Assembly (NCBI RefSeq): GCF_009828855.1 | Contig: NZ_WUAG01000001.1 | Location: forward strand, 1,302,001 to 1,366,000 | Direction: 5' to 3' | DNA from: Psychromonas sp. L1A2 | GTDB lineage: Bacteria; Pseudomonadota; Gammaproteobacteria; Enterobacterales; Psychromonadaceae | Length of the DNA: 64,000 nt | Part shown: one piece after another, positions 1-64,000 of the stretch | Layout of the letters: the number at the start of each line of letters is the position of its first letter | How positions within the stretch are numbered: the first letter of the stretch is position 1 | Program-made: the position numbers and the translations under genes | Notes under the pieces: generated by a model | Seen by the model: only the letters and a program-made list of their open reading frames with translations | The model's database searches: none | Told to the model about the DNA's origin: nothing

Positions 1-1
1 G

Positions 2-610
2 ACAGGTGGGCAAGGGCAACGTTGGTACAATGCAACCTTTATAGGCCGTGAATCACACGCAGGTACTACACCGATGCATCTACGTAACGATGCATTAATT
101 GCCAGCTCTCAGTTGGTATTGAAGGTAGAGGAAATTGCTAAAGCACATCCTCCAGGCTGCGGCACTGTTGGCTTCATGCAAGTTACCCCTAATTCCCGTA
201 ATACTATTCCTGGTTCAATTTCTATGAGTATTGACTTACGCCATCCTATAGATGGTGAGTTAACCTTGATGGATAAAGCATTAACAGAAGCAATTGCTGA
301 AATAGAAGCGACAGGTGTTTCTGTTGAATTAGACCCATTTTGGTATTACGAGCCTATTCACTTTAACACTGAGTGTGTTAGTGCAGTGCGCAAAGCCGCT
401 GTTGATTTGGGTTATAGTCACATGGATATTATTGCTGGCGCTGGGCACGATGCTTGTTATGTTTCAGATTTCGCACCAACAAGTATGATTTTCACGCCAT
501 GTTTAAATGGAATTAGCCATAATGAAATTGAAAGTACGACACAAGAAGAGTGTGAGGGGGGCTGTTCAGTTTTACTTAATGCGATGCTGACAATGGCAGA
601 GGTGGTGTAG
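2..610 (+). CDS. N-carbamoyl-beta-alanine amidohydrolase-type Zn hydrolase (M20 family), C-terminal part
   Basis: The gene is cut by the window start; the open frame runs from base 2 to the TAG at 608-610, about 202 residues. The early segment GQRWYNATFIGRESHAGTTP is the hallmark of the dimerisation domain of hydantoinase/carbamoylase-type amidohydrolases. Later GAGHDA and the SHNEIE segment supply late metal- and substrate-site residues of the family. These enzymes hydrolyse N-carbamoyl amino acids to the amino acid, CO2 and ammonia. Next to preT/preA and a beta-alanine aminotransferase, the natural substrate is N-carbamoyl-beta-alanine, the third step of reductive uracil breakdown. Allantoate or ureidoglycolate amidohydrolase are related alternatives that the context makes less likely. 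Confidence 0.88.
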   Translation, partial: TGGQGQRWYNATFIGRESHAGTTPMHLRNDALIASSQLVLKVEEIAKAHPPGCGTVGFMQVTPNSRNTIPGSISMSIDLRHPIDGELTLMDKALTEAIAEIEATGVSVELDPFWYYEPIHFNTECVSAVRKAAVDLGYSHMDIIAGAGHDACYVSDFAPTSMIFTPCLNGISHNEIESTTQEECEGGCSVLLNAMLTMAEVV

Positions 611-709
611 GCGATATAATTTATTTTATATCGTTAATATTTTTTAATTTATTAAATAACAGTAAGTTAGCTAAATTAATTAACTTACTGTTATTTTATT
701 TAAATCGCT

Positions 710-1360
710 TTAAAGCAACTTCACACCACAGCCTTTTAATACGACCTGCGTAATCAATTCTGCTCCTGTTTCAAAATCACTTTCTTCTAATTCAGTTTTG
801 CCCATCAAAATACTGCTTTGTAGACCATAGTCAGCATACGCTTGGGTTGATGACCAGATCATAAATAATAGATGTTCAGGACTGATTGGGTTCATCCATT
901 GTTTTGCTATCCATTCTCGAAATACCTGACAGGTTTTCATGAATTGATCTTTTAAGTCTGTTTGTAGCTTTTCACGTAAGAAAGGTGCGCCGTGTAGAAG
1001 CTCTGAAGCAAAGATACGAGATGCATTTGAATGATCTTTAGACTGTTTTACTTTAAGTATAATGTAGTGTCTAAGCGCTTCCCTTGGGTGTTGATCTGCA
1101 CTCATCCCTTCCATGTCCACTAACCAAATTTTTAAAATTTGAATTAAGACTTCTTTATATAGCACTTCTTTTGTTTTGAAATAATAGAGAATATTAGACT
1201 TTGGCAACTGTGCTTGTTCTGCAATAGATGAAATAGTGGTGCCATTATATCCATATTCAGCAAAGCGTTGCTCTGCGACAGACAGAATAAGCTGCAGGTT
1301 ATCTTTACGAATATCTGCTGATTTACGACGTGTGGTACTGACTTTTTTATTTTCTTTCAT
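710..1360 (-). CDS. rutR: RutR-like TetR-family pyrimidine-responsive regulator
   Basis: A 216-residue TetR-type protein. The N-terminal helix-turn-helix (about residues 25-70) ends in the ILYYFKTKE segment, close to the LLYYFPSKE of E. coli RutR as I remember it. The C-terminal half keeps RutR-like stretches such as QILKIWL and LLFMIWSSTQAYADY, the region that holds the uracil/thymine pocket. In E. coli RutR represses pyrimidine degradation and is released from DNA by uracil or thymine. The gene is transcribed away from preT, and a near-consensus RutR palindrome lies in the shared spacer, so control of the preTA operon is likely. The start is ATG with a weak AGAGA upstream. Family assignment is strong; ligand is inferred. 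Confidence 0.87.
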   Translation of the reverse strand: MKENKKVSTTRRKSADIRKDNLQLILSVAEQRFAEYGYNGTTISSIAEQAQLPKSNILYYFKTKEVLYKEVLIQILKIWLVDMEGMSADQHPREALRHYIILKVKQSKDHSNASRIFASELLHGAPFLREKLQTDLKDQFMKTCQVFREWIAKQWMNPISPEHLLFMIWSSTQAYADYGLQSSILMGKTELEESDFETGAELITQVVLKGCGVKLL

Positions 1361-1380
1361 TTAGTTTTCTCTGCACTGTT

Positions 1381-1412
1381 ATGTCGCAATCGGATACTTC
1401 ATGGTGCGACAT
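1381..1412. promoter_or_regulatory. 8-bp inverted repeat upstream of rutR-like gene
   Basis: ATGTCGCA (1381-1388) and TGCGACAT (1405-1412) form a perfect inverted repeat with a 16-base gap, 20 bases upstream of the regulator start. It differs from the RutR palindrome. It could be an operator for another regulator or a leader hairpin. The 1361-1662 spacer otherwise holds only the RutR-like dyad and AT-rich promoter DNA. Confidence 0.3.
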
Positions 1413-1548
1413 CATCTCATATTTTCATTTGTAAATAATAGTGATAATTATTCTCTTTTTGAGTGGTTAAATCCAAGAAAAATTCTATTCACATTTATTT
1501 CATATAAAACAAAAGCTTAACTGTTAGTTTGTTTTTTGATCTAACTTG

Positions 1549-1564
1549 TTGACCCTGTGGTCAG
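1549..1564. promoter_or_regulatory. RutR-type operator in front of preT
   Basis: TTGACCCTGTGGTCAG matches 12 of the 14 specified positions of the E. coli RutR palindrome TTGACCANNTGGTCAA. It sits about 100 bases upstream of preT in the spacer shared with the divergent RutR-like gene, which is where an autoregulated catabolic operator is expected. TTGACC could also act as a -35 element. A near-copy lies upstream of nutA at 41694-41709. Confidence 0.75.
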
Positions 1565-1662
1565 TTAGTTGGCTTGCTGATTGCATTGTCTTAATTGTAA
1601 CTCAAACTTAAATTAACACTTAGACACTGGCTGATCATTAATTACCAACAGGAGAGATCATC

Positions 1663-3042
1663 GTGATGAATATGGACAATTCAGTAAATTATTCGCAGCA
1701 ACAACTGGCATTAAATCAGATGTTTAAAGATATTAACCCCGCCCTCAGTGCCCGCCAAGCCGGCATTGAAAGTTCTCGTTGTTATTATTGCTACGATGCT
1801 CCTTGCATTAAAGCTTGCCCATCTAAAATTAATATCCCTAGTTTTATCGCTAGTATACACGCAGATGACCTGACGGGTGCTGCAAAAACCATTTACAAAG
1901 AAAATATAATGGGCGGCAGTTGTGCGCGAGTTTGTCCTACTGAAATTCTTTGTGAACAGGCTTGTGTTAGAAATAAAGAAGAAGAGAAAGCCCCTGTAAG
2001 AATTGGTTTGTTGCAACGTCACGCAACTGATAATGCTGAATTTGAAGGTCATCCTTTTGAACGTGCAGCATCGACAGGCAAAAAAATAGCAGTAGTGGGT
2101 GCAGGGCCAGCAGGCTTAAGTTGTGCTCATCGTTTGTCATTATTAGGTAATGATGTTGAAGTCTTTGAAGCAGAAGATAAGGCGGGTGGTTTAAATGAAT
2201 ACGGTATTGCTAAATATAAACTGACTGAAAATTTTGCACAAAAAGAAGTCGATTTCATTTTAAGTATTGGCGGTATTACCGTGCACTATGAAACTGCATT
2301 GGGTAAAGATATTACCCTAGATAAATTAAAAGAAGATTTCGATGCTGTCTTTTTAAGTATTGGTTTACAAGACACATCATCATTGTATTTAGATAACGAA
2401 GATAATGAAATGGTGATTAACTCAGTTGATTATATTAAAGAGCTACGCCAAGCAACAGATCTTGAACAGTTAACTGTCCCTAAAGATAGTGCAGTGGTGA
2501 TTGGTGCGGGTAATACAGCGATCGATATCGCTTGTCAGTTAAAACGTTTAGGCACAGAAGAAGTGACGTTGGTTTACCGTCGTGGTGAAGAGCAAATGAG
2601 TGCGACTAAGCATGAACAACAAATTGCTAAAAATCATCAAGTAAGAATTAAAACATGGAGTCAACCAGAAAGCATTGATGTCGATGATTATGGCAAAGTC
2701 ACAGGAATGAGTTTTCGTAAAACCTATTTAGAAGATGGCAAGCTTAAAGGCGGTGATGTGCAGTTTGATATCGCTTGTAGTGCGATTTTTAAAGCAGTAG
2801 GTCAAAAAATGGCTTACCCAGATGCAGAACAATTAATTCCGACTATAAGTAACGGAAAAATTGCTACTTTTCATAATCAATTAACCAGTATCGATGGTGT
2901 TTTTGCTGGTGGAGATTGTACTGGGGTTGGACAAGACCTTACCGTTGAAGCTGTACAGCAAGGAAAATTAGCGGCAATCGCGATTAATGAGCAACTTAAT
3001 GTCTCAACTACTACACCATTACAAACAGCACTTAGCGCATAA
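1663..3042 (+). CDS. preT: NAD-dependent dihydropyrimidine dehydrogenase subunit PreT
   Basis: 459 residues, the electron-transfer flavoprotein subunit of the two-subunit enzyme that reduces uracil and thymine to the dihydropyrimidines. The N-terminal Cys-rich region (CYYCYDAPCIKACPSKINIP, then SCARVCPTEILCEQAC) binds Fe-S clusters. It is followed by an FAD motif (VVGAGPAGLSCA, about residue 140), an NAD(P) motif (VIGAGNTAIDIACQ) and the late FAD contact GVFAGGDCTG. The frame opens with GTG at 1663 followed directly by ATG at 1666; AGGAGAG at 1650-1656 serves either. It lies 14 bases before preA, so the two are one operon. The RutR-type operator upstream suggests induction by pyrimidines. Confidence 0.94.
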   Translation: MMNMDNSVNYSQQQLALNQMFKDINPALSARQAGIESSRCYYCYDAPCIKACPSKINIPSFIASIHADDLTGAAKTIYKENIMGGSCARVCPTEILCEQACVRNKEEEKAPVRIGLLQRHATDNAEFEGHPFERAASTGKKIAVVGAGPAGLSCAHRLSLLGNDVEVFEAEDKAGGLNEYGIAKYKLTENFAQKEVDFILSIGGITVHYETALGKDITLDKLKEDFDAVFLSIGLQDTSSLYLDNEDNEMVINSVDYIKELRQATDLEQLTVPKDSAVVIGAGNTAIDIACQLKRLGTEEVTLVYRRGEEQMSATKHEQQIAKNHQVRIKTWSQPESIDVDDYGKVTGMSFRKTYLEDGKLKGGDVQFDIACSAIFKAVGQKMAYPDAEQLIPTISNGKIATFHNQLTSIDGVFAGGDCTGVGQDLTVEAVQQGKLAAIAINEQLNVSTTTPLQTALSA

Positions 3043-3056
3043 AAGGGAGAAATAAC

Positions 3057-4331
3057 ATGGCTGACTTATCAATTGACTTCGTAGGTATTAAATCTCCTAA
3101 TCCATTTTGGCTAGCATCCGCGCCGCCAACAGATAAAGCGTATAACGTTGAACGTGCTTATGAAGCAGGTTGGGGTGGTGTGGTTTGGAAAACATTAGGT
3201 GAAGATCCGGCTGCGGTGAATGTTTCTTCTCGTTATTCTGCGCTTTATGATCATAACGGTGATGTCTCTGGTTTTAATAACATTGAATTAATTACCGACC
3301 GTAGTTTAGAGATTAATTTACGTGAAATTACAGAGGTTAAAAAGCGCTGGCCAGATCGCGCATTAGTGGTTTCTTTGATGATGCCTTGTGAAGAGCAAGT
3401 ATGGAAACGTATTCTTAAACTGGTTGAAGCTACGGGAGCTGACGGTGTTGAACTTAACTTTGGTTGTCCGCATGGTATGCCTGAACGTGGTATGGGTGCG
3501 GCAGTCGGACAAGTACCTGAGTATGTTGAAATGGTCACTCGATGGTGTAAACAGCACAGTAAAATGCCAGTGATTGTGAAATTAACGCCGAATATTACCG
3601 ATGTACGTCTTCCTGCTCGTGCTGCTAAAAGTGGTGGGGCTGATGCGGTTTCTCTGATCAATACAATCAATTCAATTACTGGTATCGACCTTGATGCAAT
3701 GTCTGCTCGTCCGATGGTGGATGGTAAAAGTACCCATGGTGGTTATTGTGGTCCTGCAGTGAAACCTATTGCGCTGAGTATGACAAGTGAGATTGCTCGT
3801 GACCCTGAAACTGCTGGTCTGCCAATTTCTGGTATCGGTGGTATTGGTAACTGGAAAGATGCGGCTGAGTTTATTGCATTGGGGGCGGGCTCTGTTCAAG
3901 TATGTACCGCAGCCATGATTTACGGATTTAACATTGTTCAAGAAATGAAAGAAGGTCTATCAAATTGGATGGACAGTAAAGGCTATGAAAACATCAATGA
4001 CTTTAAAGGTTTAGCGGTTCCAAATACAACTGATTGGAAAAAGTTAAACATGAATTACAAAGTCGTTGCAACTATTGATGAAGATAAATGTATTGGTTGT
4101 GGCCGTTGTTACCAAGCTTGTGAAGATACTTCACATCAAGCTATTACGGTGACGTCTAATGATGATGGCACCAACACCTTTGGCATTATTGATGATAACT
4201 GTGTGGGTTGTAATTTATGTGAGATCACTTGTCCTGTTGATGATTGCATCACTATGGATGAACGCTCTACGGGCCAACCATATATGAATTGGATGGAAGA
4301 TGTGCGTAACCCTCATAGGGAAGAAGCATAA
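3057..4331 (+). CDS. preA: NAD-dependent dihydropyrimidine dehydrogenase subunit PreA
   Basis: 424 residues, the FMN- and Fe-S-containing catalytic subunit. The first 310 residues are a dihydroorotate-dehydrogenase-like barrel: ELNFGCPHGMPERGMG holds the substrate-loop region, VIVKLTPN the FMN-binding strand, and SGIGGIGNW the phosphate site. The C-terminus has two 4Fe-4S motifs, CIGCGRCYQAC and CVGCNLCEITCP. This composition is the same as E. coli PreA (YeiA). A good RBS (GGGAG) precedes the ATG, and the gene follows preT closely. With PreT it performs step one of reductive pyrimidine catabolism. Confidence 0.95.
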   Translation: MADLSIDFVGIKSPNPFWLASAPPTDKAYNVERAYEAGWGGVVWKTLGEDPAAVNVSSRYSALYDHNGDVSGFNNIELITDRSLEINLREITEVKKRWPDRALVVSLMMPCEEQVWKRILKLVEATGADGVELNFGCPHGMPERGMGAAVGQVPEYVEMVTRWCKQHSKMPVIVKLTPNITDVRLPARAAKSGGADAVSLINTINSITGIDLDAMSARPMVDGKSTHGGYCGPAVKPIALSMTSEIARDPETAGLPISGIGGIGNWKDAAEFIALGAGSVQVCTAAMIYGFNIVQEMKEGLSNWMDSKGYENINDFKGLAVPNTTDWKKLNMNYKVVATIDEDKCIGCGRCYQACEDTSHQAITVTSNDDGTNTFGIIDDNCVGCNLCEITCPVDDCITMDERSTGQPYMNWMEDVRNPHREEA

Positions 4332-4361
4332 GCAATAAGCTTAACTGAGGCAATTACCTTG

Positions 4362-4424
4362 ATGGTTATTGATGATGATATTAAAGAAAATCAACATCAC
4401 AATGAATGGCCACAAGGTAAATAA
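4362..4424 (+). CDS. possible 20-residue peptide between preA and the aminotransferase
   Basis: An ATG at 4362 opens a 20-codon frame, MVIDDDIKENQHHNEWPQGK, ending in TAA. A GAGG lies 11 bases upstream. The peptide is hydrophilic and resembles nothing I recognise. It may be a leader peptide, a relic, or chance in a 127-base spacer. No other gene fits here. Confidence 0.2.
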   Translation: MVIDDDIKENQHHNEWPQGK

Positions 4425-4458
4425 ATATGACGTTAGTCAATTGATTTTGAGGTGAACA

Positions 4459-5796
4459 ATGAACAATGAACAGTTAAATAGTGGCATTACTCAATCCCAA
4501 CTCGATGCGCATTGGATGCCTTATACAGGCAACCGTGAATTCAAAAAAGACCCGCGTATTATTACCTCTGCGCAAGGTAAATATTATACCGATTCAAAAG
4601 GTCGACAAATATTCGATGGTTTATCTGGACTGTGGTGCTGTGGTTTAGGGCATGGTCGACCAGAGATAGCTGAAGCAGTGAGTGAACAACTAAAAACATT
4701 AGATTATTCACCAGGTTTTCAATTTGGCCACGTAAAATCATTCCAACTTGCAGAGCAAATTGCTGATTTTATGCCTAAGGGACTTAATCGCGTTTTCTAT
4801 ACCGGGTCGGGTTCTGAAGCGGCTGAAACGGCATTAAAAATGGCTCGTGGTTATTGGCGTAAAAAAGGCATGGCCAGTAAAACTAAATTAATTGGACGTG
4901 GTTTAGGTTATCACGGCAGTAATTTCGGTGGTATTTCAGTAGGTGGCATTGGTGGTAATCGTGCTTTGTTTGGTCCTGCCGTTGAAGCAGATCATCTACG
5001 CCATACACTCTTACCTGAAAATTTATTCTGTAAAGGTCAACCTAAAGCTGGAGCAGAGTTAGCCAATGAATTAATAGATCTGATTGCACTACATGACGCC
5101 TCTAATATTGCCGCAGTAATTGTTGAGCCGTTATCTGGATCGGGCGGTGTTATGCCACCTCCTATCGGTTATTTAAATCGTTTACGTGAAATATGTGATG
5201 ACAATAATATCTTACTTATTTTCGATGAAGTGATTTGTAGCTTTGGCCGCATGGGCGAAAACACGGGCGCTGAAGCTTTTGGTGTTGTGCCAGATATTAT
5301 TAACATCGCTAAACAAGTGACGAACGGCACTATTCCAATGGGCGCTGTAATTGCGAAACAAGAAATATACGATACTTATATGGACCAAGGTGGCCCAGAA
5401 TATATGGTTGAGTTTCCTCATGGCTATACTTATTCAGCTCATCCCGTGGCTTGTGCCGCTGGCATTGCAGCCTTGGATATATTGAAACAAGACAAACTAG
5501 TTGAACGTGTTAAAGCACTCAGCCCTTACTTTGAAAGTGCAGTACATAGTTTAAAAGGCTGTAAGTATGTTACTGACATTAGAAACTATGGTTTCTCTGC
5601 TGGTTTTAGCATTGAACCTTTTCCTGGTGAACCTGCATTACGTCCTTATCAAATTGCTATGAAAATGTGGGAAAAAGGATTTTATGTCCGTTATGGCGGT
5701 GCAACGATTCAATTAGGTTTGCCTTTTACCAGTGAAAAAGAAGAGATCGATTCTCTGATCAATGCACTTGGTGAAACTTTTAATGAAATAGCGTAG
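4459..5796 (+). CDS. class III omega-amino acid (beta-alanine):pyruvate aminotransferase
   Basis: 445 residues, a PLP-dependent class III transaminase. Seen are the early HWMPYTGNREF and GLSGLWCCGLGHGRPEI segments typical of omega-amino acid:pyruvate aminotransferases, YTGSGSEAAETALKMA for the PLP phosphate, IFDEVICSFGRMG with the cofactor Asp, and NIAKQVTNGTIPMGAV with the Schiff-base Lys. It would convert beta-alanine plus pyruvate to malonate semialdehyde plus alanine, step four of the pathway. RBS GAGGTGA is well placed. It follows preA by 127 bases and precedes the semialdehyde dehydrogenase by 30, so the four genes probably form one transcript. Substrate is inferred from context. Confidence 0.9.
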   Translation: MNNEQLNSGITQSQLDAHWMPYTGNREFKKDPRIITSAQGKYYTDSKGRQIFDGLSGLWCCGLGHGRPEIAEAVSEQLKTLDYSPGFQFGHVKSFQLAEQIADFMPKGLNRVFYTGSGSEAAETALKMARGYWRKKGMASKTKLIGRGLGYHGSNFGGISVGGIGGNRALFGPAVEADHLRHTLLPENLFCKGQPKAGAELANELIDLIALHDASNIAAVIVEPLSGSGGVMPPPIGYLNRLREICDDNNILLIFDEVICSFGRMGENTGAEAFGVVPDIINIAKQVTNGTIPMGAVIAKQEIYDTYMDQGGPEYMVEFPHGYTYSAHPVACAAGIAALDILKQDKLVERVKALSPYFESAVHSLKGCKYVTDIRNYGFSAGFSIEPFPGEPALRPYQIAMKMWEKGFYVRYGGATIQLGLPFTSEKEEIDSLINALGETFNEIA

Positions 5797-5838
5797 AAAA
5801 TTAAACGAGTTGGCATTAATAGCCACATGGAGATTTTT

Positions 5839-7332
5839 ATGACACAAGTAGTAGGCCACCTTATTGATGGCGAAATAGTAAATGACAATGATCAAACACA
5901 AGATGTTTTCGACCCTGCGCTAGGTGCAGTGGCAACGCAAGTTGCATTAGCTTCTAAAGAGACAGTTGAACTTGCGATTGCATCGGCACAGAAAGCCTTT
6001 CCCGAATGGCGTAATACACCGCCTTTAAAACGTGCTCGAGTGATGTTTAAATTTAAAGAGTTGTTGGAAACTAATAGAGATAAAATTTGCCACTTATTAG
6101 GCAAAGAGCATGGCAAAATTTTACATGATGCTGCAGGTGAGTTACAGCGAGGCATCGAGAATGTTGAATATGCTTGTGGAGCACCGGAGTTATTAAAAGG
6201 TGAACACAGTAAGAACGCAGGGCCAAATATTGATTCATGGAGCGAATTACAACCTTTAGGCGTGGTTGCTGGTATTACGCCTTTTAACTTTCCTGCCATG
6301 GTGCCGATGTGGATGTTCCCGTTAGCGATTGTATGTGGTAATTGCTTTATCTTAAAACCTTCAGAAAGAAACCCGAGTGCCACTTTATATATTGCACAGT
6401 TATTACATGAAGCGGGGTTACCAAAAGGCGTTTTAAATGTGGTTAATGGTGATAAAGAAACCGTTGATACATTATTAGCAGATACTCGTATTAAAGCGGT
6501 TAGCTTTGTAGGGTCAACACCTATTGCTGAACAAATTTATACTAAAGCAACGGCTAACGGTAAACGTTGCCAAGCTCTAGGTGGTGCTAAAAACCACGCC
6601 ATTATTATGCCTGATGCAGATATGGATAACGCCGCTAACCAGCTATTAGGCGCCGCATTCGGCTCATCTGGCGAACGTTGTATGGCATTGTCGGTTGTTG
6701 TTGCTGTAGGTGATAAAGCGGCAGATGACTTGATTGCAAAAATGACCGTTTCGATGAAAGAGTTAAAAGTAGGGGCATTTGATAATACTGATAATGACTT
6801 TGGTCCTTTGATTACTAAACAGCACCAAGAAAAAGTAATAGGTTACATTGATAGTGCGGAACAACAAGGTGCTGATATTGTTGTTGATGGGCGTTCGTTG
6901 AAAGTAGAAGGTTATGAAAGTGGCTATTTTGTTGGCGCCACTTTAATTGATAAAGTTGAAGCTGAAATGGATAGTTATAAAGCTGAGATATTTGGTCCGG
7001 TTTTACAAGTCATGCGTGTAAAAACGATGGAACACGCAATGCAGTTAATCAATGACCATGAATACGGTAACGGCACTTGTATTTTCACCCGTGACGGTGA
7101 GGCTGCTCGTTATTTCTCTGACAATATTGAAGTGGGTATGGTGGGGATTAATGTGCCATTACCTGTACCGGTTGCTTACCACAGTTTTGGTGGTTGGAAA
7201 CGTTCGTTATTTGGTGATTTACATGCCTATGGCCCTGATGGAGTTAAGTTTTACACTAAACGTAAAACCATCACACAACGCTGGCCATCAAGTGGTGTTA
7301 GAGAAGGTGCAAATTTCGCTTTTCCTAGCTAA
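5839..7332 (+). CDS. mmsA: CoA-acylating (methyl)malonate-semialdehyde dehydrogenase
   Basis: 497 residues from the ATG at 5839, which has GGAG six bases upstream; the ATG at 5827 overlaps that RBS and is less likely. An aldehyde-dehydrogenase fold: GVVAGITPFNFPAMVPMWMF is the MmsA signature, ILKPSERNPS the NAD-binding segment, and GSSGERCMALS carries the catalytic Cys. The C-terminal VPLPVPVAYHSFGGWK stretch also marks MmsA and not ordinary ALDHs. Such enzymes turn malonate semialdehyde into acetyl-CoA and CO2, closing uracil-to-central-metabolism flow. Its place just after the beta-alanine aminotransferase supports this over valine catabolism. Confidence 0.93.
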   Translation: MTQVVGHLIDGEIVNDNDQTQDVFDPALGAVATQVALASKETVELAIASAQKAFPEWRNTPPLKRARVMFKFKELLETNRDKICHLLGKEHGKILHDAAGELQRGIENVEYACGAPELLKGEHSKNAGPNIDSWSELQPLGVVAGITPFNFPAMVPMWMFPLAIVCGNCFILKPSERNPSATLYIAQLLHEAGLPKGVLNVVNGDKETVDTLLADTRIKAVSFVGSTPIAEQIYTKATANGKRCQALGGAKNHAIIMPDADMDNAANQLLGAAFGSSGERCMALSVVVAVGDKAADDLIAKMTVSMKELKVGAFDNTDNDFGPLITKQHQEKVIGYIDSAEQQGADIVVDGRSLKVEGYESGYFVGATLIDKVEAEMDSYKAEIFGPVLQVMRVKTMEHAMQLINDHEYGNGTCIFTRDGEAARYFSDNIEVGMVGINVPLPVPVAYHSFGGWKRSLFGDLHAYGPDGVKFYTKRKTITQRWPSSGVREGANFAFPS

Positions 7333-7350
7333 GGTTTAATGGCGAAATTT
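7311..7350 (+). terminator. hairpin at the end of mmsA
   Basis: AAATTTCGC (7311-7319) and GCGAAATTT (7342-7350) pair perfectly across a 22-base loop that includes the stop codon. There is no long T tract, so termination is uncertain, but the position fits the end of the pre operon. Confidence 0.35.
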
Positions 7351-7469
7351 CTATTCATTGAGTGTTCGAATGTCTAGCCCTTGTTTGTTGAATACAAATA
7401 AGGATTTTTTATTGTCTAAAATTAACCGTTAGGGAAACTTAATGGTAGGCACTGTAATGATATTAATTC

Positions 7470-7694
7470 ATGTTATAGCAGTAAAATAAATAGCTTATCT
7501 ATTTTACTGGTTAAAACAGCCCACTTCCTCGTTGTAAATTTCGTAAAGGGAACGGCCATTAAAGCATTAACCTCTTTTGGTTAATTCTCCGATAGACGAT
7601 TAACGAAGTTAATCTTTGAAAGACTCAATTTACGCCTTGAATTGAATTGTTTTTTCAGCGCAAAATGTAGATAACATATTTAATGTAATCGGTA
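7470..7694 (-). mobile_element. MITE-like family 1 element, reverse and partly decayed
   Basis: In reverse complement this stretch follows the same order of sequence as the element at 19276-19495: TACCGATTACATTAAATA start, the AAGGCGTAAATTGAG block, AACTTCGTTAATCGTCTATC, then the CGAAATTTACAACGA block. The intact end is GGTA at 7691-7694 followed by TTA. The other end has drifted and cannot be placed; it may reach back to about 7390. The 7333-8033 spacer holds nothing else I can support before the RBS of the next gene. Confidence 0.7.
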
Positions 7695-8033
7695 TTAAAT
7701 ACTTTTTTTAGTTTTTAGCAAAACGTAAATACGCCATGGTAAATAGAGTACCTTATTCATTTTTCAGGACCAATTAAGTTAGCGAATAGTTGAGTTAAGC
7801 AACTATTTCCCTTAACTCAAGGTCGACACTATCACATCGATAAACCTTCTCACATTATTCCCAACAAACCATTTATAATTCTATTTATTCAATCTCCTAT
7901 TAAAAATAATAAAACTCATTGAATATCAAGCAAATGTAAATTACTGTGCCCGCTGATTTAAATCAGTAGGCTGCAAATGAGTTATTCTACAGCCATATTA
8001 GACAACAATAAAAAGAAGCAGAGGAAATGACTA

Positions 8034-8600
8034 ATGGAAAAAATAAATCGTTCTTTATTAATTAAAATTCATGCATTGCTAGCCGCCTTTATCTTACCAG
8101 TGGCAATTATGTTTTTTGTGACTGGCGCGCTTTATACTTGGGGTATAAAAGGTGGCTATGAGACAGTTACTCAGGAATTACATCTTAAAAGGCCAATCCA
8201 AGGAGAGCTGACAGAGCTCATGGTATTAGCAAAAAACGAATTGAAAAGACAAAATGTGGCTATGCCATCGGGTAAAGCTAAAATCAAAAAAATGGGTTCA
8301 GCCTTTCAGCTCGAATGGAGCGGTTCAGATATTAATGTTATTTTAGCGCCTACATTTCAACCATTAATTGCCACACTAACAATAGAAGAGACTAGTTGGT
8401 ATCGACAATTTGTACAATTACATAAAGCAAAAGGCGGAACTCCCTTTAAAGTGTACGCTACTGCCTTCGCTATTGGGTTACTATTAATACTTATTTCAGG
8501 TTTTATTCTTGCTTTGCAATTGCCAAAGCTACGTCAGTTAACCATCGTTTCTACTTCTTTGAGTGTTGTATTGTTTATTGCGATGGTTATAAGCAGTTAA
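8034..8600 (+). CDS. PepSY-associated-type membrane protein
   Basis: 188 residues. An N-terminal KIHALLAAFILPVAIMFFVT segment is a membrane span of the kind found in PepSY_TM proteins. It is followed by a periplasmic domain (about residues 40-130) and two closely spaced C-terminal spans (about 138-160 and 166-186). PepSY_TM proteins are often linked to iron reduction or siderophore uptake, but this short version shows no catalytic motif. RBS GAGGAAA precedes the ATG at good spacing. The gene stands alone between long spacers. Topology is visible; the family call is moderate and no function can be assigned. Confidence 0.6.
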   Translation: MEKINRSLLIKIHALLAAFILPVAIMFFVTGALYTWGIKGGYETVTQELHLKRPIQGELTELMVLAKNELKRQNVAMPSGKAKIKKMGSAFQLEWSGSDINVILAPTFQPLIATLTIEETSWYRQFVQLHKAKGGTPFKVYATAFAIGLLLILISGFILALQLPKLRQLTIVSTSLSVVLFIAMVISS

Positions 8601-8955
8601 GACTAATATCAGCACGTTTAACTCGTTAGGGTATCCGACCATTTATACGTTGCTTCATTTTGCTGTGCTTCGTCAATGGCCGGTCACTATGATTGTCCCC
8701 TTTGTTAATATAACTAACAACCATCATATAAGAGTATATTTGCAGATAATGCCAGTAAACTGATCGCTATTTTACCTTTGAATGAAATTGATCCAGTTTA
8801 AATTAAAGTTAGCGTTTATTTAACTTTGTTAGCATCAGCGTTGCCCCCTCTATAGATTGATTTTATAACTTGCTTAAATCCTCTATTTCAATACGCTAGC
8901 TGTTTTCAATATATGCGGTAAACTGTGCGGCCTAATTATTTAAAATGGATTTTAT
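8601..8955. other. 355-base spacer without a recognisable gene
   Basis: AT-rich spacer between two same-strand genes. I see no credible ORF, strong hairpin or repeat-family copy here. The last 50 bases presumably hold the promoter of the EamA transporter. Confidence 0.5.
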
Positions 8956-9810
8956 ATGGGTTATTTATTATCAGTGACATTGCTTTGGGCTTTCTCATTT
9001 AGCTTGATTGGCGTTTATTTAGCGGGCCAAGTAGATGCTTGGTTTAGTGTGTTTATACGAATTGCACTGGCAACTTTATTGTTCTTACCTTTCCTTAAAA
9101 TTAAAAAAATACCATGCTCAATGGCAGTAAAAATCATGCTTATCGGCGCTGTTCAATTGGGGATGATGTATATTTTTTATTATCATTCTTTTTTGTATTT
9201 GTCTGTTCCTGAAGTCTTGCTGTTTACTGTCATGACGCCAATTTATGTGACTTTGTTAAATGATGCGATGAGTAAACGTTTTAATCCTCAATGTTTGCTT
9301 GTGGCTGTTATTGCGGTATTTGGTGCTGTTGCGATACGCTATGAAAACATTAACTCGGATTTTTGGTTTGGTTTGTTATTAGTACAAGGAGCGAATATTT
9401 GCTTTGCAATAGGGCAGGTGACTTATAGTCGTTTAATGATTAACAGCACTATTGACCATAAAACGGTATTTGGTTGGTTCTTTGTCGGTGCTCTCTGCGT
9501 GGCAACGCTTTGTTATCTTTTATTTGGTAACGCAGATAAGTTACCAACAACCAGTACACAGTGGGGAGTGCTTATATACTTAGGAACGATTGCCTCGGGC
9601 TTAGGCTATTTTGGGTGGAATAAAGGGGCAACTTTAGTGAATATTGGGACACTCGCTGTGATGAATAATTTACTGATCCCTGCCGGTATAGTGGTCAATG
9701 TAATTATTTGGAATAAAGAGGCAGATTTGTTAAGGCTTAGTGTTGGTGCTTGCATCATGTTAGTTGCATTATTGCTTAATCATTACCTTAATGAAAAGAA
9801 AATAAAATAG
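8956..9810 (+). CDS. EamA/DMT-family transporter (RhaT/YdcZ-like exporter)
   Basis: 284 residues, almost wholly hydrophobic, with about ten predicted membrane spans in two homologous halves, as in the drug/metabolite transporter superfamily. TLLWAFSFSLIGVYLAGQ at the start is the first EamA helix, and GTIASGLGYFGWNKG in the second half is a typical EamA segment; the protein ends in a Lys-rich tail. Such proteins export amino acids, nucleosides or related metabolites, but the substrate cannot be read from sequence. It appears to be monocistronic. Confidence 0.85.
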   Translation: MGYLLSVTLLWAFSFSLIGVYLAGQVDAWFSVFIRIALATLLFLPFLKIKKIPCSMAVKIMLIGAVQLGMMYIFYYHSFLYLSVPEVLLFTVMTPIYVTLLNDAMSKRFNPQCLLVAVIAVFGAVAIRYENINSDFWFGLLLVQGANICFAIGQVTYSRLMINSTIDHKTVFGWFFVGALCVATLCYLLFGNADKLPTTSTQWGVLIYLGTIASGLGYFGWNKGATLVNIGTLAVMNNLLIPAGIVVNVIIWNKEADLLRLSVGACIMLVALLLNHYLNEKKIK

Positions 9811-10002
9811 TCTTTAAGGGGAAGTAAATATTGTACTTTTTATGATATTTGTTTTCTTTTTATACTACTTTTTGATTATAAATTGAACTTATTCTTTGTA
9901 TTTTCAAATTCAAGCTCTATAATCTGAGTTAACTGATTTATAAATAATCTAATGCACTAACGCAATTATGCACTTGATTCAGTAATTACAATATTATTAG
10001 CT

Positions 10003-10092
10003 AGAAAAAGGCAAGTTAGGGGAAACCTTAATACGCAAAACCACCGACCTGTAGATTAACGTCAATGGCAGCGGAGTTACCGAGGCAATGGT
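10003..10092 (+). ncRNA. cyclic di-GMP-I (GEMM) riboswitch aptamer
   Basis: The order of conserved elements fits the GEMM-I aptamer: GGCAAG, a short hairpin closed by GGAAACC (10019-10027), then TACGCAAAACCACCGACCTG (10032-10051), and finally GGCAGCGGAGTTACCGA (10067-10083). The V. cholerae Vc2 RNA has ACGCAAAGCCUCCGGCCU and GGUAGCGGGGUUACCGA in the same places, as I recall it. One departure is GCAAAA for GCAAAG. It lies 80 bases upstream of a lipoprotein gene whose start region folds into a hairpin. Outer limits are approximate. Confidence 0.85.
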
Positions 10093-10140
10093 ACATTTTA
10101 TACCTCTCTTTATTTTTCTTCTGTTATATAAAAATTTCTG

Positions 10141-10175
10141 AATCATCAATTTTGTTGGAGACAAAACTGATGATT
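10141..10175 (+). promoter_or_regulatory. RBS- and start-codon-masking hairpin downstream of the riboswitch
   Basis: AATCATCAATTTTGT (10141-10155) pairs with ACAAAACTGATGATT (10161-10175) at 14 of 15 positions around the loop TGGAG (10156-10160). The loop contains the Shine-Dalgarno GGAG and the 3' arm contains the ATG at 10170. It is a natural expression platform for translational control by the upstream aptamer. How the two structures exclude each other is not obvious from sequence. Confidence 0.65.
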
Positions 10176-10766
10176 TTCAAACACCTGTTACTTAGAACTT
10201 CGCTACTACTTTGCACTACTTTTTTATTCGCTTGTGGTGGATCTTCTGGCTCTAGTAGCTCAGTTAGCACAGAGGAAAAAACATCTGAGGAATCTAGTGT
10301 CGAAGAAGTTATTATCGATGAAGAAATAGTCGCTGCTCCTTCAGATGAAATTGTAGAAGAAGATAACGTTATTACAGATGAAGCGGATGTTGATATTGAT
10401 GATATTTTTGTCTCTATTCCAACGGGGGAATCATTGGAAGAAGAGTTAGTGATACCTGATGACACTAATTCAGAGTCCTCATCAGATGAGGAGCTGGTTT
10501 CTACGCCTGTTGATGAAGATGAAAGCGAAGACGAAATTGTAAACTTGAATATTACATGGGACGATAATTCTGACAATGAAGTTGAATTCATAATTGAGCG
10601 CCGCATGGAGTCTGAAGTAGATTATGATGCAACTTTTTATGTTGCTGAAAATATCACATCATACGATGACTTAGATGTTCAAGCAGGTGAAACTTATTGT
10701 TACCGTATTAGTGCGTCGAATAGCGCAGGTGATTCTCCATCATCAGAAAAATGTATCACGCTTTAA
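10170..10766 (+). CDS. acidic surface lipoprotein with a C-terminal fibronectin type III-like domain
   Basis: 198 residues from the ATG at 10170, with GGAG nine bases upstream; the longer frame from 10065 runs through the riboswitch and is rejected. Residues 1-22 are a lipoprotein signal with lipobox LFAC. Residues 25-125 are Ser/Glu/Asp-rich low complexity, a likely extended spacer. Residues 127-198 (from NITWDDNSDNE to the end) resemble an Fn3 domain, with ITW, IERR and CYRISASNSAGDS strands. A role in adhesion or matrix binding fits c-di-GMP control, but is inference. The partner is unknown. Confidence 0.75.
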   Translation: MIFKHLLLRTSLLLCTTFLFACGGSSGSSSSVSTEEKTSEESSVEEVIIDEEIVAAPSDEIVEEDNVITDEADVDIDDIFVSIPTGESLEEELVIPDDTNSESSSDEELVSTPVDEDESEDEIVNLNITWDDNSDNEVEFIIERRMESEVDYDATFYVAENITSYDDLDVQAGETYCYRISASNSAGDSPSSEKCITL

Positions 10767-10873
10767 TAATTGTTTAAATTATTAAAGATTAGCCTGTTTG
10801 ACGTTGTCAGTCATTCTGGCTAATCATATGAGTATTTCATGTAAAGACAAGTGCTCCTATTACTTCAAAATGT

Positions 10874-10929
10874 TAATCACTGACCACTAATCACTAATCA
10901 CTAACCACTAACCACTAACCACTAACCAT
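10874..10929. repeat. tandem 7-base repeat, eight units
   Basis: Eight consecutive heptamers of the form TAAYCAC (TAATCAC or TAACCAC, with one TGACCAC and a final TAACCAT) lie 100 bases downstream of the lipoprotein gene. This is probably a slippage-prone simple repeat with no coding role. Confidence 0.85.
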
Positions 10930-11043
10930 CAGTAACCGTTAATTACCAGTCCTTAATTTTCTACCTTTAATTATCTGTCTTTAATGAGCAATTTCTGACC
11001 CTGACATTCTGCTTATTTTTTAATTTAATCATTCTATTTTTTA

Positions 11044-11516
11044 TACCGATTACATTAAATAAGTGATCTAAATTTTACGCTGGAAAAATGACTTAGTTTA
11101 AGGCGTAAATTGAGGCCTTTCGAAGATTAACTTCGTTAATCGTCTATCGGTTAATTAATACCAAAAGAATTAATAAGGTGATCATTCTTGCTGGTTAAAA
11201 TCCCCCCTAACTGCGTTGTGAGTTTTGAAGTGAGAACAACTATCTCCTACAACTCACACCTTATTAGTGTTAATTTTTCCTGCGCAATCTCTGATCACTT
11301 ATTTAATTCCATTGGTATAACTAAAACAGGTTAATTCATTAATGGCTGTTCCCTTTACGAAATTTACAGCGAATAAATAAGTTATTTTACAGGTTAAAAA
11401 ATTAACGTTTGTATGGTGATTTTGGTAATGAGAATAACTAGTTACTGCAATCAATACCTTGCTATCATTCATTTTCCCTAACACCTAAATAGAACATTTA
11501 TTTATCCAGATTGGTA
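11044..11516 (+). mobile_element. MITE-like family 1 element, long form with a nested copy
   Basis: Begins TACCGATTACATTAAATAAG and ends CCAGATTGGTA, flanked on both sides by TTA (11041-11043 and 11517-11519), a 3-bp target duplication. Internal blocks match the elements at 7470-7694 and 19276-19495. It is split by a second element at 11159-11317. The right part, beyond about 11400, is only loosely matched elsewhere, so that end is less certain. No ORF inside looks coding. Confidence 0.7.
11159..11317 (+). mobile_element. MITE-like family 1 short element (copy A), nested
   Basis: 159 bases from TACCAAAAGAATTAATAAGG to TAATTCCATTGGTA, differing from the copy at 29680-29838 at about seven positions. 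It is flanked by TAA on both sides (11156-11158 and 11318-11320). Removing it with one TAA restores ATTAACTAAAAC, which matches ATTAACCAAAAG of the uninterrupted relative near 19385. This shows insertion of one mobile element into another. Confidence 0.85.
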
Positions 11517-11641
11517 TTACACCTTAATTTTTTGAATACTGGTAGGTGCATTTAAGAGGGGAGAGCTAACAAAGTAAGATAAGCAGATATTATTAAGCTA
11601 ATTTTGTTTCAATTAAAGATAATTGGTTTTATTTTAGGCAT

Positions 11642-11673
11642 AAAAAAAGGCCGAATATTTAATATTCGACCTT
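11642..11673 (-). terminator. rho-independent terminator of mscS
   Basis: On the minus strand AAGG-TCGAATATT pairs with AATATTCGG-CCTT and is followed by seven T. It lies 23 bases after the mscS stop codon. A textbook terminator. Confidence 0.9.
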
Positions 11674-11695
11674 ATTAATAAGCGTTTAAATTAGC

Positions 11696-12505
11696 TTATT
11701 TATGTAAATGAACATCCATTTGTGGGAAAGGAATACTAAGTCCTTCAGTCGCAAATGTTTTGTATACATTTTCATTCATCGCAAAGAATACACTCCAGTA
11801 ATCTGGTGCTTGTACCCATGCACGAACAGTAAAGTTAACAGAGCTGTCAGCAAGAGCTGAAACTACAATAACTACTTCTGGATCTTTTAATATACGAGCA
11901 TCTGCATCACACATTTTTTTGATTACAGCGCGAGCTTTATCGATATCATCACCGTATGCAATACCAATAGTCCAATCTACACGACGTTTTTCTTCCGTTG
12001 AAAAATTAGTCATTGAACCTGTTGATAAACCGCCATTTGGTAGAATGATAGTTTTGTTATCACCTGTTTTTAAAATGGTATTAAAGATTTGAATTTCTTT
12101 AACTGAACCAGCATGGCCTTGAGCTTCAATGAAATCACCTACTTTGAAAGGTTTGAATAACAAGATCATTACACCACCTGCAAAGTTTTGCAGTGTGCCA
12201 GATAATGCCATACCTATTGCTAAACCAGCTGCTGCTAAAATCGCAACGAACGAAGTCATTTCGATACCTAACATGCCAAGTACAGTAATACCTAACATTA
12301 CTTTCAGTATCATACCAGTAAGACTATTTAAAAATGGTCTTAATGATGCGTCAACATTACTTTTAGTCATGACTTTATTTAAGCCGCTTAAAAGCAACTT
12401 AATAATCCACGAACCAACAATCCAAACGACCACTGCTGCGATCAATTTAGGTCCATATACTAGGGCTATATCCGTTACCGAATTTACCATCTCTTCTGGG
12501 TTCAT
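11696..12505 (-). CDS. mscS: MscS-type small-conductance mechanosensitive channel
   Basis: 269 residues from the ATG at 12505, which has AAGGA eight bases upstream; the longer frame to 12574 lacks an RBS. Three membrane spans lead to the pore helix region LAAAGLAIGMALSGTLQNFAGGVMILLFKPFKVGD (given here in pieces: AAAGLAIGMAL, SGTLQNFAGG, FKPFKVGDFI), the Gly/Ala pattern that defines MscS TM3. The cytoplasmic beta domain has ILPNGGLSTGSMTNFS and the C-terminus FPQMDVHL, like E. coli MscS. It relieves turgor on hypo-osmotic shock, useful in a marine cell. Monocistronic, with its own terminator. Confidence 0.93.
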   Translation of the reverse strand: MNPEEMVNSVTDIALVYGPKLIAAVVVWIVGSWIIKLLLSGLNKVMTKSNVDASLRPFLNSLTGMILKVMLGITVLGMLGIEMTSFVAILAAAGLAIGMALSGTLQNFAGGVMILLFKPFKVGDFIEAQGHAGSVKEIQIFNTILKTGDNKTIILPNGGLSTGSMTNFSTEEKRRVDWTIGIAYGDDIDKARAVIKKMCDADARILKDPEVVIVVSALADSSVNFTVRAWVQAPDYWSVFFAMNENVYKTFATEGLSIPFPQMDVHLHK

Positions 12506-12731
12506 TTTACTATCCTTAGTTTGTACGTACATAAAATTGACAATGTACCGAAAAATGTCAAATACATCCAGCATTCATTTTAAATAACACTTATTCTAGT
12601 GATCATAATCACTTATAACTAAGTGTAATTTTATATTTTAACTTACTGTGTATTGCTAAATGGGTGTTTTATTTTGTTTTTTGATATGTAAATAATTATT
12701 AGCAGATATACCAGATCATGATGTTTAATAT

Positions 12732-13016
12732 TTAGTCATGTTTATGTTCTTCTGTAGTGCTCTCATTATTGTTAGCTTCAATTTTTTGAATCGGTTGATT
12801 TCTAACACACATCAAAACTTCTGACATATATTGGCAAGTACCGATGTATAAACTTTGATGACCAGCTTCATACTGACAAGATTGAGAACGAGATTTAACA
12901 TCACAAGCTTTAAGTGCAATCTGATTTAATGGTCCAGAATGGGCTTGTAGGTAACCTGTTGTTAATAATAAAAATATAGTTATTAATAACCTTCTTTTTA
13001 AAAGCAATGTAGACAT
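12732..13016 (-). CDS. small secreted cysteine-containing protein, partner of the YHYH protein
   Basis: 94 residues. Residues 1-25 form a signal peptide (LLITIFLLLTTGYLQA) likely cut after QAHS or nearby. The mature part has four Cys spaced C-x8-C-x12-C-x9-C, suggesting two disulfides, and a His/Glu-rich tail ending EEHKHD that might bind metal. It starts 17 bases after the YHYH lipoprotein gene with AGGAG overlapping that gene's end, so the two are co-transcribed. I do not recognise a named family. A periplasmic role with its neighbour is likely but unknown. Confidence 0.7.
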   Translation of the reverse strand: MSTLLLKRRLLITIFLLLTTGYLQAHSGPLNQIALKACDVKSRSQSCQYEAGHQSLYIGTCQYMSEVLMCVRNQPIQKIEANNNESTTEEHKHD

Positions 13017-13033
13017 TATTGTTGCAACTCCTA

Positions 13034-14113
13034 TTATTCTGCCATTGGTGGTTTATTGCCGTTTGGTGGTGGTCCACGATGTCCATCAGGTCCGCCATCT
13101 GGAGGTCCGCCCGCTGTTTTTACAGTTTTTCCATGCATGCATCCAATAAACATGTTTTCACTTGGGCTTGCTGCGTGATAATGATAGCCCCTAATATCAT
13201 CAGTTGTTCCACGGCATTCATCTAATAACTCTTCTTTACCTTTCGCATTTTTCATTGCATAGATGCCATAACCGTCTACTGCGTAACCAATTAATGCAGC
13301 GTGACCGTCATCAGTTTTATCATTTGTATCGGTACAGCCTGTTGTTGAATGATAGTGATAGCCTTGGTGTACATTGATATGCCCACCACAATCATCGAAG
13401 GCTGCAATGGTATAACTTCCTAAAATAGCGCCTATTGGTGCTGGACCTGAAAGCTCTGCTCCATCTAAAGCAATACCAACCGTTCTAACTCGGCCTGGTT
13501 TATCTGCCGGGATTGGGGTGACAGGAATAAGATACGTTAATGAAAAATCGTCATCAAGATAGGATAGTTGGCATTCTATACAATTTTGCTTGTATTGCTC
13601 TTCAACATCTGGACGAGCAGCACCTAAACAAGCTGCTTTAGTTGCTGTATAGCGAACTTTATTTGTTTTTGTATCGTAAACGACCCATTTTTCATCGCCA
13701 TAATAATCACTAAGTTTTAAAATGAACTCACCCGTAATATCAACTAAATCACCTGATCCTTCTTTACTAAACCAAGCTCCACCGGCTTCTGGACCATCAC
13801 TCGTTGTTCTTGGGCAAAATGGGCCTGGTTCTCTTCCTGCTGGCGTACCTGTTGTGGTTATTTCATAACAACTGGTTTTTGTACCGTCAGAAGTTTCACA
13901 ATCAACAATTTTAGGTGTTTTAGTAAATGCACCATTAGCAAATAATGAAAGATCGATTCCTTTAGGAGTGGCTGACTGAACAGGGACTTTAGTTTCTTTA
14001 GAAGAAGGAGAGTCAGTAGATAATAAATCACATCCTGTTAAGGCTATTGTGCTAATAGCAACGCTGGTTATTAGTGATAACTTTTTTGGTACTACCATTG
14101 TTGATAAACCCAT
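13034..14113 (-). CDS. YHYH-domain lipoprotein
   Basis: 359 residues. Residues 1-28 form a lipoprotein signal ending in the lipobox ALTGC. The name-giving motif appears twice, HQGYHYHSTTGC and IRGYHYHAAS, in a domain of about 200 residues that also has paired Cys (CETSDGTKTSCYE, CIECQLSYL). The last 25 residues are Gly/Pro-rich. YHYH proteins are secreted or surface proteins of marine bacteria with no proven function; paired His suggest metal binding. AGGAG stands eight bases before the ATG. First gene of a two-gene operon with the small Cys protein. Confidence 0.88.
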   Translation of the reverse strand: MGLSTMVVPKKLSLITSVAISTIALTGCDLLSTDSPSSKETKVPVQSATPKGIDLSLFANGAFTKTPKIVDCETSDGTKTSCYEITTTGTPAGREPGPFCPRTTSDGPEAGGAWFSKEGSGDLVDITGEFILKLSDYYGDEKWVVYDTKTNKVRYTATKAACLGAARPDVEEQYKQNCIECQLSYLDDDFSLTYLIPVTPIPADKPGRVRTVGIALDGAELSGPAPIGAILGSYTIAAFDDCGGHINVHQGYHYHSTTGCTDTNDKTDDGHAALIGYAVDGYGIYAMKNAKGKEELLDECRGTTDDIRGYHYHAASPSENMFIGCMHGKTVKTAGGPPDGGPDGHRGPPPNGNKPPMAE

Positions 14114-14440
14114 CGTTTACTCCTAGGTAAATTAATCTGTTAATAAATACTAGTGCATCATATAGACGAAATGTGTAAATAATGAGGAAATGGATGAGGT
14201 AAATTAAACTTAATTGAAAGGAATGTTAGGTTTGGTAGTGATTATAAATGATTGGTTGTCATTAGTTATTTTCTAAGTGTTATACGGTGAATGTACATTA
14301 TTTTTACCATGCTAATGATAGTTAATGGTTAATAGGGAGGAGTAAATTCTAGTTTTATTTTTGATAATACTTTTAAGCACATGAGCTATGATGTCGTCTA
14401 TGGAGAGGGTATAGATGACATCATTTATAGTTTTAAGTTG
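14114..14440. other. 327-base spacer between divergent-end genes
   Basis: Lies between the 5' end of the YHYH gene and the 3' end of the BASS transporter gene, both on the minus strand. AT-rich; presumably holds the YHYH promoter near 14130-14200. I see no ORF, terminator-quality hairpin or repeat copy. Confidence 0.4.
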
Positions 14441-15379
14441 TTATTTACTTGTTATTTTATTCGTATCGATTTCATTTGCTGTACGAGACCAGTATCCCGC
14501 TAATATAGAACCACTGATGTTATGCCAGATAGAAAAAATAGTACCTGCAATTGCTGCAGTTGGAGCAAAGAACTTCATTGCCAATGCAGTGGCTAAACCT
14601 GAGTTTTGTAAACCAACTTCAAATGCGATAGTTCTACAAACCTTTTCTTCAAAGCCTAGCTTTTTAGTGATCCAGTAACCCGCTAGTAAACCAAAAGAGT
14701 TGTGTAAGATAACGGCGATCGCGACCATTGAACCCACTTCTACTAACTTTTCTGCATTAAGTGCGACGACAATTGCAATGATAATAACAATGGCTGCCAT
14801 TGATATAAGTGGTAAAACTGGTGCTATTATTTTGATTGGTTTATGCAATAAAGTATTGAGTACGATACCCATTACGACAGGCACTAACACAATTTTTATG
14901 AGGCTGATAATCATGCCCGTCACAGGGATATCAATACTTTTACCCGCTAGTAACTCAACGAGTAAAGGAGTGAATATGACACTTAATAATGTACTAATAG
15001 CGGTCATTGAAATCGATAAAGCAACATCACCTTTAGCCAAGAAACACATTACATTACTGCTTGTTCCTCCAGCTACCGCACCAACTAATACTAAGCCAAC
15101 GGTTAAGTTTGCATCAAAGTTCATTAATGTTGCGATGACCAATGCAACTATCGGCATGACAGTAAATTGTAATATAACGCCTACTGAGACCGCTTTAATA
15201 TTTTTACTGACATTCGCGAAATCTTTAGGTGTTAATGTCAGTCCCATAGCTAGCATGATAAGTGTTAACAAAGGGACTATTAATGTTTTTAAAGAAGTGA
15301 ATAATAATGGCTGAAAAAAAGCTAATAATGATAATAAAATAGCCCACACAGGGAATAGGTTAGTGATTGTTTTGATCAT
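14441..15379 (-). CDS. BASS-family sodium-dependent transporter
   Basis: 312 residues with about ten hydrophobic spans. MLAMGLTLTPKDF, GAVAGGTSSNVMCFLAKGDVALSISMT (in pieces: GGTSSNVM, LAKGDVALS) and FEVGLQNSGLATALA are the signature segments of the bile acid:sodium symporter family, including the crossover-region residues that bind Na+. Bacterial members move pyruvate, pantoate, bile acids or other organic anions with Na+; the substrate here is unknown. Sodium coupling suits a marine host. The ATG follows GGATTCCCC. The gene appears monocistronic, with a long upstream spacer that carries a MITE-like element. Confidence 0.88.
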   Translation of the reverse strand: MIKTITNLFPVWAILLSLLAFFQPLLFTSLKTLIVPLLTLIMLAMGLTLTPKDFANVSKNIKAVSVGVILQFTVMPIVALVIATLMNFDANLTVGLVLVGAVAGGTSSNVMCFLAKGDVALSISMTAISTLLSVIFTPLLVELLAGKSIDIPVTGMIISLIKIVLVPVVMGIVLNTLLHKPIKIIAPVLPLISMAAIVIIIAIVVALNAEKLVEVGSMVAIAVILHNSFGLLAGYWITKKLGFEEKVCRTIAFEVGLQNSGLATALAMKFFAPTAAIAGTIFSIWHNISGSILAGYWSRTANEIDTNKITSK

Positions 15380-15578
15380 GGGGAATCCATTCTTAATAAG
15401 TAAAAAAGGTAACGGAGAATAAACTGTCGAATTTCTTTATGCAATAGTGGTAATGAGATGGACGTGTAGAAATGAGATCAGTAAAATTTGTTACCCTGTA
15501 AATAATTCAGTTAATATTGTCACTCTTTACTCATTACTCTTTACCCATTAAGCAGGCTGGGCTTGTTTGGCGTAAATA

Positions 15579-15855
15579 TGCTCGAAAATCTACACACAAA
15601 CCTATTTAACCTCAGTTCTGGATAAGCAAAGTGATACAAGACTGCTATTTCCGCGGATTTCTGCGTTAAATCATCTCTCAATAACCCATTATTACTTCAA
15701 TAATTCGTCTTGAACTACGCAAAACTAACGGCACTGATAGCTTGAATCTGCCTAGTGAAAAATACAACTTTCTGATTTTAAATATCATTCAGCTTTCATT
15801 AACTAGAATTGAGGTTATTTACAAACCTACTCGCAAACATTGCGATTTTCGAGCA
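15579..15855. repeat. 12-bp perfect inverted repeat enclosing a family 2 element
   Basis: TGCTCGAAAATC (15579-15590) and GATTTTCGAGCA (15844-15855) are exact reverse complements. Between them sits the MITE-like element at 15608-15816. Without that element the arms would be about 40 bases apart. They may be an older element, or a terminator stem for the minus-strand ghrB gene that was later split. Confidence 0.6.
15608..15816 (+). mobile_element. MITE-like family 2 element (copy 1)
   Basis: 209 bases with ends AACCTCAGTTCTGG and CTAGAATTGAGGTT, imperfect terminal inverted repeats, flanked by ATTT on both sides (15604-15607, 15817-15820). The interior matches the reverse complement of 61162-61356, including GCAAAACTAACGGCACTGAT and TTCAATAATTCG blocks. 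No coding ORF inside. It fills most of the 15380-15892 spacer. Confidence 0.85.
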
Positions 15856-15892
15856 CCTTTATTAAATACTATCCCTTAAAGCAGGAGGAAAG

Positions 15893-16870
15893 TTATCGAG
15901 TTATATTTTCTGCATTAACGCAGTTTTTTGTTAAATCTCCAGAACAAGCGGCTTGAAGACTATCTATTGCGCTGCAAATCATAGCGAGTCTGGTTTCTGC
16001 TGTTGCAGAGCCAATATGTGGAAATAGAGTGACATTATCTAAAGACATTAAAAGTGATGATGTTGGCAAAGGCTCTACTTGATAAACATCTAAACCCGCT
16101 GCTCTAATGGTTCGATTTTTAAGTGCCATTGCAAGCGCTTGTTCATCTATAACATTACCTCTGCCTCCATTAATGAAAATAGCAGAAGGTTTCATTAAGT
16201 CTAATTCACGTTGTCCGATCAGCAGGTCAGTCTGTTCATTTGCAGGTAAAATAGAGCATACAAAATCAGATGTTGCTAATAGCTCGTCTAGTGCTAATTT
16301 ATGTGCGTTAACATCTTGTTCAGCTTGTTTGTTGGCACTACGATTATAGTAATTAATTTTCATATCAAAACCATGGTGTGCTCGCTTAGCAACGGCATAA
16401 CCGATACGACCCATACCTAATATCCCTAAGGTTTTACCATGAATATCAACACCAAAGTATTGGTCTTTTAAGTTGTTAGTCCATTGCCCTGATGTGACCA
16501 TATTATTTAGCTCTGTGGTGCGTCTAGCGGCACACATTATTAGCGTGAAAATAGTGTCAGCGGTGGTATTGGTTAATACATCAGGTGTGTTGGTTAATGC
16601 AATATTACGTTTATTTAAGTAATCGAGATCAAAGTGATCAAAGCCAACTGAAATGGTTGAGATAACTTTTAATTGAATCGCGTTATCTAAGATTTCTGTG
16701 GTTAGTTTTACACCTGCGCCAATTAATCCATCTGCATCTTTGATTTCATGGATAAAAGCATCCATATTATTGGCATCAATTTTATCAAAACACACAAGGT
16801 TAAAATATTCACTTAATAATTGTTGCTGTTGGTTTGGTATTTTTTTGAATAAAACAACTTTATCTTTCAT
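15893..16870 (-). CDS. ghrB: D-2-hydroxyacid dehydrogenase, GhrB-like glyoxylate/hydroxypyruvate reductase
   Basis: 325 residues. STISVGFDHFDLD is the substrate-loop region with the GhrB-type wording, LGILGMGRIGYAVAKRA the NAD(P)-binding motif (about residue 147), and INGGRGNVIDE and LFPHIGSATAETR contain the catalytic Arg/Glu/His environment (His in PHIGSAT). The C-terminal KNCVN closely matches E. coli GhrB. The enzyme reduces glyoxylate to glycolate and hydroxypyruvate to glycerate in the cytosol. AAGGGATC gives a clear RBS before the ATG. It is followed upstream by an unrelated DUF3047 gene 45 bases away; co-transcription is possible. Confidence 0.88.
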   Translation of the reverse strand: MKDKVVLFKKIPNQQQQLLSEYFNLVCFDKIDANNMDAFIHEIKDADGLIGAGVKLTTEILDNAIQLKVISTISVGFDHFDLDYLNKRNIALTNTPDVLTNTTADTIFTLIMCAARRTTELNNMVTSGQWTNNLKDQYFGVDIHGKTLGILGMGRIGYAVAKRAHHGFDMKINYYNRSANKQAEQDVNAHKLALDELLATSDFVCSILPANEQTDLLIGQRELDLMKPSAIFINGGRGNVIDEQALAMALKNRTIRAAGLDVYQVEPLPTSSLLMSLDNVTLFPHIGSATAETRLAMICSAIDSLQAACSGDLTKNCVNAENITR

Positions 16871-16915
16871 ATTGATCCCTTGTGTAATGTGTTTGTGTAA
16901 ATGATCGGTGAATTA

Positions 16916-17614
16916 TTATTCAGCAGTGAAGATGATATCTCCGTAATAAGATTCTGCTTTTCCAGCACTGTTGTCGGTATCAGTCATAATGGCGATCACA
17001 TCAATATATTGGTAGGCCGCTAGGTTTTTTTTGTCGCTGCCTTTATCGCCAAATTGCTCAACTAGGTCCTGGAATACGTTGCGTTTTTCATTATACCAAT
17101 GATCTACTTTTGCTTGTTTGCCTCGCACCGCAACCATTTTTACTTTGTCGCCTATGAAAGCATTATCCCAAACTTCACCTTCACTTTGGTTACTTGACCA
17201 GACATAGCTTAAACATTTACTGTTCCAAATTTTAAACCCACCGTCAATAACAACATAAACCCGTGCGACGTAATCATCACCACTTTTACTTTTTTCATCT
17301 AATCCAGTGAATTTATTTTTGGTTAGCCAAGTCCAATTGATATAAGGCGTTTTTAATAAATCTATTTTCTTTTTTAACACCAATCCTGATGCTGAGTTAT
17401 TACTTTGAGCCTTTAAAACTTTACGATTATCATATTCAACAAGGTTATAAGTTGACTCACCTTCAAATGATTCACTTTCCCAGCTATTAATACCATTTGT
17501 TTCCAGTGAGGTGACATTGACTGATGCATTGACGTTGAAAGTAAGCACTATATTAACGGCTATTATCAGTTTAATTAACTGAGATAAAAACGGAACTGTT
17601 CCTCTAAATAACAT
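16916..17614 (-). CDS. DUF3047 periplasmic protein
   Basis: 232 residues with an N-terminal signal segment (LIKLIIAVNIVLTFNVNA). The mature part matches my memory of DUF3047: LKAQSNNSASGL, INWTWL, DDYVARVYVVIDGG, LSYVWSSNQ and a late AYQYIDVIAIMTDTDN with GDIIF at the end. This is a beta-sandwich-like family common in marine gammaproteobacteria with no known activity. The start is ATG after AGAGAAAA. It is 45 bases upstream of ghrB on the same strand. No catalytic residues can be named. Confidence 0.78.
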   Translation of the reverse strand: MLFRGTVPFLSQLIKLIIAVNIVLTFNVNASVNVTSLETNGINSWESESFEGESTYNLVEYDNRKVLKAQSNNSASGLVLKKKIDLLKTPYINWTWLTKNKFTGLDEKSKSGDDYVARVYVVIDGGFKIWNSKCLSYVWSSNQSEGEVWDNAFIGDKVKMVAVRGKQAKVDHWYNEKRNVFQDLVEQFGDKGSDKKNLAAYQYIDVIAIMTDTDNSAGKAESYYGDIIFTAE

Positions 17615-17873
17615 TGGTTTTCTCTTTCAATAGAATTTGTTGAACGGTCATAATAACGCTGAATAAAGTTAAATGACAATAAGTTGTCGATCTTGGAAAT
17701 AGCACTGATAACAAAAAGTCTTTAACAGTGTATTTGATTACATCAATTTTTAAAGGAAGGACGTTAGTTTGTAAAATGGATATTTAAGTACTTTTTGAAA
17801 ACTATCATCTTTTCATTCAGGCGGGTGAGTGGTGCTAAATTTAACTCTGCACCACTATTTTTTACAGGAAAGT

Positions 17874-19070
17874 TTATGCTGGAACAGTTAATTTCTTTTT
17901 TGCATTTAACTGCATATAGCTTAATACCCACATTATGAAGCCACCGAAGAATAAAACTGCGGCGACATAACCCGTTTGGTTAGGTTGTGCTCCTTGTGCA
18001 ATTGCCATTCCACCAACCCAAGGTCCAATTGCATTGGCTACATTAAAAGCACATTGAACCAATGCACCGATCATCGCGTGACCATCTGGTGAAACATCCA
18101 TTAATAATGTTTGGATTAAGGTGGCTAAACCAATGCTACAGCCGATTAAGAAAATAACGGCATATAGCAACCAAATATTATGGCTTGCATTAACGTAAGC
18201 GATAGCAAATATAATGGTACAAATTAAACAAATACCTGTCGCTTTAATTGCCGATACATCAGCTGCCTTACCTAAAAAATAATTGCCTAAAGTACAGCCA
18301 ATGCCAAACATGACCATGGCAATTGAGATGGTATAAGCGGGCGTTTGTGTGACATCTAAAATAGTGTCTGCGATATAAGTATAAATACAAAATACGCCAC
18401 CAAAACCAATGATCACTATGCCTAAAATCGACCAAACAAGTTTATCTTTTAATACACTAAATTCATTAAGTAGGTTAGATGGTTTTCTGTTATCAATATT
18501 TGGAACTATTTTATAAACAAAGACTAAAGCAATAAGTGATAAAATAGACGCCCCTGCTAAGCAATAACGCCAGCTGAGGTTTTGTCCAACTAAAGTTACT
18601 ATAGGTACTCCAACAATAGTGGCGATGGTTAACCCCATAAAAATTTTAGACATAAATGCAGATCGTTTTCCTTTTGGAGCAATATCAGCTGCTAAAAGAA
18701 TTGCTGCACCAAAGTAGGCGCCGTGAGGTAACCCACTTAAAAAACGAAATAAAATCAATTGATTTAACGAGTTTGAAAGGGCACTTAAACCATTAGCAAT
18801 AAACATTAACGTTAAAAATATTAATAATGCTTTACGTTTACGCATATTCGCGGTGGTCAGCATTAAAATAGGGGCACCTACAACAACCCCCATAGCATAA
18901 GCGCTAATAGCATAGCCTGACTGTGTTGGTGTCACGTTAAATGTGTCACTGATTAGAGGTAGCATAGGCATCATTGAAAATTCAGTCAGGCCTAAAATGA
19001 AAGTCCCTAATGCTAAGACAAACATAATCGCGACGCGGTTTGTTGGTTGAGGTAAGTGATCTGACGTCAT
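17874..19070 (-). CDS. AraJ-like MFS transporter
   Basis: 398 residues, twelve predicted membrane spans. FILGLTEFSMMPMLPLI at the first helix and LSGLPHGAYFGAAI at the fourth are typical of the AraJ/Cml/arabinose-efflux group, and GYAISAYAMGVVVGAP is the motif-B/C region of drug-proton antiporters. These proteins export sugars, chloramphenicol-like drugs or metabolites; the natural substrate here is unknown. AAGGATAATT precedes the ATG. The gene has long spacers on both sides and no obvious regulator beside it. Confidence 0.87.
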   Translation of the reverse strand: MTSDHLPQPTNRVAIMFVLALGTFILGLTEFSMMPMLPLISDTFNVTPTQSGYAISAYAMGVVVGAPILMLTTANMRKRKALLIFLTLMFIANGLSALSNSLNQLILFRFLSGLPHGAYFGAAILLAADIAPKGKRSAFMSKIFMGLTIATIVGVPIVTLVGQNLSWRYCLAGASILSLIALVFVYKIVPNIDNRKPSNLLNEFSVLKDKLVWSILGIVIIGFGGVFCIYTYIADTILDVTQTPAYTISIAMVMFGIGCTLGNYFLGKAADVSAIKATGICLICTIIFAIAYVNASHNIWLLYAVIFLIGCSIGLATLIQTLLMDVSPDGHAMIGALVQCAFNVANAIGPWVGGMAIAQGAQPNQTGYVAAVLFFGGFIMWVLSYMQLNAKKKLTVPA

Positions 19071-19275
19071 AATTATCCTTTAAACGGGATTATTACTTAG
19101 GACATTCATTTATCGATAGGGCGTATTGTGCCGAACTCAAATATTAGAATGTTAATAGTAATGATGAAATAAAGACTGCATGTTAATTCTAAATGTGATC
19201 TTAGTCACTTATAACTTTTGTTAATTTTAGTGATTTTAACTATGTTCAATTTATAAATAGCTTTTTGAATTGTTA

Positions 19276-19495
19276 TACCGATTATATTAAATAAGAGATC
19301 TACATTTTGCACAGGAAAAATAGCTTAGATTAAGGCGTAAATTGAGCCTTTTGAAGATTAACTTCGTTAATCGTCTATCGGAGAATTAACCAAAAGAGTT
19401 TGATGCTTTAATGGTTGCTCCCTTTGCGAAATTTACAACGAAGCAATAAGTTATTTTAACCAGTAAAATAGAACAATTAATTAGTGTGATTGGTA
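19276..19495 (+). mobile_element. MITE-like family 1 element, complete 220-bp copy
   Basis: Starts TACCGATTATATTAAATAAG and ends TTAGTGTGATTGGTA, flanked by TTA at 19273-19275 and 19496-19498. Best intact example of the longer form, with the AACTTCGTTAATCGTCTATC block and the CGAAATTTACAACGA block. It lies directly before the PAS/EAL pseudogene, where it may have displaced that gene's start. The rest of 19071-19500 holds only promoter-type AT-rich DNA for the divergent MFS gene. Confidence 0.88.
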
Positions 19496-19503
19496 TTAAA
19501 TTG

Positions 19504-20275
19504 AGCACGTTAAAAATTAAAGAAAAAAGGTTTTTAACGTCTATTTGGGTGTATTACATTGACCAATCAAAAATTGTTTGGGCAAATATTGCTTCACTTA
19601 AATTATGGAATAGTCCATGTCTCGATGAATTATTAAATAGAAATTTAAAACTGGCCAGTCAGAGGTAATAAAAGAGAATCTATTAATTTATAAGCTTGTA
19701 TTTCAAGGAGGGGGGTGTGATTAACGAACTCTGGTGATTTCATCCTAAAGGAGAAGAGGTTCAAGCATTTTGTCATTTTTCTGGTTTATCTTTATCAAGA
19801 TCCAAATCTTGTCGATACTATATTACAACAACTTAACGAGCATAATCTGCAACCTAAAGACATTAATATAGAGCTGACTGAAAGAGTACTCTTTACTGAG
19901 ATAAAAGACCAAAATAATTCATTAAGAAGACTCGTAGAAAATGACATTAATATCAGTATTGATGATTTTGGAACGGGCTTCTCATCGCTTGCATATTTAC
20001 ACAATATTCCGGCTACAACCGTAAAAGTAGATAAATCATTCCTCGAAAGTATCAATAATAACACTGTCACTCGTGAATGTATTAACCGAATAGTTAGCAC
20101 CCTTGGTATGAAAAGTTTAATAGAAGGTATTGAAACTGAGGAACACGCTAACATTTTGTTTTCTTTAGGCTTTAATATACAGCAAGGTTATTTTCATGGT
20201 CGACCTAAGCCTTTAGCGCATTATGTAAAAAGTGTAAAATGTACTGCACTAAAAGAAGATTCATTCATTAATTGA
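19504..20275 (+). pseudogene. broken PAS-(GGDEF)-EAL signalling gene
   Basis: No intact frame spans this stretch. Frame 1 gives a PAS-like start (IWVYYIDQSKIVWANIASL, then LKLWNSPCLDELL) that stops at 19668. The same frame resumes near 19723 as NELW-stop-FHPKGEEVQAFCHFSGL, a PAS end. From 19799 another frame gives 158 residues of EAL domain without a start codon: NIELTE, SIDDFGTGFSSLAYL, VKVDKSFL, EGIET, QQGYFHGRPKP. The GGDEF domain and the start of EAL are gone. A former c-di-GMP enzyme, now dead through stops, deletions and a frame change. Confidence 0.85.
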
Positions 20276-20304
20276 CTATTGTAAACTAGCTTTATGAACT
20301 TAAA

Positions 20305-20730
20305 TTAACATCTTTTATTGAAAAGTGTTGTGTTAGCGATCGCCATCCCACAAAGCATACTCACGATAAACAAATAAAGAGATAAAGAACCACTGCCAAT
20401 ACTGCTCATTGCCGGACCAGGGCAGATACCAACCAAACCCCAACCAATACCAAAAATGGTTGCCCCTATTAGTAAATTTCCGTCAACCTTAGTATTATTT
20501 GACCAGTTAAATTTTTCCCCATTTATTGCATGACTGCGTTGTTTAATAAAAAAATGATAACAAGGTGTAAATACGGCTAGAGCACCAATAATAACTAATG
20601 CGAGGCTAGGATCCCAAGAACCCATCACGTCCAAAAATCCGATGACTTTAGTCGGGTCTACCATATTCGAAATAATCATCCCTGTACCAAATAATATTCC
20701 TGAAATTAAAGAGATGATAGTTTTAAGCAT
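20305..20730 (-). CDS. YeeE/YedE-family membrane protein, second half
   Basis: 141 residues from the ATG at 20730, with GGGAG eight bases upstream; the longer frame to 20856 overlaps the partner gene and is not real. Four hydrophobic spans. SGILFGTGMIISNMVDPTKVIGFLD and GWGLVGICPGPA are the family's conserved stretches (as pieces: GTGMIISNMVDPTKV, GICPGPA), with the Cys in GICPGPA placed as in thiosulfate/sulfur carriers. It begins two bases after the stop of the first half, so the two make a split YeeE/YedE transporter, probably for thiosulfate or sulfane sulfur. Confidence 0.88.
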   Translation of the reverse strand: MLKTIISLISGILFGTGMIISNMVDPTKVIGFLDVMGSWDPSLALVIIGALAVFTPCYHFFIKQRSHAINGEKFNWSNNTKVDGNLLIGATIFGIGWGLVGICPGPAMSSIGSGSLSLYLFIVSMLCGMAIANTTLFNKRC

Positions 20731-20732
20731 GA

Positions 20733-21149
20733 TTAAACTCCCACATGTAAACGAAGAAAAACAACAAATGCTGCGACGCCGATAAAAACGCAGGTTGCAA
20801 TAATTGAACGTGTAGAAAAGCGGCCAATACCAACAATACCATGGCCACTTGTACAACCATTTCCTAAGCGGGTGCCAAAGCCAACTAATAACCCTGCAAT
20901 AATAAAGACTAATGGTTGGCCTGATAACTCAGGTAATTCAATGGAAAAAGGACTTAACAATAAAATACTCGACGCCATCCCTATTATAAAAAATAAACGC
21001 CATAAAAAATCACCTTTTTTTGGTGTTAGTAATCCGTTTAAAATACCACTTATCCCTGCGACTTTTCCTGAAAACAACATTAATAATGTAGCGGATAGGC
21101 CTAATAAAGCACCGCCCATTAAAGATGTCCAAGGGGTAAAATTTTCCAT
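20733..21149 (-). CDS. YeeE/YedE-family membrane protein, first half
   Basis: 138 residues from the ATG at 21149, chosen because GGAG lies eight bases upstream of it; an ATG at 21167 is possible. Four spans. GKVAGISGILNGLL and GFGTRLGNGCTSGHGIVGIGRFS (pieces: GTRLGNGCTSGHG) are the YeeE/YedE signature, with the Cys that carries sulfur. It is part of the operon arsR-like, yeeE half 1, yeeE half 2. Beside a CoA-disulfide reductase/rhodanese this points to sulfane-sulfur import or detoxification at the inner membrane. Confidence 0.9.
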   Translation of the reverse strand: MENFTPWTSLMGGALLGLSATLLMLFSGKVAGISGILNGLLTPKKGDFLWRLFFIIGMASSILLLSPFSIELPELSGQPLVFIIAGLLVGFGTRLGNGCTSGHGIVGIGRFSTRSIIATCVFIGVAAFVVFLRLHVGV

Positions 21150-21180
21150 ATCACTGACTCCATACATTAATCACAATAAA

Positions 21181-21510
21181 TCATTCTTCTGGTTGATAAT
21201 CAGACGATAAACTAGGGCAGAAGGCTTGTTGCATTGCTTTTAATAATATATTCACGCGTTCATCTGCTAGTGAATAAAAGACTAGTTGCGATTCTTTTCT
21301 CACTTTAACTAACTCATTTTTTCTTAAAACACTTAAATGTTGAGAGAATGCTGACTGGCTTAATTGGGTATGTTCGCGTAACTCAGCGACACCCATCTCA
21401 CCTTCAGATAATAAACACAACACGACCATTCGGTCTTTGTGAGCCATTAATTTAAGCAGAGCACTTGCTTCACCCGCATTTTCATGAATCATTGCTAATT
21501 TATTTTTCAT
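21181..21510 (-). CDS. ArsR-family regulator of the BigR/SqrR persulfide-sensing type
   Basis: 109 residues, a winged-helix ArsR/SmtB protein. The recognition region is LREHTQLSQSAFSQHLSVL. Two Cys stand at 32 (VVLCLL) and 98 (QAFCP), the positions of the dithiol pair that senses sulfane sulfur in BigR and SqrR; the metal-binding Cys box of ArsR (CVC) is absent. It heads the yeeE operon with 31 bases to the next gene and is divergent from the CoA-disulfide reductase. It likely represses both in the absence of persulfide. GAGG precedes the ATG. Confidence 0.83.
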   Translation of the reverse strand: MKNKLAMIHENAGEASALLKLMAHKDRMVVLCLLSEGEMGVAELREHTQLSQSAFSQHLSVLRKNELVKVRKESQLVFYSLADERVNILLKAMQQAFCPSLSSDYQPEE

Positions 21511-21629
21511 GTTTTAATCCTCTTTAATAATGATGATATTACATTCATTTTTCATCTTATCAAATATAATTTAGATTTTTCTTTATTAGTTTTAGTTATA
21601 TTAGGTGTGGGTAAATTAGTTTTTTATGT

Positions 21630-21645
21630 ATTAGATTTATCTAAT
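21630..21645. promoter_or_regulatory. candidate operator of the persulfide island
   Basis: ATTAGAT-TT-ATCTAAT is a perfect 7-bp inverted repeat in the middle of the 265-base divergent spacer, with a half-like TTTAGATTTTTCT at about 21570. AT-rich palindromes of this kind are bound by BigR-type repressors. The link to the neighbouring ArsR protein is inference. Confidence 0.5.
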
Positions 21646-21736
21646 TTAGTTTGTTATGGTTTTAATTAGTCATTTATAGGAACACATTAAGTTATTTTTT
21701 AATGTGTTGTTCTTATTTTGAAATTGAATCAAGAAC

Positions 21737-21757
21737 GGCACTGGGGTGCCATTTTTA
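21737..21757 (+). terminator. leader hairpin before the CoA-disulfide reductase gene
   Basis: GGCAC-TGGG-GTGCC followed by ATTTTTA, ending 18 bases before the start codon and 6-10 bases before the GGAG RBS. It has the form of a small terminator and may attenuate or shape the leader. Confidence 0.35.
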
Positions 21758-21775
21758 TATTAATTTGGAGTCAAT

Positions 21776-23434
21776 ATGTCTAAAAAAATACTAATTATTG
21801 GTGGTGTTGCTGGTGGCGCTTCCGCTGCTGCAAGAGCACGTCGTTTAGATGAAACCGCTGAAATCATTATATTAGAACGAGGGCCACATATTTCATTCGC
21901 TAATTGTGGTCTGCCGTATCATATCAGTGGGGAGATTGAATTAAGAGAAGCGTTACTTTTACAGACCCCGAAAAGTTTTAAGAAGCGATTTAATGTAGAT
22001 GTCCGTGTACAAAATGAAGTCTTAGCGATTAATAAAGAAGAAAAATTTATTCATATTCAGAATACTCTGACAAATGAACAATATACTGAAACTTATGATG
22101 TGCTTATTTTAAGTCCTGGGGCGAGTCCTTTTATTCCACCTATTTCAGGGATTAATAACCACCTAACGCATTCTTTGAGAAATATACCTGACATGGATGC
22201 CATTATGGCTTCAATTGCACAGAATAAACCTCAACATGCGACCGTTTGCGGTGGTGGTTTTATTGGTTTAGAAATGGCAGAAGCACTTCGCCACCGTAAA
22301 ATTGACGTCACATTAGTTGAACTTGCTCCTCAAGTGATGGCACCGGTTGATATTGAAATAGCGAATATGTTACATGATGAATTAGAGGCTCATCATGTTG
22401 AGTTAAAACTAGGTAAGGCCTTAAAAGAAGTCGCTTTATGCGAAGAAACTGATCGCACTTTATCTTTAACATTAAATGATGGCACCCAGTTTCAAACTGA
22501 CTTGTTGATTATGGCGGTAGGCGTAAAACCTGAGACCTCTTTAGCAATGAAAGCAGGGTTAGAGATTGGTGAATTAGGTGGTATCAGAGTCGATGAGTAT
22601 ATGCGTAGCAGTGATCCTTGTATTTTTGCGGTAGGTGATGCTATTGAAACTCTGGACTTTGTAACAGGTGAAGCAATGCTCGCGCCGTTAGCTGGACCTG
22701 CCAATCGACAAGGTCGTTTAGCGGCTAATGTTATATTTGGATCCACGGAAACCTATAAAAAAACACAAGGTACAGCGATTTGTAAGGTATTTGATTTAGC
22801 CGTTGCTTCTACAGGGTTAAATGAAAAAACCTTAATACGTAAAGGAATAGTCTATGAAAAAGTGTATGTCCATGCAGCCAGTCATGCTGGTTACTACCCA
22901 GGTGCGCATCCTGTTACGTTAAAATTATTATTTAATCCTGATACAGGCGCTATTTTAGGTGCTCAAGCGGTAGGAAAAGAGGGGATTGACAAACGTATTG
23001 ATGTTATTTCTGTCGCACAAAGAGCGGGGTTAAGTGTCTTTGATCTTCAAGATCTTGAGTTATGTTATGCGCCACCTTTTGGCTCTGCGCGTGATGTTGT
23101 CAATCAGGCTGGCTTAGTGGCATCTAATGTGATGAAAGGCGATGAATTTATTTTTCATACTGAATCCTTAAATTGTCTTTCTGAACAACAGATTTTACTG
23201 GATGTTCGTACTGAAGCAGAGGTGACGAAAATGGGCTTGATTCCAGGAGCGATTAACATTCCAGTCGATGAACTTCGTTCAAATTTATATAAACTCGATC
23301 AAAGCAAAGAAATTTTAGTCTATTGTCAAGTTGGTGTCCGAGGACATGTTGCTGCACGATTATTAACTAACTTAGGTTATATGGTGAAAAATATGACGGG
23401 AGGTTTTAAAACTTGGAAGCTAGTCACTCGCTAA
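21776..23434 (+). CDS. CoA-disulfide/persulfide reductase with C-terminal rhodanese domain
   Basis: 552 residues. Residues 1-445 are a FAD/NAD(P) pyridine nucleotide-disulfide oxidoreductase: IIGGVAGGASAAARARR at the start, redox Cys44 in SFANCGLPYHI (the CoADR signature), VCGGGFIGLEMAEAL for NAD(P), and FAVGDAIE late. Residues about 460-552 are a rhodanese domain with active Cys517 in YCQVGVR. This fusion (CoADR-Rhd, also called NADH-dependent persulfide reductase in Shewanella) reduces CoA persulfide or polysulfide to H2S. GGAG precedes the ATG. It is divergent from the BigR-like regulator and sulfur transporter. Confidence 0.93.
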   Translation: MSKKILIIGGVAGGASAAARARRLDETAEIIILERGPHISFANCGLPYHISGEIELREALLLQTPKSFKKRFNVDVRVQNEVLAINKEEKFIHIQNTLTNEQYTETYDVLILSPGASPFIPPISGINNHLTHSLRNIPDMDAIMASIAQNKPQHATVCGGGFIGLEMAEALRHRKIDVTLVELAPQVMAPVDIEIANMLHDELEAHHVELKLGKALKEVALCEETDRTLSLTLNDGTQFQTDLLIMAVGVKPETSLAMKAGLEIGELGGIRVDEYMRSSDPCIFAVGDAIETLDFVTGEAMLAPLAGPANRQGRLAANVIFGSTETYKKTQGTAICKVFDLAVASTGLNEKTLIRKGIVYEKVYVHAASHAGYYPGAHPVTLKLLFNPDTGAILGAQAVGKEGIDKRIDVISVAQRAGLSVFDLQDLELCYAPPFGSARDVVNQAGLVASNVMKGDEFIFHTESLNCLSEQQILLDVRTEAEVTKMGLIPGAINIPVDELRSNLYKLDQSKEILVYCQVGVRGHVAARLLTNLGYMVKNMTGGFKTWKLVTR

Positions 23435-23473
23435 CATCTTACAATAAATTCATACAATAAATTAGTCCTCTAA

Positions 23474-23541
23474 ATAAGCGAAAAAGCATTTATTAAGAAA
23501 GCGCTTTTACAAGGAGCCTTCTTATTTTCTGATTCGCTTAT
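23474..23541. repeat. long imperfect hairpin with alternative pairings
   Basis: ATAAGCGA (23474-23481) pairs with TCGCTTAT (23534-23541). Inside, TAAGAAAG (23494-23501) can pair with CCTTCTTA (23517-23524), and AAAAGC near 23483 could instead pair with GCTTTT near 23503. It follows the reductase gene and may be its processing or termination signal. Confidence 0.4.
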
Positions 23542-23559
23542 ATTTGAGTTATTTAATTA

Positions 23560-23585
23560 ATGTGGTTGGTATAACCACATTTTTA
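23560..23585 (+). terminator. hairpin terminator downstream of the reductase gene
   Basis: ATGTGGTT (23560-23567) pairs with AACCACAT (23573-23580) over a five-base loop and is followed by TTTTTA. The remainder of the 23435-23875 spacer shows no gene. Confidence 0.6.
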
Positions 23586-23875
23586 GCCATAAACCATCAC
23601 TATCTGGCAATAAAATATTTACTTATCAAGTGTATTTGAAAATAGCTTGTTTACTCATTTATTGATATGCCGACTTACCATCTCATCGATCTGAACTTTC
23701 TTAAAAATGGTTTTATCCTAGTAAATTAATTAAGTGTATTATGGTCAAAATCATCAATAATTATAAATTAAGTTTTATAATTTAATCGTCTTTAATTTGG
23801 CTCAGTGAGTCTGTTTAATCTATTGCCTATAAGGCGACTTATTTCTGTATCAAAGAGTATTTATTGGAGCAACTT

Positions 23876-24823
23876 GTGTCGATTACTAATCAGTTAATGT
23901 TATTTATAGATGTTGTACAGCAAGGATCATTTGCTAAAGCTGCCGCCATTCACGATATGGATAACTCATCATTATCTAAGCAAATTAAAAAGTTAGAAAC
24001 GACATTAGGGGTACAATTACTTAACCGTTCTACGCGTTCATTTTCTTTAACCTCGGCGGGCGAAGAAATATTAATTCAGGCGCATACCTTAGTCGATACG
24101 CTTAATGACATTAAAAGTACGGCTGATTCTTATCAATCTCAACCAAAAGGTATGTTGCGTATTACTTCTGGTATATTTTTTGGACAGCAGTATATTCAGC
24201 CTGCTATTAATCAATTTATGCAACAGTATCCGCATGTAAAAATAACACTTATGTTAGATGATAAAAGAAGCGATATTATTGGAGACCATTTTGATTTAGC
24301 TTTTCGAATCGGTAAATTAAATGATTCAAATTTAATGGTTAAGAAAATCGCTAATGCACATTTTGCGTTAATTGCTTCACATGATTTTGTTGCTCAATAT
24401 GGATTACCTACAACACCAGAAGAGTTGATTGCTTTACCTGCTATTATTTACGGAAATGGAGATGTCAGTCTGGATCAAATAAAAGTGAGTGAACAACCAC
24501 ATGGCGAACTAATGAAAACCTTTAAGATAAAAGGAAATTATAAAGTCAGTGATGTACGCGCGATGATGGATGCAGTACAAGCAGGAGTAGGCTATGCGAT
24601 TATTGATTTATTTAACTTAGAAAAACCAATAGAAGAAATGGGATTATTAACACTATTAACCGATTATAAACTGTCGACGATGGATACTGGAATCTATGCG
24701 CTTTACCCACACCGAAAACAAACACCTCTAGTCAGTGAGTTTATAAAAACAGTTCAGGAATATATAGGAACGCCAGCTTTTTGGGTTAAACATGTGCCCA
24801 ATTATAAACAGATGTATCAATAA
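23876..24823 (+). CDS. LysR-family transcriptional regulator
   Basis: 315 residues from the GTG at 23876, which has GGAG six bases upstream; the TTG at 23864 overlaps this RBS. The helix-turn-helix covers residues 10-65 (FIDVVQQGSFAKAAA, then SSLSKQIKKLETTLGVQLLNRST). The rest is the usual ligand-binding domain, close to the CrgA/DsdC-like group that ends with a long C-terminal helix. It is convergent with a zinc-type alcohol dehydrogenase-like gene, separated by a shared terminator, so its target is not given by position. Effector unknown. Confidence 0.88.
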   Translation: MSITNQLMLFIDVVQQGSFAKAAAIHDMDNSSLSKQIKKLETTLGVQLLNRSTRSFSLTSAGEEILIQAHTLVDTLNDIKSTADSYQSQPKGMLRITSGIFFGQQYIQPAINQFMQQYPHVKITLMLDDKRSDIIGDHFDLAFRIGKLNDSNLMVKKIANAHFALIASHDFVAQYGLPTTPEELIALPAIIYGNGDVSLDQIKVSEQPHGELMKTFKIKGNYKVSDVRAMMDAVQAGVGYAIIDLFNLEKPIEEMGLLTLLTDYKLSTMDTGIYALYPHRKQTPLVSEFIKTVQEYIGTPAFWVKHVPNYKQMYQ

Positions 24824-24853
24824 AGCCGCCTCATTAATTATTAATAGAAAAAG

Positions 24854-24882
24854 AAAAAAGAGCGACTATTTAGCTCTTTTTT
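24854..24882. terminator. bidirectional terminator between lysR and the oxidoreductase
   Basis: AAAAAAGAGC and GCTCTTTTTT form a perfect 10-bp stem with a nine-base loop, giving T runs on both strands between two convergent genes. Confidence 0.9.
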
Positions 24883-24910
24883 CAATAAAATTAAGAAAGA
24901 AAAATTGTTA

Positions 24911-25918
24911 TTAAAACCCTTCTAATACCACTTTACCTTTAGCGGTTTGTGATTCTAAATACTGATGTGCTTTACGTAGATTCGTCGCATTAATAACACC
25001 TAAATTGTCACCGACAGTAGTTTTAATGGATCCATTATCAATCATATTGGCAACGTTATTTAAAATGTCATGTTGTTCTTGCATATCATCTGTTTTAAAT
25101 AATGAACGAGTAAACATTAATTCCCAGTGAACTGAAACCGCTTTTGTTTTAAAAGGTTTAATATCCAAGGTAGTGGGGTCATCAATCAATCCAAATTTAC
25201 CCTGTGGTTTAATGATTTTTATAATTTCAGGTAAATGTTGCTCTGTGCTATTTAAACTGACTACATAATCAACATCTTTTAAGTTTTTGGCTGCGAATTC
25301 TTCGCTTAATGGATGACGGTGATTAATGATGGTATCAGCACCTAAATCTTCTAACCAAGAGACTGTTTCTGGGCGTGATGCAGTCGCAATAATATCAAGT
25401 TTAGTGAGTTTTTTTAGTAATTGCACCATGATGGATCCTACTCCGCCAGCTGCCCCAATCACTAAAATACGTTTAGAAGCATCATCTTTGACTATATTAA
25501 GGCGATCAAATAATAATTCCCATGCAGTGAGACTGGTTAATGGTAATGCTGCGGCTTCACCATACGATAATGTATTTGGCATATAACCAACAATGCGTTC
25601 ATCAACTAATTGAAACTGTGCATTGCTACCTGAGCGAGTAATATCACCGGCGTACCATACTTTATCACCTGGTTTAAATAATGTGACATTTTCACCAACA
25701 GACTTAACAATGCCTGCCGCATCATAACCTAATACTTTGTATTCATTTTCAGTAGCTGGAGCTGTTTGACGAACTTTAAAATCAACTGGATTGACAGATA
25801 TTGCTTTGACCTCAACTAAAATATCATGGCCTTGTGCAATAGGTGTATCTAATATTATATCTTGTAGAGATAATTCATTTTCTATAGGTAAATTTTGTTG
25901 ATATCCAATGGCTTTCAT
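24911..25918 (-). CDS. MDR-family zinc-type alcohol dehydrogenase-like quinone oxidoreductase
   Basis: 335 residues. The GroES-like N-terminus has VEVKAISVNPVDFKVR and VLGYDAAGIVKSVG; the Rossmann part has ILVIGAAGGVGSIMVQLLKKL. The catalytic-zinc Cys/His ligands are missing, as in the quinone-oxidoreductase branch and the TIGR02817-type proteins. Probably reduces quinones or enones with NADPH in the cytosol. GAGG precedes the ATG. Convergent with the LysR gene. Its substrate is unknown. Confidence 0.88.
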   Translation of the reverse strand: MKAIGYQQNLPIENELSLQDIILDTPIAQGHDILVEVKAISVNPVDFKVRQTAPATENEYKVLGYDAAGIVKSVGENVTLFKPGDKVWYAGDITRSGSNAQFQLVDERIVGYMPNTLSYGEAAALPLTSLTAWELLFDRLNIVKDDASKRILVIGAAGGVGSIMVQLLKKLTKLDIIATASRPETVSWLEDLGADTIINHRHPLSEEFAAKNLKDVDYVVSLNSTEQHLPEIIKIIKPQGKFGLIDDPTTLDIKPFKTKAVSVHWELMFTRSLFKTDDMQEQHDILNNVANMIDNGSIKTTVGDNLGVINATNLRKAHQYLESQTAKGKVVLEGF

Positions 25919-26185
25919 TTTCAGTACCTCTTTACTTTATGTGTGTGTATTGTGCTGATAGGGGTATTTTGCCTTGGGTGGACTAGGTTAAAAAGAGGCA
26001 TAAATTCCAATCATTATGGAATAAATTAACCATAGAAAAAGGATCATGTTTTTTATTGAAAACCAAACTATTAGATGGGTGTTAACATAAGCAAATTATG
26101 CATTTAAACAAATGACTAATAAGAAAGAGTGGGCAGGATAGTCAATAAATAAAACCAAATACTTTAATATTTTTATACTGAGTTA

Positions 26186-26225
26186 TCATAAAATGAGTCA
26201 CGTTATTAAGTTACTCATTTTATGA
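26186..26225. terminator. 13-bp stem hairpin downstream of the DUF2999 gene
   Basis: TCATAAAATGAGT (26186-26198) and ACTCATTTTATGA (26213-26225) are perfect complements with a 14-base loop, 50 bases beyond the stop of the minus-strand DUF2999 gene. No strong T tract follows. The remainder of 25919-26275 looks empty. Confidence 0.5.
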
Positions 26226-26275
26226 TTGATAGACTAAGTCATAGTGATATTTTGGACTGGAAAAGAACTGTTTAA

Positions 26276-26527
26276 CTACTTATTTAGTTTATCTTTTGCT
26301 TCTTGTACTTTAGCGAAGTCTAAACCTAATTCATCTGTTGCTTCTTTAATTAATTGAGGTTGTGTCATTATAGTGCCCATCATTTTTTTCAGCTCTTCTG
26401 GTGGGATACCTAATTGTTGTACAAGGCTCATTGCCATCATTGGATTATCAGTTAGTGCTTCAAAAAGTGATTTTATTTTTTCGTCACTTACATTGTGTTT
26501 TTTTAAAATTGCAATAATTGGGTTCAT
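26276..26527 (-). CDS. DUF2999-family small protein
   Basis: 83 residues, all-helical in appearance: ILKKHNVSDEKIKSLFEAL, MAMSLVQQLGIPPEELK and ELGLDFAKVQEAKDKL match the DUF2999 proteins of Vibrio and Shewanella as I remember them. No signal peptide or membrane span; a cytosolic protein of unknown role. AAGG is seven bases before the ATG. It stands alone between long spacers. Confidence 0.8.
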   Translation of the reverse strand: MNPIIAILKKHNVSDEKIKSLFEALTDNPMMAMSLVQQLGIPPEELKKMMGTIMTQPQLIKEATDELGLDFAKVQEAKDKLNK

Positions 26528-26750
26528 TTGTAGCCTTGTTTAATTGTCATTGACTTGTTGTTTCTTAAATTGTTTTTTCATAATTTAAGTTGCGTTGCTA
26601 TAAGTAGAGTTGCTAATAAATTAATTATATTGGTTGAACATGGCATTAACAAACTAAAAAAAATATTCAGCATTTTTTAATAGGGCAGATTCAACTCATA
26701 AGACAAGCTTACCTATATTTTCGTTTCATTTTAGAATAGATTATTCACTG

Positions 26751-26931
26751 ACATCGGTATGAATTAATGCGGTTTGTTCTTTTTGTAATTTACCTAAATC
26801 AACTAACACTCTAAACGCCTTTCAGTAAACTTCACTAAATAGCAGCTCTTTCTCTCATCGATACGTGATCTGATAATAACATCAAATGTTGAGCATCAAT
26901 CGTTACGTATTCACTGTATAAGCCACTTTAG
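26751..26931 (-). pseudogene. possible decayed coding remnant
   Basis: On the minus strand the phrase SEYVTIDAQHLMLLSDHV is followed by SMRERAAI and a stop at 26835, then in a shifted frame RVLVDLGKLQKEQTALIHTD and VSE to a stop at 26751. The composition looks protein-like against its AT-rich surroundings, but I do not recognise a family and no start is visible. The rest of the 26528-27332 spacer is AT-rich and shows no other gene. Confidence 0.25.
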
Positions 26932-27332
26932 CAAAGCACAAAAAATGAGGTTAGCGATTATTATTTAAAAAAGTCGTTAAATTTGGTGTGGGTATCATTT
27001 TACATTACGGTGGTATTTAAATGTAGGTATTTTTACTCTCATTAGTAATGACCAAGATCAATTATTTGTTAAAATAACGACATAAAAAGGGCAAAAGATA
27101 ATTGCTTCACACTTTGTTATGTAAGTTCTTTTGTTTTCTATTTTAATTATATTATTTAAGCTATAAACCTGTCATTGTGGTTTGTAGTTACTTTTCAACT
27201 TTTTACTTCTCAACTTCAAAATATAATAGCCATATTGTAAAACGTATATAATGAAGTTGTTCAGTGCTCTTATTATTTTAGATGGGTTTTCTAATAAACA
27301 ATCCATTTTACTTATTACGATTAGGTAGGAAT

Positions 27333-28535
27333 ATGTCTTCTTATGTCGCTCGACAACCAATTGTCGATAGAAACAAAAAAACCATTGCTTTTGAATTACT
27401 TTATCGTGACGGGAAAGAAAATTCATTCCCAAATGTAAGCTCAGACTTCGCAACTAAAAGCATCTTGGTTAATCAAACATTAGTGCATCAAAAGCGTATT
27501 CTTGATGGGAAAAAAGGATTTGTCAATTTTGGTTATGAAAGCCTCATTGATAGACTTCCATTTGATTTTCCAAATCAAAATTATGTAATAGAAATTTTAG
27601 AAGATTGCCCGCCAACTGATGAGTTGTACAATATTGTTATTGAGTTAAAAAATAAAGGCTACACGATTGCTTTAGATGATTTTGTGCCGAATAAAGAGTG
27701 GGAACGCTTTTATAAGCACATTCATATTATAAAATTCGATATAACCACTTATTCTCTCCTACAAGCGGCTGCTTATATCAAAGCATTATCCAACTACAAT
27801 ATTCAATTTTTAGCAGAGAAAGTAGAGACCTATGAAGAGTTTCATACTGCAAAGGAATATGGTTTTGAACTTTTTCAAGGCTACTTTTTTAGTAAGCCAG
27901 AGATGATCTACAATAAAATATTAGACTCATCACTTAACTCAAAAATACAGTTATCAGTTGCCGTATCTAGTCAGGATTTAGATCTTCATTTAATTGAAAA
28001 AATTATCGCAAGTAATCCTGGATTATCATTCAAATTATTAAATTTTGTAAACGAATACTCGATGGTTCGATCGCCAATAAAATCCCTACAACAGGCACTT
28101 GTTTATCTTGGTGAAGATCGTGTACGTAAGTTTATAACCTATGCTGTTATTAAAACGTTAAATGCGGACAAACCAAGTATACTTTCTAACATGTCTTTAC
28201 AGCGAGCAAAATTCTTTGAAATGATACTGTCTTCAATGGGATTACATCATAAAAAAGAGATAGGTTATCTTTGTGGAATGCTGTCTGTTATTGATGCTTT
28301 ACTCGATTCTGATATGTCCGTTATTGTGAAACCTCTTAATATTAATCAAGAAATTAAAGATGCGCTTTTAGGTGAAGAGGGCAGACTTCAAGATCTGATT
28401 AAATTAGCAGAAGCAGTAGAGAACTCAAATTGGACTAAAGTTGATGAATTAAGTAAAACCTTAAACATTACTGAAGCTGAAATTATTAATTCCTCTGTCG
28501 AGTCAACACTGTGGGCAGATGAGATTTCTACTTAA
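27333..28535 (+). CDS. EAL-HDOD (YuxH-like) signalling protein
   Basis: 400 residues from the ATG at 27333 with AGGTAGGA upstream; the longer frame from 27282 adds residues without family support. Residues 1-200 are an EAL-like domain opening YVARQPIVDRNKKTIAFELLYR and closing FELFQGYFFSKPE (as pieces). The EAL core is modified: ALDDF is kept but the E-x-L metal set is incomplete (FELLYR, EKVET). Residues 205-390 are an HDOD domain (SFKLLNFVNEY, LGEDRVRKFI). Such proteins bind or sense c-di-GMP instead of cleaving it in several species. Part of a c-di-GMP theme in this window. Confidence 0.88.
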   Translation: MSSYVARQPIVDRNKKTIAFELLYRDGKENSFPNVSSDFATKSILVNQTLVHQKRILDGKKGFVNFGYESLIDRLPFDFPNQNYVIEILEDCPPTDELYNIVIELKNKGYTIALDDFVPNKEWERFYKHIHIIKFDITTYSLLQAAAYIKALSNYNIQFLAEKVETYEEFHTAKEYGFELFQGYFFSKPEMIYNKILDSSLNSKIQLSVAVSSQDLDLHLIEKIIASNPGLSFKLLNFVNEYSMVRSPIKSLQQALVYLGEDRVRKFITYAVIKTLNADKPSILSNMSLQRAKFFEMILSSMGLHHKKEIGYLCGMLSVIDALLDSDMSVIVKPLNINQEIKDALLGEEGRLQDLIKLAEAVENSNWTKVDELSKTLNITEAEIINSSVESTLWADEIST

Positions 28536-28766
28536 CTTCTTTTACTTAATCTTCTTTACTCAATAATAAATAGATACTGAAAATAGACATTGTTAGTTCA
28601 TTTATAAAAGCGATAAACGAATTCATAATTTTTTATTTCAGAGTCAGTTATCTATGTTTTTGCTGATTTTCATGTGCTTTATAAATCATTTTTTTAATTA
28701 TTTTGATACTTTTATCTATAAGGTTTTGCACATTAATTTGCACATCTAAAAGTCAAATATTTTCAT

Positions 28767-28790
28767 AAAGCGCTTTTGCTGCGCTTTTTA
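28767..28790 (+). terminator. terminator after the EAL-HDOD gene
   Basis: AAAGCGC, seven-base loop, GCGCTTT, then TTT. It lies 230 bases beyond the stop codon, within the otherwise empty 28536-28942 spacer. Confidence 0.6.
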
Positions 28791-28942
28791 ATGAGAGTTA
28801 GAGCCTGTAAACTAAAAGAGATTCGCTAGCTTAATTAACTGGTTATGTTTGGTAGTGTAAATAACCAATACTTTTTCAATTACATTATTTAATGGAATTG
28901 TTTGATGAGGCTGTTAAATGATGCTTTATGTAGGAGGACATG

Positions 28943-29584
28943 ATGGATTTAATCATTTTCGATTGTGATGGTACGTTAGTTGATAGTGAGTACCTTTGTA
29001 ATTTAGCGTTACAACAACAACTTGCTGAGCTTGGTATTGATTCAGATGCGGAAGAGTTAATGGCATTATATCGAGGTGTTAAACTCAATGTCATACTTAC
29101 TAGTTTAGAGTCTGAGTTTGATACTCGTTTTCCAGACTCTTTTATTCCTGATTATCGTCTTAAAGTAAAACACCTTTTCGAACAACATTTAAAAGCGAAT
29201 GAAGGTGTTAAAGATTTATTAGCGTCGTTAAAAGTTCCTTTCTGTGTTGCCTCTTCTGCGCCTAGAGATAAAATTGAGCAAGCGCTTCAAGTGACAGGGT
29301 TAGCTCAGTATTTTAACGGTAATATATTCAGCTCTTATGAAATTGACTCCTGGAAACCTGAACCTGGTATTTTCTTACATGCCGCTAAAAAAATGAACGT
29401 TGAACCTGCCCAATGTTATGTTGTTGAAGATAGTCTCGTTGGCTTACAGGCCGCTAACGGTGCAAAAATGAAAAGTGTTTATTATGCCCCTACGTTAGAA
29501 GAAAAACATCCACTTGCCTCTGTGCAAATTAAACATATGACTGAAATTATAAACATTATTAAATATGGACAATCAAAACAATAA
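28943..29584 (+). CDS. HAD-superfamily phosphatase (beta-phosphoglucomutase/YieH-like)
   Basis: 213 residues. Two ATGs stand together; the second, at 28943, has the perfect AGGAGG at five bases and is preferred over 28940. HAD motif I is FDCDGTLVDSE, motif II VASSAP, motif III EPGIF with the Lys of SWKPEPG, motif IV VVEDSLVGLQAA. The cap is the helical subclass I type. Relatives hydrolyse sugar or pyrimidine phosphates such as 6-phosphogluconate (YieH) or act as phosphoglycolate phosphatases. Cytosolic. Substrate cannot be fixed from sequence. Confidence 0.88.
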   Translation: MDLIIFDCDGTLVDSEYLCNLALQQQLAELGIDSDAEELMALYRGVKLNVILTSLESEFDTRFPDSFIPDYRLKVKHLFEQHLKANEGVKDLLASLKVPFCVASSAPRDKIEQALQVTGLAQYFNGNIFSSYEIDSWKPEPGIFLHAAKKMNVEPAQCYVVEDSLVGLQAANGAKMKSVYYAPTLEEKHPLASVQIKHMTEIINIIKYGQSKQ

Positions 29585-29679
29585 TTGCTTCATATTTGGG
29601 TTTTTCAGGAATGCATTCTTTTTGTTTTTTCTTTAAAGCAAACGATTTCAAGTCTCCTGAGTAGATTAAAAGCAGATAA

Positions 29680-29838
29680 TACCAAAAGAATTAATAAGGT
29701 GATCATTCTTGCTGGTTAAAATCACCCCTAACTGCGTTGTGAGTTTTGAAGTGAGAGCAACTATCTCCTACAACTCACGCCTTATTAGTGTTAATTTTTC
29801 CTGCGCAACCCCTGAACACTTATTTAATTCCATTGGTA
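29680..29838 (+). mobile_element. MITE-like family 1 short element (copy B)
   Basis: 159 bases, about 95 percent identical to the nested copy at 11159-11317, flanked by TAA on both sides (29677-29679, 29839-29841). Ends TACCAAAAGAATTAATAAGG and TAATTCCATTGGTA. Contains an inner GTGAGTT/AACTCAC pair but no ORF. The remainder of 29585-30144 holds only the YceI promoter region. Confidence 0.88.
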
Positions 29839-30144
29839 TAAGTCACTTTTTGTATTGAATATTTAAGCGCTGAACATCTAGCTAAATTCTTAAGCCTTAT
29901 TATTAACCGATAACTTTTTGATTAAATAATGCTTTTCCCTTCCTGATTATTTCATATACCTTGTTTCTTATGATTAAACCTTCGTTAACTTATTGATTAA
30001 ATAATTACGTTTGATATTGTGTGATAGCTTTAATATTAAAGCTATCTATCCACCGTAAATACGGAGTTATTGTATTTAACAAGATGTTAAGACGTTGGTA
30101 CTTGTAGGTTTTTTTAAGTTAACTAAAAATTAATGGAGATTTTT

Positions 30145-30720
30145 ATGAAAGCACTCTCTGGAGTTGCCCTGTTATTTGCTTTTTTATCACCAAGTGCATT
30201 TGCCCAATGGGATTTGTCTAGTGATAATTCCTCACTCAATTTCGTAAGCGTTAAAAGTTTAAAAGTTGGAGAAGTACATAGTTTCCAAAAGCTAACCGGG
30301 ACAATTAACGACTCTGGTCAGGTGAAGCTCAATATCGACCTCAGTAGTGTTGAAACCAATATTGGTATTCGTAATGACAGAGTGAAAAGCATGTTGTTTG
30401 ATACGGCAAAGTTTGCAGATGCAAAACTATCTGGATTTGTTGACGTAGAGAAAGTGGCGAGTTTGAACGTAGGTGATACTTATACAGAATCTGTTCAATT
30501 CAACCTATCGCTTCACGGTATCTCAAATCAAGTTACAAGTGATGTTCAAGTGACTAAATTAAGTGGTGAAAGATTATTAGTGACTTCACTTATGCCGATA
30601 GTTATTAATGCAAGTGACTATGGTTTAGAAAAAGGTATTGAACAGCTAAGAAATATTGCTGCGCTTCCATCAATCAGTAATGCTGTACCAGTTACATTTA
30701 ATCTCATTTTTAATCAATAA
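30145..30720 (+). CDS. YceI-family periplasmic protein
   Basis: 191 residues from the ATG at 30145, six bases after GGAG; the ATG at 30133 overlaps that RBS. Signal peptide 1-20 ending in SAFAQ. The mature part is the YceI lipocalin-like barrel: WDLSSDNSSLNFVSVKS, the VETNIGIRNDRV segment and QFNLSLHGIS strand. YceI proteins bind isoprenoid-type lipids in the periplasm and are often induced by base or osmotic stress. The gene is followed by a peroxiredoxin-like gene after 94 bases. Confidence 0.92.
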   Translation: MKALSGVALLFAFLSPSAFAQWDLSSDNSSLNFVSVKSLKVGEVHSFQKLTGTINDSGQVKLNIDLSSVETNIGIRNDRVKSMLFDTAKFADAKLSGFVDVEKVASLNVGDTYTESVQFNLSLHGISNQVTSDVQVTKLSGERLLVTSLMPIVINASDYGLEKGIEQLRNIAALPSISNAVPVTFNLIFNQ

Positions 30721-30814
30721 AAGCAGTTTTAAATTAAACGCATTTTAAATAATGTTTTTTAATTAGATAAAGACTTTTATTTTAATTTTTTAATATAAAT
30801 CAGGAGTAAATATA

Positions 30815-31348
30815 ATGACACACTCAGCCATTGCAGCAGGTTCACCTTTTCCGAGCCTATTAGTTAAAGACCTTGATGGAGCCAGTGTAGATCTTAGCAC
30901 CATATCAGATAATGCAGATTGGAAAATGGTCGTTGTTTATCGTGGCAAACATTGCCCATTATGTACTAAATATCTTAATTTACTTGAAACATTCAAAGAG
31001 AAAATTACGGCTAATGGTGTTGAAATTGTAGCGGTATCTGCAGATAGTAAAGCACAACTTGAAATGCATTTAGCAGATCTAGAAATCAGTTTTCCTATCT
31101 ATTACGGTTTAACTGTTGAGCAAATGCAAGCTTTAGGTCTTTATATTTCTAACCCTCGCTCTGAGAAAGAAACGGATCATTTATTTGCTGAACCTGGCTT
31201 ATTTGTTATCAATGAAAAAGGCCAAGTACAAGTAATTGATATATCTAATGGCCCGCTTGCTCGCCCTGAAATTGGCATACTAGCTGGTGGACTTGAATTT
31301 ATCAAAGCACCAGAAAATGATTACCCGATACGTGGTACTTATTCTTAA
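30815..31348 (+). CDS. peroxiredoxin-like (AhpC/TSA family) protein
   Basis: 177 residues. A thioredoxin fold with VVVYRGKHCPLCTKYLNLL, giving a CPLC pair where AhpC/TSA proteins have the peroxidatic Cys. EIVAVSADSKAQLEMHLADL is the typical second strand. No signal peptide, so cytosolic. The family, peroxiredoxin-like proteins of the alkyl hydroperoxide reductase group, is widespread in marine bacteria but little studied. CAGGAGTAA gives a strong RBS. Probably independent of YceI since the spacer is 94 bases. Confidence 0.87.
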   Translation: MTHSAIAAGSPFPSLLVKDLDGASVDLSTISDNADWKMVVVYRGKHCPLCTKYLNLLETFKEKITANGVEIVAVSADSKAQLEMHLADLEISFPIYYGLTVEQMQALGLYISNPRSEKETDHLFAEPGLFVINEKGQVQVIDISNGPLARPEIGILAGGLEFIKAPENDYPIRGTYS

Positions 31349-31451
31349 TCATTGTATCTGCCAATTGCTAGATAAGGATTGACAGATAAACATTGCTTGT
31401 AAGGTTTATTCATAGATTTTTAATGCGAAGTCTTTTATTCTCATATACTTC

Positions 31452-31489
31452 GCAGTAGAACATAAACAATATTATTTATGTTCTACTGC
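31452..31489. terminator. 15-bp perfect stem hairpin after the peroxiredoxin-like gene
   Basis: GCAGTAGAACATAAA (31452-31466) and TTTATGTTCTACTGC (31475-31489) pair fully around an eight-base loop. It has no T tract but is the strongest hairpin between the two genes and may stop or process the transcript. Confidence 0.55.
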
Positions 31490-31576
31490 TCAATCATTTT
31501 CAAAAGTAATATTAAATTAGTAATAAAACGACAGAAAAAATTAGGTAAATGGAGTTTAATAAGTGGGATTAGTTAA

Positions 31577-32251
31577 ATGGAATTAAGTACTTGGCTAGTT
31601 TATGTCAGTGTTATTAGCGTGTTAATATTTAGCCCGGGTCCTTCCGCTCTTTTATGTATCTCTGATGGCGTTAAGTTTGGTAATAAAAAAACGATTCCTA
31701 CCATCATCGGTGGTGCGATTGCTGCATTAATGCTAATGACCGTTTCTGCTGTTGGCCTTGGCGCTATATTAACGGCTTCTGAAACACTTTTCTTTGTGCT
31801 CAAAATATTTGGAGCAGGGTATTTATTATATTTAGGCTGGAGTGCTTGGAGAGAAGGTGCATTAGATAGTACACCTGAGACAAAACCTACAGAATCTGTA
31901 GTTAAAGTTCAGAGACATCATCAGCTTAGCCATTATTCTGCTTATTCATTGTTTCGAAAAGGTTTTATGGTGGGCATCAGTAACCCTAAAGATCTATTAT
32001 TTTTTATTGCACTATTCCCTAGTTTTATGAATGCAGATTTACCACAAGTTGAACAATATGCGGTGCTCGCTTGCACTTGGTTTTTTATAGACTGTTCTTC
32101 AATGTTTATGTATGCAGGATTAGGCTCAAAAATAAGTCCACTACTTACAAAACCTAACACAATGATGTTGGTGAATCGCACTGTTGGTAGCGTGTTTGTT
32201 ATTTTAGGGAGTGCTTTAGCAATATCTGCAGGAATGAGTAGGAAAAGCTAA
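31577..32251 (+). CDS. LysE/RhtB-family amino acid exporter
   Basis: 224 residues, six predicted spans. FSPGPSALLCISDGVKFG is the LysE/RhtB N-terminal signature (PGP), followed by LKIFGAGYLLYLGWSAWR, and GFMVGISNPKDLLFFIALFPSFM (pieces: ISNPKDLLFF, ALFPSF) in the second half. The family exports amino acids such as threonine, homoserine, lysine or leucine. RBS is weak (GTGGGA). A Nudix gene follows 45 bases downstream and may be co-transcribed. Confidence 0.92.
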   Translation: MELSTWLVYVSVISVLIFSPGPSALLCISDGVKFGNKKTIPTIIGGAIAALMLMTVSAVGLGAILTASETLFFVLKIFGAGYLLYLGWSAWREGALDSTPETKPTESVVKVQRHHQLSHYSAYSLFRKGFMVGISNPKDLLFFIALFPSFMNADLPQVEQYAVLACTWFFIDCSSMFMYAGLGSKISPLLTKPNTMMLVNRTVGSVFVILGSALAISAGMSRKS

Positions 32252-32296
32252 GTTAATAAGGATGCTTAGACTTGTTTGTTATGTTTTGGAGTAATA

Positions 32297-32695
32297 ATGA
32301 AAAAAGAAATTGATAAGTTAGCTTGGTTGTATATTTATGAGGGAAAATTATTAAATGCGCGATCAATAAATAAAACGCTTTTTTACCTTCCAGGTGGAAA
32401 ACGTGAGTTAGGTGAGTCAGATGAGGCCGCACTTATACGCGAAATTAAAGAAGAGATATCTATTGATTTAATACCTGAGTCAATTAAATATGCAGTTACC
32501 TTTAAAGCGAAGGCTGATGGTCAAAGTGAAGACGTTATTGTTAAGTTAACGTGTTATTTTGCGGAGTTCAAAGGGCGTTTATCCCCTGCAGCAGAAATAG
32601 AAGAAATTCAATTCATTGATTATGAAAATAAATCACTCTGCTCACTTGGATCAATTAAAGTTATGGAGTGGCTTAAACAACAAAAGTTAATGTAG
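32297..32695 (+). CDS. Nudix hydrolase
   Basis: 132 residues from the ATG at 32297 (GGAG upstream); the track-like longer start at 32276 lacks an RBS. The Nudix box is GKRELGESDEAALIREIKEE, which fits G-x5-E-x7-REUXEE with I for V. The protein cleaves a nucleoside diphosphate linked to another moiety, with Mg2+; the exact substrate is unknown. LPGGKRE and the small size suggest an 8-oxo-dGTP-like or ADP-ribose-like group. Follows the LysE gene closely. Confidence 0.9.
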   Translation: MKKEIDKLAWLYIYEGKLLNARSINKTLFYLPGGKRELGESDEAALIREIKEEISIDLIPESIKYAVTFKAKADGQSEDVIVKLTCYFAEFKGRLSPAAEIEEIQFIDYENKSLCSLGSIKVMEWLKQQKLM

Positions 32696-32878
32696 AACAA
32701 AGCTCAGTATAAAATAAAGCTTAATATAGTAGAAGTGAGGTTAATGTAGACATTCGACCTTTTCTTATAACTTTTATTTTATTGATTTTGTTAGGGTTCA
32801 TAAGCGGTTTATTTGATTTAATTATTCAACTACAGATCAAAACATAATGGCTTTTATACCCGATATAAGGAGCTTAGT

Positions 32879-33346
32879 ATGGAACATAGTTACTTTGTTA
32901 TTGCACGTGCATTACATGTCGTTGCAGTTGTGCTTTGGATTGGCGGTGTCGCTTTTGTGAGTACGGTGTTAATTCCTGCGATTAGAAAAATGCCATCCAC
33001 TGAAAATAGGTTAGCTTTATTTGAAACCTTGGAGCATAAGTTTGGTTTTCAAGCTAAATTAACAACATTAATCACAGGGCTCTCTGGTTTTTATATGTTG
33101 TACGTTTTAAATGGATGGGCATCAATGCAATGGTGGGTACATTTAATGCTGTTTATTTGGACTCTATTTATGTTGGTTTTGTTTGTTCTTGAGCCTTTAT
33201 TTCTGCATAAATGGTTTCATCAACAAGCACAGAAGAATAGTGAAAGAGCATTCCATTATTTACAACTTATGCATTCGATTTTATTATCAATTAGTCTACT
33301 TGCTGTTTTTGCCGGTGTTGCAGGTGTACACGGTTTGTTTTATTAA
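32879..33346 (+). CDS. four-span CopD-like inner membrane protein
   Basis: 155 residues, four hydrophobic spans at about 7-30, 55-75, 82-105 and 130-152. ARALHVVAVVLWIGGVAFV with conserved His and later HLMLFIW and LMHSILLS give a pattern of membrane His like CopD-type or cytochrome-b-like proteins that may bind haem or copper. No clear domain beyond that. AAGGAG lies seven bases before the ATG. A GFA-family gene follows after 76 bases. Function unknown. Confidence 0.65.
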   Translation: MEHSYFVIARALHVVAVVLWIGGVAFVSTVLIPAIRKMPSTENRLALFETLEHKFGFQAKLTTLITGLSGFYMLYVLNGWASMQWWVHLMLFIWTLFMLVLFVLEPLFLHKWFHQQAQKNSERAFHYLQLMHSILLSISLLAVFAGVAGVHGLFY

Positions 33347-33422
33347 GGAATAGTTATTAAGAAACAGTTGTTAAAAGCTAACTTAAGTAAAGTAGTTAAT
33401 CATTAAACTAATTAGGATTTTT

Positions 33423-33839
33423 ATGAAAGTTAATGGTCAATGCCATTGTGGTGATATCGTTTACACAGCTGAAATAGATGAAACTAAAGTAGTGAGTTGC
33501 CATTGCTCAGATTGTCAAGAAATGTCTAGTGGGCCTTTTCGTAGTGCGGTTATCTCTTTACCTAATAGCGTTATTTTTAGTGCTGGTAAGCCTAAAGAAT
33601 ATGTAAAAATCGCTGAAAGTGGTAACAAGAGAGCACAGGGTTTTTGTGGGAATTGTGGAACAACACTTTATGCCACATCTGTCGATGATAGTGACAAAGT
33701 ATATGGCTTACGCATCGGTGCTATCAAACAACGTGAACAGTTAACACCTAAAATACAAATATGGTGTTGTTCTGCTGTTCCATGGCTTAAAAAATTAAGT
33801 AATATTACTGCATTTGATAAGGCGCCACCTGTAAAATAA
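33423..33839 (+). CDS. GFA (CENP-V) family zinc protein
   Basis: 138 residues. GQCHCGDIVY, VVSCHCSDCQ and GFCGNCGTTLY supply the two zinc sites of the glutathione-dependent formaldehyde-activating enzyme/CENP-V fold (CxC, CxCxxC, CxxC). Bacterial members are cytosolic and bind glutathione or other thiol adducts; most, including those without a formaldehyde pathway beside them, have unknown substrate. AGGA precedes the ATG. A simple tandem repeat follows the stop codon. Confidence 0.92.
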   Translation: MKVNGQCHCGDIVYTAEIDETKVVSCHCSDCQEMSSGPFRSAVISLPNSVIFSAGKPKEYVKIAESGNKRAQGFCGNCGTTLYATSVDDSDKVYGLRIGAIKQREQLTPKIQIWCCSAVPWLKKLSNITAFDKAPPVK

Positions 33840-33840
33840 T

Positions 33841-33880
33841 CGTTAAATCGTTAAATCGTTAAATCGTTAAATCGTTAAAT
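33841..33880. repeat. tandem 8-base repeat, five exact units
   Basis: CGTTAAAT repeated five times without error, starting two bases after the GFA stop codon. A slippage-type repeat; copy number may vary among strains. Confidence 0.95.
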
Positions 33881-33980
33881 AATTTTACTTTCTATGACTA
33901 TTTATTTTTAATGACTTTAAATTAAAATAGCTAAGCATTAACCTTAGCTATTTTCGATACTTATCATTGACGTAAGACGC

Positions 33981-35177
33981 TTAGGCATCCTCATTTAGAC
34001 TAACATTTCGGCCACCTAAATAACCAAAGACTCCACATAACAAGCTTGCTAAAGCACATAGCCACAATACAGGTGCCCAGCTATCAAAGTGTGAATGCAA
34101 AGCACCAGCAAACATTGGCCCAATAGCTGCTAATAAATAACCTACACATTGAGCCATACCTGATAATGAAGCGGCTTGTCTTGAATGATGAGTTCGTAAG
34201 CTTATGTAAGATAAACCTAAAATAAAAATAGCCCCAGCACAAAAACCTAAGGTCGTTGACCATATAAAAGCAAAGTGAGGAAAGTATAATAATCCCAACG
34301 CACAAATAAAGCCTAAAATTGCTAATGATAACGCCAATATTCGTTGATCTTTTAGCTTAGATAGCAACGGTATTAATATAATGCCTGGCACAGCTGAAGC
34401 CATTTGGAATGCACCGTGTAAGACACCAGCTTGTTGAGCATCGTGTCCACCTTCTATTAATATATTGGGTAACCAAGCTATCATGATATAAGTAAAAAAT
34501 GAGTTGAGGCCAAGACACAAAGTGACATGCCATGCTATAGCATGATGCCAAATTTTACCTTGAGTATGAGATTGTGTTAGATCTTTAGTTGGTTTTGTAT
34601 GTAATTTTAACTGTGGTAGCCAAATAATAAGGCTGAAGAGAGTGATTAAGCCGTAACTAGCTAAGGCAATTTGCCATCCGATATTCTGATACGCGGCTAA
34701 TGGAATAAGTAAAGCCGAATAACTGCCTGCAAATATACCCATCGCTAAAACATACGCGGAAGTCATGACTGCGACTTTATGTGGGAAATCTCGTTTAATT
34801 AAACTGGGTAATAAAACATTACCAATTGCAATACCGACACCGATTACTGCAGTGCCGAGATAAAGGATAATTACTGAATCAATCAAACGAGTGCTTAGCC
34901 CTAAACCAATCAATACCAGTGCAATAAACAAAGATATTTCAAGTCCTTGTTTTTTGGCTAAAGTTGTTGCCATCGGAGAGGCGATAGCAAAAGCAAGTAG
35001 TGGTAATGTGGTTAACATACCGGCCTGAGAGGAGGTAAGTTGGAAACTGTCGATGACTTGATCTAATACTGGGCCAATACCGGTGATTGGTCCTCGTAAA
35101 TTGGCTGCTATTAGTAAAATACCTAAAATTAAAATGATGGAGGCAAACAGGGAGCGAGTCGGCGAAATTGAATTCAT
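33981..35177 (-). CDS. CynX/NimT-family MFS transporter
   Basis: 398 residues from the ATG at 35177; a TTG at 35192 is possible but GGAAT upstream fits the ATG. Twelve spans. LIAANLRGPITGIGPVLDQV near the start is the CynX/NimT (YeaN) signature, followed by QAGMLTTLPLLAFAIASP. Members export cyanate, 2-nitroimidazole or unknown metabolites. It stands alone, transcribed toward the GFA gene. Substrate unknown. Confidence 0.9.
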   Translation of the reverse strand: MNSISPTRSLFASIILILGILLIAANLRGPITGIGPVLDQVIDSFQLTSSQAGMLTTLPLLAFAIASPMATTLAKKQGLEISLFIALVLIGLGLSTRLIDSVIILYLGTAVIGVGIAIGNVLLPSLIKRDFPHKVAVMTSAYVLAMGIFAGSYSALLIPLAAYQNIGWQIALASYGLITLFSLIIWLPQLKLHTKPTKDLTQSHTQGKIWHHAIAWHVTLCLGLNSFFTYIMIAWLPNILIEGGHDAQQAGVLHGAFQMASAVPGIILIPLLSKLKDQRILALSLAILGFICALGLLYFPHFAFIWSTTLGFCAGAIFILGLSYISLRTHHSRQAASLSGMAQCVGYLLAAIGPMFAGALHSHFDSWAPVLWLCALASLLCGVFGYLGGRNVSLNEDA

Positions 35178-35445
35178 CACAATATTCCACAATTAAAAAA
35201 GACGGGAGATGATAACAGACAACTTATTGTTATTTGTATTAAATTCTTTGAACATCATTTAAGTAAGTGAACAAAGATAAAGGTGATGGATCTATTAATT
35301 GAATTATTGCAAAAGTATTCTCAGTTAAAAATAGATCTTAATATCCGGTATATAAATCTATTAATGTAAAAGAGTTTTGAACCTTTCACATAATAAACTG
35401 CTAGAATACAGGCAGAAGAAACAATGGGGTTAAATAGGAAAATAA

Positions 35446-35898
35446 ATGTTAATAGTAGATTACCAAAGCAAGAGTTATCACCGATTTTTAAATGATATGC
35501 CACAAATTGCAAACCATAAAACACGTTTTTTGATTACGTGTAATGGTGCTAATGAAAGTGATTTAGCTGCAGCCACTGCTGATTTAACATCGTATACAAA
35601 AAGTACCGTACAACATACAACTGCCATCATTGATAAAGCACCTGAAAGCACTGTTGATGAGTTGTTTACGGATGTACGTAATAGTCGAAATATATTACTT
35701 TTTGAGAATTCAGATTTATTATTTGACAAAAAAACCGAAGTCAAGAACTCACATGAACGTGATAATGGATTTAACTTAAATAATCTATTTAAAAATATCG
35801 CTAAACATAACGGTATGGTGATTTTAGCAACAGATAAAAAGCAAACCTTGAGTGCGACTATGTCGACAAAAATGGATGTAGTGATCCGCTTTAAGTAG
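35446..35898 (+). CDS. degenerate AAA-type (pseudo-ATPase) protein
   Basis: 150 residues. From residue about 25 the protein lines up with a single AAA module: RFLITCNGANESD sits where Walker A (GPPGTGKT) should be, DELFTDVRNS matches the LFxxAxxx helix, LLFENSDLLFDKKTEVKNSH matches the Walker B segment LLFDEADALFGKRTEVKDSH, and GMVILATDKKQTLSATM matches sensor 1 (ILATN). Both Walker motifs have lost key residues (no GKT; DEAD became ENSD), so ATP binding and hydrolysis are unlikely. The frame is intact with AGGA before ATG and a terminator after, so it looks maintained. Confidence 0.7.
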   Translation: MLIVDYQSKSYHRFLNDMPQIANHKTRFLITCNGANESDLAAATADLTSYTKSTVQHTTAIIDKAPESTVDELFTDVRNSRNILLFENSDLLFDKKTEVKNSHERDNGFNLNNLFKNIAKHNGMVILATDKKQTLSATMSTKMDVVIRFK

Positions 35899-35938
35899 TT
35901 TGTCTTTATAACAATGTAGTATATCAATATTTAATGCC

Positions 35939-35966
35939 AATACTGCAGCGTAATATCTGCAGTATT
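35939..35966 (+). terminator. hairpin after the pseudo-AAA gene
   Basis: AATACTGCAG (35939-35948) pairs perfectly with CTGCAGTATT (35957-35966), loop eight bases, followed by GCTTTATAG. Forty bases after the stop codon. Confidence 0.65.
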
Positions 35967-36152
35967 GCTTTATAGAAGCGATACATCATCACTGTAAAAA
36001 GCACGGCTAACAATCACAGTAAACAACACCCATAGCAGCATAGGAAAAACTATAAAGGTATAGGAAGGTAAGTGTTAATATAGCTAGCTTAACAATGTTG
36101 AACTTTATTTTTACTGCTTTATTTATATCTCTTTCTCTGAATTATATTCACA

Positions 36153-36533
36153 TTATTCATCGTTAATAATTGCATAAGTACCTGTTGCATAAGCAATAAG
36201 TGAACCTTCATCGTGTAATTCGATGGTGACAAATGAAGTCGTGCGACCTTGGCGTTTAATTGATGCTGACGCGAGTAGATACTTTCCTAAAGCAGGCTTT
36301 AAGTAATTGATTTTTATTTCCATAGTAACCGCTGTAAAGCCATTCTCAAGCCCTGATACAGCAGCATACCAACCGGTATTATCCATTAGCGTCGATATTA
36401 CGCCCCCATGTACAAAGCCTTTATGTTGTAGATGGTAAGGTTTTACATGTAACTCTACCTCTGCTTCACCTTTAGAAAAGCTTTTTAACGATGCTCCCAT
36501 ATGCTTAAGAAATGGGAAATTAATGTCTTCCAT
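36153..36533 (-). CDS. PaaI/YbgC-type hotdog thioesterase
   Basis: 126 residues, hotdog fold of the PaaI family. HKGFVHGGVISTLMDNTGWYAA carries the family's HGG turn and the catalytic Asp (given in pieces: GFVHGGVISTLMDN), and TVEIKINYLKP-like TMEIKINYLKP the next strand. Such enzymes hydrolyse acyl-CoA thioesters in the cytosol; substrate unknown. AAGGAAT precedes the ATG. Upstream lies a 13-base tandem repeat. Monocistronic. Confidence 0.9.
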   Translation of the reverse strand: MEDINFPFLKHMGASLKSFSKGEAEVELHVKPYHLQHKGFVHGGVISTLMDNTGWYAAVSGLENGFTAVTMEIKINYLKPALGKYLLASASIKRQGRTTSFVTIELHDEGSLIAYATGTYAIINDE

Positions 36534-36544
36534 GCATTATTCCT

Positions 36545-36582
36545 TGTTTTAAATGAAAGTTTTAAATGAAAGTTTTAAATAG
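36545..36582. repeat. tandem 13-base repeat, about three units
   Basis: GTTTTAAATGAAA occurs twice and a third time with one change (GTTTTAAATAGAAA), just upstream of the thioesterase start on the minus strand, where it could affect promoter spacing. Confidence 0.8.
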
Positions 36583-36818
36583 AAACTATTTTTAGGAAAA
36601 TAGTGGAATATAAGACTTTATAGTTTATTAAGGTGATTTATAAAAAATTATTATATGGATATATAATTGTTTTTATTATGTTCTTTTTTGCCGATATAGG
36701 GGAATTTTCGGTAGATTAATGTGAACGGACACTATTCATTTTAGTAGATTATTAATACCTAACTCACAATCATGAAATAGAAATGCTATGGTTATTACAT
36801 TACTTTTATTTTAGAGTA

Positions 36819-36859
36819 AAATCACAAAAGTAATACTTTGTGATTACTTTTTGTGATTT
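36819..36859. promoter_or_regulatory. long inverted repeat and TTGTGATT direct repeats before the GGDEF gene
   Basis: AATCACAAAAGTAAT pairs with ATTACTTTTTGTGATT (one bulge) across eight bases. The motif TTGTGATT also recurs directly at 36838, 36851 and 36888. It lies 70 bases upstream of the diguanylate cyclase start, in the 36534-36928 spacer. Likely a regulator site or leader fold; factor unknown. Confidence 0.45.
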
Positions 36860-36928
36860 ATTTTGATTTTAACATGTTTTTTATACATTGTGATTAAACT
36901 AATACTTAAATTATTTTCAGGACTATTT

Positions 36929-37894
36929 ATGAAACAAGCAGATATTCCATTAAATGAAAAAGACCGTATCAAAACGCTTAAATCTCTTGATGTTCTCGAT
37001 ACATTAGCTGAAGAGCGCTTTGATCGTGTGACGCGTATGGCGAAAAGAATGTTTAATGTCCCTATTGCTTTAGTTTCATTAGTTGATGAAAATCGTCAAT
37101 GGTTTAAATCTTGTGTTGGACTCGCTATTCAAGAAGCCTCTCGCGATATTTCTTTTTGTGGTCATGCCATATTAGGAGATGACGTTTTTATTATTCCAGC
37201 TGCCAGTAAAGATGAGCGTTTCGCAGATAATCCAATGGTTATTGAAGCACCATATGTTGAGTTTTATGCTGGCTGCCCATTAAAAGTGAATGGTTATCGC
37301 ATAGGTACATTATGCATTGTTGATAATATTGCACGAACTTTTGATCGTGAAGATATCGCCGCTTTAAAAGATCTTGCTGCAACTATAGAATTGGAACTTT
37401 CAGCAGTACAAATAGCGACACATGATGAATTAACAGGCGTCTTAAATAGACGAGGTTTCCTTTCTATTGCACATAATACATTAAGCCTAAGTGTGAGAAA
37501 TGACTTTCCAGTAACACTCGCTTATTTAGATTTAGATAAATTTAAAGCCATTAATGATAATTTTGGTCATGCGACTGGAGATATTGTTTTAAAAACATTT
37601 TCAAACCTGTTAAGTGACTCTTTTAGAGAGTCAGACATTATTGCAAGGTTAGGTGGTGATGAGTTTATGGTTTTGCTTAGTAGTACTTCAATCACAGAAG
37701 CTGCGAGAGTTATTGATGAATTTGAAATAACTTTACATTCCTACCTAGAGCAGAAAGAACCTTTATTAGATGTCTCATTTTCTTATGGCATTGCAGAGTT
37801 TAATCACGAACAGCACGATTCGATTGAAGCTTTATTAGCTGATGCAGATGCTCAAATGTATGAATATAAACATACAAGAAATAAAAGCGAGTGA
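36929..37894 (+). CDS. GAF-GGDEF diguanylate cyclase
   Basis: 321 residues from the ATG at 36929; the longer frame from 36863 adds a spurious hydrophobic stretch. Residues about 25-150 are a GAF domain (RVTRMAKRMFNVPIALVSLVDENRQWFKS in part, HAILGDDVF, FYAGCPL). Residues 160-321 are a GGDEF domain with DELTGVLNRRGF, DLDKFKAIND and active-site RLGGDEF; RESD five residues before it is an intact inhibitory I-site. It should make c-di-GMP in response to a small ligand or redox cue. No membrane span, so cytosolic. Confidence 0.92.
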   Translation: MKQADIPLNEKDRIKTLKSLDVLDTLAEERFDRVTRMAKRMFNVPIALVSLVDENRQWFKSCVGLAIQEASRDISFCGHAILGDDVFIIPAASKDERFADNPMVIEAPYVEFYAGCPLKVNGYRIGTLCIVDNIARTFDREDIAALKDLAATIELELSAVQIATHDELTGVLNRRGFLSIAHNTLSLSVRNDFPVTLAYLDLDKFKAINDNFGHATGDIVLKTFSNLLSDSFRESDIIARLGGDEFMVLLSSTSITEAARVIDEFEITLHSYLEQKEPLLDVSFSYGIAEFNHEQHDSIEALLADADAQMYEYKHTRNKSE

Positions 37895-38054
37895 GCCTTA
37901 CCTGAATTTTTAAAATAGTTAAAGATAGAAAGTCTTACGGAGTAATTAATATTTTATTCTTGAGATTATTCAGTTGATAGTAATCAATAACATCGTTCGT
38001 ATTGCTGGCAATGCACTTGAATAGTCGAGTGACAACCAGCTTTTACTTTGTTAA

Positions 38055-38663
38055 TTATTCACTCTTTGTAAATAATTCTGGATTAATAGAAGGATAGGCA
38101 AAAGATTTATGTTGCTTGATCTCTTCAAGCGATAAACCTTGTAATTCATAGGGGAAAACCACCCAATCATCAGTCGCATTAACAAAATAGTCTGGTCCAG
38201 TATTCTTCGGTAATGATGCTTTCTTCCAAACGGTTGCTATTCTCACATCAGCTGGCATATTTCGTTTAAGTCTTACTTTTAGTTCTTTAATGACAGCATC
38301 TGCATTTTTTCCAGAACGGTACATGTCATCAACAATTAATAATTTATCTTCGGCATTTAACTTTTTAACTAAATAAGTTAAACCGTGTACATGAATAGGT
38401 TGATCGCCATCAGCCTGTTGATGATAACTATCGTAGCCACCGTAGGAGGTTCTAATAGAGATATGGTCAGTTTGTACACCTAAGGTTTGTAAACATTCTT
38501 GTACGTAAATACCAACTGAACTACCACCACGCCATAATCCAACAATAAAAGTTGGTTTAAAATCACTGGCCATAATTTGTGTTGCTAGCTGAAATGACTC
38601 TTCGATTAACGTGTCTTCATCTAAAAATATTTTTTCACTATATTTAGCCAAGAAATCACCCAT
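38055..38663 (-). CDS. phosphoribosyltransferase-family protein with altered PRPP loop
   Basis: 202 residues, a type I phosphoribosyltransferase fold close to purine/xanthine PRTases. FIVGLWRGGSSVGIYVQE is the N-terminal loop, HGLTYLVKKL the middle strand. The PRPP-binding loop reads LLIVDDMYRSGKNAD; compared with the consensus DDVxDTGxT it lacks the usual Asp before the loop Thr/Ser and ends in Asn. It is a paralogue of the divergent neighbour at 38771, sharing SDFKPTFIV and several other blocks. Activity on PRPP is therefore less sure. Role in nucleobase salvage or its regulation is inferred. Confidence 0.85.
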   Translation of the reverse strand: MGDFLAKYSEKIFLDEDTLIEESFQLATQIMASDFKPTFIVGLWRGGSSVGIYVQECLQTLGVQTDHISIRTSYGGYDSYHQQADGDQPIHVHGLTYLVKKLNAEDKLLIVDDMYRSGKNADAVIKELKVRLKRNMPADVRIATVWKKASLPKNTGPDYFVNATDDWVVFPYELQGLSLEEIKQHKSFAYPSINPELFTKSE

Positions 38664-38770
38664 TTAATGTGTTATGTTTGCAGGATTTTGAATCAAAAAA
38701 TTAGAACATAAAGAAGATTTTTATTCAATCTTTAGTGGCACTATCTTTAATGTTTTTACTTGGAACTAAC

Positions 38771-39349
38771 ATGGCTGACAAACAATACCTAACTGCGCAA
38801 AACCTATTAGAAGACTCTTATGCTTTAGCTCGCAATATTCTCGATAGTGACTTTAAACCGACTTTTATTGTTGCTGTTTGGCGTGGTGGTGCTCCGATTG
38901 GTATTGCGGTGCAGGAGTTCCTAGCCGTTCATGGTATTCAATCTGACCATATTGCGATTCGAACTTCTTCTTACGCTGCTGCAATCGACCAACAACAGAA
39001 AGAAGTTAAAGTGCATGGCTTAAACTACTTGGTTAAAAACCTTCAGCACCATGATAAATTACTGTTAGTCGATGATGTCTATGATACTGGTCGTTCTATC
39101 GAAGCTATTATTAAAGAGCTGCATAGAAAAACCAGATTAAATATGCCGGAAGATGTCAGGATTGCAGTGCCTTATTATAAACCAACACGTAATCAAACCG
39201 ATCGCATACCTGATTATTATCTACACGAAACCGATGCTTGGTTGAAATATCCTCATTCATTAGAAGGGCTATCGGCAGAAGATATTGCGATAAAACGTCC
39301 TCGCTTGTATGAAATTATAAAAGACTTTTTACCTGCTAAAAGTGAATAG
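38771..39349 (+). CDS. purine-type phosphoribosyltransferase
   Basis: 192 residues from the ATG at 38771, with GGA six bases upstream; the longer frame from 38735 overlaps promoter DNA. FIVAVWRGGAPIGIAVQE and LLLVDDVYDTGRSIE (residues 97-111) give a fully canonical PRPP loop. The fold is that of hypoxanthine/xanthine phosphoribosyltransferases. It would convert a base plus PRPP to the nucleotide. It is a divergent paralogue of the gene at 38055-38663 with only about 107 bases between starts, so both probably share a control region. Confidence 0.9.
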   Translation: MADKQYLTAQNLLEDSYALARNILDSDFKPTFIVAVWRGGAPIGIAVQEFLAVHGIQSDHIAIRTSSYAAAIDQQQKEVKVHGLNYLVKNLQHHDKLLLVDDVYDTGRSIEAIIKELHRKTRLNMPEDVRIAVPYYKPTRNQTDRIPDYYLHETDAWLKYPHSLEGLSAEDIAIKRPRLYEIIKDFLPAKSE

Positions 39350-39361
39350 AAACACTGCTAA

Positions 39362-39389
39362 ATTGCACTTGTGATTAATCAAGTGCAAT
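39362..39389 (+). terminator. 10-bp stem hairpin after the phosphoribosyltransferase
   Basis: ATTGCACTTG (39362-39371) and CAAGTGCAAT (39380-39389) are perfect complements with an eight-base loop, 13 bases after the stop. No T run follows, so termination is plausible only. Confidence 0.5.
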
Positions 39390-39644
39390 CATGTTCACTT
39401 TAAAATGATTTAAGCTTGAAAACTTCTAGTATGTATCGGTTACTTATTCTTAATAAAATACAAGCTATACACGTCATGAATTCCTTTTTTATAATTTACT
39501 CATAATCCCTCTATTTACTATATTTTATTAAATCTATATCAATGTAAGTATTTATTTGATTTTTAAATGGATTATTCATTGCTTTGCTACTAGTCTACAA
39601 GATTAAATAACGTTTTTTCATCCATTTAATCTTGAGCAAAAAAT

Positions 39645-41273
39645 ATGACGATTAACTTACGTTTGGTTATTGGTTTTGGTGTAGTCATTTTAATGATGCT
39701 TACCCTTAACTTCATTAGTATTCACCGTGTTAACTTTATTGATTCTACAATCACAGAAATAACCGATCAAAACTCTGTTAAACAAAGACATGCTATTAAT
39801 TTTCGGGGTAGCGTTCATGATCGCGCTATTACATTACGCGATATCTCATTAGCAAGAACCCAAGGGGAACTTGATAGTGCAATTCAAGATATGAAAGATT
39901 TGGGTGAGGATTATCAAAGGTCAGTTGTTGATATGAATAAAATTATGTCATCTGGCATTGTGATGACTGCTGAAGAGAAGCGTATTTATTCAAAAATAAA
40001 CAATATTGAGTCCCAAACCTTACCATTAGTGGATCTGATCATTGAGGCTAAACGAGCTAATAACATTAAATTAGCAAACGATATTTTATTTAATCAGGCT
40101 AAACCTACATTTGTTCAATGGTTAGCATCAATCAATCAATTTATTGATTACCAAGAAGTTGTCAATCAAAAAGCGACAAAAGAAGTACGATTTGTAGCGA
40201 GTTCATTTCAAAGTTGGATGATTAGTTTAACAAGTTTAGCGATTATTATTGGATTATTGGTGACTTATAGGATCAGTTTTCAAGTAAAACAATCTGTTGG
40301 TGGTGATCCTCAAGAAGCAGCCAAGGTTGTTTCTAAAATTTCTCAAGGTGACCTAACAGGTGAAGTTATTTCCTGCTGTCCTGAAAGTATGATGGCATCA
40401 ATCAATGTTATGCAACAGCAATTAAAAACCACAGTGAACAATATTATGTCCTCTTCTGCTGAATTATCTGAACGTGCGATCTCAGTAACTGCGGGTTCCT
40501 TACTGGCACTTAATGCAGCGGATAGACAGGTAGTTCAAACCAATGATGCTAAACATCATTTAGACTCAATGAGTAATAGTATTGATGCTGTTGTTGAGAC
40601 GGTGAGACAGACTGAAGATAATTCAAAAGCAACGGTAGAGTTATCTCAACGCGGTAGAAATGCTGTTTTGAATGTGGCAACAGAAATCGAAAAAATTGCG
40701 ACAACAGTCAATGCTACTGTAGCGCAAATCAATATCCTACAACAAAGAACCCGTGAAATTGGTGAAATCATTAACGTGATCAGAAGTATTTCAGATCAAA
40801 CAAATTTGTTAGCGTTAAATGCTGCTATTGAAGCCGCTCGAGCAGGTGAAACGGGTAGAGGCTTTGCGGTTGTCGCTGATGAGGTTCGTCAACTTGCTAT
40901 TCGTACCGGCGATGCAACTGGTGAAATCGAAGCAATGATCAATCAAGTCCAAGTAGATACGCAAGCTTCTGTTACAGCAATGGAAACGACTGTGCCTCAA
41001 GTTGAAAAAGGCTTGACGTTAACTCACCAAGCTAATGAGTTACTTAGTGATATACAGCGACAAGCTGACGATTCTTTGATTAAAGTATTAGAAGTTGTTA
41101 GTGCAACCAATGAGCAAGTTGCTACGATTTATGATGTATCAAATGGAATGGAAGAAATCTCTGTGATGTCTAAAGAAACAAGTGAGACACTTAAAAACAA
41201 TGTGACTCAAGCAGAGTTATTGGAAACATTGTCTAAAACGCTGAAAAAGGACACTAATTACTTTACTGTTTAA
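39645..41273 (+). CDS. methyl-accepting chemotaxis protein with a four-helix-bundle sensor
   Basis: 542 residues. TM1 at about 6-26, a periplasmic helical domain of about 160 residues of the 4HB_MCP type ([20 protein letters not shown] in its first helix), TM2 at about 190-212, a HAMP-like linker, and a signalling domain with the invariant hairpin [20 protein letters not shown] and [15 protein letters not shown]. No C-terminal receptor pentapeptide is seen. Ligand unknown; it is the last gene before the nucleotide/DNA scavenging block, which makes a nucleotide-related ligand an open guess. Confidence 0.92.
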
Positions 41274-41967
41274 TATCGCTCAATCTTATAATAACTTTTA
41301 AAGCTCGCTTATATGTGATGGCTTGAAATTTACTCTATTTTAAAATATCTATCATTTTAATTTTAAGGTCGTTTGTTATTCGTCCTGATTTTTTAAAGGT
41401 TTATATTATTGTTTATTTAGTATGTCGCTCAGTACATCATAAATCAGGTTCTTATCCTTTCATTTATAGTCGTTTTTGTGTTTTATCGATTCCTTACCGC
41501 CTTGCATTTTAGCCTTCAAAAAGACGCTTATTATTCACTTTTAGTATTTAACAAGCTTTGATAGATTCTTGTTGATTATCAATTCGGTTATTAGTTTTCG
41601 AATTAAATTTCATTATTTTGGTAAATTAAAAGTCATTTTTTATTGTTTTTATAATAAGTTAAACAGAAGAACGGCACCAATATAGAGCATGTATTGACCT
41701 TTTGGTCAGTATTCAATCAAAGCACAGCCTTTGATTACACTTGTCCAATAAACGAAATGATATTTTAAAATAATAACAAATCCTCAAATAAGGGCATTAT
41801 TAGCACCAAAAAGGAGCGTGGAAATATTGTAAAATAAGGATGTTGGCTATTGATATTCACTGTCATTTATTAGATGGTGTAGAGAGTAAATGGATTTTTC
41901 TAATAGCAAAACACATATAAAAATTTAAAGTTACAAGACTATTTATTGAATTTAAAGGATTAGATCT
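41274..41967. other. 694-base regulatory spacer upstream of nutA
   Basis: A long AT-rich spacer with no credible gene. Its notable content is the RutR-type dyad at 41694-41709 and a 26-codon frame at 41840-41920 that I reject as a gene. The length suggests a complex control region or a long leader for the nutA-porin-nuclease genes. Confidence 0.5.
41694..41709. promoter_or_regulatory. RutR-type operator upstream of nutA
   Basis: TTGACCTTTTGGTCAG matches 12 of the 14 specified positions of the RutR palindrome TTGACCANNTGGTCAA and differs from the preT operator at only two of sixteen bases, both in or next to the unspecified centre. It lies 258 bases upstream of nutA. The shared, non-consensus final G in both sites suggests one species-specific form. 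Confidence 0.6.
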
Positions 41968-43617
41968 ATGAATAACAAACACTTCATTGTGGCAGGCATT
42001 ACGTCACTAATGTTGACCGGATGTTCAACTCTTACTTCACCTAATACAAGCCAACAAAAATGGTTACAAGATAAAGAATATACTCTAACTATTCTTCATA
42101 CCAATGATAACCACGGACACTTTTGGCAGAATCAATATGGTGAACGTGGCATGGCTGCCCGTGCAACGTTAGTTAATCATATTCGTGCAGAAGTCGAGTC
42201 TGCTGGTGGTTCTGTATTGTTACTTTCTGGTGGAGATATTAATACTGGAGTACCTGAATCTGATCTTTTAGATGCACAACCTGATTTTATTGGTATGAAT
42301 ATGATTGGTTATGATGCGATGGCTATAGGCAACCATGAATTTGATAATCCTCTTGATGTCCTAGCTAAACAAGCTGATTGGGCAAACTTTCCTTTTCTTG
42401 CCGCTAACATATACAAAGATGGCAAGCGTATGTTTGAAGCTTACAAAATCTTTGATAAAGATGGCGTTAAAGTTGCGGTTATAGGTTTAACGACAGAAGA
42501 TACAGCTAAAATTGGTAATCCAGAATTTATTAAAGACGTGCTATTTACAGATCCTAAAGTAGAGGCAAAATTAGTCATTGCTGAAGTAAAAGCCAAATAT
42601 AACCCCGATATCATTATTGCTGCTACACACATGGGGCATTATTTAAATGGTGACAACGGTTCTAACGCACCCGGTGATGTTCAATTAGCACGTTATCTTG
42701 ATGAAGGCTCTCTTGATATGATTGTGGGTGGTCATTCTCAAGAACCTGTTTGTATGGAAGGTGTTAATGAATATGCTGACTTTAAAGCAGGACAAGCTTG
42801 TAAACCGGATATTCAAAATGGCACCTATATTGTACAAGCACATGAATGGGGTAAATATGTAGGGCGTGCTGATTACACATTTAAAAATGGAGAGCTTGAA
42901 CTACAAGCTTACAACCTAATTCCAGTGAATTTGAAGAAGAAAGTACAAGATGCCAACGGTAATAAAACGCGTGTCTTTATTCAAGATGAAATCAAACAAG
43001 ATGAAGTGGTATTTAACACATTAAAACCATTTCAAGAACAAGGTCAAGCAGCTTTAAATTTTGTGATTGGACATAGTAATGGATTGTTACAAGGTGAGCG
43101 AAAAGTTGTTCGTAATAATCAAACTAACTTAGGCCGTTTGATTGCCACAGCACATATGCAACGCGCTCAAGCTGATTTTTCTGTTATGAATTCTGGCGGC
43201 ATTCGTGCTTCGATTGAAGCGGGTGATATTTCTTATAAAAGTGTTTTAACGGTACAGCCGTTTGCCAATACGATCACTTATGTCGATATGACAGGAGTTG
43301 AAGTCGTTGCTTATCTTAATCAAGTGGCAACAAAAAGCAAAGACTCAGGTGCTTATCCACAATTCTCAGGTATTACAATGACGGTTGCTGACATGCAGGT
43401 TAGCAATATTGTTATTGGTGATAAACCGATTGATTTAAATCGTACTTATCGTTTTACCGTTCCATCATTTAATGCTGCTGGTGGTGATGGTTATCCAAAG
43501 CTCTCTGAGCATCCCTCTTATGTTAATACCGGTTATGTCGATGCGGAAGTTTTAAAGGATTTTATCCAGAAAAACTCACCGATTAATATTGCTGATTTCA
43601 TCCCTAAAAATGAATAA
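41968..43617 (+). CDS. nutA: NutA/UshA-type 5'-nucleotidase lipoprotein
   Basis: 549 residues. Signal with lipobox MLTGC (Cys19), so anchored to the outer or inner membrane facing the periplasm. The metallophosphatase domain has ILHTNDNHGHFW (about 42-53), SGGDINTG (87-94), AIGNHEFDNP, ATHMGHY and IVGGHSQEP. The C-terminal nucleotide-binding domain has NSGGIRASIEAG and the FNAAGGDGYP loop with aromatic neighbours. It closely follows the Vibrio NutA sequence I recall. It removes phosphate from external nucleotides so nucleosides can enter. AAGGATT lies before the ATG. First gene of the scavenging block, with a RutR-type dyad upstream. Confidence 0.94.
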   Translation: MNNKHFIVAGITSLMLTGCSTLTSPNTSQQKWLQDKEYTLTILHTNDNHGHFWQNQYGERGMAARATLVNHIRAEVESAGGSVLLLSGGDINTGVPESDLLDAQPDFIGMNMIGYDAMAIGNHEFDNPLDVLAKQADWANFPFLAANIYKDGKRMFEAYKIFDKDGVKVAVIGLTTEDTAKIGNPEFIKDVLFTDPKVEAKLVIAEVKAKYNPDIIIAATHMGHYLNGDNGSNAPGDVQLARYLDEGSLDMIVGGHSQEPVCMEGVNEYADFKAGQACKPDIQNGTYIVQAHEWGKYVGRADYTFKNGELELQAYNLIPVNLKKKVQDANGNKTRVFIQDEIKQDEVVFNTLKPFQEQGQAALNFVIGHSNGLLQGERKVVRNNQTNLGRLIATAHMQRAQADFSVMNSGGIRASIEAGDISYKSVLTVQPFANTITYVDMTGVEVVAYLNQVATKSKDSGAYPQFSGITMTVADMQVSNIVIGDKPIDLNRTYRFTVPSFNAAGGDGYPKLSEHPSYVNTGYVDAEVLKDFIQKNSPINIADFIPKNE

Positions 43618-43815
43618 TTTATTTAATAAAGATAAATTCTAATCAATATTTCACAATAAAAAGTACCGATTAATAAGTTACATATAACTGCCATAAACGC
43701 ATGATAGTTTCATGCGCATTATGATTATGGAAATTTAAAAGTACATTTAACTTATTAGTAATATATAAATATAGTAATACATTAAGACAAATAACATTCA
43801 ATTAAGGATTATAAA

Positions 43816-44895
43816 ATGTTAAAAAAATCAACGCTATGCATCGCATTATCAACCATTTTGGCGGGGGCTACGGCACAAGCTGCAACCCTTTATGAAAAAG
43901 AAAATGGCGATAATCTGAAAGTCTATGGTGAAGTCGGTGTCGGTGGACATATTGGTGCCGATTATGAATATGGTGAATTTTATACGGATGATAAATCATA
44001 TATCGATGACAGTTTTGCAACACTGGGCCTTAAAGGTGAATACGAGGATATTTATTACCGCCTTGAGCTTGATTATGAACGTGAAAATTGGGCATACGGT
44101 TCTGGTGACCTGGAATTGACAATAGATAAATTATTTATCGGTTATAAGTTTTACAAAAATCATGCAATTGAGGTCGGATTAACTGATACCGCTCTGGATG
44201 ATTACGATAAATTTGGTGACTTTACTTTCGATACAACGGTTGAAACTGGCGAAGCAGGCGATCAAGAAAATACGATCAAATATGAAGGTTCTTTTTCTGA
44301 TTTTAAAATGGGACTCTCTTATTCTTATGAAGGTGAAAGTTCATCTGGTTCTGAATTAGGCGACATTATTAATGGGTATGTTGGTTACTTTAGTGATTAT
44401 GTTGATGTGGTGATTGGAGCTGAAACACGCAGTGGCTCAGAAGGTATGTCGAAGTACGGAGAGCAAACACTTTTCTCCTTAGGCCTACGTGCTTACATTA
44501 CGGATGATTTCGCTATCGGTTTAAATGGTTATATTGAAAATGAAGATATTGCACAAACGAGCACGGTTATTTCTATTAGTAATGACTTTGAAGAAACAAG
44601 TTCTTATAACGATTACCAAACACTTAAAAACCAAGGAGCATTAATTTCGGCTCGTTACACTTTAAATAAAAAAGTTGAATTTACTGGGTCATTAAATTAC
44701 GAAGAATACGAGACTTGGGATATCAACAGTGCTTATGGTGTTTCACCTGATGATGAGTACTCATGGGGTAAAGAGCGAATTTGGGGGACGTTAGGTATTA
44801 ATTTCAAACCAACAAGTTCTGTTATTTTTGCATTGGAAGGTAACTTTGGTGAAGCAGCACAAGATGCTTACGCATACGCTCGAGTATATTTCTAA
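43816..44895 (+). CDS. outer-membrane porin
   Basis: 359 residues. Signal peptide 1-22 ending AQAA. The mature protein shows alternating beta-strand patterns throughout (KVYGEVGVGGHIGADYEY, YYRLELDYEREN), acidic loops, and a C-terminal ARVYF ending in Phe, the BAM recognition signal. It is a Gram-negative trimeric porin, related to marine porins. AAGGATTATAAAATG gives a clear RBS. Between nutA and the extracellular nuclease gene (46 bases to the next start), it may pass nucleosides or oligonucleotides; this role is inferred from position only. Confidence 0.87.
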   Translation: MLKKSTLCIALSTILAGATAQAATLYEKENGDNLKVYGEVGVGGHIGADYEYGEFYTDDKSYIDDSFATLGLKGEYEDIYYRLELDYERENWAYGSGDLELTIDKLFIGYKFYKNHAIEVGLTDTALDDYDKFGDFTFDTTVETGEAGDQENTIKYEGSFSDFKMGLSYSYEGESSSGSELGDIINGYVGYFSDYVDVVIGAETRSGSEGMSKYGEQTLFSLGLRAYITDDFAIGLNGYIENEDIAQTSTVISISNDFEETSSYNDYQTLKNQGALISARYTLNKKVEFTGSLNYEEYETWDINSAYGVSPDDEYSWGKERIWGTLGINFKPTSSVIFALEGNFGEAAQDAYAYARVYF

Positions 44896-44941
44896 TTAGC
44901 TATAAAACTTAAAAAATAAAAGAAAATTGAAGGATCAAATA

Positions 44942-47900
44942 ATGAATAAGAATTTAAATAAAAGTCTATTAGCATTAGTGATAAGCGGTATTTTATCGAG
45001 CCATGCTAGCGCTGCAATAACCGATATTATTATCAGTGAATATTTAGAAGGTTCGGGTGATAATAAAGCGATAGAATTAACGAATACTGGCACAAGTAAC
45101 TACACCTTTCCAAGCAATATCGAATTGCAATATAGTTCTTATAATAATCAAGTTCGTAATCCTGCTGGTGATAATGTACTTGAAGGTGTCACGATTCCTG
45201 CTAATTCAACATTAGTTATTTATAATAGTGGGTCAGATACCGCATTATCAGAAGCCATTGCAAGCAGTGCAACAAGTGTTATCGCTGCGACGTACGATGA
45301 ACAATCATTTAATAGTTTAAGTTTTAATGGTGATGATAAAGTTTCTCTTATCAATACTGATACTAATACTACCTACGATATTATCGGTATAGATGGAACT
45401 TATTGGGGCTCTGGGCAAACATTGCGTCGTAGATTTGTAGAGGGGAATTCAATACCGACTCAATCTGCAATTTACAAAGCAGCAGATTGGGAAGACTTCG
45501 GTGAAGATGTATATGATGATCTTGGAACGGCAAGTTACTCAGAATATCAAGAAGTCGTTGCTTCTACATGTTCGTTAGATACGCAAACAACAATTGCAGA
45601 AGTGCAAGGTACAGGCACATCTTCTCCATTGATCACAAGTGGCTTTACCACTGCAGAATCTTACAATATCACGGGTATTGTGACGGCTGTAACGACTTAC
45701 CCTGAAAAAGGGTTTTATATGCAAGATGTTGCGCCAGATGGAGATGAACTGACCTCTGATGGCATCTTTGTTAGCACTGCTAACGCAAGCGATGACATGA
45801 TCGGCACTACCGTTTGTGTAACGAGCACAGTAACTGAATCTTATAATTTAACGCAGCTTGAAACTGATGAGTGGGATACCGTTGATGCAACATCATCGGT
45901 ACCAGCGGCAACGGATATCGAAATGATTGCTGCCGATGGTGATTCATTTAATGCAACATTAGAACGTTATGAAGGCATGTTAGTTAATTTACCTGAAGAT
46001 ATTGATGTCAATACTAGTGGTAATCAAGACATGCGCGTCTCAAAAACATTTGGTTTTAATTACGATACATTCCGTAACGATATGAGTCTATCTTATCAAC
46101 GACCTAATTTAAATCCTACACAAGAAAATGTTCCTGGAAGTGAGGATATTTTGGCCGCCATTGCTGAAAATAATGATTATCGTTTGGTGATAGAAAGTAG
46201 TACCAAAGCAGCTGATGGAGAAATTCCTTACTATTCAACTTTCAGTTCAGATCCTGCTAATAACTACATCCGTGTTGACGATAGTGTTATTGGTATGGAG
46301 GGTGTTATTACTTATAGTTTCAGTAATTTTAACCTAGTGGTTACCAATGAGTTATATAGCAACAACTTTGTACATAATACAGATAGACGCTCATCACCAG
46401 ATTTAAGTACAACGACTGAAAATGGTCATTTCTCTATTACAGTTGGAACAAAAAATGTTTTAAACCTATTTAACTCGCCATACGGTGGAGAGACTAACTC
46501 ACATGGTGAAAACCGTGGTGCAGATGACGAAGCTGAATATCAAAAACAATTAGCTAAGTTAGTATCAGCTATTACAGGTCTTGACGCTGATATTGTAGGC
46601 TTGATGGAAATTGAGAATAATGGTTTTGGCAACGACAGTGCTATTCAAGCATTTGTTGATGCGATTAATGAAGAATATTACGATGAAGACCCTAAAGATG
46701 AAGATAGTGCGGTATCTACAAGTAACCGTTACGTTTTTGTTGGATATGACTCTAACGGTGACTTAGTACTTGATGAGTCTGATTCTTTAGGTTCAGATGC
46801 TATCACGACGGGGTTATTATATCGTCCATCTAAAGTCAGCATTGAAAGTATGAGAGTTATCTCTATGCCAGAACAGCACGCACCAGTTGTGGTGAATAGT
46901 GCTAATACGGTAATGAAAGATAGCAGTGGTGCCGTACTTGAAAGTGGTGATAACTATCAACGAGAAACAATCGCAGCTACCTTTAAAGTTAACAATACAG
47001 GCAAAACATTAACGGTTGCTGTTAACCACTTTAAATCTAAAGGTTCAACTTGTTGGGAAGAGTGGGATGGTGTTGAATTTGGTGATGAAAGCACATGGTC
47101 AGATGATGCACCTGATGAAGATTTACAAGGTGCTTGTGAAAACCTACGTGTTGCCGCAGCTGTACAGCTAGGTGAAGAGCTTGAAGGGCTAGGTGGTGAC
47201 CGTATTATTGTTGGTGACTTAAATTCTTACGGTCAAGAAGATCCTCTTTTAGTGCTAACTGAAAATACAACAGGCAAAACCATTACTACTGCTCGTGATA
47301 CGTTCATTGGTGATAAACCTCAGTTTACAGTGGCTGGTACCCCTCAAAAAATAACTAAAACCTATAGTTACATCAATACTATTACCTTAAAAGATGCAGA
47401 AAAAGGTCAATCAAGTTGGAGTTATTCTTACAATGATGAAATTGGTTCTCTTGACCATATATTAATTAGTCCTTCATTAGAAACACGCTTAATAGACGCA
47501 GTTGACTGGCACATTAATGCACCTGAATCCTCTCTATACGACTATAACACTGAATATAAAGGTGATGATTATGAGAATTTCTATGTTGATGACGAGTACC
47601 GTTCATCGGATCACGATTCAGCAATTATGTCATTAAGCTACGAATATGGAGAAGTGGGAGAAGGCGAGCCTGTTTACCTTACAATTAGCAGCAGTGCGGT
47701 CGATGTGCCTTATGTGCTTGAAGAAGGTGCTTTAATTGGTGATGTTGCACAAATTCAATTATCTTCATCAACCGATATGAGTGATGTGGTTCTACCAAAT
47801 GTGATTATTACTGAAGATAATCAGTCATTAGTTGAAATTGAAGTTTATGGTCTAGATGCAGGAACTTACACTGCAAAAATGACATTAACACGTGATGCAG

Positions 47901-48079
47901 AAGTGATGTCTGAATTTACAAAAACGATGTCATTTGAAGCGGCTTCTAAAGATTCCTCGACTGCAAATGTTGCACCTGCTGAACAGTACGATGGTTCTGG
48001 TGGTGGCTCATTCGGTATATTTGGCCTTATCTCATTATTAGGCTTGGGTTTCTTACGTCGCTTTAAAGCGCAGCTATAA
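44942..48079 (+). CDS. ExeM/NucH-type extracellular endonuclease with GlyGly-CTERM tail
   Basis: 1045 residues from the ATG at 44942 (AAGGA eight bases upstream). Signal peptide 1-25 (SHASA). Lamin-tail domain about 26-180 (ISEYLEGSGDNKAIEL). An OB-fold region about 205-330 (YNITGIVTAVTTYPEKGFYM). Endonuclease/exonuclease/phosphatase domain about 495-900: LMEIENN, NHFKSKG, VGDLNSYGQEDPL, SSDHDSAIM carry the Mg2+ and catalytic residues. C-terminal domain, then GGGSFGIFGLISLLGLGFLRR, a GlyGly-CTERM sorting tail (here split: GGGSFGIFG, LISLLGLGFLRR). It degrades extracellular DNA. Porin upstream, second nuclease downstream. Confidence 0.93.
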   Translation: MNKNLNKSLLALVISGILSSHASAAITDIIISEYLEGSGDNKAIELTNTGTSNYTFPSNIELQYSSYNNQVRNPAGDNVLEGVTIPANSTLVIYNSGSDTALSEAIASSATSVIAATYDEQSFNSLSFNGDDKVSLINTDTNTTYDIIGIDGTYWGSGQTLRRRFVEGNSIPTQSAIYKAADWEDFGEDVYDDLGTASYSEYQEVVASTCSLDTQTTIAEVQGTGTSSPLITSGFTTAESYNITGIVTAVTTYPEKGFYMQDVAPDGDELTSDGIFVSTANASDDMIGTTVCVTSTVTESYNLTQLETDEWDTVDATSSVPAATDIEMIAADGDSFNATLERYEGMLVNLPEDIDVNTSGNQDMRVSKTFGFNYDTFRNDMSLSYQRPNLNPTQENVPGSEDILAAIAENNDYRLVIESSTKAADGEIPYYSTFSSDPANNYIRVDDSVIGMEGVITYSFSNFNLVVTNELYSNNFVHNTDRRSSPDLSTTTENGHFSITVGTKNVLNLFNSPYGGETNSHGENRGADDEAEYQKQLAKLVSAITGLDADIVGLMEIENNGFGNDSAIQAFVDAINEEYYDEDPKDEDSAVSTSNRYVFVGYDSNGDLVLDESDSLGSDAITTGLLYRPSKVSIESMRVISMPEQHAPVVVNSANTVMKDSSGAVLESGDNYQRETIAATFKVNNTGKTLTVAVNHFKSKGSTCWEEWDGVEFGDESTWSDDAPDEDLQGACENLRVAAAVQLGEELEGLGGDRIIVGDLNSYGQEDPLLVLTENTTGKTITTARDTFIGDKPQFTVAGTPQKITKTYSYINTITLKDAEKGQSSWSYSYNDEIGSLDHILISPSLETRLIDAVDWHINAPESSLYDYNTEYKGDDYENFYVDDEYRSSDHDSAIMSLSYEYGEVGEGEPVYLTISSSAVDVPYVLEEGALIGDVAQIQLSSSTDMSDVVLPNVIITEDNQSLVEIEVYGLDAGTYTAKMTLTRDAEVMSEFTKTMSFEAASKDSSTANVAPAEQYDGSGGGSFGIFGLISLLGLGFLRRFKAQL

Positions 48080-48221
48080 CTAAATTCGAATCTAATCATT
48101 ATAACGATGGTACTTACATTCATTGCGCTTTTACATTAGTTTAAAATACGCTTGTTGTAAGTGCTGTTGTTTTTATGATGATTAACGATGAATGATTAAA
48201 TGGAATTTAAAGAGAGATATA

Positions 48222-50201
48222 ATGGATAATAAATTAAAAAAAACAGCACTATGTTTATTGGTGCTAGGAAGCCTTACTGCCTGTAATAGTGATGATTCAT
48301 CAACGGTTTCTAGTAACGATTATATAACCGTAGTTCAAGAAGTTGAAGAAACGGTAGAAGATCTAAGCGAAGATACTGATTCAGTAGTCACAGAAGGTAA
48401 TTTATTACTGAATAGTGATTTTGAAAGTTGGACAGATGGATTACCTGACGGTTGGACCATCATTGATGATGGGATTAGTGTTGCACAGAGTACGACTATT
48501 TACTATACAGATGAAACTTCAACTTTTGCTATTGGTGAAAATTCAGCAGCAATAACAGTGACAACTGAAACACAAGGCGATACTGATTTCCGTCAATCAA
48601 TTGATGTCGTTTCTGGTACAACCTACCTATTTAGCACATGGATATATCATACGGAAGGCATGATCAGTGCTCGATTATATGTTGATGGTTACCAAGGGTA
48701 TTCTGATGCAGATTTAGTTAATCAGTGGCAAGAGGTGACTTATAGCTACGCTGCTGATGAAGATAAAAGTATTGAAGTTGGCTTACGTTTTTATGATCAA
48801 ACTGGGTTTGATGGTGAAGAAATTGTTTACGTAGATAATTTCTCATTTTCATCTGATACGGTCGAAACAACGACTGATGAGACTGCAGAAGAAGAAATAA
48901 TAGAGGAAGAAGAAGCATCAGAAGTAGTCGCTGAAGAAGAGACAACAGATGAGACCGTCACAGAGGAATCTGATGGTAATTTGTTAGTTAATGGTGACTT
49001 TGAAAGTTGGTCTACATCTTTACCTGATGATTGGACAACTATCGACAGTGATATTAGTGTTTCACAAAATACGACTATTTATAATGAAGGTTCATCTTCT
49101 GCAGAAATATCTGTCAATAGTGGCACACAAGGTAGTACTGACCTTCGTCAATATATTGATGTTACTGAAGGAACAACTTATACCTTTTCAACGTCGGTTT
49201 ACCACACCGATGGCTTAATAAAAGCGCGTTTATACATCGGTGGTGATTATGGAACTTATTCAGATAATACTGTGTTAAGTGGGTGGCAAGAGGTGACTTA
49301 TAGTTACACTGCGACTGCTAGTGAAAGTATCGAAGCTGGAATTCGTTTTTATGATCAAACTGGTTATATTGATCCTGAAATTGTATATATTGACGGTTTC
49401 TCAGTCATTGCTGACTCGAACTCTAGTTCAGATACGAGTACTTACTATGCAAGTGCTGCTGATTTAACGGGCCTTGAATTAAAAACAGCACTGTATAATA
49501 TTATTAAAGACCATACGACGAAAACCTATAGTAACTTATGGGACTTTATGAGCACCAATTCATTAGATGTTTACTATGAAAATGATGGCACTATTTTAGA
49601 TATGTACTCTGAAAACCCATCAAGCTCAGATACTTATAACTATACACCTGTTACAGATCAGTGTGGTAATTACTCTGGTGAAGGTAGCTGTTATAACCGT
49701 GAACACTCTTTCCCGAAAAGTTGGTTTGATGACCAATACCCAATGTACACAGATATCCACCACCTTTTTGCAACGGATGGTTATGTGAACGGTAAACGTA
49801 GTAATTACCCTTATGGTGTTGTTGGTACAAGTACATTTGTATCAGACAATGGCAGTAAAGTTGGCTCTGCAAGTAGTGATTTAGGTTACTCTGGTACCGT
49901 ATTTGAGCCGATTGATGAGTTTAAAGGTGATTTTGCTCGTGCTTATTTCTACATGGCAACACGTTATGAAGATATCATTTCGACATGGGAAGTTAACTCT
50001 GATTCTGCAGATGCTGTGTTAGATAGTAGTTCTGATTATGTGTTTGAGGAATGGGTTATTACTATGCTGAAAACCTGGAACGAGAATGATCCTGTGAGTC
50101 AAAAAGAGTTAGATCGTAATGAAGCGGCTTATGAGTTCCAAGGAAATCGTAATCCATTTATTGACCACCCTGAATATGTTAATGAAATTTGGGCTGATTA
50201 A
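48222..50201 (+). CDS. surface lipoprotein nuclease: two binding modules plus endonuclease I domain
   Basis: 659 residues from the ATG at 48222. Lipobox LTAC (Cys21). Residues 60-212 and 253-396 are two copies of a CBM-like beta-sandwich (NLLLNSDFESW / NLLVNGDFESW, GWQEVTYSYTA, RFYDQTG) joined by a Glu/Thr-rich linker. Residues about 408-659 are an EndA/NucM-type endonuclease I domain with NREHSFPKSWF and DIHHLFATDGYVNGKRSNYP, the His-Me finger core. The modules might hold the enzyme on DNA, matrix or cell surface. It follows the ExeM-like gene by 142 bases. A nuclease call is firm; module ligand unknown. Confidence 0.9.
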   Translation: MDNKLKKTALCLLVLGSLTACNSDDSSTVSSNDYITVVQEVEETVEDLSEDTDSVVTEGNLLLNSDFESWTDGLPDGWTIIDDGISVAQSTTIYYTDETSTFAIGENSAAITVTTETQGDTDFRQSIDVVSGTTYLFSTWIYHTEGMISARLYVDGYQGYSDADLVNQWQEVTYSYAADEDKSIEVGLRFYDQTGFDGEEIVYVDNFSFSSDTVETTTDETAEEEIIEEEEASEVVAEEETTDETVTEESDGNLLVNGDFESWSTSLPDDWTTIDSDISVSQNTTIYNEGSSSAEISVNSGTQGSTDLRQYIDVTEGTTYTFSTSVYHTDGLIKARLYIGGDYGTYSDNTVLSGWQEVTYSYTATASESIEAGIRFYDQTGYIDPEIVYIDGFSVIADSNSSSDTSTYYASAADLTGLELKTALYNIIKDHTTKTYSNLWDFMSTNSLDVYYENDGTILDMYSENPSSSDTYNYTPVTDQCGNYSGEGSCYNREHSFPKSWFDDQYPMYTDIHHLFATDGYVNGKRSNYPYGVVGTSTFVSDNGSKVGSASSDLGYSGTVFEPIDEFKGDFARAYFYMATRYEDIISTWEVNSDSADAVLDSSSDYVFEEWVITMLKTWNENDPVSQKELDRNEAAYEFQGNRNPFIDHPEYVNEIWAD

Positions 50202-50335
50202 TCTCATTGTAAGGGAGTTACCTTTATTTAAAGGCAACTCTCTTAATCAATAAAGATCAAGTAATAGAGATGTAACATGTTAATATTTAAAGCTTATACC
50301 TTATATCTCTTCAATTAAACTATTCCGGAGAAAAA

Positions 50336-51169
50336 ATGAAGAACCTTTCTAAAAGCCTTTTAGGTCTTGCAATGGTGGTTGCACTTAGCTCAACATCTTT
50401 TGCATCTGAGAAACAATTTACAACTAAAGACTTAAATCAAGAGTCAGTATTAGCGCTTTCATGGGTACAAAATTCAGCTGAATTTACAGCGCTTTCTTAC
50501 CAAGCATTTAACCTTGCTAAATTAAGATGGGATATGGATAAGCAAGAAGGCAAAAAAGCGATTGTTGTTGATGTTGATGAAACTATCATTGATAACAGCC
50601 CATACAACGGTGGTTTAATTGATAAAGACTATGGTTATAGTGGTGATACGTGGAAAGCGTGGAGTGAAGATAAAAGTGCAACAGCAATGCCTGGCGCTGT
50701 GGATTTTTTGAATTATGTCGTTGAAACAGGTGGTGATGTTTTTTATGTTACTAACAGAAAATCGATGCCTGAAAAAAATATGGACCTGAAACAATCAACG
50801 ATGGAAAACTTAAAAGCATTAGGTTTTCCACAGGTTGACGAGAAGCATATGATGCTTAGAACAGGCACATCAAAAAAACAAGAACGACGTGATAGTGTGA
50901 CAGGAATGGGCTATAAAATTGTGTTGTTAATGGGCGATAACCTAGCGGATTTCGATGCTGCTTTTGATGGCGATACAATGGAAGGTAGAAGTAAAGCTGT
51001 TGAAACTCATAAAATGAGTTTTGGTGATAAGTTCATTGTATTACCTAATCCAATTTATGGTGCATGGGAAGCGGCTGTTTATGGTGGTGGAAAATGGTAC
51101 AAAAAGTCTCCACAAGAAAAGTCAGCGCTTAGGAAGAGTACATTAAGAAAGTTTGAGTTTGAAAAATAA
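50336..51169 (+). CDS. e(P4)-family acid phosphatase / 5'-nucleotidase
   Basis: 277 residues. Signal peptide 1-23 (SSTSFAS) with no lipobox Cys, unlike Haemophilus e(P4), so soluble periplasmic or secreted. Class C acid phosphatase (HAD): motif I VVDVDETIIDN (D79, D81), FYVTNRK, and LLMGDNLADFDAAF for motif IV. The family removes 5'-phosphates from nucleotides, NMN and nicotinamide nucleotides. It would finish digestion of the 5'-mononucleotides made by the two nucleases. GGAG precedes the ATG; a strong terminator follows. Last gene of the block. Confidence 0.92.
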   Translation: MKNLSKSLLGLAMVVALSSTSFASEKQFTTKDLNQESVLALSWVQNSAEFTALSYQAFNLAKLRWDMDKQEGKKAIVVDVDETIIDNSPYNGGLIDKDYGYSGDTWKAWSEDKSATAMPGAVDFLNYVVETGGDVFYVTNRKSMPEKNMDLKQSTMENLKALGFPQVDEKHMMLRTGTSKKQERRDSVTGMGYKIVLLMGDNLADFDAAFDGDTMEGRSKAVETHKMSFGDKFIVLPNPIYGAWEAAVYGGGKWYKKSPQEKSALRKSTLRKFEFEK

Positions 51170-51208
51170 TTAATGGTGACTTAGGTTATATCTAAGTTCA
51201 AGCTGATC

Positions 51209-51243
51209 GCAAAAAGCCTAATGTAAAATATTAGGCTTTTTGC
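51209..51243. terminator. bidirectional terminator after the e(P4) gene
   Basis: GCAAAAAGCCTAAT (51209-51222) and ATTAGGCTTTTTGC (51230-51243) form a perfect 14-bp stem with a seven-base loop, ending the scavenging operon. Confidence 0.95.
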
Positions 51244-51284
51244 TTTTTAACGAATAGAGATTATTTTTGAAATTGTTGTGATTA

Positions 51285-51400
51285 TACCAATCACACGAAT
51301 TAACATCTTTTAGTTAATCTTCGAAAGGCCTCAATTTACGCCTTAAACTAAGTCATTTTTCCTGCACAAAATTTAGAACACTTATTTAATGTAATCGGTA
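51285..51400 (-). mobile_element. MITE-like family 1 element, 116-bp form
   Basis: Reads TACCAATCACACGAATTAAC at the left and TTATTTAATGTAATCGGTA at the right, flanked by TTA on both sides (51282-51284 and 51401-51403). In reverse it shares the AAGGCGTAAATTGAGGCCTT block with the 11044 element. It lies between the e(P4) terminator and the convergent hflX-like gene. Confidence 0.88.
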
Positions 51401-51433
51401 TTACTTTTCTAATGAGTTTTTAAAAAGTGGACT

Positions 51434-52795
51434 TTAAAAAGAAGAGGTTAATAGCATCTTATGTAAGCGCTCTAAAGCAATAGGGCTCGCCTTTAAAGTC
51501 AGTAGAACACCATCCTCTTTATATTGCTCATCGATAACCTGCATTTTACTGTGTATTTCACCCATAATCCCACTAGCTGTATAAGGGATATTAAAACAAG
51601 CTGAACACATTTTTTTCTCTAAAAACACTTGAATTTGCTGGTGGACCATGGCCACATCATTTTTATCTCGAGTGCTTATTTGTAGCGCATCAGGGTATTG
51701 CTCTAATAATGTCAATTGTTGCTCTTCTGTTAAGCAATCAACTTTATTCAATATTAATAATTTATTATTGAAATCTACATTGAGTTCGCCTAGGACTTGA
51801 TCAACGACAGCAAGTTGAGAAACAAAATTTGGATCAGAAGCATCAACAACATAAAGCAATAAAGAAGCTTCTTTTGCTTCTTCTAGTGTAGAGTGAAACG
51901 AGGCCACTAAATCATGTGGTAATTTTTTAATAAAACCGACAGTATCAGAAATTAAAATTCGCGGTTGAGTAGCGGGTTGTAAGGTACGAACCGTGGTGTC
52001 TAATGTTGCAAAGAGCTTATCTTCAACTAGTACATCAGAATCTGTTAGGGCGCGCATTAAAGAAGATTTACCAGCATTAGTGTAACCAACTAATGCAACA
52101 CACAATTGTTCAATACGACCACTACGTCTGCCTTGCATTTCTTTTTGTAGCTTTTGAATTTCTTTTTTTATATCGGCTATTTTATCGCGAATACGACGAC
52201 GATTAATCTCAAAAGCGGTTTCCCCTATCCAACGACCTTTTTGACGTTCTCTATCACCGCTGTTTTCATCGCGTACTCTTGGTGTTAAGTAATTAAGACG
52301 TGCTATTTCTACTTGTAACTTTGCTGTTCGAGTACGTGCATGTTTACTAAAAATTTCGATAATGATACGCGTACGATCGTAAACTTCTACACCTAATGCG
52401 GCTTGCACGTTATGCAGTTGATTTGGACTTAATTCACAGTCAAAAACGACCACGTTAGCTTGTTCTTTAATCTCTGACGATGTTATTAAGTCATTTAATT
52501 CATCTTGGTCAAAGTCAACTGATTCGAACTTATCTGTTGTTTCATTTTGCTCCGGTAGTTCATCATCATTGGTTAGTGCAGCCAGCTCTTCCAATTTTCC
52601 TGATCCTAATACAGATAACTGTTTAGTGGATCGTTGACGTTGTGTTTTACTACCGACAACAGAAAAGCCTAAAGTATTCACTAAGCGGCCCAATTCAGAC
52701 AATGATTCATCTACTTCTTGCTGAGTGACATTAGGTGTACGGATAGAAATTAGCAGGGCGCGGGTCGTTGTATCTTCTGTGGTCGCGATTGACAT
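51434..52795 (-). CDS. HflX-like GTPase, divergent form
   Basis: 453 residues. The N-terminal HflX domain (LGFSVVGSKTQRQ, VEVYDRTRIIIEIFSKHARTRTAKLQVE in part) precedes a GTPase domain with GYTNAGKSS (G1), TTVRTL (G2), DTVGF (G3) and LNKVD (G4), as in HflX, a ribosome-splitting GTPase. However, the Gly-rich linker normally reading RGPGETQLE-DRR is replaced by RERQKGRWIGETAFEINRR, and a CSAC pair appears near the end. The insert after residue 90 is acidic. Possibly a second, specialised HflX. Monocistronic on the minus strand. Confidence 0.88.
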   Translation of the reverse strand: MSIATTEDTTTRALLISIRTPNVTQQEVDESLSELGRLVNTLGFSVVGSKTQRQRSTKQLSVLGSGKLEELAALTNDDELPEQNETTDKFESVDFDQDELNDLITSSEIKEQANVVVFDCELSPNQLHNVQAALGVEVYDRTRIIIEIFSKHARTRTAKLQVEIARLNYLTPRVRDENSGDRERQKGRWIGETAFEINRRRIRDKIADIKKEIQKLQKEMQGRRSGRIEQLCVALVGYTNAGKSSLMRALTDSDVLVEDKLFATLDTTVRTLQPATQPRILISDTVGFIKKLPHDLVASFHSTLEEAKEASLLLYVVDASDPNFVSQLAVVDQVLGELNVDFNNKLLILNKVDCLTEEQQLTLLEQYPDALQISTRDKNDVAMVHQQIQVFLEKKMCSACFNIPYTASGIMGEIHSKMQVIDEQYKEDGVLLTLKASPIALERLHKMLLTSSF

Positions 52796-52994
52796 TGAAT
52801 GCTCATATTACTTAAGGAGTTATAGGTGCATCCTACGCTGTTGTGATGTGCTTATATATCTATTTCAAAACACTTTTGATTGCTTAGATGGTAAGCCATT
52901 GGTTTATCTTATGTTGGCGAGGTATTTTTAGATAGGTGCTTTAAATACAAAAGTACTTTAAATACACAAGAACTTTTAAATAAAAAACCGCTAA

Positions 52995-53031
52995 TAAAAA
53001 AGCACTATCAATGTGATGTTTGATAGTGCTT
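52995..53031 (-). terminator. terminator of the alginate lyase gene
   Basis: On the minus strand AAGCACTATCA pairs with TGATAGTGCTT across a ten-base loop, then TTTTTTA. It lies about 80 bases after the alginate lyase stop. The rest of 52796-53111 is the hflX-like gene's promoter region with no other gene. Confidence 0.9.
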
Positions 53032-53111
53032 AGGATGTCTTTATACTGATATTTTACAATGAAATTCATATATATTTTATTGTAAAAAGTTAATAACTCT
53101 TATTGATATAT

Positions 53112-54086
53112 CTAGTGCGTTACTTTCAAGTCGTAAAATGTTGCTTGAACGTAATCTTTTGCATCACCGGTTTTGTTTTGGTTGTATACACCCGCTTTGA
53201 AGTACATGTATTGACCACCTACATCATATTTACTGTTAGACATATCAACTGTTTTAGTCGTATCAGCTTTACCTGGACGCATAATAGTGACGGCTAGTTC
53301 ATGGCCAGTTACTTTAATACGGTAACTAAATTTCTCACCTAGCTCAATACCATCTTCTGGTTCTGCTGGTGTTGCATCTTGATTCCAATAATTAGGTAAT
53401 GAGTTACCAATGATATCAACCCATTGTTCATCTGCTTCACTATTAGGTTCATGAGCAAAGTAAATTGACCCTTTTTGATGGTTAGGCAGTTTACGGTAAT
53501 AAAGACGTACTGGTTCATCATCATTTGCATGAATTTGACCAATGATCACTCGCCCTTGTTGCCAGCTAACACCGGTTGTCGTTACGTGATTAACCGCTAA
53601 TGTTGCTTCTAATGTGCCATCAACGCCACCTGCATTTTCTTGGTCTGATGTTGGCGCTGTTGAAAATACCCAGTTATTACCGCCAACGCCTTTTGTATTG
53701 TAAGACGTATTACCACGGCGCATCATTTCACGTAATTCTGATCGTGTGTATTTTGTGTTTTTTGAGGTTTTAGCACCTTTAACTGGAGACTTAAAAACCA
53801 TGCCGCCATCTTGAGCTAGGTAGAAGAAGTTTTCATCAGAATAACCACCGGCTAAGGCTTTTTCTTTTATTTGATCTGACTTTCCGTTGCCATCTGCATC
53901 GACAGGGACACTGATTGTCCAACCTAATAAATCAAACTGGCTTGCAGGAGAGGCTGCCTTAGATTGTATAGATTGTGCGTTGTCAGAAGCTGTATTCGCA
54001 CAGCCTAATAAAGCAAAAGAGCAAGCTAATGCAGCTAGTTTAAAAACCTTATTATTTACAGTAGCAAATGTGCTTTTATTTAACAT
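53112..54086 (-). CDS. PL7-family alginate lyase lipoprotein
   Basis: 324 residues. Lipobox LLGC (Cys29), so a membrane-anchored enzyme. The three PL7 active-site motifs are all present: RSELREMMR at 114-122, QIHA at 183-186 (family variant QIH, often linked with poly-G or mixed preference) and YFKAGVYNQ at 295-303 with catalytic Tyr. It cleaves alginate by beta-elimination at the cell surface or in the periplasm. It is divergent from a TRAP transporter operon with a 655-base gap, which may take up the products. A good terminator follows. Confidence 0.92.
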   Translation of the reverse strand: MLNKSTFATVNNKVFKLAALACSFALLGCANTASDNAQSIQSKAASPASQFDLLGWTISVPVDADGNGKSDQIKEKALAGGYSDENFFYLAQDGGMVFKSPVKGAKTSKNTKYTRSELREMMRRGNTSYNTKGVGGNNWVFSTAPTSDQENAGGVDGTLEATLAVNHVTTTGVSWQQGRVIIGQIHANDDEPVRLYYRKLPNHQKGSIYFAHEPNSEADEQWVDIIGNSLPNYWNQDATPAEPEDGIELGEKFSYRIKVTGHELAVTIMRPGKADTTKTVDMSNSKYDVGGQYMYFKAGVYNQNKTGDAKDYVQATFYDLKVTH

Positions 54087-54741
54087 GAATTTACCTATAA
54101 GTTGTTGTTAGTCACAAAATGATATCACTACCAATATAAAACCTAACTTGCTTTAAGTAGATATGATGACTGCGTAGCAGTTCAGCGAAATTTGACACGA
54201 ATTAATTCGGACATACTTCACATAATGTAAAATATTTTATTAAATAGTTTACATTTAACGTCATTTTTTAACTTTTAATTTATCGAGAATACGTGTTTAT
54301 TTCACTTCTTCTTTTAATTTATTGTCATACATATCGTTACTTTTTAACTTTAATCGCTATTAAAATCGTTTTATTAATTTTCTGTAATGGCTGATGTTTA
54401 TGGGAGTAAATGAGGTGAATAGCCTTATTTAAAATAGATGCTTTATCAATCTCAAGGCTAGCAGCCGTTAACTTGTTTTTTATTATGTTCAATTAATTAA
54501 ATGACTGCTTCTTCATTATAAATTTAAGTAAAAGTGATAAAGGTCTGATTTTTATATCAGTAAGCGTGAGCAGTGTCATACTGAAATACTTTATTATTGT
54601 AATACTTAATACACTTTGTAAGATGCTCTTGTTGTTACAGATCATTGAACAGTTTTCACTCAGTATTGCAATAGCCGTTATCGCGATTAACGATTAAACC
54701 GATTGTTGTAAAATAGATATTTTATTAAGGAAATGAAAATA
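54087..54741. other. 655-base divergent spacer between alginate lyase and TRAP genes
   Basis: No gene is seen. Presumed to hold both promoters. Near its TRAP end is the near-palindrome CGTTATCGCGATTAACG (54676-54692, 15 of 17 bases symmetric), 50 bases before dctP, a candidate operator of unknown factor. Remaining sequence is AT-rich without repeats of the two MITE families. Confidence 0.45.
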
Positions 54742-55698
54742 ATGAAAAAGATATTAATACCTTTATTGACTACATTACTTCTCACACCAAGCGTGTATGC
54801 AAAAACGTTGAATCTTGGTCATGCTATGTCATTAGAAAGTGCTGCTCACCAAGGCATGGTGATTATGGCTGATAAAGTGAAGGAGAAGTCTAACGGTGAT
54901 TTAACTATCCGTATTTTCCCGAATGGCCAACTTGGTTCTGAACGTGATCAAGCTGAGCAAGTGGTGACGGGAGCAATTGATATGGCTAAAATCAACGGTG
55001 GTTTAGCAGAATCTTTCGAACCAACGTTTAAGGTTAATGCACTGCCTTTCTTATTCCGTGATGTTGCACACATGAGAAAATTCATGAAAAGTGACATAGC
55101 TGAAGAGATGCTAGTTTCAAGTAAAGGTAAGGGGTTTATTGGCCTTACATTTTATGATTCAGGTACACGTAGTTTTTATGCTAAAAAAGCAATTAATTCA
55201 CCAGCTGACTTAGCAGGAATGAAAATACGTGTTCCAGGGTCTCCAACAATGATGGAAATGGTAAATTTATTAGGTGGTAAAGCGACGCCTGTTCCATTCA
55301 ATGAAGTTTACACTGCTTTGCAGCAAGGCGTAATTGATGGTGCAGAGAATAATATTTCTAGTTTAGTTGAAATGAAACACAGCGAAGTTGCTAAATTTTA
55401 CTCAATGGATCAGCATTTAATGACACCTGATGTCATTATTATTTCAGAAAATGCATTTAATTCACTAACACCAGAAGAGCAAAAAATATTAAAAGAAGCG
55501 GCAGCAGAGTCTCTTGATGAGCAAATCAAAATCTGGGACGAAACTGACAACATGAACAAAGAAAAAGGCATCAAAGCTGGCGTAACATTTGTTGAAGTGG
55601 ATAAAGCCCCATTCCGAGCAGCTGTTAAACCTATGATTGATGAAGCTAAAAAAGATTCTAAATTAGCGCCTTTCATTGAGAAAATTGAAGCACTTTAA
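54742..55698 (+). CDS. dctP: TRAP transporter substrate-binding protein DctP
   Basis: 318 residues from the ATG at 54742; the ATG at 54733 crowds the RBS AAGGA. Signal peptide 1-21 ending SVYAK. DctP family features: LNLGHAMSLESAAHQG, RIFPNGQLGSERDQAEQV, KIRVPGSPTMMEM with the carboxylate-binding Arg, and PFNEVYTALQQGVIDGAENN. A periplasmic binder of an organic acid or uronate. Position opposite a PL7 alginate lyase suggests unsaturated uronates, but dicarboxylates are equally possible from sequence. Followed by dctQ after a hairpin. Confidence 0.93.
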   Translation: MKKILIPLLTTLLLTPSVYAKTLNLGHAMSLESAAHQGMVIMADKVKEKSNGDLTIRIFPNGQLGSERDQAEQVVTGAIDMAKINGGLAESFEPTFKVNALPFLFRDVAHMRKFMKSDIAEEMLVSSKGKGFIGLTFYDSGTRSFYAKKAINSPADLAGMKIRVPGSPTMMEMVNLLGGKATPVPFNEVYTALQQGVIDGAENNISSLVEMKHSEVAKFYSMDQHLMTPDVIIISENAFNSLTPEEQKILKEAAAESLDEQIKIWDETDNMNKEKGIKAGVTFVEVDKAPFRAAVKPMIDEAKKDSKLAPFIEKIEAL

Positions 55699-55717
55699 TT
55701 AGTATTAGTAAAAATAT

Positions 55718-55752
55718 AATTTTGCTCTGGCCTTGCTAGGGCAAAATTTTTT
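55718..55752 (+). terminator. internal terminator-like hairpin between dctP and dctQ
   Basis: AATTTTGC (55718-55725) pairs with GCAAAATT (55741-55748), extended by CT/AG, and is followed by TTTTTT. It ends just before the dctQ RBS (GAGG 55753-55756). Probably lets more binding protein than permease be made. Confidence 0.7.
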
Positions 55753-55765
55753 GAGGTATAACTGC

Positions 55766-56245
55766 ATGTTAACATCTTTTAGAAACCTACTTGATAAGTC
55801 GATTCTATTTATTTCTTCCTTTGCATTAATGTTGTTGGTCGCCACTGTCACTTGGCAAGTTTTTAGTCGTTATGTGTTAAATGACCCAAGTAGCTGGACT
55901 GATGAACTTGCTCGCTATGCGATGGTATGGCTTGGATTATTAGGTGCCAGTTATTTGTTTGGTATTAAAGGGCACTTAGCGATAACGTTATTAGATGGTT
56001 ACCTTAAGGGAAAAGCAAATATAGCATTACAATTACTCATTAACGGGATCTCTTTTACATTTGTTTCTTTAGCAATGCTTAAAGGTGGGCTTGCACTGAT
56101 GGGAAGAACCACACAACAATTATCTCCTGCATTGCAATTACCAATGTCTACCGTTTATTCAATATTACCTATTTCAGCCGTTATTATTCTCATTTATTTG
56201 GCATTAAATACGCTTGAACTTTTTTGTAAATCGAACAAAAAATAA
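55766..56245 (+). CDS. dctQ: TRAP transporter small permease DctQ
   Basis: 159 residues from the ATG at 55766 (GAGG ten bases upstream); the longer frame from 55733 runs into the terminator hairpin. Four membrane spans with the DctQ family pattern: VATVTWQVFSRYVLNDPSSWTDELARYAMVWLGLLGASY (in parts: WQVFSRYV, SWTDELARYAMVWL) and GHLAITLL. The conserved acidic/aromatic WTDELAR segment marks the family. It joins DctM to form the membrane part of the sodium-driven importer. DctM follows 20 bases downstream. Confidence 0.93.
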   Translation: MLTSFRNLLDKSILFISSFALMLLVATVTWQVFSRYVLNDPSSWTDELARYAMVWLGLLGASYLFGIKGHLAITLLDGYLKGKANIALQLLINGISFTFVSLAMLKGGLALMGRTTQQLSPALQLPMSTVYSILPISAVIILIYLALNTLELFCKSNKK

Positions 56246-56265
56246 ATTTTAAAAGGACTTTTATT

Positions 56266-57573
56266 ATGGACTTGTCCATTGGTGTTTGGCTGCTAGGCCT
56301 ATTTTTATTCATGATTGCGATAAGCATGCCGATTGCCATTGCCATTGCAATGTCATCTTTGACTATCATGTATTTCATTTTACCGTTTGATGTGGCAAGT
56401 ATTACTGCGGGTCAAAAAATCATTACCGGTATTGATAGTTTCAGTTTATTGGCGATCCCTTTCTTTATTCTTGCAGGGAATATAATGAATGTGGGCGGTA
56501 TCGCTGGTCGACTTATCAACCTTGCAAAACTCATGGTTGGTTGGATCCCTGGTTCGCTTTTACACGTTAACATCTTCGCTAATATGATGTTTGGTGCAGT
56601 TTCTGGTTCAGCCGTCGCTGCTGCTGCTGCGGTTGGTAAGACATTAGGTCCAGAACTCGAAAAAGAAGGTTATGATAAAAACTTAGCGACAGCCGTTAAT
56701 GTTGCTTCATGTCCTGCTGGTCTGCTTATTCCACCAAGTAACTCATTAATCGTATTCTCAGTTGTATCGGGTGGAACATCTGTTGCGGCACTATTTATCG
56801 CAGGTTATGTACCAGGTATTCTAATGGGATTAAGCTGTATGGTTGTTGCTTATTTTATCGCTAAAAAGAAAGGCTACAAAACAAGTGCTAATGATGGTTA
56901 CACTATTAAAGATGTATTGAGAATTGTTTGGCAAGCCACGCCAAGTTTAGGACTTATTTTTGTTGTTATTGGCGGTATTATTGGCGGTGTATTTACTGCA
57001 ACAGAAGGAGCATGTATCGCTGTTTTGTATTCTTTTGCTTTGTCACTCTGTTACCGAACACTTAAATGGTCACACTTTTCAATCATTTGCAAAGAAACAA
57101 CACAGATCACCGGTATTATGCTGTTCTTGATTGGCGCATCAACCATCATGTCATGGGCAATGGCCTTTACTGGTTTACCAACAATGATCAGTGATTGGAT
57201 GTTATCCATCTCTGATAATCCTATTATTATCTTCATTCTGATGAATGTGATTTTGTTGATTATTGGTATGTTTATGGACTTAACACCAGCGGTACTGATT
57301 TTTACACCAATCTTTATGCCTATCGCAACAACATTAGGTATGGATCCTATTCACTTTGCAATGATGCTTATATTTAATCTATGTATCGGAATAGCGACAC
57401 CACCAGTGGGCACTGCGTTATTTGTGGGTTGTAGTGTCAGCGGGTCTAAGATTGAAGATGTAATAAGAAGTATTATGCCATTTTGTGCTGTCTTGATAGT
57501 GACTTTATTGCTAATTACATTCATTCCTGAAATTAGTTTATTCCTTCCTCGATTCTTCGGGTTAATCTCATAG
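56266..57573 (+). CDS. dctM: TRAP transporter large permease DctM
   Basis: 435 residues, about twelve spans. FFILAGNIMNVGGIAGRLINLA is the DctM start region (pieces: PFFILAGNIMN), GAVSGSAVAAAAAVGKTLGPELEKEGYD the first re-entrant Na+ site, and MDLTPAVLIFTPIFMPI with GIATPPVGTALFVG the second. It uses the sodium gradient to import the DctP-bound substrate. Last gene of the TRAP operon, 21 bases after dctQ, with a terminator after it and a chemoreceptor gene next. Confidence 0.95.
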   Translation: MDLSIGVWLLGLFLFMIAISMPIAIAIAMSSLTIMYFILPFDVASITAGQKIITGIDSFSLLAIPFFILAGNIMNVGGIAGRLINLAKLMVGWIPGSLLHVNIFANMMFGAVSGSAVAAAAAVGKTLGPELEKEGYDKNLATAVNVASCPAGLLIPPSNSLIVFSVVSGGTSVAALFIAGYVPGILMGLSCMVVAYFIAKKKGYKTSANDGYTIKDVLRIVWQATPSLGLIFVVIGGIIGGVFTATEGACIAVLYSFALSLCYRTLKWSHFSIICKETTQITGIMLFLIGASTIMSWAMAFTGLPTMISDWMLSISDNPIIIFILMNVILLIIGMFMDLTPAVLIFTPIFMPIATTLGMDPIHFAMMLIFNLCIGIATPPVGTALFVGCSVSGSKIEDVIRSIMPFCAVLIVTLLLITFIPEISLFLPRFFGLIS

Positions 57574-57620
57574 TTTTTTAAACTTAAAAGATTTATTTCT
57601 AGCAAAGTCTCACTTCTAAC

Positions 57621-57650
57621 AAAAGCTAACCATTTATGGTTAGCTTTTTT
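57621..57650 (+). terminator. terminator of the TRAP operon
   Basis: AAAGCTAACCAT, two-base loop, ATGGTTAGCTTT with six T at the end. Fifty bases after the dctM stop. The rest of the 57574-57946 spacer holds the chemoreceptor promoter only. Confidence 0.93.
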
Positions 57651-57946
57651 GTGTTTTTTAAAAAGTAAGTGTTAGGATGGAAAGAGATAATTTACCTAGA
57701 ATGGTATAGATTTTAAATCTTACATAGTCGAGATCCTCTGAAAGCTTTGATATACCTTACGGTTATTAATGTAGTTGATTTTTATAGTTAAGAAGTAATC
57801 TAATTCTTTAACTTTAATAATATAATTATTTGCTTTTAACTTTACAATTATTTCGCTAATTAAGAAGGCGGCAATCAATTAAGTAAATATACTTAGCAGA
57901 CTGCAATATTTACTAGTGCAACCTATATCAAGGAATTAAGATATAT

Positions 57947-59611
57947 ATGAATAAATTAAATTTACTTCAAAAATTGTTATTACTCACCTTATTACCACTG
58001 ATCTTCATATTAACTTTACTGTCATCTATCTCTTATTCTCTAGAAAAAGAAGGACTCACTAATAATATATCTGAATTTCGTCAGGCTCTATTGAAAGAAA
58101 GAAAGCGAGAGTTAAAAGAAATCACTGAAGTTGCTTCTGGAATTGTTTCGTACCAAATGTCGTTACCTAATCAAGGTGATATAGAAGGAGCTTTACGCGA
58201 TATCCGTTTTGGTGTGGCAGGGTATTTTTATATTTATGACACAAGCGGAAAGAATATTTTTCACGCCGTGAAACCTGCATTACAAGGTAAAAATTTAATT
58301 GATTTGAAAGATACCAAGGGTAATAACATTATTGTGGGCTTATTGGATGCGGCGCAAAAAGGAGATGGTGTTTATTCCTTTTATTTCCAAAAACCAGGCT
58401 CTTCAACCCAGTTTGAAAAGTTAGGTTTTGCAGCCATGATCCCTAATACAAATTGGATGATCGGTACAGGTGCTTATATCGATGATATCGAAGAATCAAT
58501 TAATGAATATTCAGCTTCAGTAACAAAAAGCTTTAATGAAAAAATATGGTTAATTTTATCAATTTCAATTGCTTTAATTATCCTTACTACTGTGATTATA
58601 TTCTTCGTTGCAGCGCGAATGGTTAAACCTATTAAACGTATGGCCGATAACTTAAATGATATTGCACAAGGCGAAGGAGATTTAACGCAACGACTTGATA
58701 TACATGGCCATGATGAAATATCGCAATTAGGTAGATCGTTTAATCTATTTGTTGATAAATTAAGAAATACGATTGCTGATATCAGTATCGCAACAACCGG
58801 GATTAATAAAGCAGGTCTCGATATGAATCATCAAAGCACTGAGATTGCGTCACAACTTCACCACCATAACGATCAAACGGATCAGGTTGTATCTGCAGTG
58901 ACTGAAATGTCATCTACAGCGAGCGAAGTGGCGAGCAATACAAACCAAGTTGCAGAAGCCACTCAAGCGGTATCAATAGATGTAATGCATGCTCAAGAAT
59001 GTGTTGAAACCTCATTAACTGAAGTATCTGCGCTAGTAGAAGAAATAAATGGTGCGGTAACAAGTATGAATGCTTTAAGTGAGCAGTCTCAGAAAATTAA
59101 CCAAGTCTTAACTGTGATTGGTGCTATTGCCGATCAAACTAACTTATTAGCATTAAATGCTGCGATTGAAGCGGCACGAGCTGGTGAGCAAGGCAGGGGA
59201 TTTGCCGTCGTTGCGGATGAAGTCAGAAGTTTAGCAAGTCGTACCCAAAAAAGTACACTTGAAATCAATGAAATGCTTGAAGAATTACATCGATTAGTTG
59301 GATTGTCAGTGAATGCTATGTCGTTAAGCCAAGAACGAAGTGTACGTTCTGTAGATTCATCGAAAACCATTTCACAAAGCTTACTTTCAGTAACCTCATC
59401 TATTACTTCAATTAATGACATGAGTACTCAAATTGCGACAGCGACCACAGAGCAAAGTTCTGTTACAGAAGAGATAACCCGTAATGTTTATGAGATTCAA
59501 AATATTGTTAACTCATTAACCTCAAGCAGTATTGAAGCTGAAAAAATAGCCAGTGATGTACTTTCTGAAGGTGGTAAGTTAGAAGGACTTGTTGGTCAGT
59601 TTAAAATATAA
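57947..59611 (+). CDS. Cache-domain methyl-accepting chemotaxis protein
   Basis: 554 residues. TM1 about 9-28, an extracytoplasmic single-Cache domain about 35-190 ([32 protein letters not shown]), TM2 about 197-222, a HAMP domain ([24 protein letters not shown] in part) and a signalling domain with [20 protein letters not shown]. sCache receptors sense small carboxylates or amines. Placed right after a TRAP transporter, it may guide movement to the same substrate. AAGGA precedes the ATG. No C-terminal pentapeptide. Confidence 0.93.
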
Positions 59612-59692
59612 AAGTTGAAGCGATAATTTAAATTAAGAGTACATCTCTGAGGCAATCAGTTACGTACTCTTAATTATGTATTTTCAGTTACG

Positions 59693-61072
59693 TTAAAGCT
59701 TAATATGCTGGTTAAATATCGATAAAAACTCATCTTTACGATGGCTTACTAATAACATAGTACTATGTTGTTGGCTGGCTAAATGCTCTAAAAAGTTAAG
59801 CACTCTATGCCTGTTTAATTCATCTAATCCCTGTGTTGGTTCATCTAAGATTAACAAATAAGGTGACTTAACTAATGCTCTCGCAATTAACGCTAGTCGT
59901 TGCTCTCCGTAACTTAAACTTTGAAATGCGCTTTTTTGCTGTGCGAGTAATCCTATTTTATCTAACCATTGGCGTGCAATTTTAATATGGTACGGGCTAG
60001 GCTGCTGATACATGCCGATTGAATCATAAAAGCCAGATACAACTACAGTTAATAAATCACTACTGACACGGTATTGACGATGTAACTCTGAGCTAACAAT
60101 TCCCATATGTTCTTTAACTTGCCAAATTGTTTCACCAGAGCCTCTTTTAAAACCCAATACGTTAATATCGTTGCTATAACATTGAGGGCAATCACCGGTA
60201 ATTAATTGCATTAAGGTCGATTTGCCACTGCCATTAGGGCCGGTGATCAAAGTATGTTGCAGTGGTTTTATTTCTACATCTAAGTTTTTAAAGACATTCA
60301 CACCATTATAATGAACAGTCCCTTTGTTTAACTTAACTAAGTAAGGATGATCGAAATCGGATAACTCATGCATATTTTCAGGCCAGTCTGTTTCATCGGG
60401 TACTGGGCTTAATAAAGCATCTAATTGTTTTTTTGTTTCAGCATCTTCAAGTTGGCCGATAACATCAAATCGACCACGTTCAATAAATGCAATGTTATTA
60501 CACCATTTTGGAATATCTTGTCGATTACTTAACATCAATAAAATGCTAACACCATTTTTAGAGAGACGTTCTAGAGCAATAGACAGCGCCTCGCAGGAAG
60601 CAACATCTAAACTATCAAAAGGATTATCACACACTAAAAGTTCAATACCGCTAAAAATGGCTTGCAGGATGAGTAACTTACGGCTTTCACCTGTACTGAG
60701 TTGTAAATAACCAGTATCTAGACGATGGCTTAGACCAAACTCATGGATAAGTGGATCATTCCATTTATCTTTAGGTAGAAAGTCTTTGGCTTTAGTGGCT
60801 GCCTCATTAACTTCTACATAATCAGGTGCTTCTGCATGTAACGCGTTTTCATAGGTCTTTTGTTGTGCCTCAAAGGAAATCATCCCTATTTTTTTTTCAT
60901 CAGGTAAGGTTAATTGCTTAAATTGGGTAGGCTTGAAAGTACCTGTTAGCAATTGATCTAGGTATTGTTTCCCAGAACCATTTCTGCCTAAAACACACCA
61001 GCTTTCATTTTCAAGTAATTGCCAGTGATTAATTGTTAACTTGTCATGTTCTAAATTTATAATATTTATCAT
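59693..61072 (-). CDS. modF: ModF/PhrA-like double ABC ATPase
   Basis: 459 residues, two ABC domains in one chain without membrane spans. Domain 1: Walker A GRNGSGKQ (residues 29-36), signature LSTGESRKL, Walker B LLVCDNPFDSLD. Domain 2: Walker A GPNGSGKSTLM (about 275), signature LSYGEQRLAL, Walker B LLILDEPTQGLD. This is the layout of E. coli ModF (photorepair protein PhrA). In domain 1 the Walker A Ser/Thr is Gln and Walker B Glu is Asn, so one site is probably inactive. Role unclear in this family; molybdate link is doubtful here, since no mod genes are near. Confidence 0.85.
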   Translation of the reverse strand: MINIINLEHDKLTINHWQLLENESWCVLGRNGSGKQYLDQLLTGTFKPTQFKQLTLPDEKKIGMISFEAQQKTYENALHAEAPDYVEVNEAATKAKDFLPKDKWNDPLIHEFGLSHRLDTGYLQLSTGESRKLLILQAIFSGIELLVCDNPFDSLDVASCEALSIALERLSKNGVSILLMLSNRQDIPKWCNNIAFIERGRFDVIGQLEDAETKKQLDALLSPVPDETDWPENMHELSDFDHPYLVKLNKGTVHYNGVNVFKNLDVEIKPLQHTLITGPNGSGKSTLMQLITGDCPQCYSNDINVLGFKRGSGETIWQVKEHMGIVSSELHRQYRVSSDLLTVVVSGFYDSIGMYQQPSPYHIKIARQWLDKIGLLAQQKSAFQSLSYGEQRLALIARALVKSPYLLILDEPTQGLDELNRHRVLNFLEHLASQQHSTMLLVSHRKDEFLSIFNQHIKL

Positions 61073-61161
61073 TAGATTTGCCAGATTGATGATCGAGGAG
61101 GTGGTTTATTCTGTCATAAGTATTTGTAATAAATAAGTGATAAGTGTCAATTTTAGTATTT

Positions 61162-61356
61162 AACCTCAATTCTGGTTAATGAAAGCGGAATTATATTTAA
61201 AGTCATAAAGTGCTATTTTTTACTAATCAGTGCCGTTAGTTTTGCGTCGTTCAAAGCGAATTATTGAAGCAATAACGGGCTATTGAAAAATAATGTAACA
61301 CAGAAATTCGCAGAAATAGCGGTATTGCATCGCTTTGCTTATCCAGAACTGAGGTT
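61162..61356 (-). mobile_element. MITE-like family 2 element (copy 2)
   Basis: 195 bases with ends AACCTCAATTCTGG and CCAGAACTGAGGTT, flanked by ATTT on both sides (61158-61161, 61357-61360). In reverse complement it matches the copy at 15608-15816. It fills much of the 61073-61540 spacer, which otherwise holds the proX promoter. Confidence 0.88.
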
Positions 61357-61540
61357 ATTTATTTAGTGACGAAAATTGAGGCTAAAAGAGGGGATATCGA
61401 ACGTGAGTTGTGAATGCGTTGATTAACGTTTTTAGGCCTATACTTTAGCTTGATTTCATATAAGTAGCTATTTAGTGTAGTATAGAATCGTTTTAACTAA
61501 ATGATTCATAATAAATTTAACAATTAATAAGGATATTAAT

Positions 61541-62545
61541 ATGCGTAAGATTATCTCGTCTTCTATTCTATTGGCATGTGCTTCTTTCACTATGCCGGCT
61601 GTCGCAAGTGAATGTGGCAAAGTCACCATCGCTGACATGAGTTGGAGTTCTGCAACATTAATCGCTAATGTAGACCGTTTTATCCTTGAGCATGGTTTCG
61701 ACTGTGACGCAGAATTAGTACCTGGTGACACACAAGCAACAGGTGCATCGATGATTGAAAAAGGTCAACCAGACCTTGCTCCTGAATTCTGGAGTAACGC
61801 AATGCGTGAAGCATTGAATAAAGGTGTCGAAGAAGGCCGTATTCGTTATGCAGGTACCACATTAACAGATGGCGGTGAAGAAGCATTTTGGGTTCCAGCT
61901 TACATGGTAGAAAAAGATCCAACATTAGCCACACTCGCTGGTGTTAAAGCCAATGCTAAGCTATTTAAACATCCAGAAGATCCAACAAAATCAGGTTTCA
62001 TGGGCTGTCCAGCTGGCTGGAATTGTCAAATTTCAACAAAAAATCTATATGAAGCAATGAATCTTGAAGAAGCTGGTTTTGAATTGTTAGATCCAGGTTC
62101 AGGTGCCGGCCTTTCTGGTTCGATTGCTAAAGCGTACGAACGTGGTGAAGGGTGGTTTGGTTACTACTGGGCACCAACCTCTGTGCTAGGTAAATACAAA
62201 ATGGTTAAAGTTGACTTAGGTTCAGGTATTGATGAAGAACATTTCAAAAATTGTATTACGCAAGAAGATTGTTTAGATCCAAAAGTGACTATGTACCCAC
62301 CTTCAATCGTTGAGTCAGTTGTGACTGAAAGCTTTGCTAAAAGAGCGCCTGAAGTAATGGAATACCTTGCAAAACGTGAATTTAAAAATGCACAAATGAA
62401 CGTATTATTAGCTTGGATGGAAGATCAACAAGCTGATGGGGAATACACTGTTGAGCACTTTTTAACAAATTACGAAAGTACTTGGACGCAGTGGGTTGAC
62501 GCGCCAACAGCATCAAAAATTAAAAAAGCATTAGCAGCACTTTAA
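61541..62545 (+). CDS. proX: glycine betaine-type ABC transporter substrate-binding protein
   Basis: 334 residues. Signal peptide 1-23 (ASFTMPAVAS). Quaternary-amine binding protein (OpuAC) features: DMSWSSATLIANVDRFIL, GYYWAPTSVLGKY with the Trp/Tyr box for the trimethylammonium head, and paired Cys in GCPAGWNCQ and NCITQEDC. It delivers glycine betaine, choline or a related compatible solute to ProWV. TAAGGATATTAAT gives the RBS. A terminator-like hairpin lies between it and proW. Confidence 0.9.
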   Translation: MRKIISSSILLACASFTMPAVASECGKVTIADMSWSSATLIANVDRFILEHGFDCDAELVPGDTQATGASMIEKGQPDLAPEFWSNAMREALNKGVEEGRIRYAGTTLTDGGEEAFWVPAYMVEKDPTLATLAGVKANAKLFKHPEDPTKSGFMGCPAGWNCQISTKNLYEAMNLEEAGFELLDPGSGAGLSGSIAKAYERGEGWFGYYWAPTSVLGKYKMVKVDLGSGIDEEHFKNCITQEDCLDPKVTMYPPSIVESVVTESFAKRAPEVMEYLAKREFKNAQMNVLLAWMEDQQADGEYTVEHFLTNYESTWTQWVDAPTASKIKKALAAL

Positions 62546-62559
62546 TTACATAACTCCCC

Positions 62560-62583
62560 AAGCCCAGTTTATCTGGGCTTTTT
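62560..62583 (+). terminator. internal terminator-like hairpin between proX and proW
   Basis: AAGCCCAG, five-base loop, CTGGGCTT, then TTT, just before the proW RBS (AGGAG). As in the TRAP operon it would let the binding protein be made in excess. Confidence 0.8.
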
Positions 62584-62603
62584 CATTTTAGGAGACAAAT
62601 AAC

Positions 62604-63494
62604 ATGTCAGACAAATCATGGTTGTCGGAAATTCCGCAACTTGATCGCCACCAATTATTAGACTTTAGAAAAACACTAGATGGTGCCTACCGCAGCTTCT
62701 CTCGAGAGTACGGAGACAGCATCGAATCTTTCTTTGATCCTCTTCTTAGCTTTCTTATCTGGTTCGAAAAATTATTATTAGCGACACCTTGGTGGTTAGT
62801 GATCGCTGTATTAGCGGTTTTTGCTTACGCGATTAGCCGTTCTTGGAAGTTAACAGTCGGTGTTGTGCTTGCCTTTTTCTTGATTGGTTTCTTAGGTATG
62901 TGGGAAAATACCATGCGTACCATGAGTATTATTACCGTCTCGACCATGCTCGCCATTATATTAGGTGTCCCTATTGGCGTTTCAATGGCACGTTCGAATC
63001 GCGTTCAATCCATCGTTACACCGATTCTCGATGTCATGCAAACCATGCCTGCCTTTGTGTATTTAATACCCGTAGTTATGTTATTAGGTATTGGTAAAAT
63101 ACCAGGCGTCATTGCCGTGATTATCTATGCAATTCCGCCTGTTATTCGCTTAACGAATTTGGGTATCCGACTTGTAGACAAAGAAGTATTAGAAGCCGCT
63201 ACAGCGTACGGTGCAAGCTCAATGCAGCGACTATTTGGTGTTCAAATTCCTTTAGCGATGCCTAATATTATGGCGGGTATTAACCAAACTATTATGATGG
63301 CACTTTCAATGGTGGTTATCGCATCAATGATTGGTGTGAAAGGCTTAGGTCAGCCGGTATTAAAAGCAATTACAAATCAATATTTCACACTGGGTTTATT
63401 AAATGGTCTGGCAATTGTGGCCATCGCTATTATTTTTGACCGTCTATCTCAAAGTTACGCGAAACGTACACTGCAAGATTTTGGAGGTCACTAA
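62604..63494 (+). CDS. proW: glycine betaine ABC transporter permease ProW
   Basis: 296 residues, about six spans after a 50-residue cytosolic start. The permease loop is RLTNLGIRLVDKEVLEAATAYGASSMQRLFGVQIPLAMPNIMAG (key parts EAATAYGASSMQRL and QIPLAMPNI), the EAA motif that docks on ProV. MARSNRVQSIVTPILDVMQTMPAFVYLIP is the transmembrane signature of the ProW group (parts: LDVMQTMPAFVYL). AGGAG precedes the ATG. It is followed by proV at one base distance. Confidence 0.93.
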   Translation: MSDKSWLSEIPQLDRHQLLDFRKTLDGAYRSFSREYGDSIESFFDPLLSFLIWFEKLLLATPWWLVIAVLAVFAYAISRSWKLTVGVVLAFFLIGFLGMWENTMRTMSIITVSTMLAIILGVPIGVSMARSNRVQSIVTPILDVMQTMPAFVYLIPVVMLLGIGKIPGVIAVIIYAIPPVIRLTNLGIRLVDKEVLEAATAYGASSMQRLFGVQIPLAMPNIMAGINQTIMMALSMVVIASMIGVKGLGQPVLKAITNQYFTLGLLNGLAIVAIAIIFDRLSQSYAKRTLQDFGGH

Positions 63495-63495
63495 G

Positions 63496-64000
63496 ATGAG
63501 TAACAAAGACAATAAACAACCTTTAATACGTATTAAAAAGCTATATAAAGTATTTGGCAAAAATGAGAAAAAGGTACTTGAGCAAGTTATCGCTGGGAAA
63601 TCAAAGGAGACTATTTTAGCAGAGACTGGCCATACAGTTGGCTTGTCTGATATTAATTTAGATATTTATCCTGGTGAAATTTTCGTGATAATGGGGCTGT
63701 CTGGTTCAGGTAAATCGACACTTATTCGTCACTTTAATCGCTTAATTGAACCGACTTCTGGCGAAATTGAAATCGCTGGTAGCGATGTAATGAAGTTAGA
63801 CAGTAAAGAACTACAAGAATTTCGTCGTCAGAAAATGGCGATGGTATTTCAACGTTTTGGTTTAATGCCACATCGTACTGTTTTACAAAATATTACTTAT
63901 GGTTTGCAAGTGCAGGGCATTAGTAAAAAAGAACGAGAAGTACGTGGAAGAGAATGGTTAGAAACGGTTGGACTTGATGGTTATGCAAATCAATACCCAT
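63496..64000 (+). CDS. proV: glycine betaine ABC transporter ATP-binding protein ProV, N-terminal part
   Basis: ATG at 63496, two bases after the proW stop, in the run ACTAAGATG with GGAG at 63482-63486 upstream. The frame stays open to the window end, giving 168 residues. Walker A is MGLSGSGKSTLIRHFNRLIE and the Q-loop segment is MVFQRFGLMPHRTVL, both as in ProV of the quaternary-amine ABC transporters. The C-terminal CBS domains lie beyond the window. It energises betaine import in osmotic stress. Confidence 0.93.
   Translation, partial: MSNKDNKQPLIRIKKLYKVFGKNEKKVLEQVIAGKSKETILAETGHTVGLSDINLDIYPGEIFVIMGLSGSGKSTLIRHFNRLIEPTSGEIEIAGSDVMKLDSKELQEFRRQKMAMVFQRFGLMPHRTVLQNITYGLQVQGISKKEREVRGREWLETVGLDGYANQYP

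Follow-up and report, generated by a model that had tools for sequence, protein, structure and literature searches.

A probable RutR-type operator before nutA in Psychromonas sp. L1A2 suggests joint control of nucleic-acid scavenging and nucleobase catabolism

The dyad at 41694-41709, upstream of nutA in Psychromonas sp. L1A2, is probably a true operator of a RutR-type TetR repressor, part of a regulon that would reach from extracellular scavenging to nucleobase catabolism. The predicted regulon also includes purine catabolism: xdh, urate genes and BMP/ABC uptake. DNA is an important source of phosphorus, nitrogen and carbon in the sea, and to our knowledge the signal that switches on its scavenging by bacteria is poorly known. 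In E. coli, RutR is a TetR repressor that is released by uracil. We analysed a 64-kb window of a 2.49-Mb contig. The genome (4.34 Mb) consists of two contigs, C1 and C2, and coordinates given here with no contig name are those of the window.

Results

The preliminary description had placed near-identical dyads before preT and nutA. Both are there: TTGACCCTGTGGTCAG at 1549-1564 before preT and TTGACCTTTTGGTCAG at 41694-41709 before nutA agree at 14 of 16 bases. It had seen no third full dyad in the window, and an exact search of the window for TGACCNNNNGGTCA indeed gave those two alone; exact TTGACCNNNNGGTCAG likewise occurs in the 4.34-Mb genome at the preT and nutA sites only. With one mismatch allowed, TGACCNNNNGGTCA is also found in the window at 18079-18092 and 42014-42027, both within open reading frames (ORFs). 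The copy at 42013-42028, TTGACCGGATGTTCAA, lies within the lipobox codons of nutA, one mismatch from the symmetric dyad, as it does in SP041 and 2B2-76; it may reflect coding constraint or be an auxiliary site.

The dyads in the genome are these:

1549-1564, + strand: dyad before preT; exact TTGACCNNNNGGTCAG
41694-41709, + strand: dyad before nutA; exact TTGACCNNNNGGTCAG
C1:81945: dyad before a second 5'-nucleotidase gene; one mismatch; gene family by Pfam
C1:968097: dyad before a second ExeM nuclease gene (exeM2); one mismatch; gene family by Pfam
C2:1298632: dyad TTGACCATTTGGTCAA between xdhA and the gene for a BMP-type binding protein
C2:1285127: dyad between urate-pathway genes and an ABC transporter; at most one mismatch

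The symmetric form TTGACCATTTGGTCAA (TTGACC-N4-GGTCAA) has one genomic copy, the xdh dyad at C2:1298632 on the second contig, and the exeM2 and urate/ABC sites each have two mismatches to it. The exeM2 site was compared with that of the near relative G009 alone, and the urate/ABC site in its own genome alone. A weaker site, CTGTCCTGTTGGTCAG (two mismatches), is found 0.7 kb beyond the window, flanked by a dihydropyrimidinase-like gene and an M20-type gene that extends into the start of the window; the G021 homologs of these flanking genes belong to the Amidohydro_1 and Peptidase_M20 families.

The dyad signal is one of location and conservation, not of number. A genome-wide tally of loose matches, to which the preliminary description had looked for evidence, proved uninformative: at two or fewer mismatches the oriented matches to TTGACCNNNNGGTCAG number 58+62, fewer than the 86+94 of the reversed control. 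At one mismatch or fewer the figures are 12 oriented matches against seven. The 12 fall at 11 places, five within ORFs of unrelated genes and six intergenic, and all six intergenic sites precede nucleic-acid genes. The reversed pattern has seven places, every one in an ORF (intergenic share 6/11 versus 0/7, Fisher p 0.04). Two runs of a Markov estimate gave no match in 6 Mb, so that the chance rate is only bounded. Genes called prepilin peptidase, mraZ, tkt and preT of relatives, and the xdhA fragments, were read by eye with no family search, as were the second Tsx-type and permease loci (L271, L274).

The nutA dyad sits 274 bp 5' of the nutA ATG, among the following features:

41674..41688, + strand: conserved element GCACCAATATAGAGC (island GCACCAATANAGAGC), just upstream of the nutA dyad; a weak NtrC-like dyad
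41803..41817, + strand: second conserved element, of GCACCAAAA type, about 90 bp downstream of the nutA dyad
41968..43617, + strand: nutA, 5'-nucleotidase/UshA-family lipoprotein (NF007109, 874 bits, cut-off 600; PF02872, PF00149)
43816..44895, + strand: outer-membrane-like protein (no Pfam match; weak YgjJ match below cut-off)
44942..48079, + strand: ExeM/NucH-family extracellular nuclease (NF033681 over cut-off; LTD and Exo_endo_phos; ATG at 44942)
48192..50201, + strand: Endonuclease I with carbohydrate-binding domain (PF04231, E 9.6e-99; PF02018)
50336..51169, + strand: acid phosphatase/5'-nucleotidase, lipoprotein e(P4) family (TIGR01533 over cut-off; PF03767)
51209..51243, + strand: terminator-like hairpin, 16 pairs then a T run, after the last gene of the nutA cluster

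The cluster is plausibly one transcription unit; the hairpin at 51209..51243 is its longest, and weaker hairpins lie inside it. The porin label once given to 43816..44895 was not confirmed by the profile searches; the product has homologs of 70-81% identity within the nut clusters of relatives. A search of the 420 bp preceding nutA in this genome found no sigma-54 promoter at two or fewer mismatches. GCACCAA-type islands at 41674-41688 and 41803-41817 flank the dyad and are kept in five RutR-positive species. As NtrC sites these two places are weak: each has two mismatches to what we take to be the NtrC motif, and the relatives scanned mostly have three.

The preT locus, at the start of the window, comprises:

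710..1360, - strand: rutR1, RutR-like TetR regulator (TetR_N and TetR_C_3; PF08362, E 2.3e-44)
1570..1585, + strand: sigma-54-like GG-N10-GC element, a candidate promoter, directly 3' of the preT dyad
1663..3042, + strand: preT, NAD(P)-binding oxidoreductase subunit of dihydropyrimidine dehydrogenase, named from its place before preA
3057..4331, + strand: preA, dihydropyrimidine dehydrogenase subunit (NF006183, 708 bits, cut-off 335)
4459..5796, + strand: omega-aminotransferase (AptA-type), candidate beta-alanine aminotransferase (NF052567 over cut-off)
5827..7332, + strand: methylmalonate-semialdehyde dehydrogenase type (TIGR01722 over cut-off)

The RutR-like gene said to lie beside the first site is thus the TetR_C_3 gene at 710-1360 on the minus strand. 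Its product scores 151.3 bits against PF08362 (cut-off 25), which places it in the RutR-like TetR_C_3 family. The NCBIfam RutR models TIGR03613 and NF011584 are its best matches, yet its scores stay under their cut-offs (183.1 bits against 368, and 171.2 against 230), and we therefore call it RutR-like, not RutR. An E. coli-type Rut pathway was not found beside it; the neighbours of rutR1 are preTA, the aminotransferase and the semialdehyde dehydrogenase, not rutABCDEFG. The preT product matches GltD-like profiles, none of those listed over cut-off. The sigma-54-like element, two mismatches from what we take to be the sigma-54 consensus, abuts the preT dyad and suggests extra nitrogen control. 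Directly upstream of rutR1, at 1382-1411, is an inverted repeat, TGTCGCA...TGCGACA, whose arms co-vary among relatives (ATATTGCA...TGCAATAT in G017).

Besides RutR1 in the window, the genome encodes one further TetR_C_3 protein, RutR2, at C2:1300503. The two are 66% identical, and the gene for RutR2 adjoins the BMP gene that flanks the xdh dyad. PMC10891134 gives the uracil-contacting residues of E. coli RutR as W77, Y97, W167, Q171 and Q179. All five are identical in RutR1 and RutR2 in 8/8 genomes, the recognition helices of the two proteins are similar, and either could read the dyads. With two paralogs, intact uracil pockets and similar recognition helices, the earlier claim that one regulator links scavenging to pyrimidine breakdown is unproven as to a single regulator. 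The link itself gains from the conserved nutA dyad and from the sites at the second 5'-nucleotidase and second ExeM genes.

RutR2, which lies near xdh, might regulate nutA in place of RutR1, so that nutA would belong to a purine-side regulon. We regard this variant, which is compatible with a RutR-type operator, as possible but less likely than not. The likeness of the recognition helices would allow it, as would the fact that the xdh dyad is the genome's one exact symmetric TTGACC-N4-GGTCAA; the nutA dyad, however, has the unequal ends of the preT dyad (T...G), not the symmetric xdh form. RutR1 and RutR2 occur together in all eight RutR-positive genomes, and co-occurrence therefore cannot tell them apart. 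A third RutR-like protein, more distant at 39-40% identity and with E replacing Q179, is encoded at G014:C89:49657 and G021:C39:160772; the G021 gene adjoins one resembling an FAD-dependent oxidoreductase gene.

Both paralogs are present in 8 of 24 Psychromonas genomes, and searches of the other 16 for RutR-like proteins gave no match better than E 6.6e-7. In the eight RutR-positive genomes exact TTGACCNNNNGGTCAR occurs at 18 places, 16 of them intergenic, before preT (3), nutA (5) and xdh (8); the remaining two are within a prepilin-peptidase-like gene. The 16 RutR-less genomes have it at six places, five in ORFs and one intergenic, none before nucleic-acid genes (Fisher p 2e-4 for location, which is not a strict probability as the genomes are related). 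In RutR-positive genomes oriented matches outnumber those of the reversed control by 24 to 6; in RutR-less genomes the figures are 8 to 10. The preT dyad is found at two or fewer mismatches in all eight RutR-positive Psychromonas.

The nutA dyad is conserved together with the regulator. Where the nutA ortholog is at least 76% identical, the dyad lies at -272 to -276 in all five RutR-positive genomes (G000, G009, G023, G014 and G021), as the preliminary description would predict of relatives, and no copy at two or fewer mismatches occurs in 700 bp in the four RutR-less genomes (G006, G001, G004 and G018, the last 85% complete). The RutR-positive and RutR-less nutA clades are few and the nutA tree fits one change or more, so that 5:0 against 0:4 may be one evolutionary event. 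In SP041 the dyad reads CTGACCTTTTGGTCAA, its unequal ends swapped.

Might the nutA dyad be functionless, conserved through the shared ancestry of the five RutR-positive species and nothing else? The independent lineages are few and loose-match counts show no enrichment, as this reading would have it. We nevertheless judge it unlikely. The DNA upstream of nutA in these genomes has diverged save for short islands, and the flanks differ between the two RutR-positive subclades, but the dyad itself keeps 13 of its 16 columns unchanged and ranks with the best conserved windows of 16 columns across both. Moreover, exact sites precede the same gene classes in RutR-positive genomes only. It is similarly improbable that a different repressor sharing the TTGACC-N4-GGTCAA motif binds the dyad: the candidate search covered RutR-type proteins only, but exact sites before base-metabolism genes track the presence of RutR across the 24 genomes, and both paralogs are encoded close to a dyad, RutR1 next to that of preT and RutR2 near or next to that of xdh.

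Other nucleotidase genes give a mixed picture. The second nucleotidase has a two-mismatch dyad in G000, G009 and G023, and a 5'-nucleotidase-C-domain lipoprotein gene has a dyad upstream in G014 and G021. No dyad at two or fewer mismatches precedes four 5'-nucleotidase genes of another subgroup in the RutR-positive genomes G014, G016, G017 and G021. Outside Psychromonas, no nutA dyad was found at one mismatch or fewer in 600 bp upstream at the non-Psychromonas loci among L057-L080; the best match there, at L075, has two mismatches, and locus L074, which begins at its match, stands outside the comparison.

A scan of G014 and G021 with exact TTGACYNNNNGGTCAR gave five places in each genome, four of the five intergenic in each: before preT, nutA, xdh and the 5'-nucleotidase-C-domain lipoprotein gene. 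One-mismatch counts again fall below the reversed control (23+26 against 39+46 in G014; 20+17 against 33+36 in G021). Among the intergenic one-mismatch sites are a further nutA dyad in both genomes and a further preT dyad in G014, together with the dihydropyrimidinase-like/M20 region (G021) and a site at the gene of a DUF5020 protein below the Pfam cut-off (G014). Others have no clear link to bases: mraZ (both genomes, by eye), tkt (G014) and two more in G021.

Beyond the genus, a search of 394 genomes of the order found RutR1 orthologs at 65-68% identity in seven genomes of one other family, probably Shewanella. In six of these, exact YTGACCNNNNGGTCAR occurs at 14 places, all intergenic, a count barely above the reversed control (11 forward). 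The sites precede preT (5), a divergent phosphoribosyltransferase pair (3), a Tsx-type channel (2), a xanthine/uracil permease and BMP protein (2), a metallophosphoesterase (1) and a chemoreceptor-like HAMP/Cache protein (1); one gene of each kind, preT excepted, was checked against Pfam. The window has its own divergent phosphoribosyltransferase pair near nutA:

38055-39349: divergent phosphoribosyltransferase pair, orthologous to the sister-family pair (60% and 73% identical)

A RutR dyad before this pair, sought on the example of the sister family, was not found in the window. The pair has the dyad in three sister-family genomes and lacks it here, which indicates that targets turn over.

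A different dyad stands before nutA where RutR is missing. At one mismatch or fewer, AACAACANATTTTGTTAA lies at -180 to -234 in each of the four species that have a close nutA but no RutR (P. antarctica, P. marina, P. hadalis and GLG-1; upstream regions L052, L053, L054 and L059), and at nutA in the RutR-positive genomes it was found in none of five at four or fewer mismatches in 500 bp. Across six genomes, four RutR-less and two RutR-positive, AACAACANATTTTGTTAA occurs at 21 places (L282-L302) against two for the reversed control, 19 of them intergenic by ORF calls. It precedes nutA (4), transaldolase (3), add (2, after deoA) and a calcineurin-type phosphoesterase (1), lies between cdd and tkt (1), at the 3' side of cdd (1) and, in the G018 nut cluster, between exeM and an endonuclease-like gene (1), and is also found before chemoreceptor-like and further genes. 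The window's own genome retains it before add and transaldolase. This distribution suggests that AACAACANATTTTGTTAA at the nutA of RutR-less species is the site of a nucleoside-type repressor, possibly CytR-like. Since nutA has the RutR dyad where RutR is present and AACAACANATTTTGTTAA where it is not, one control has apparently been exchanged for another, in either direction. In G014, TTGACCATTGGGTCGA lies about 70 bp before a transketolase-like gene (L198, G014:C18:4273), and in G001 the other dyad, as AACAACATATTTTGTTAA, precedes a gene of that type; operators may thus have been exchanged here a second time.

Discussion

How might such a regulon work? The nucleases (ExeM and Endonuclease I) and 5'-nucleotidases would turn DNA and nucleotides into nucleosides, and the BMP/ABC systems would import bases or nucleosides. 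PreTA would degrade the pyrimidines, and xanthine dehydrogenase with the urate enzymes the purines. From the sites and the conserved pocket we infer that apo-RutR (RutR1, RutR2 or both) occupies the dyads and represses transcription until uracil or thymine from scavenged nucleic acid fills the pocket and releases it. If uracil or thymine does release RutR, the products of DNA digestion would induce further digestion and catabolism.

We propose, more tentatively than the operator itself and with slightly less than even confidence, a nucleobase-gated 'nucleic-acid diet' regulon of RutR-bearing Psychromonas, in which, at the DNA-digesting unit (nutA, outer-membrane-like protein, exeM, endonuclease I and phosphatase), a nucleoside-type AACAACANATTTTGTTAA site has been swapped for a base-sensing RutR-type site shared with pyrimidine and purine catabolism, and free pyrimidine bases signal feeding on environmental DNA. 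If this is true, scavenging would be signalled by free pyrimidine bases via a RutR-type repressor, which would couple nucleases outside the cell to base catabolism inside it. The matching replacement of the operator in RutR-less sisters would, if true, be a clean case of re-wiring at one promoter. The predicted target set and the apparent operator replacement would be new; the kind of regulator and regulon is known.

CytR-type nucleoside regulons may be the nearest parallel to the set of AACAACANATTTTGTTAA sites, which in this genus precede add, transaldolase and the nutA of RutR-less species and also lie between cdd and tkt; they are unlike the present regulon in that AACAACANATTTTGTTAA is absent at nutA in RutR-positive species. 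ExeM and EndA of Shewanella oneidensis belong to the same nuclease families and serve the use of DNA as a nutrient (PMC6085458); the part of that paper examined does not mention nucleotide-linked transcriptional control.

The preliminary description knew of no described regulon with such reach. Described RutR regulons are already broad: PMC5343134 gives 743 target genes in 68 genomes, and the RegPrecise RutR regulogs average more than 10 target genes per genome. These regulogs, from Proteobacteria, are likewise comparative-genomic and likewise have taxon-specific motif changes (PMC5343134). Nucleases and nucleotidases are not named in the part of that paper examined. No link to nucleases appeared among the literature matches listed, to which extent the claim was checked. 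We found no paper joining RutR with an extracellular nuclease, none on a link between RutR and nucleotidases as judged by title and the start of the abstract, and, among the matches listed in a broader search, no title on a link between RutR and scavenging.

The E. coli RutR regulon (rutABCDEFG, carAB) has in common with the predicted one a TetR_C_3 regulator, a 16-bp palindromic site and a conserved uracil pocket. In addition, the E. coli rutA/rutR region appears in the RpoN promoter tables of PMC8743547, an entry that resembles the preT dyad abutting a sigma-54-like element. The two systems differ in that the PreTA pathway takes the place of RutA-G here and two paralogs are present. E. coli RutR, moreover, forms a separate deep branch in a 26-row tree with midpoint root. 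Finally, the predicted targets here include nucleases, nucleotidases, and purine uptake and catabolism.
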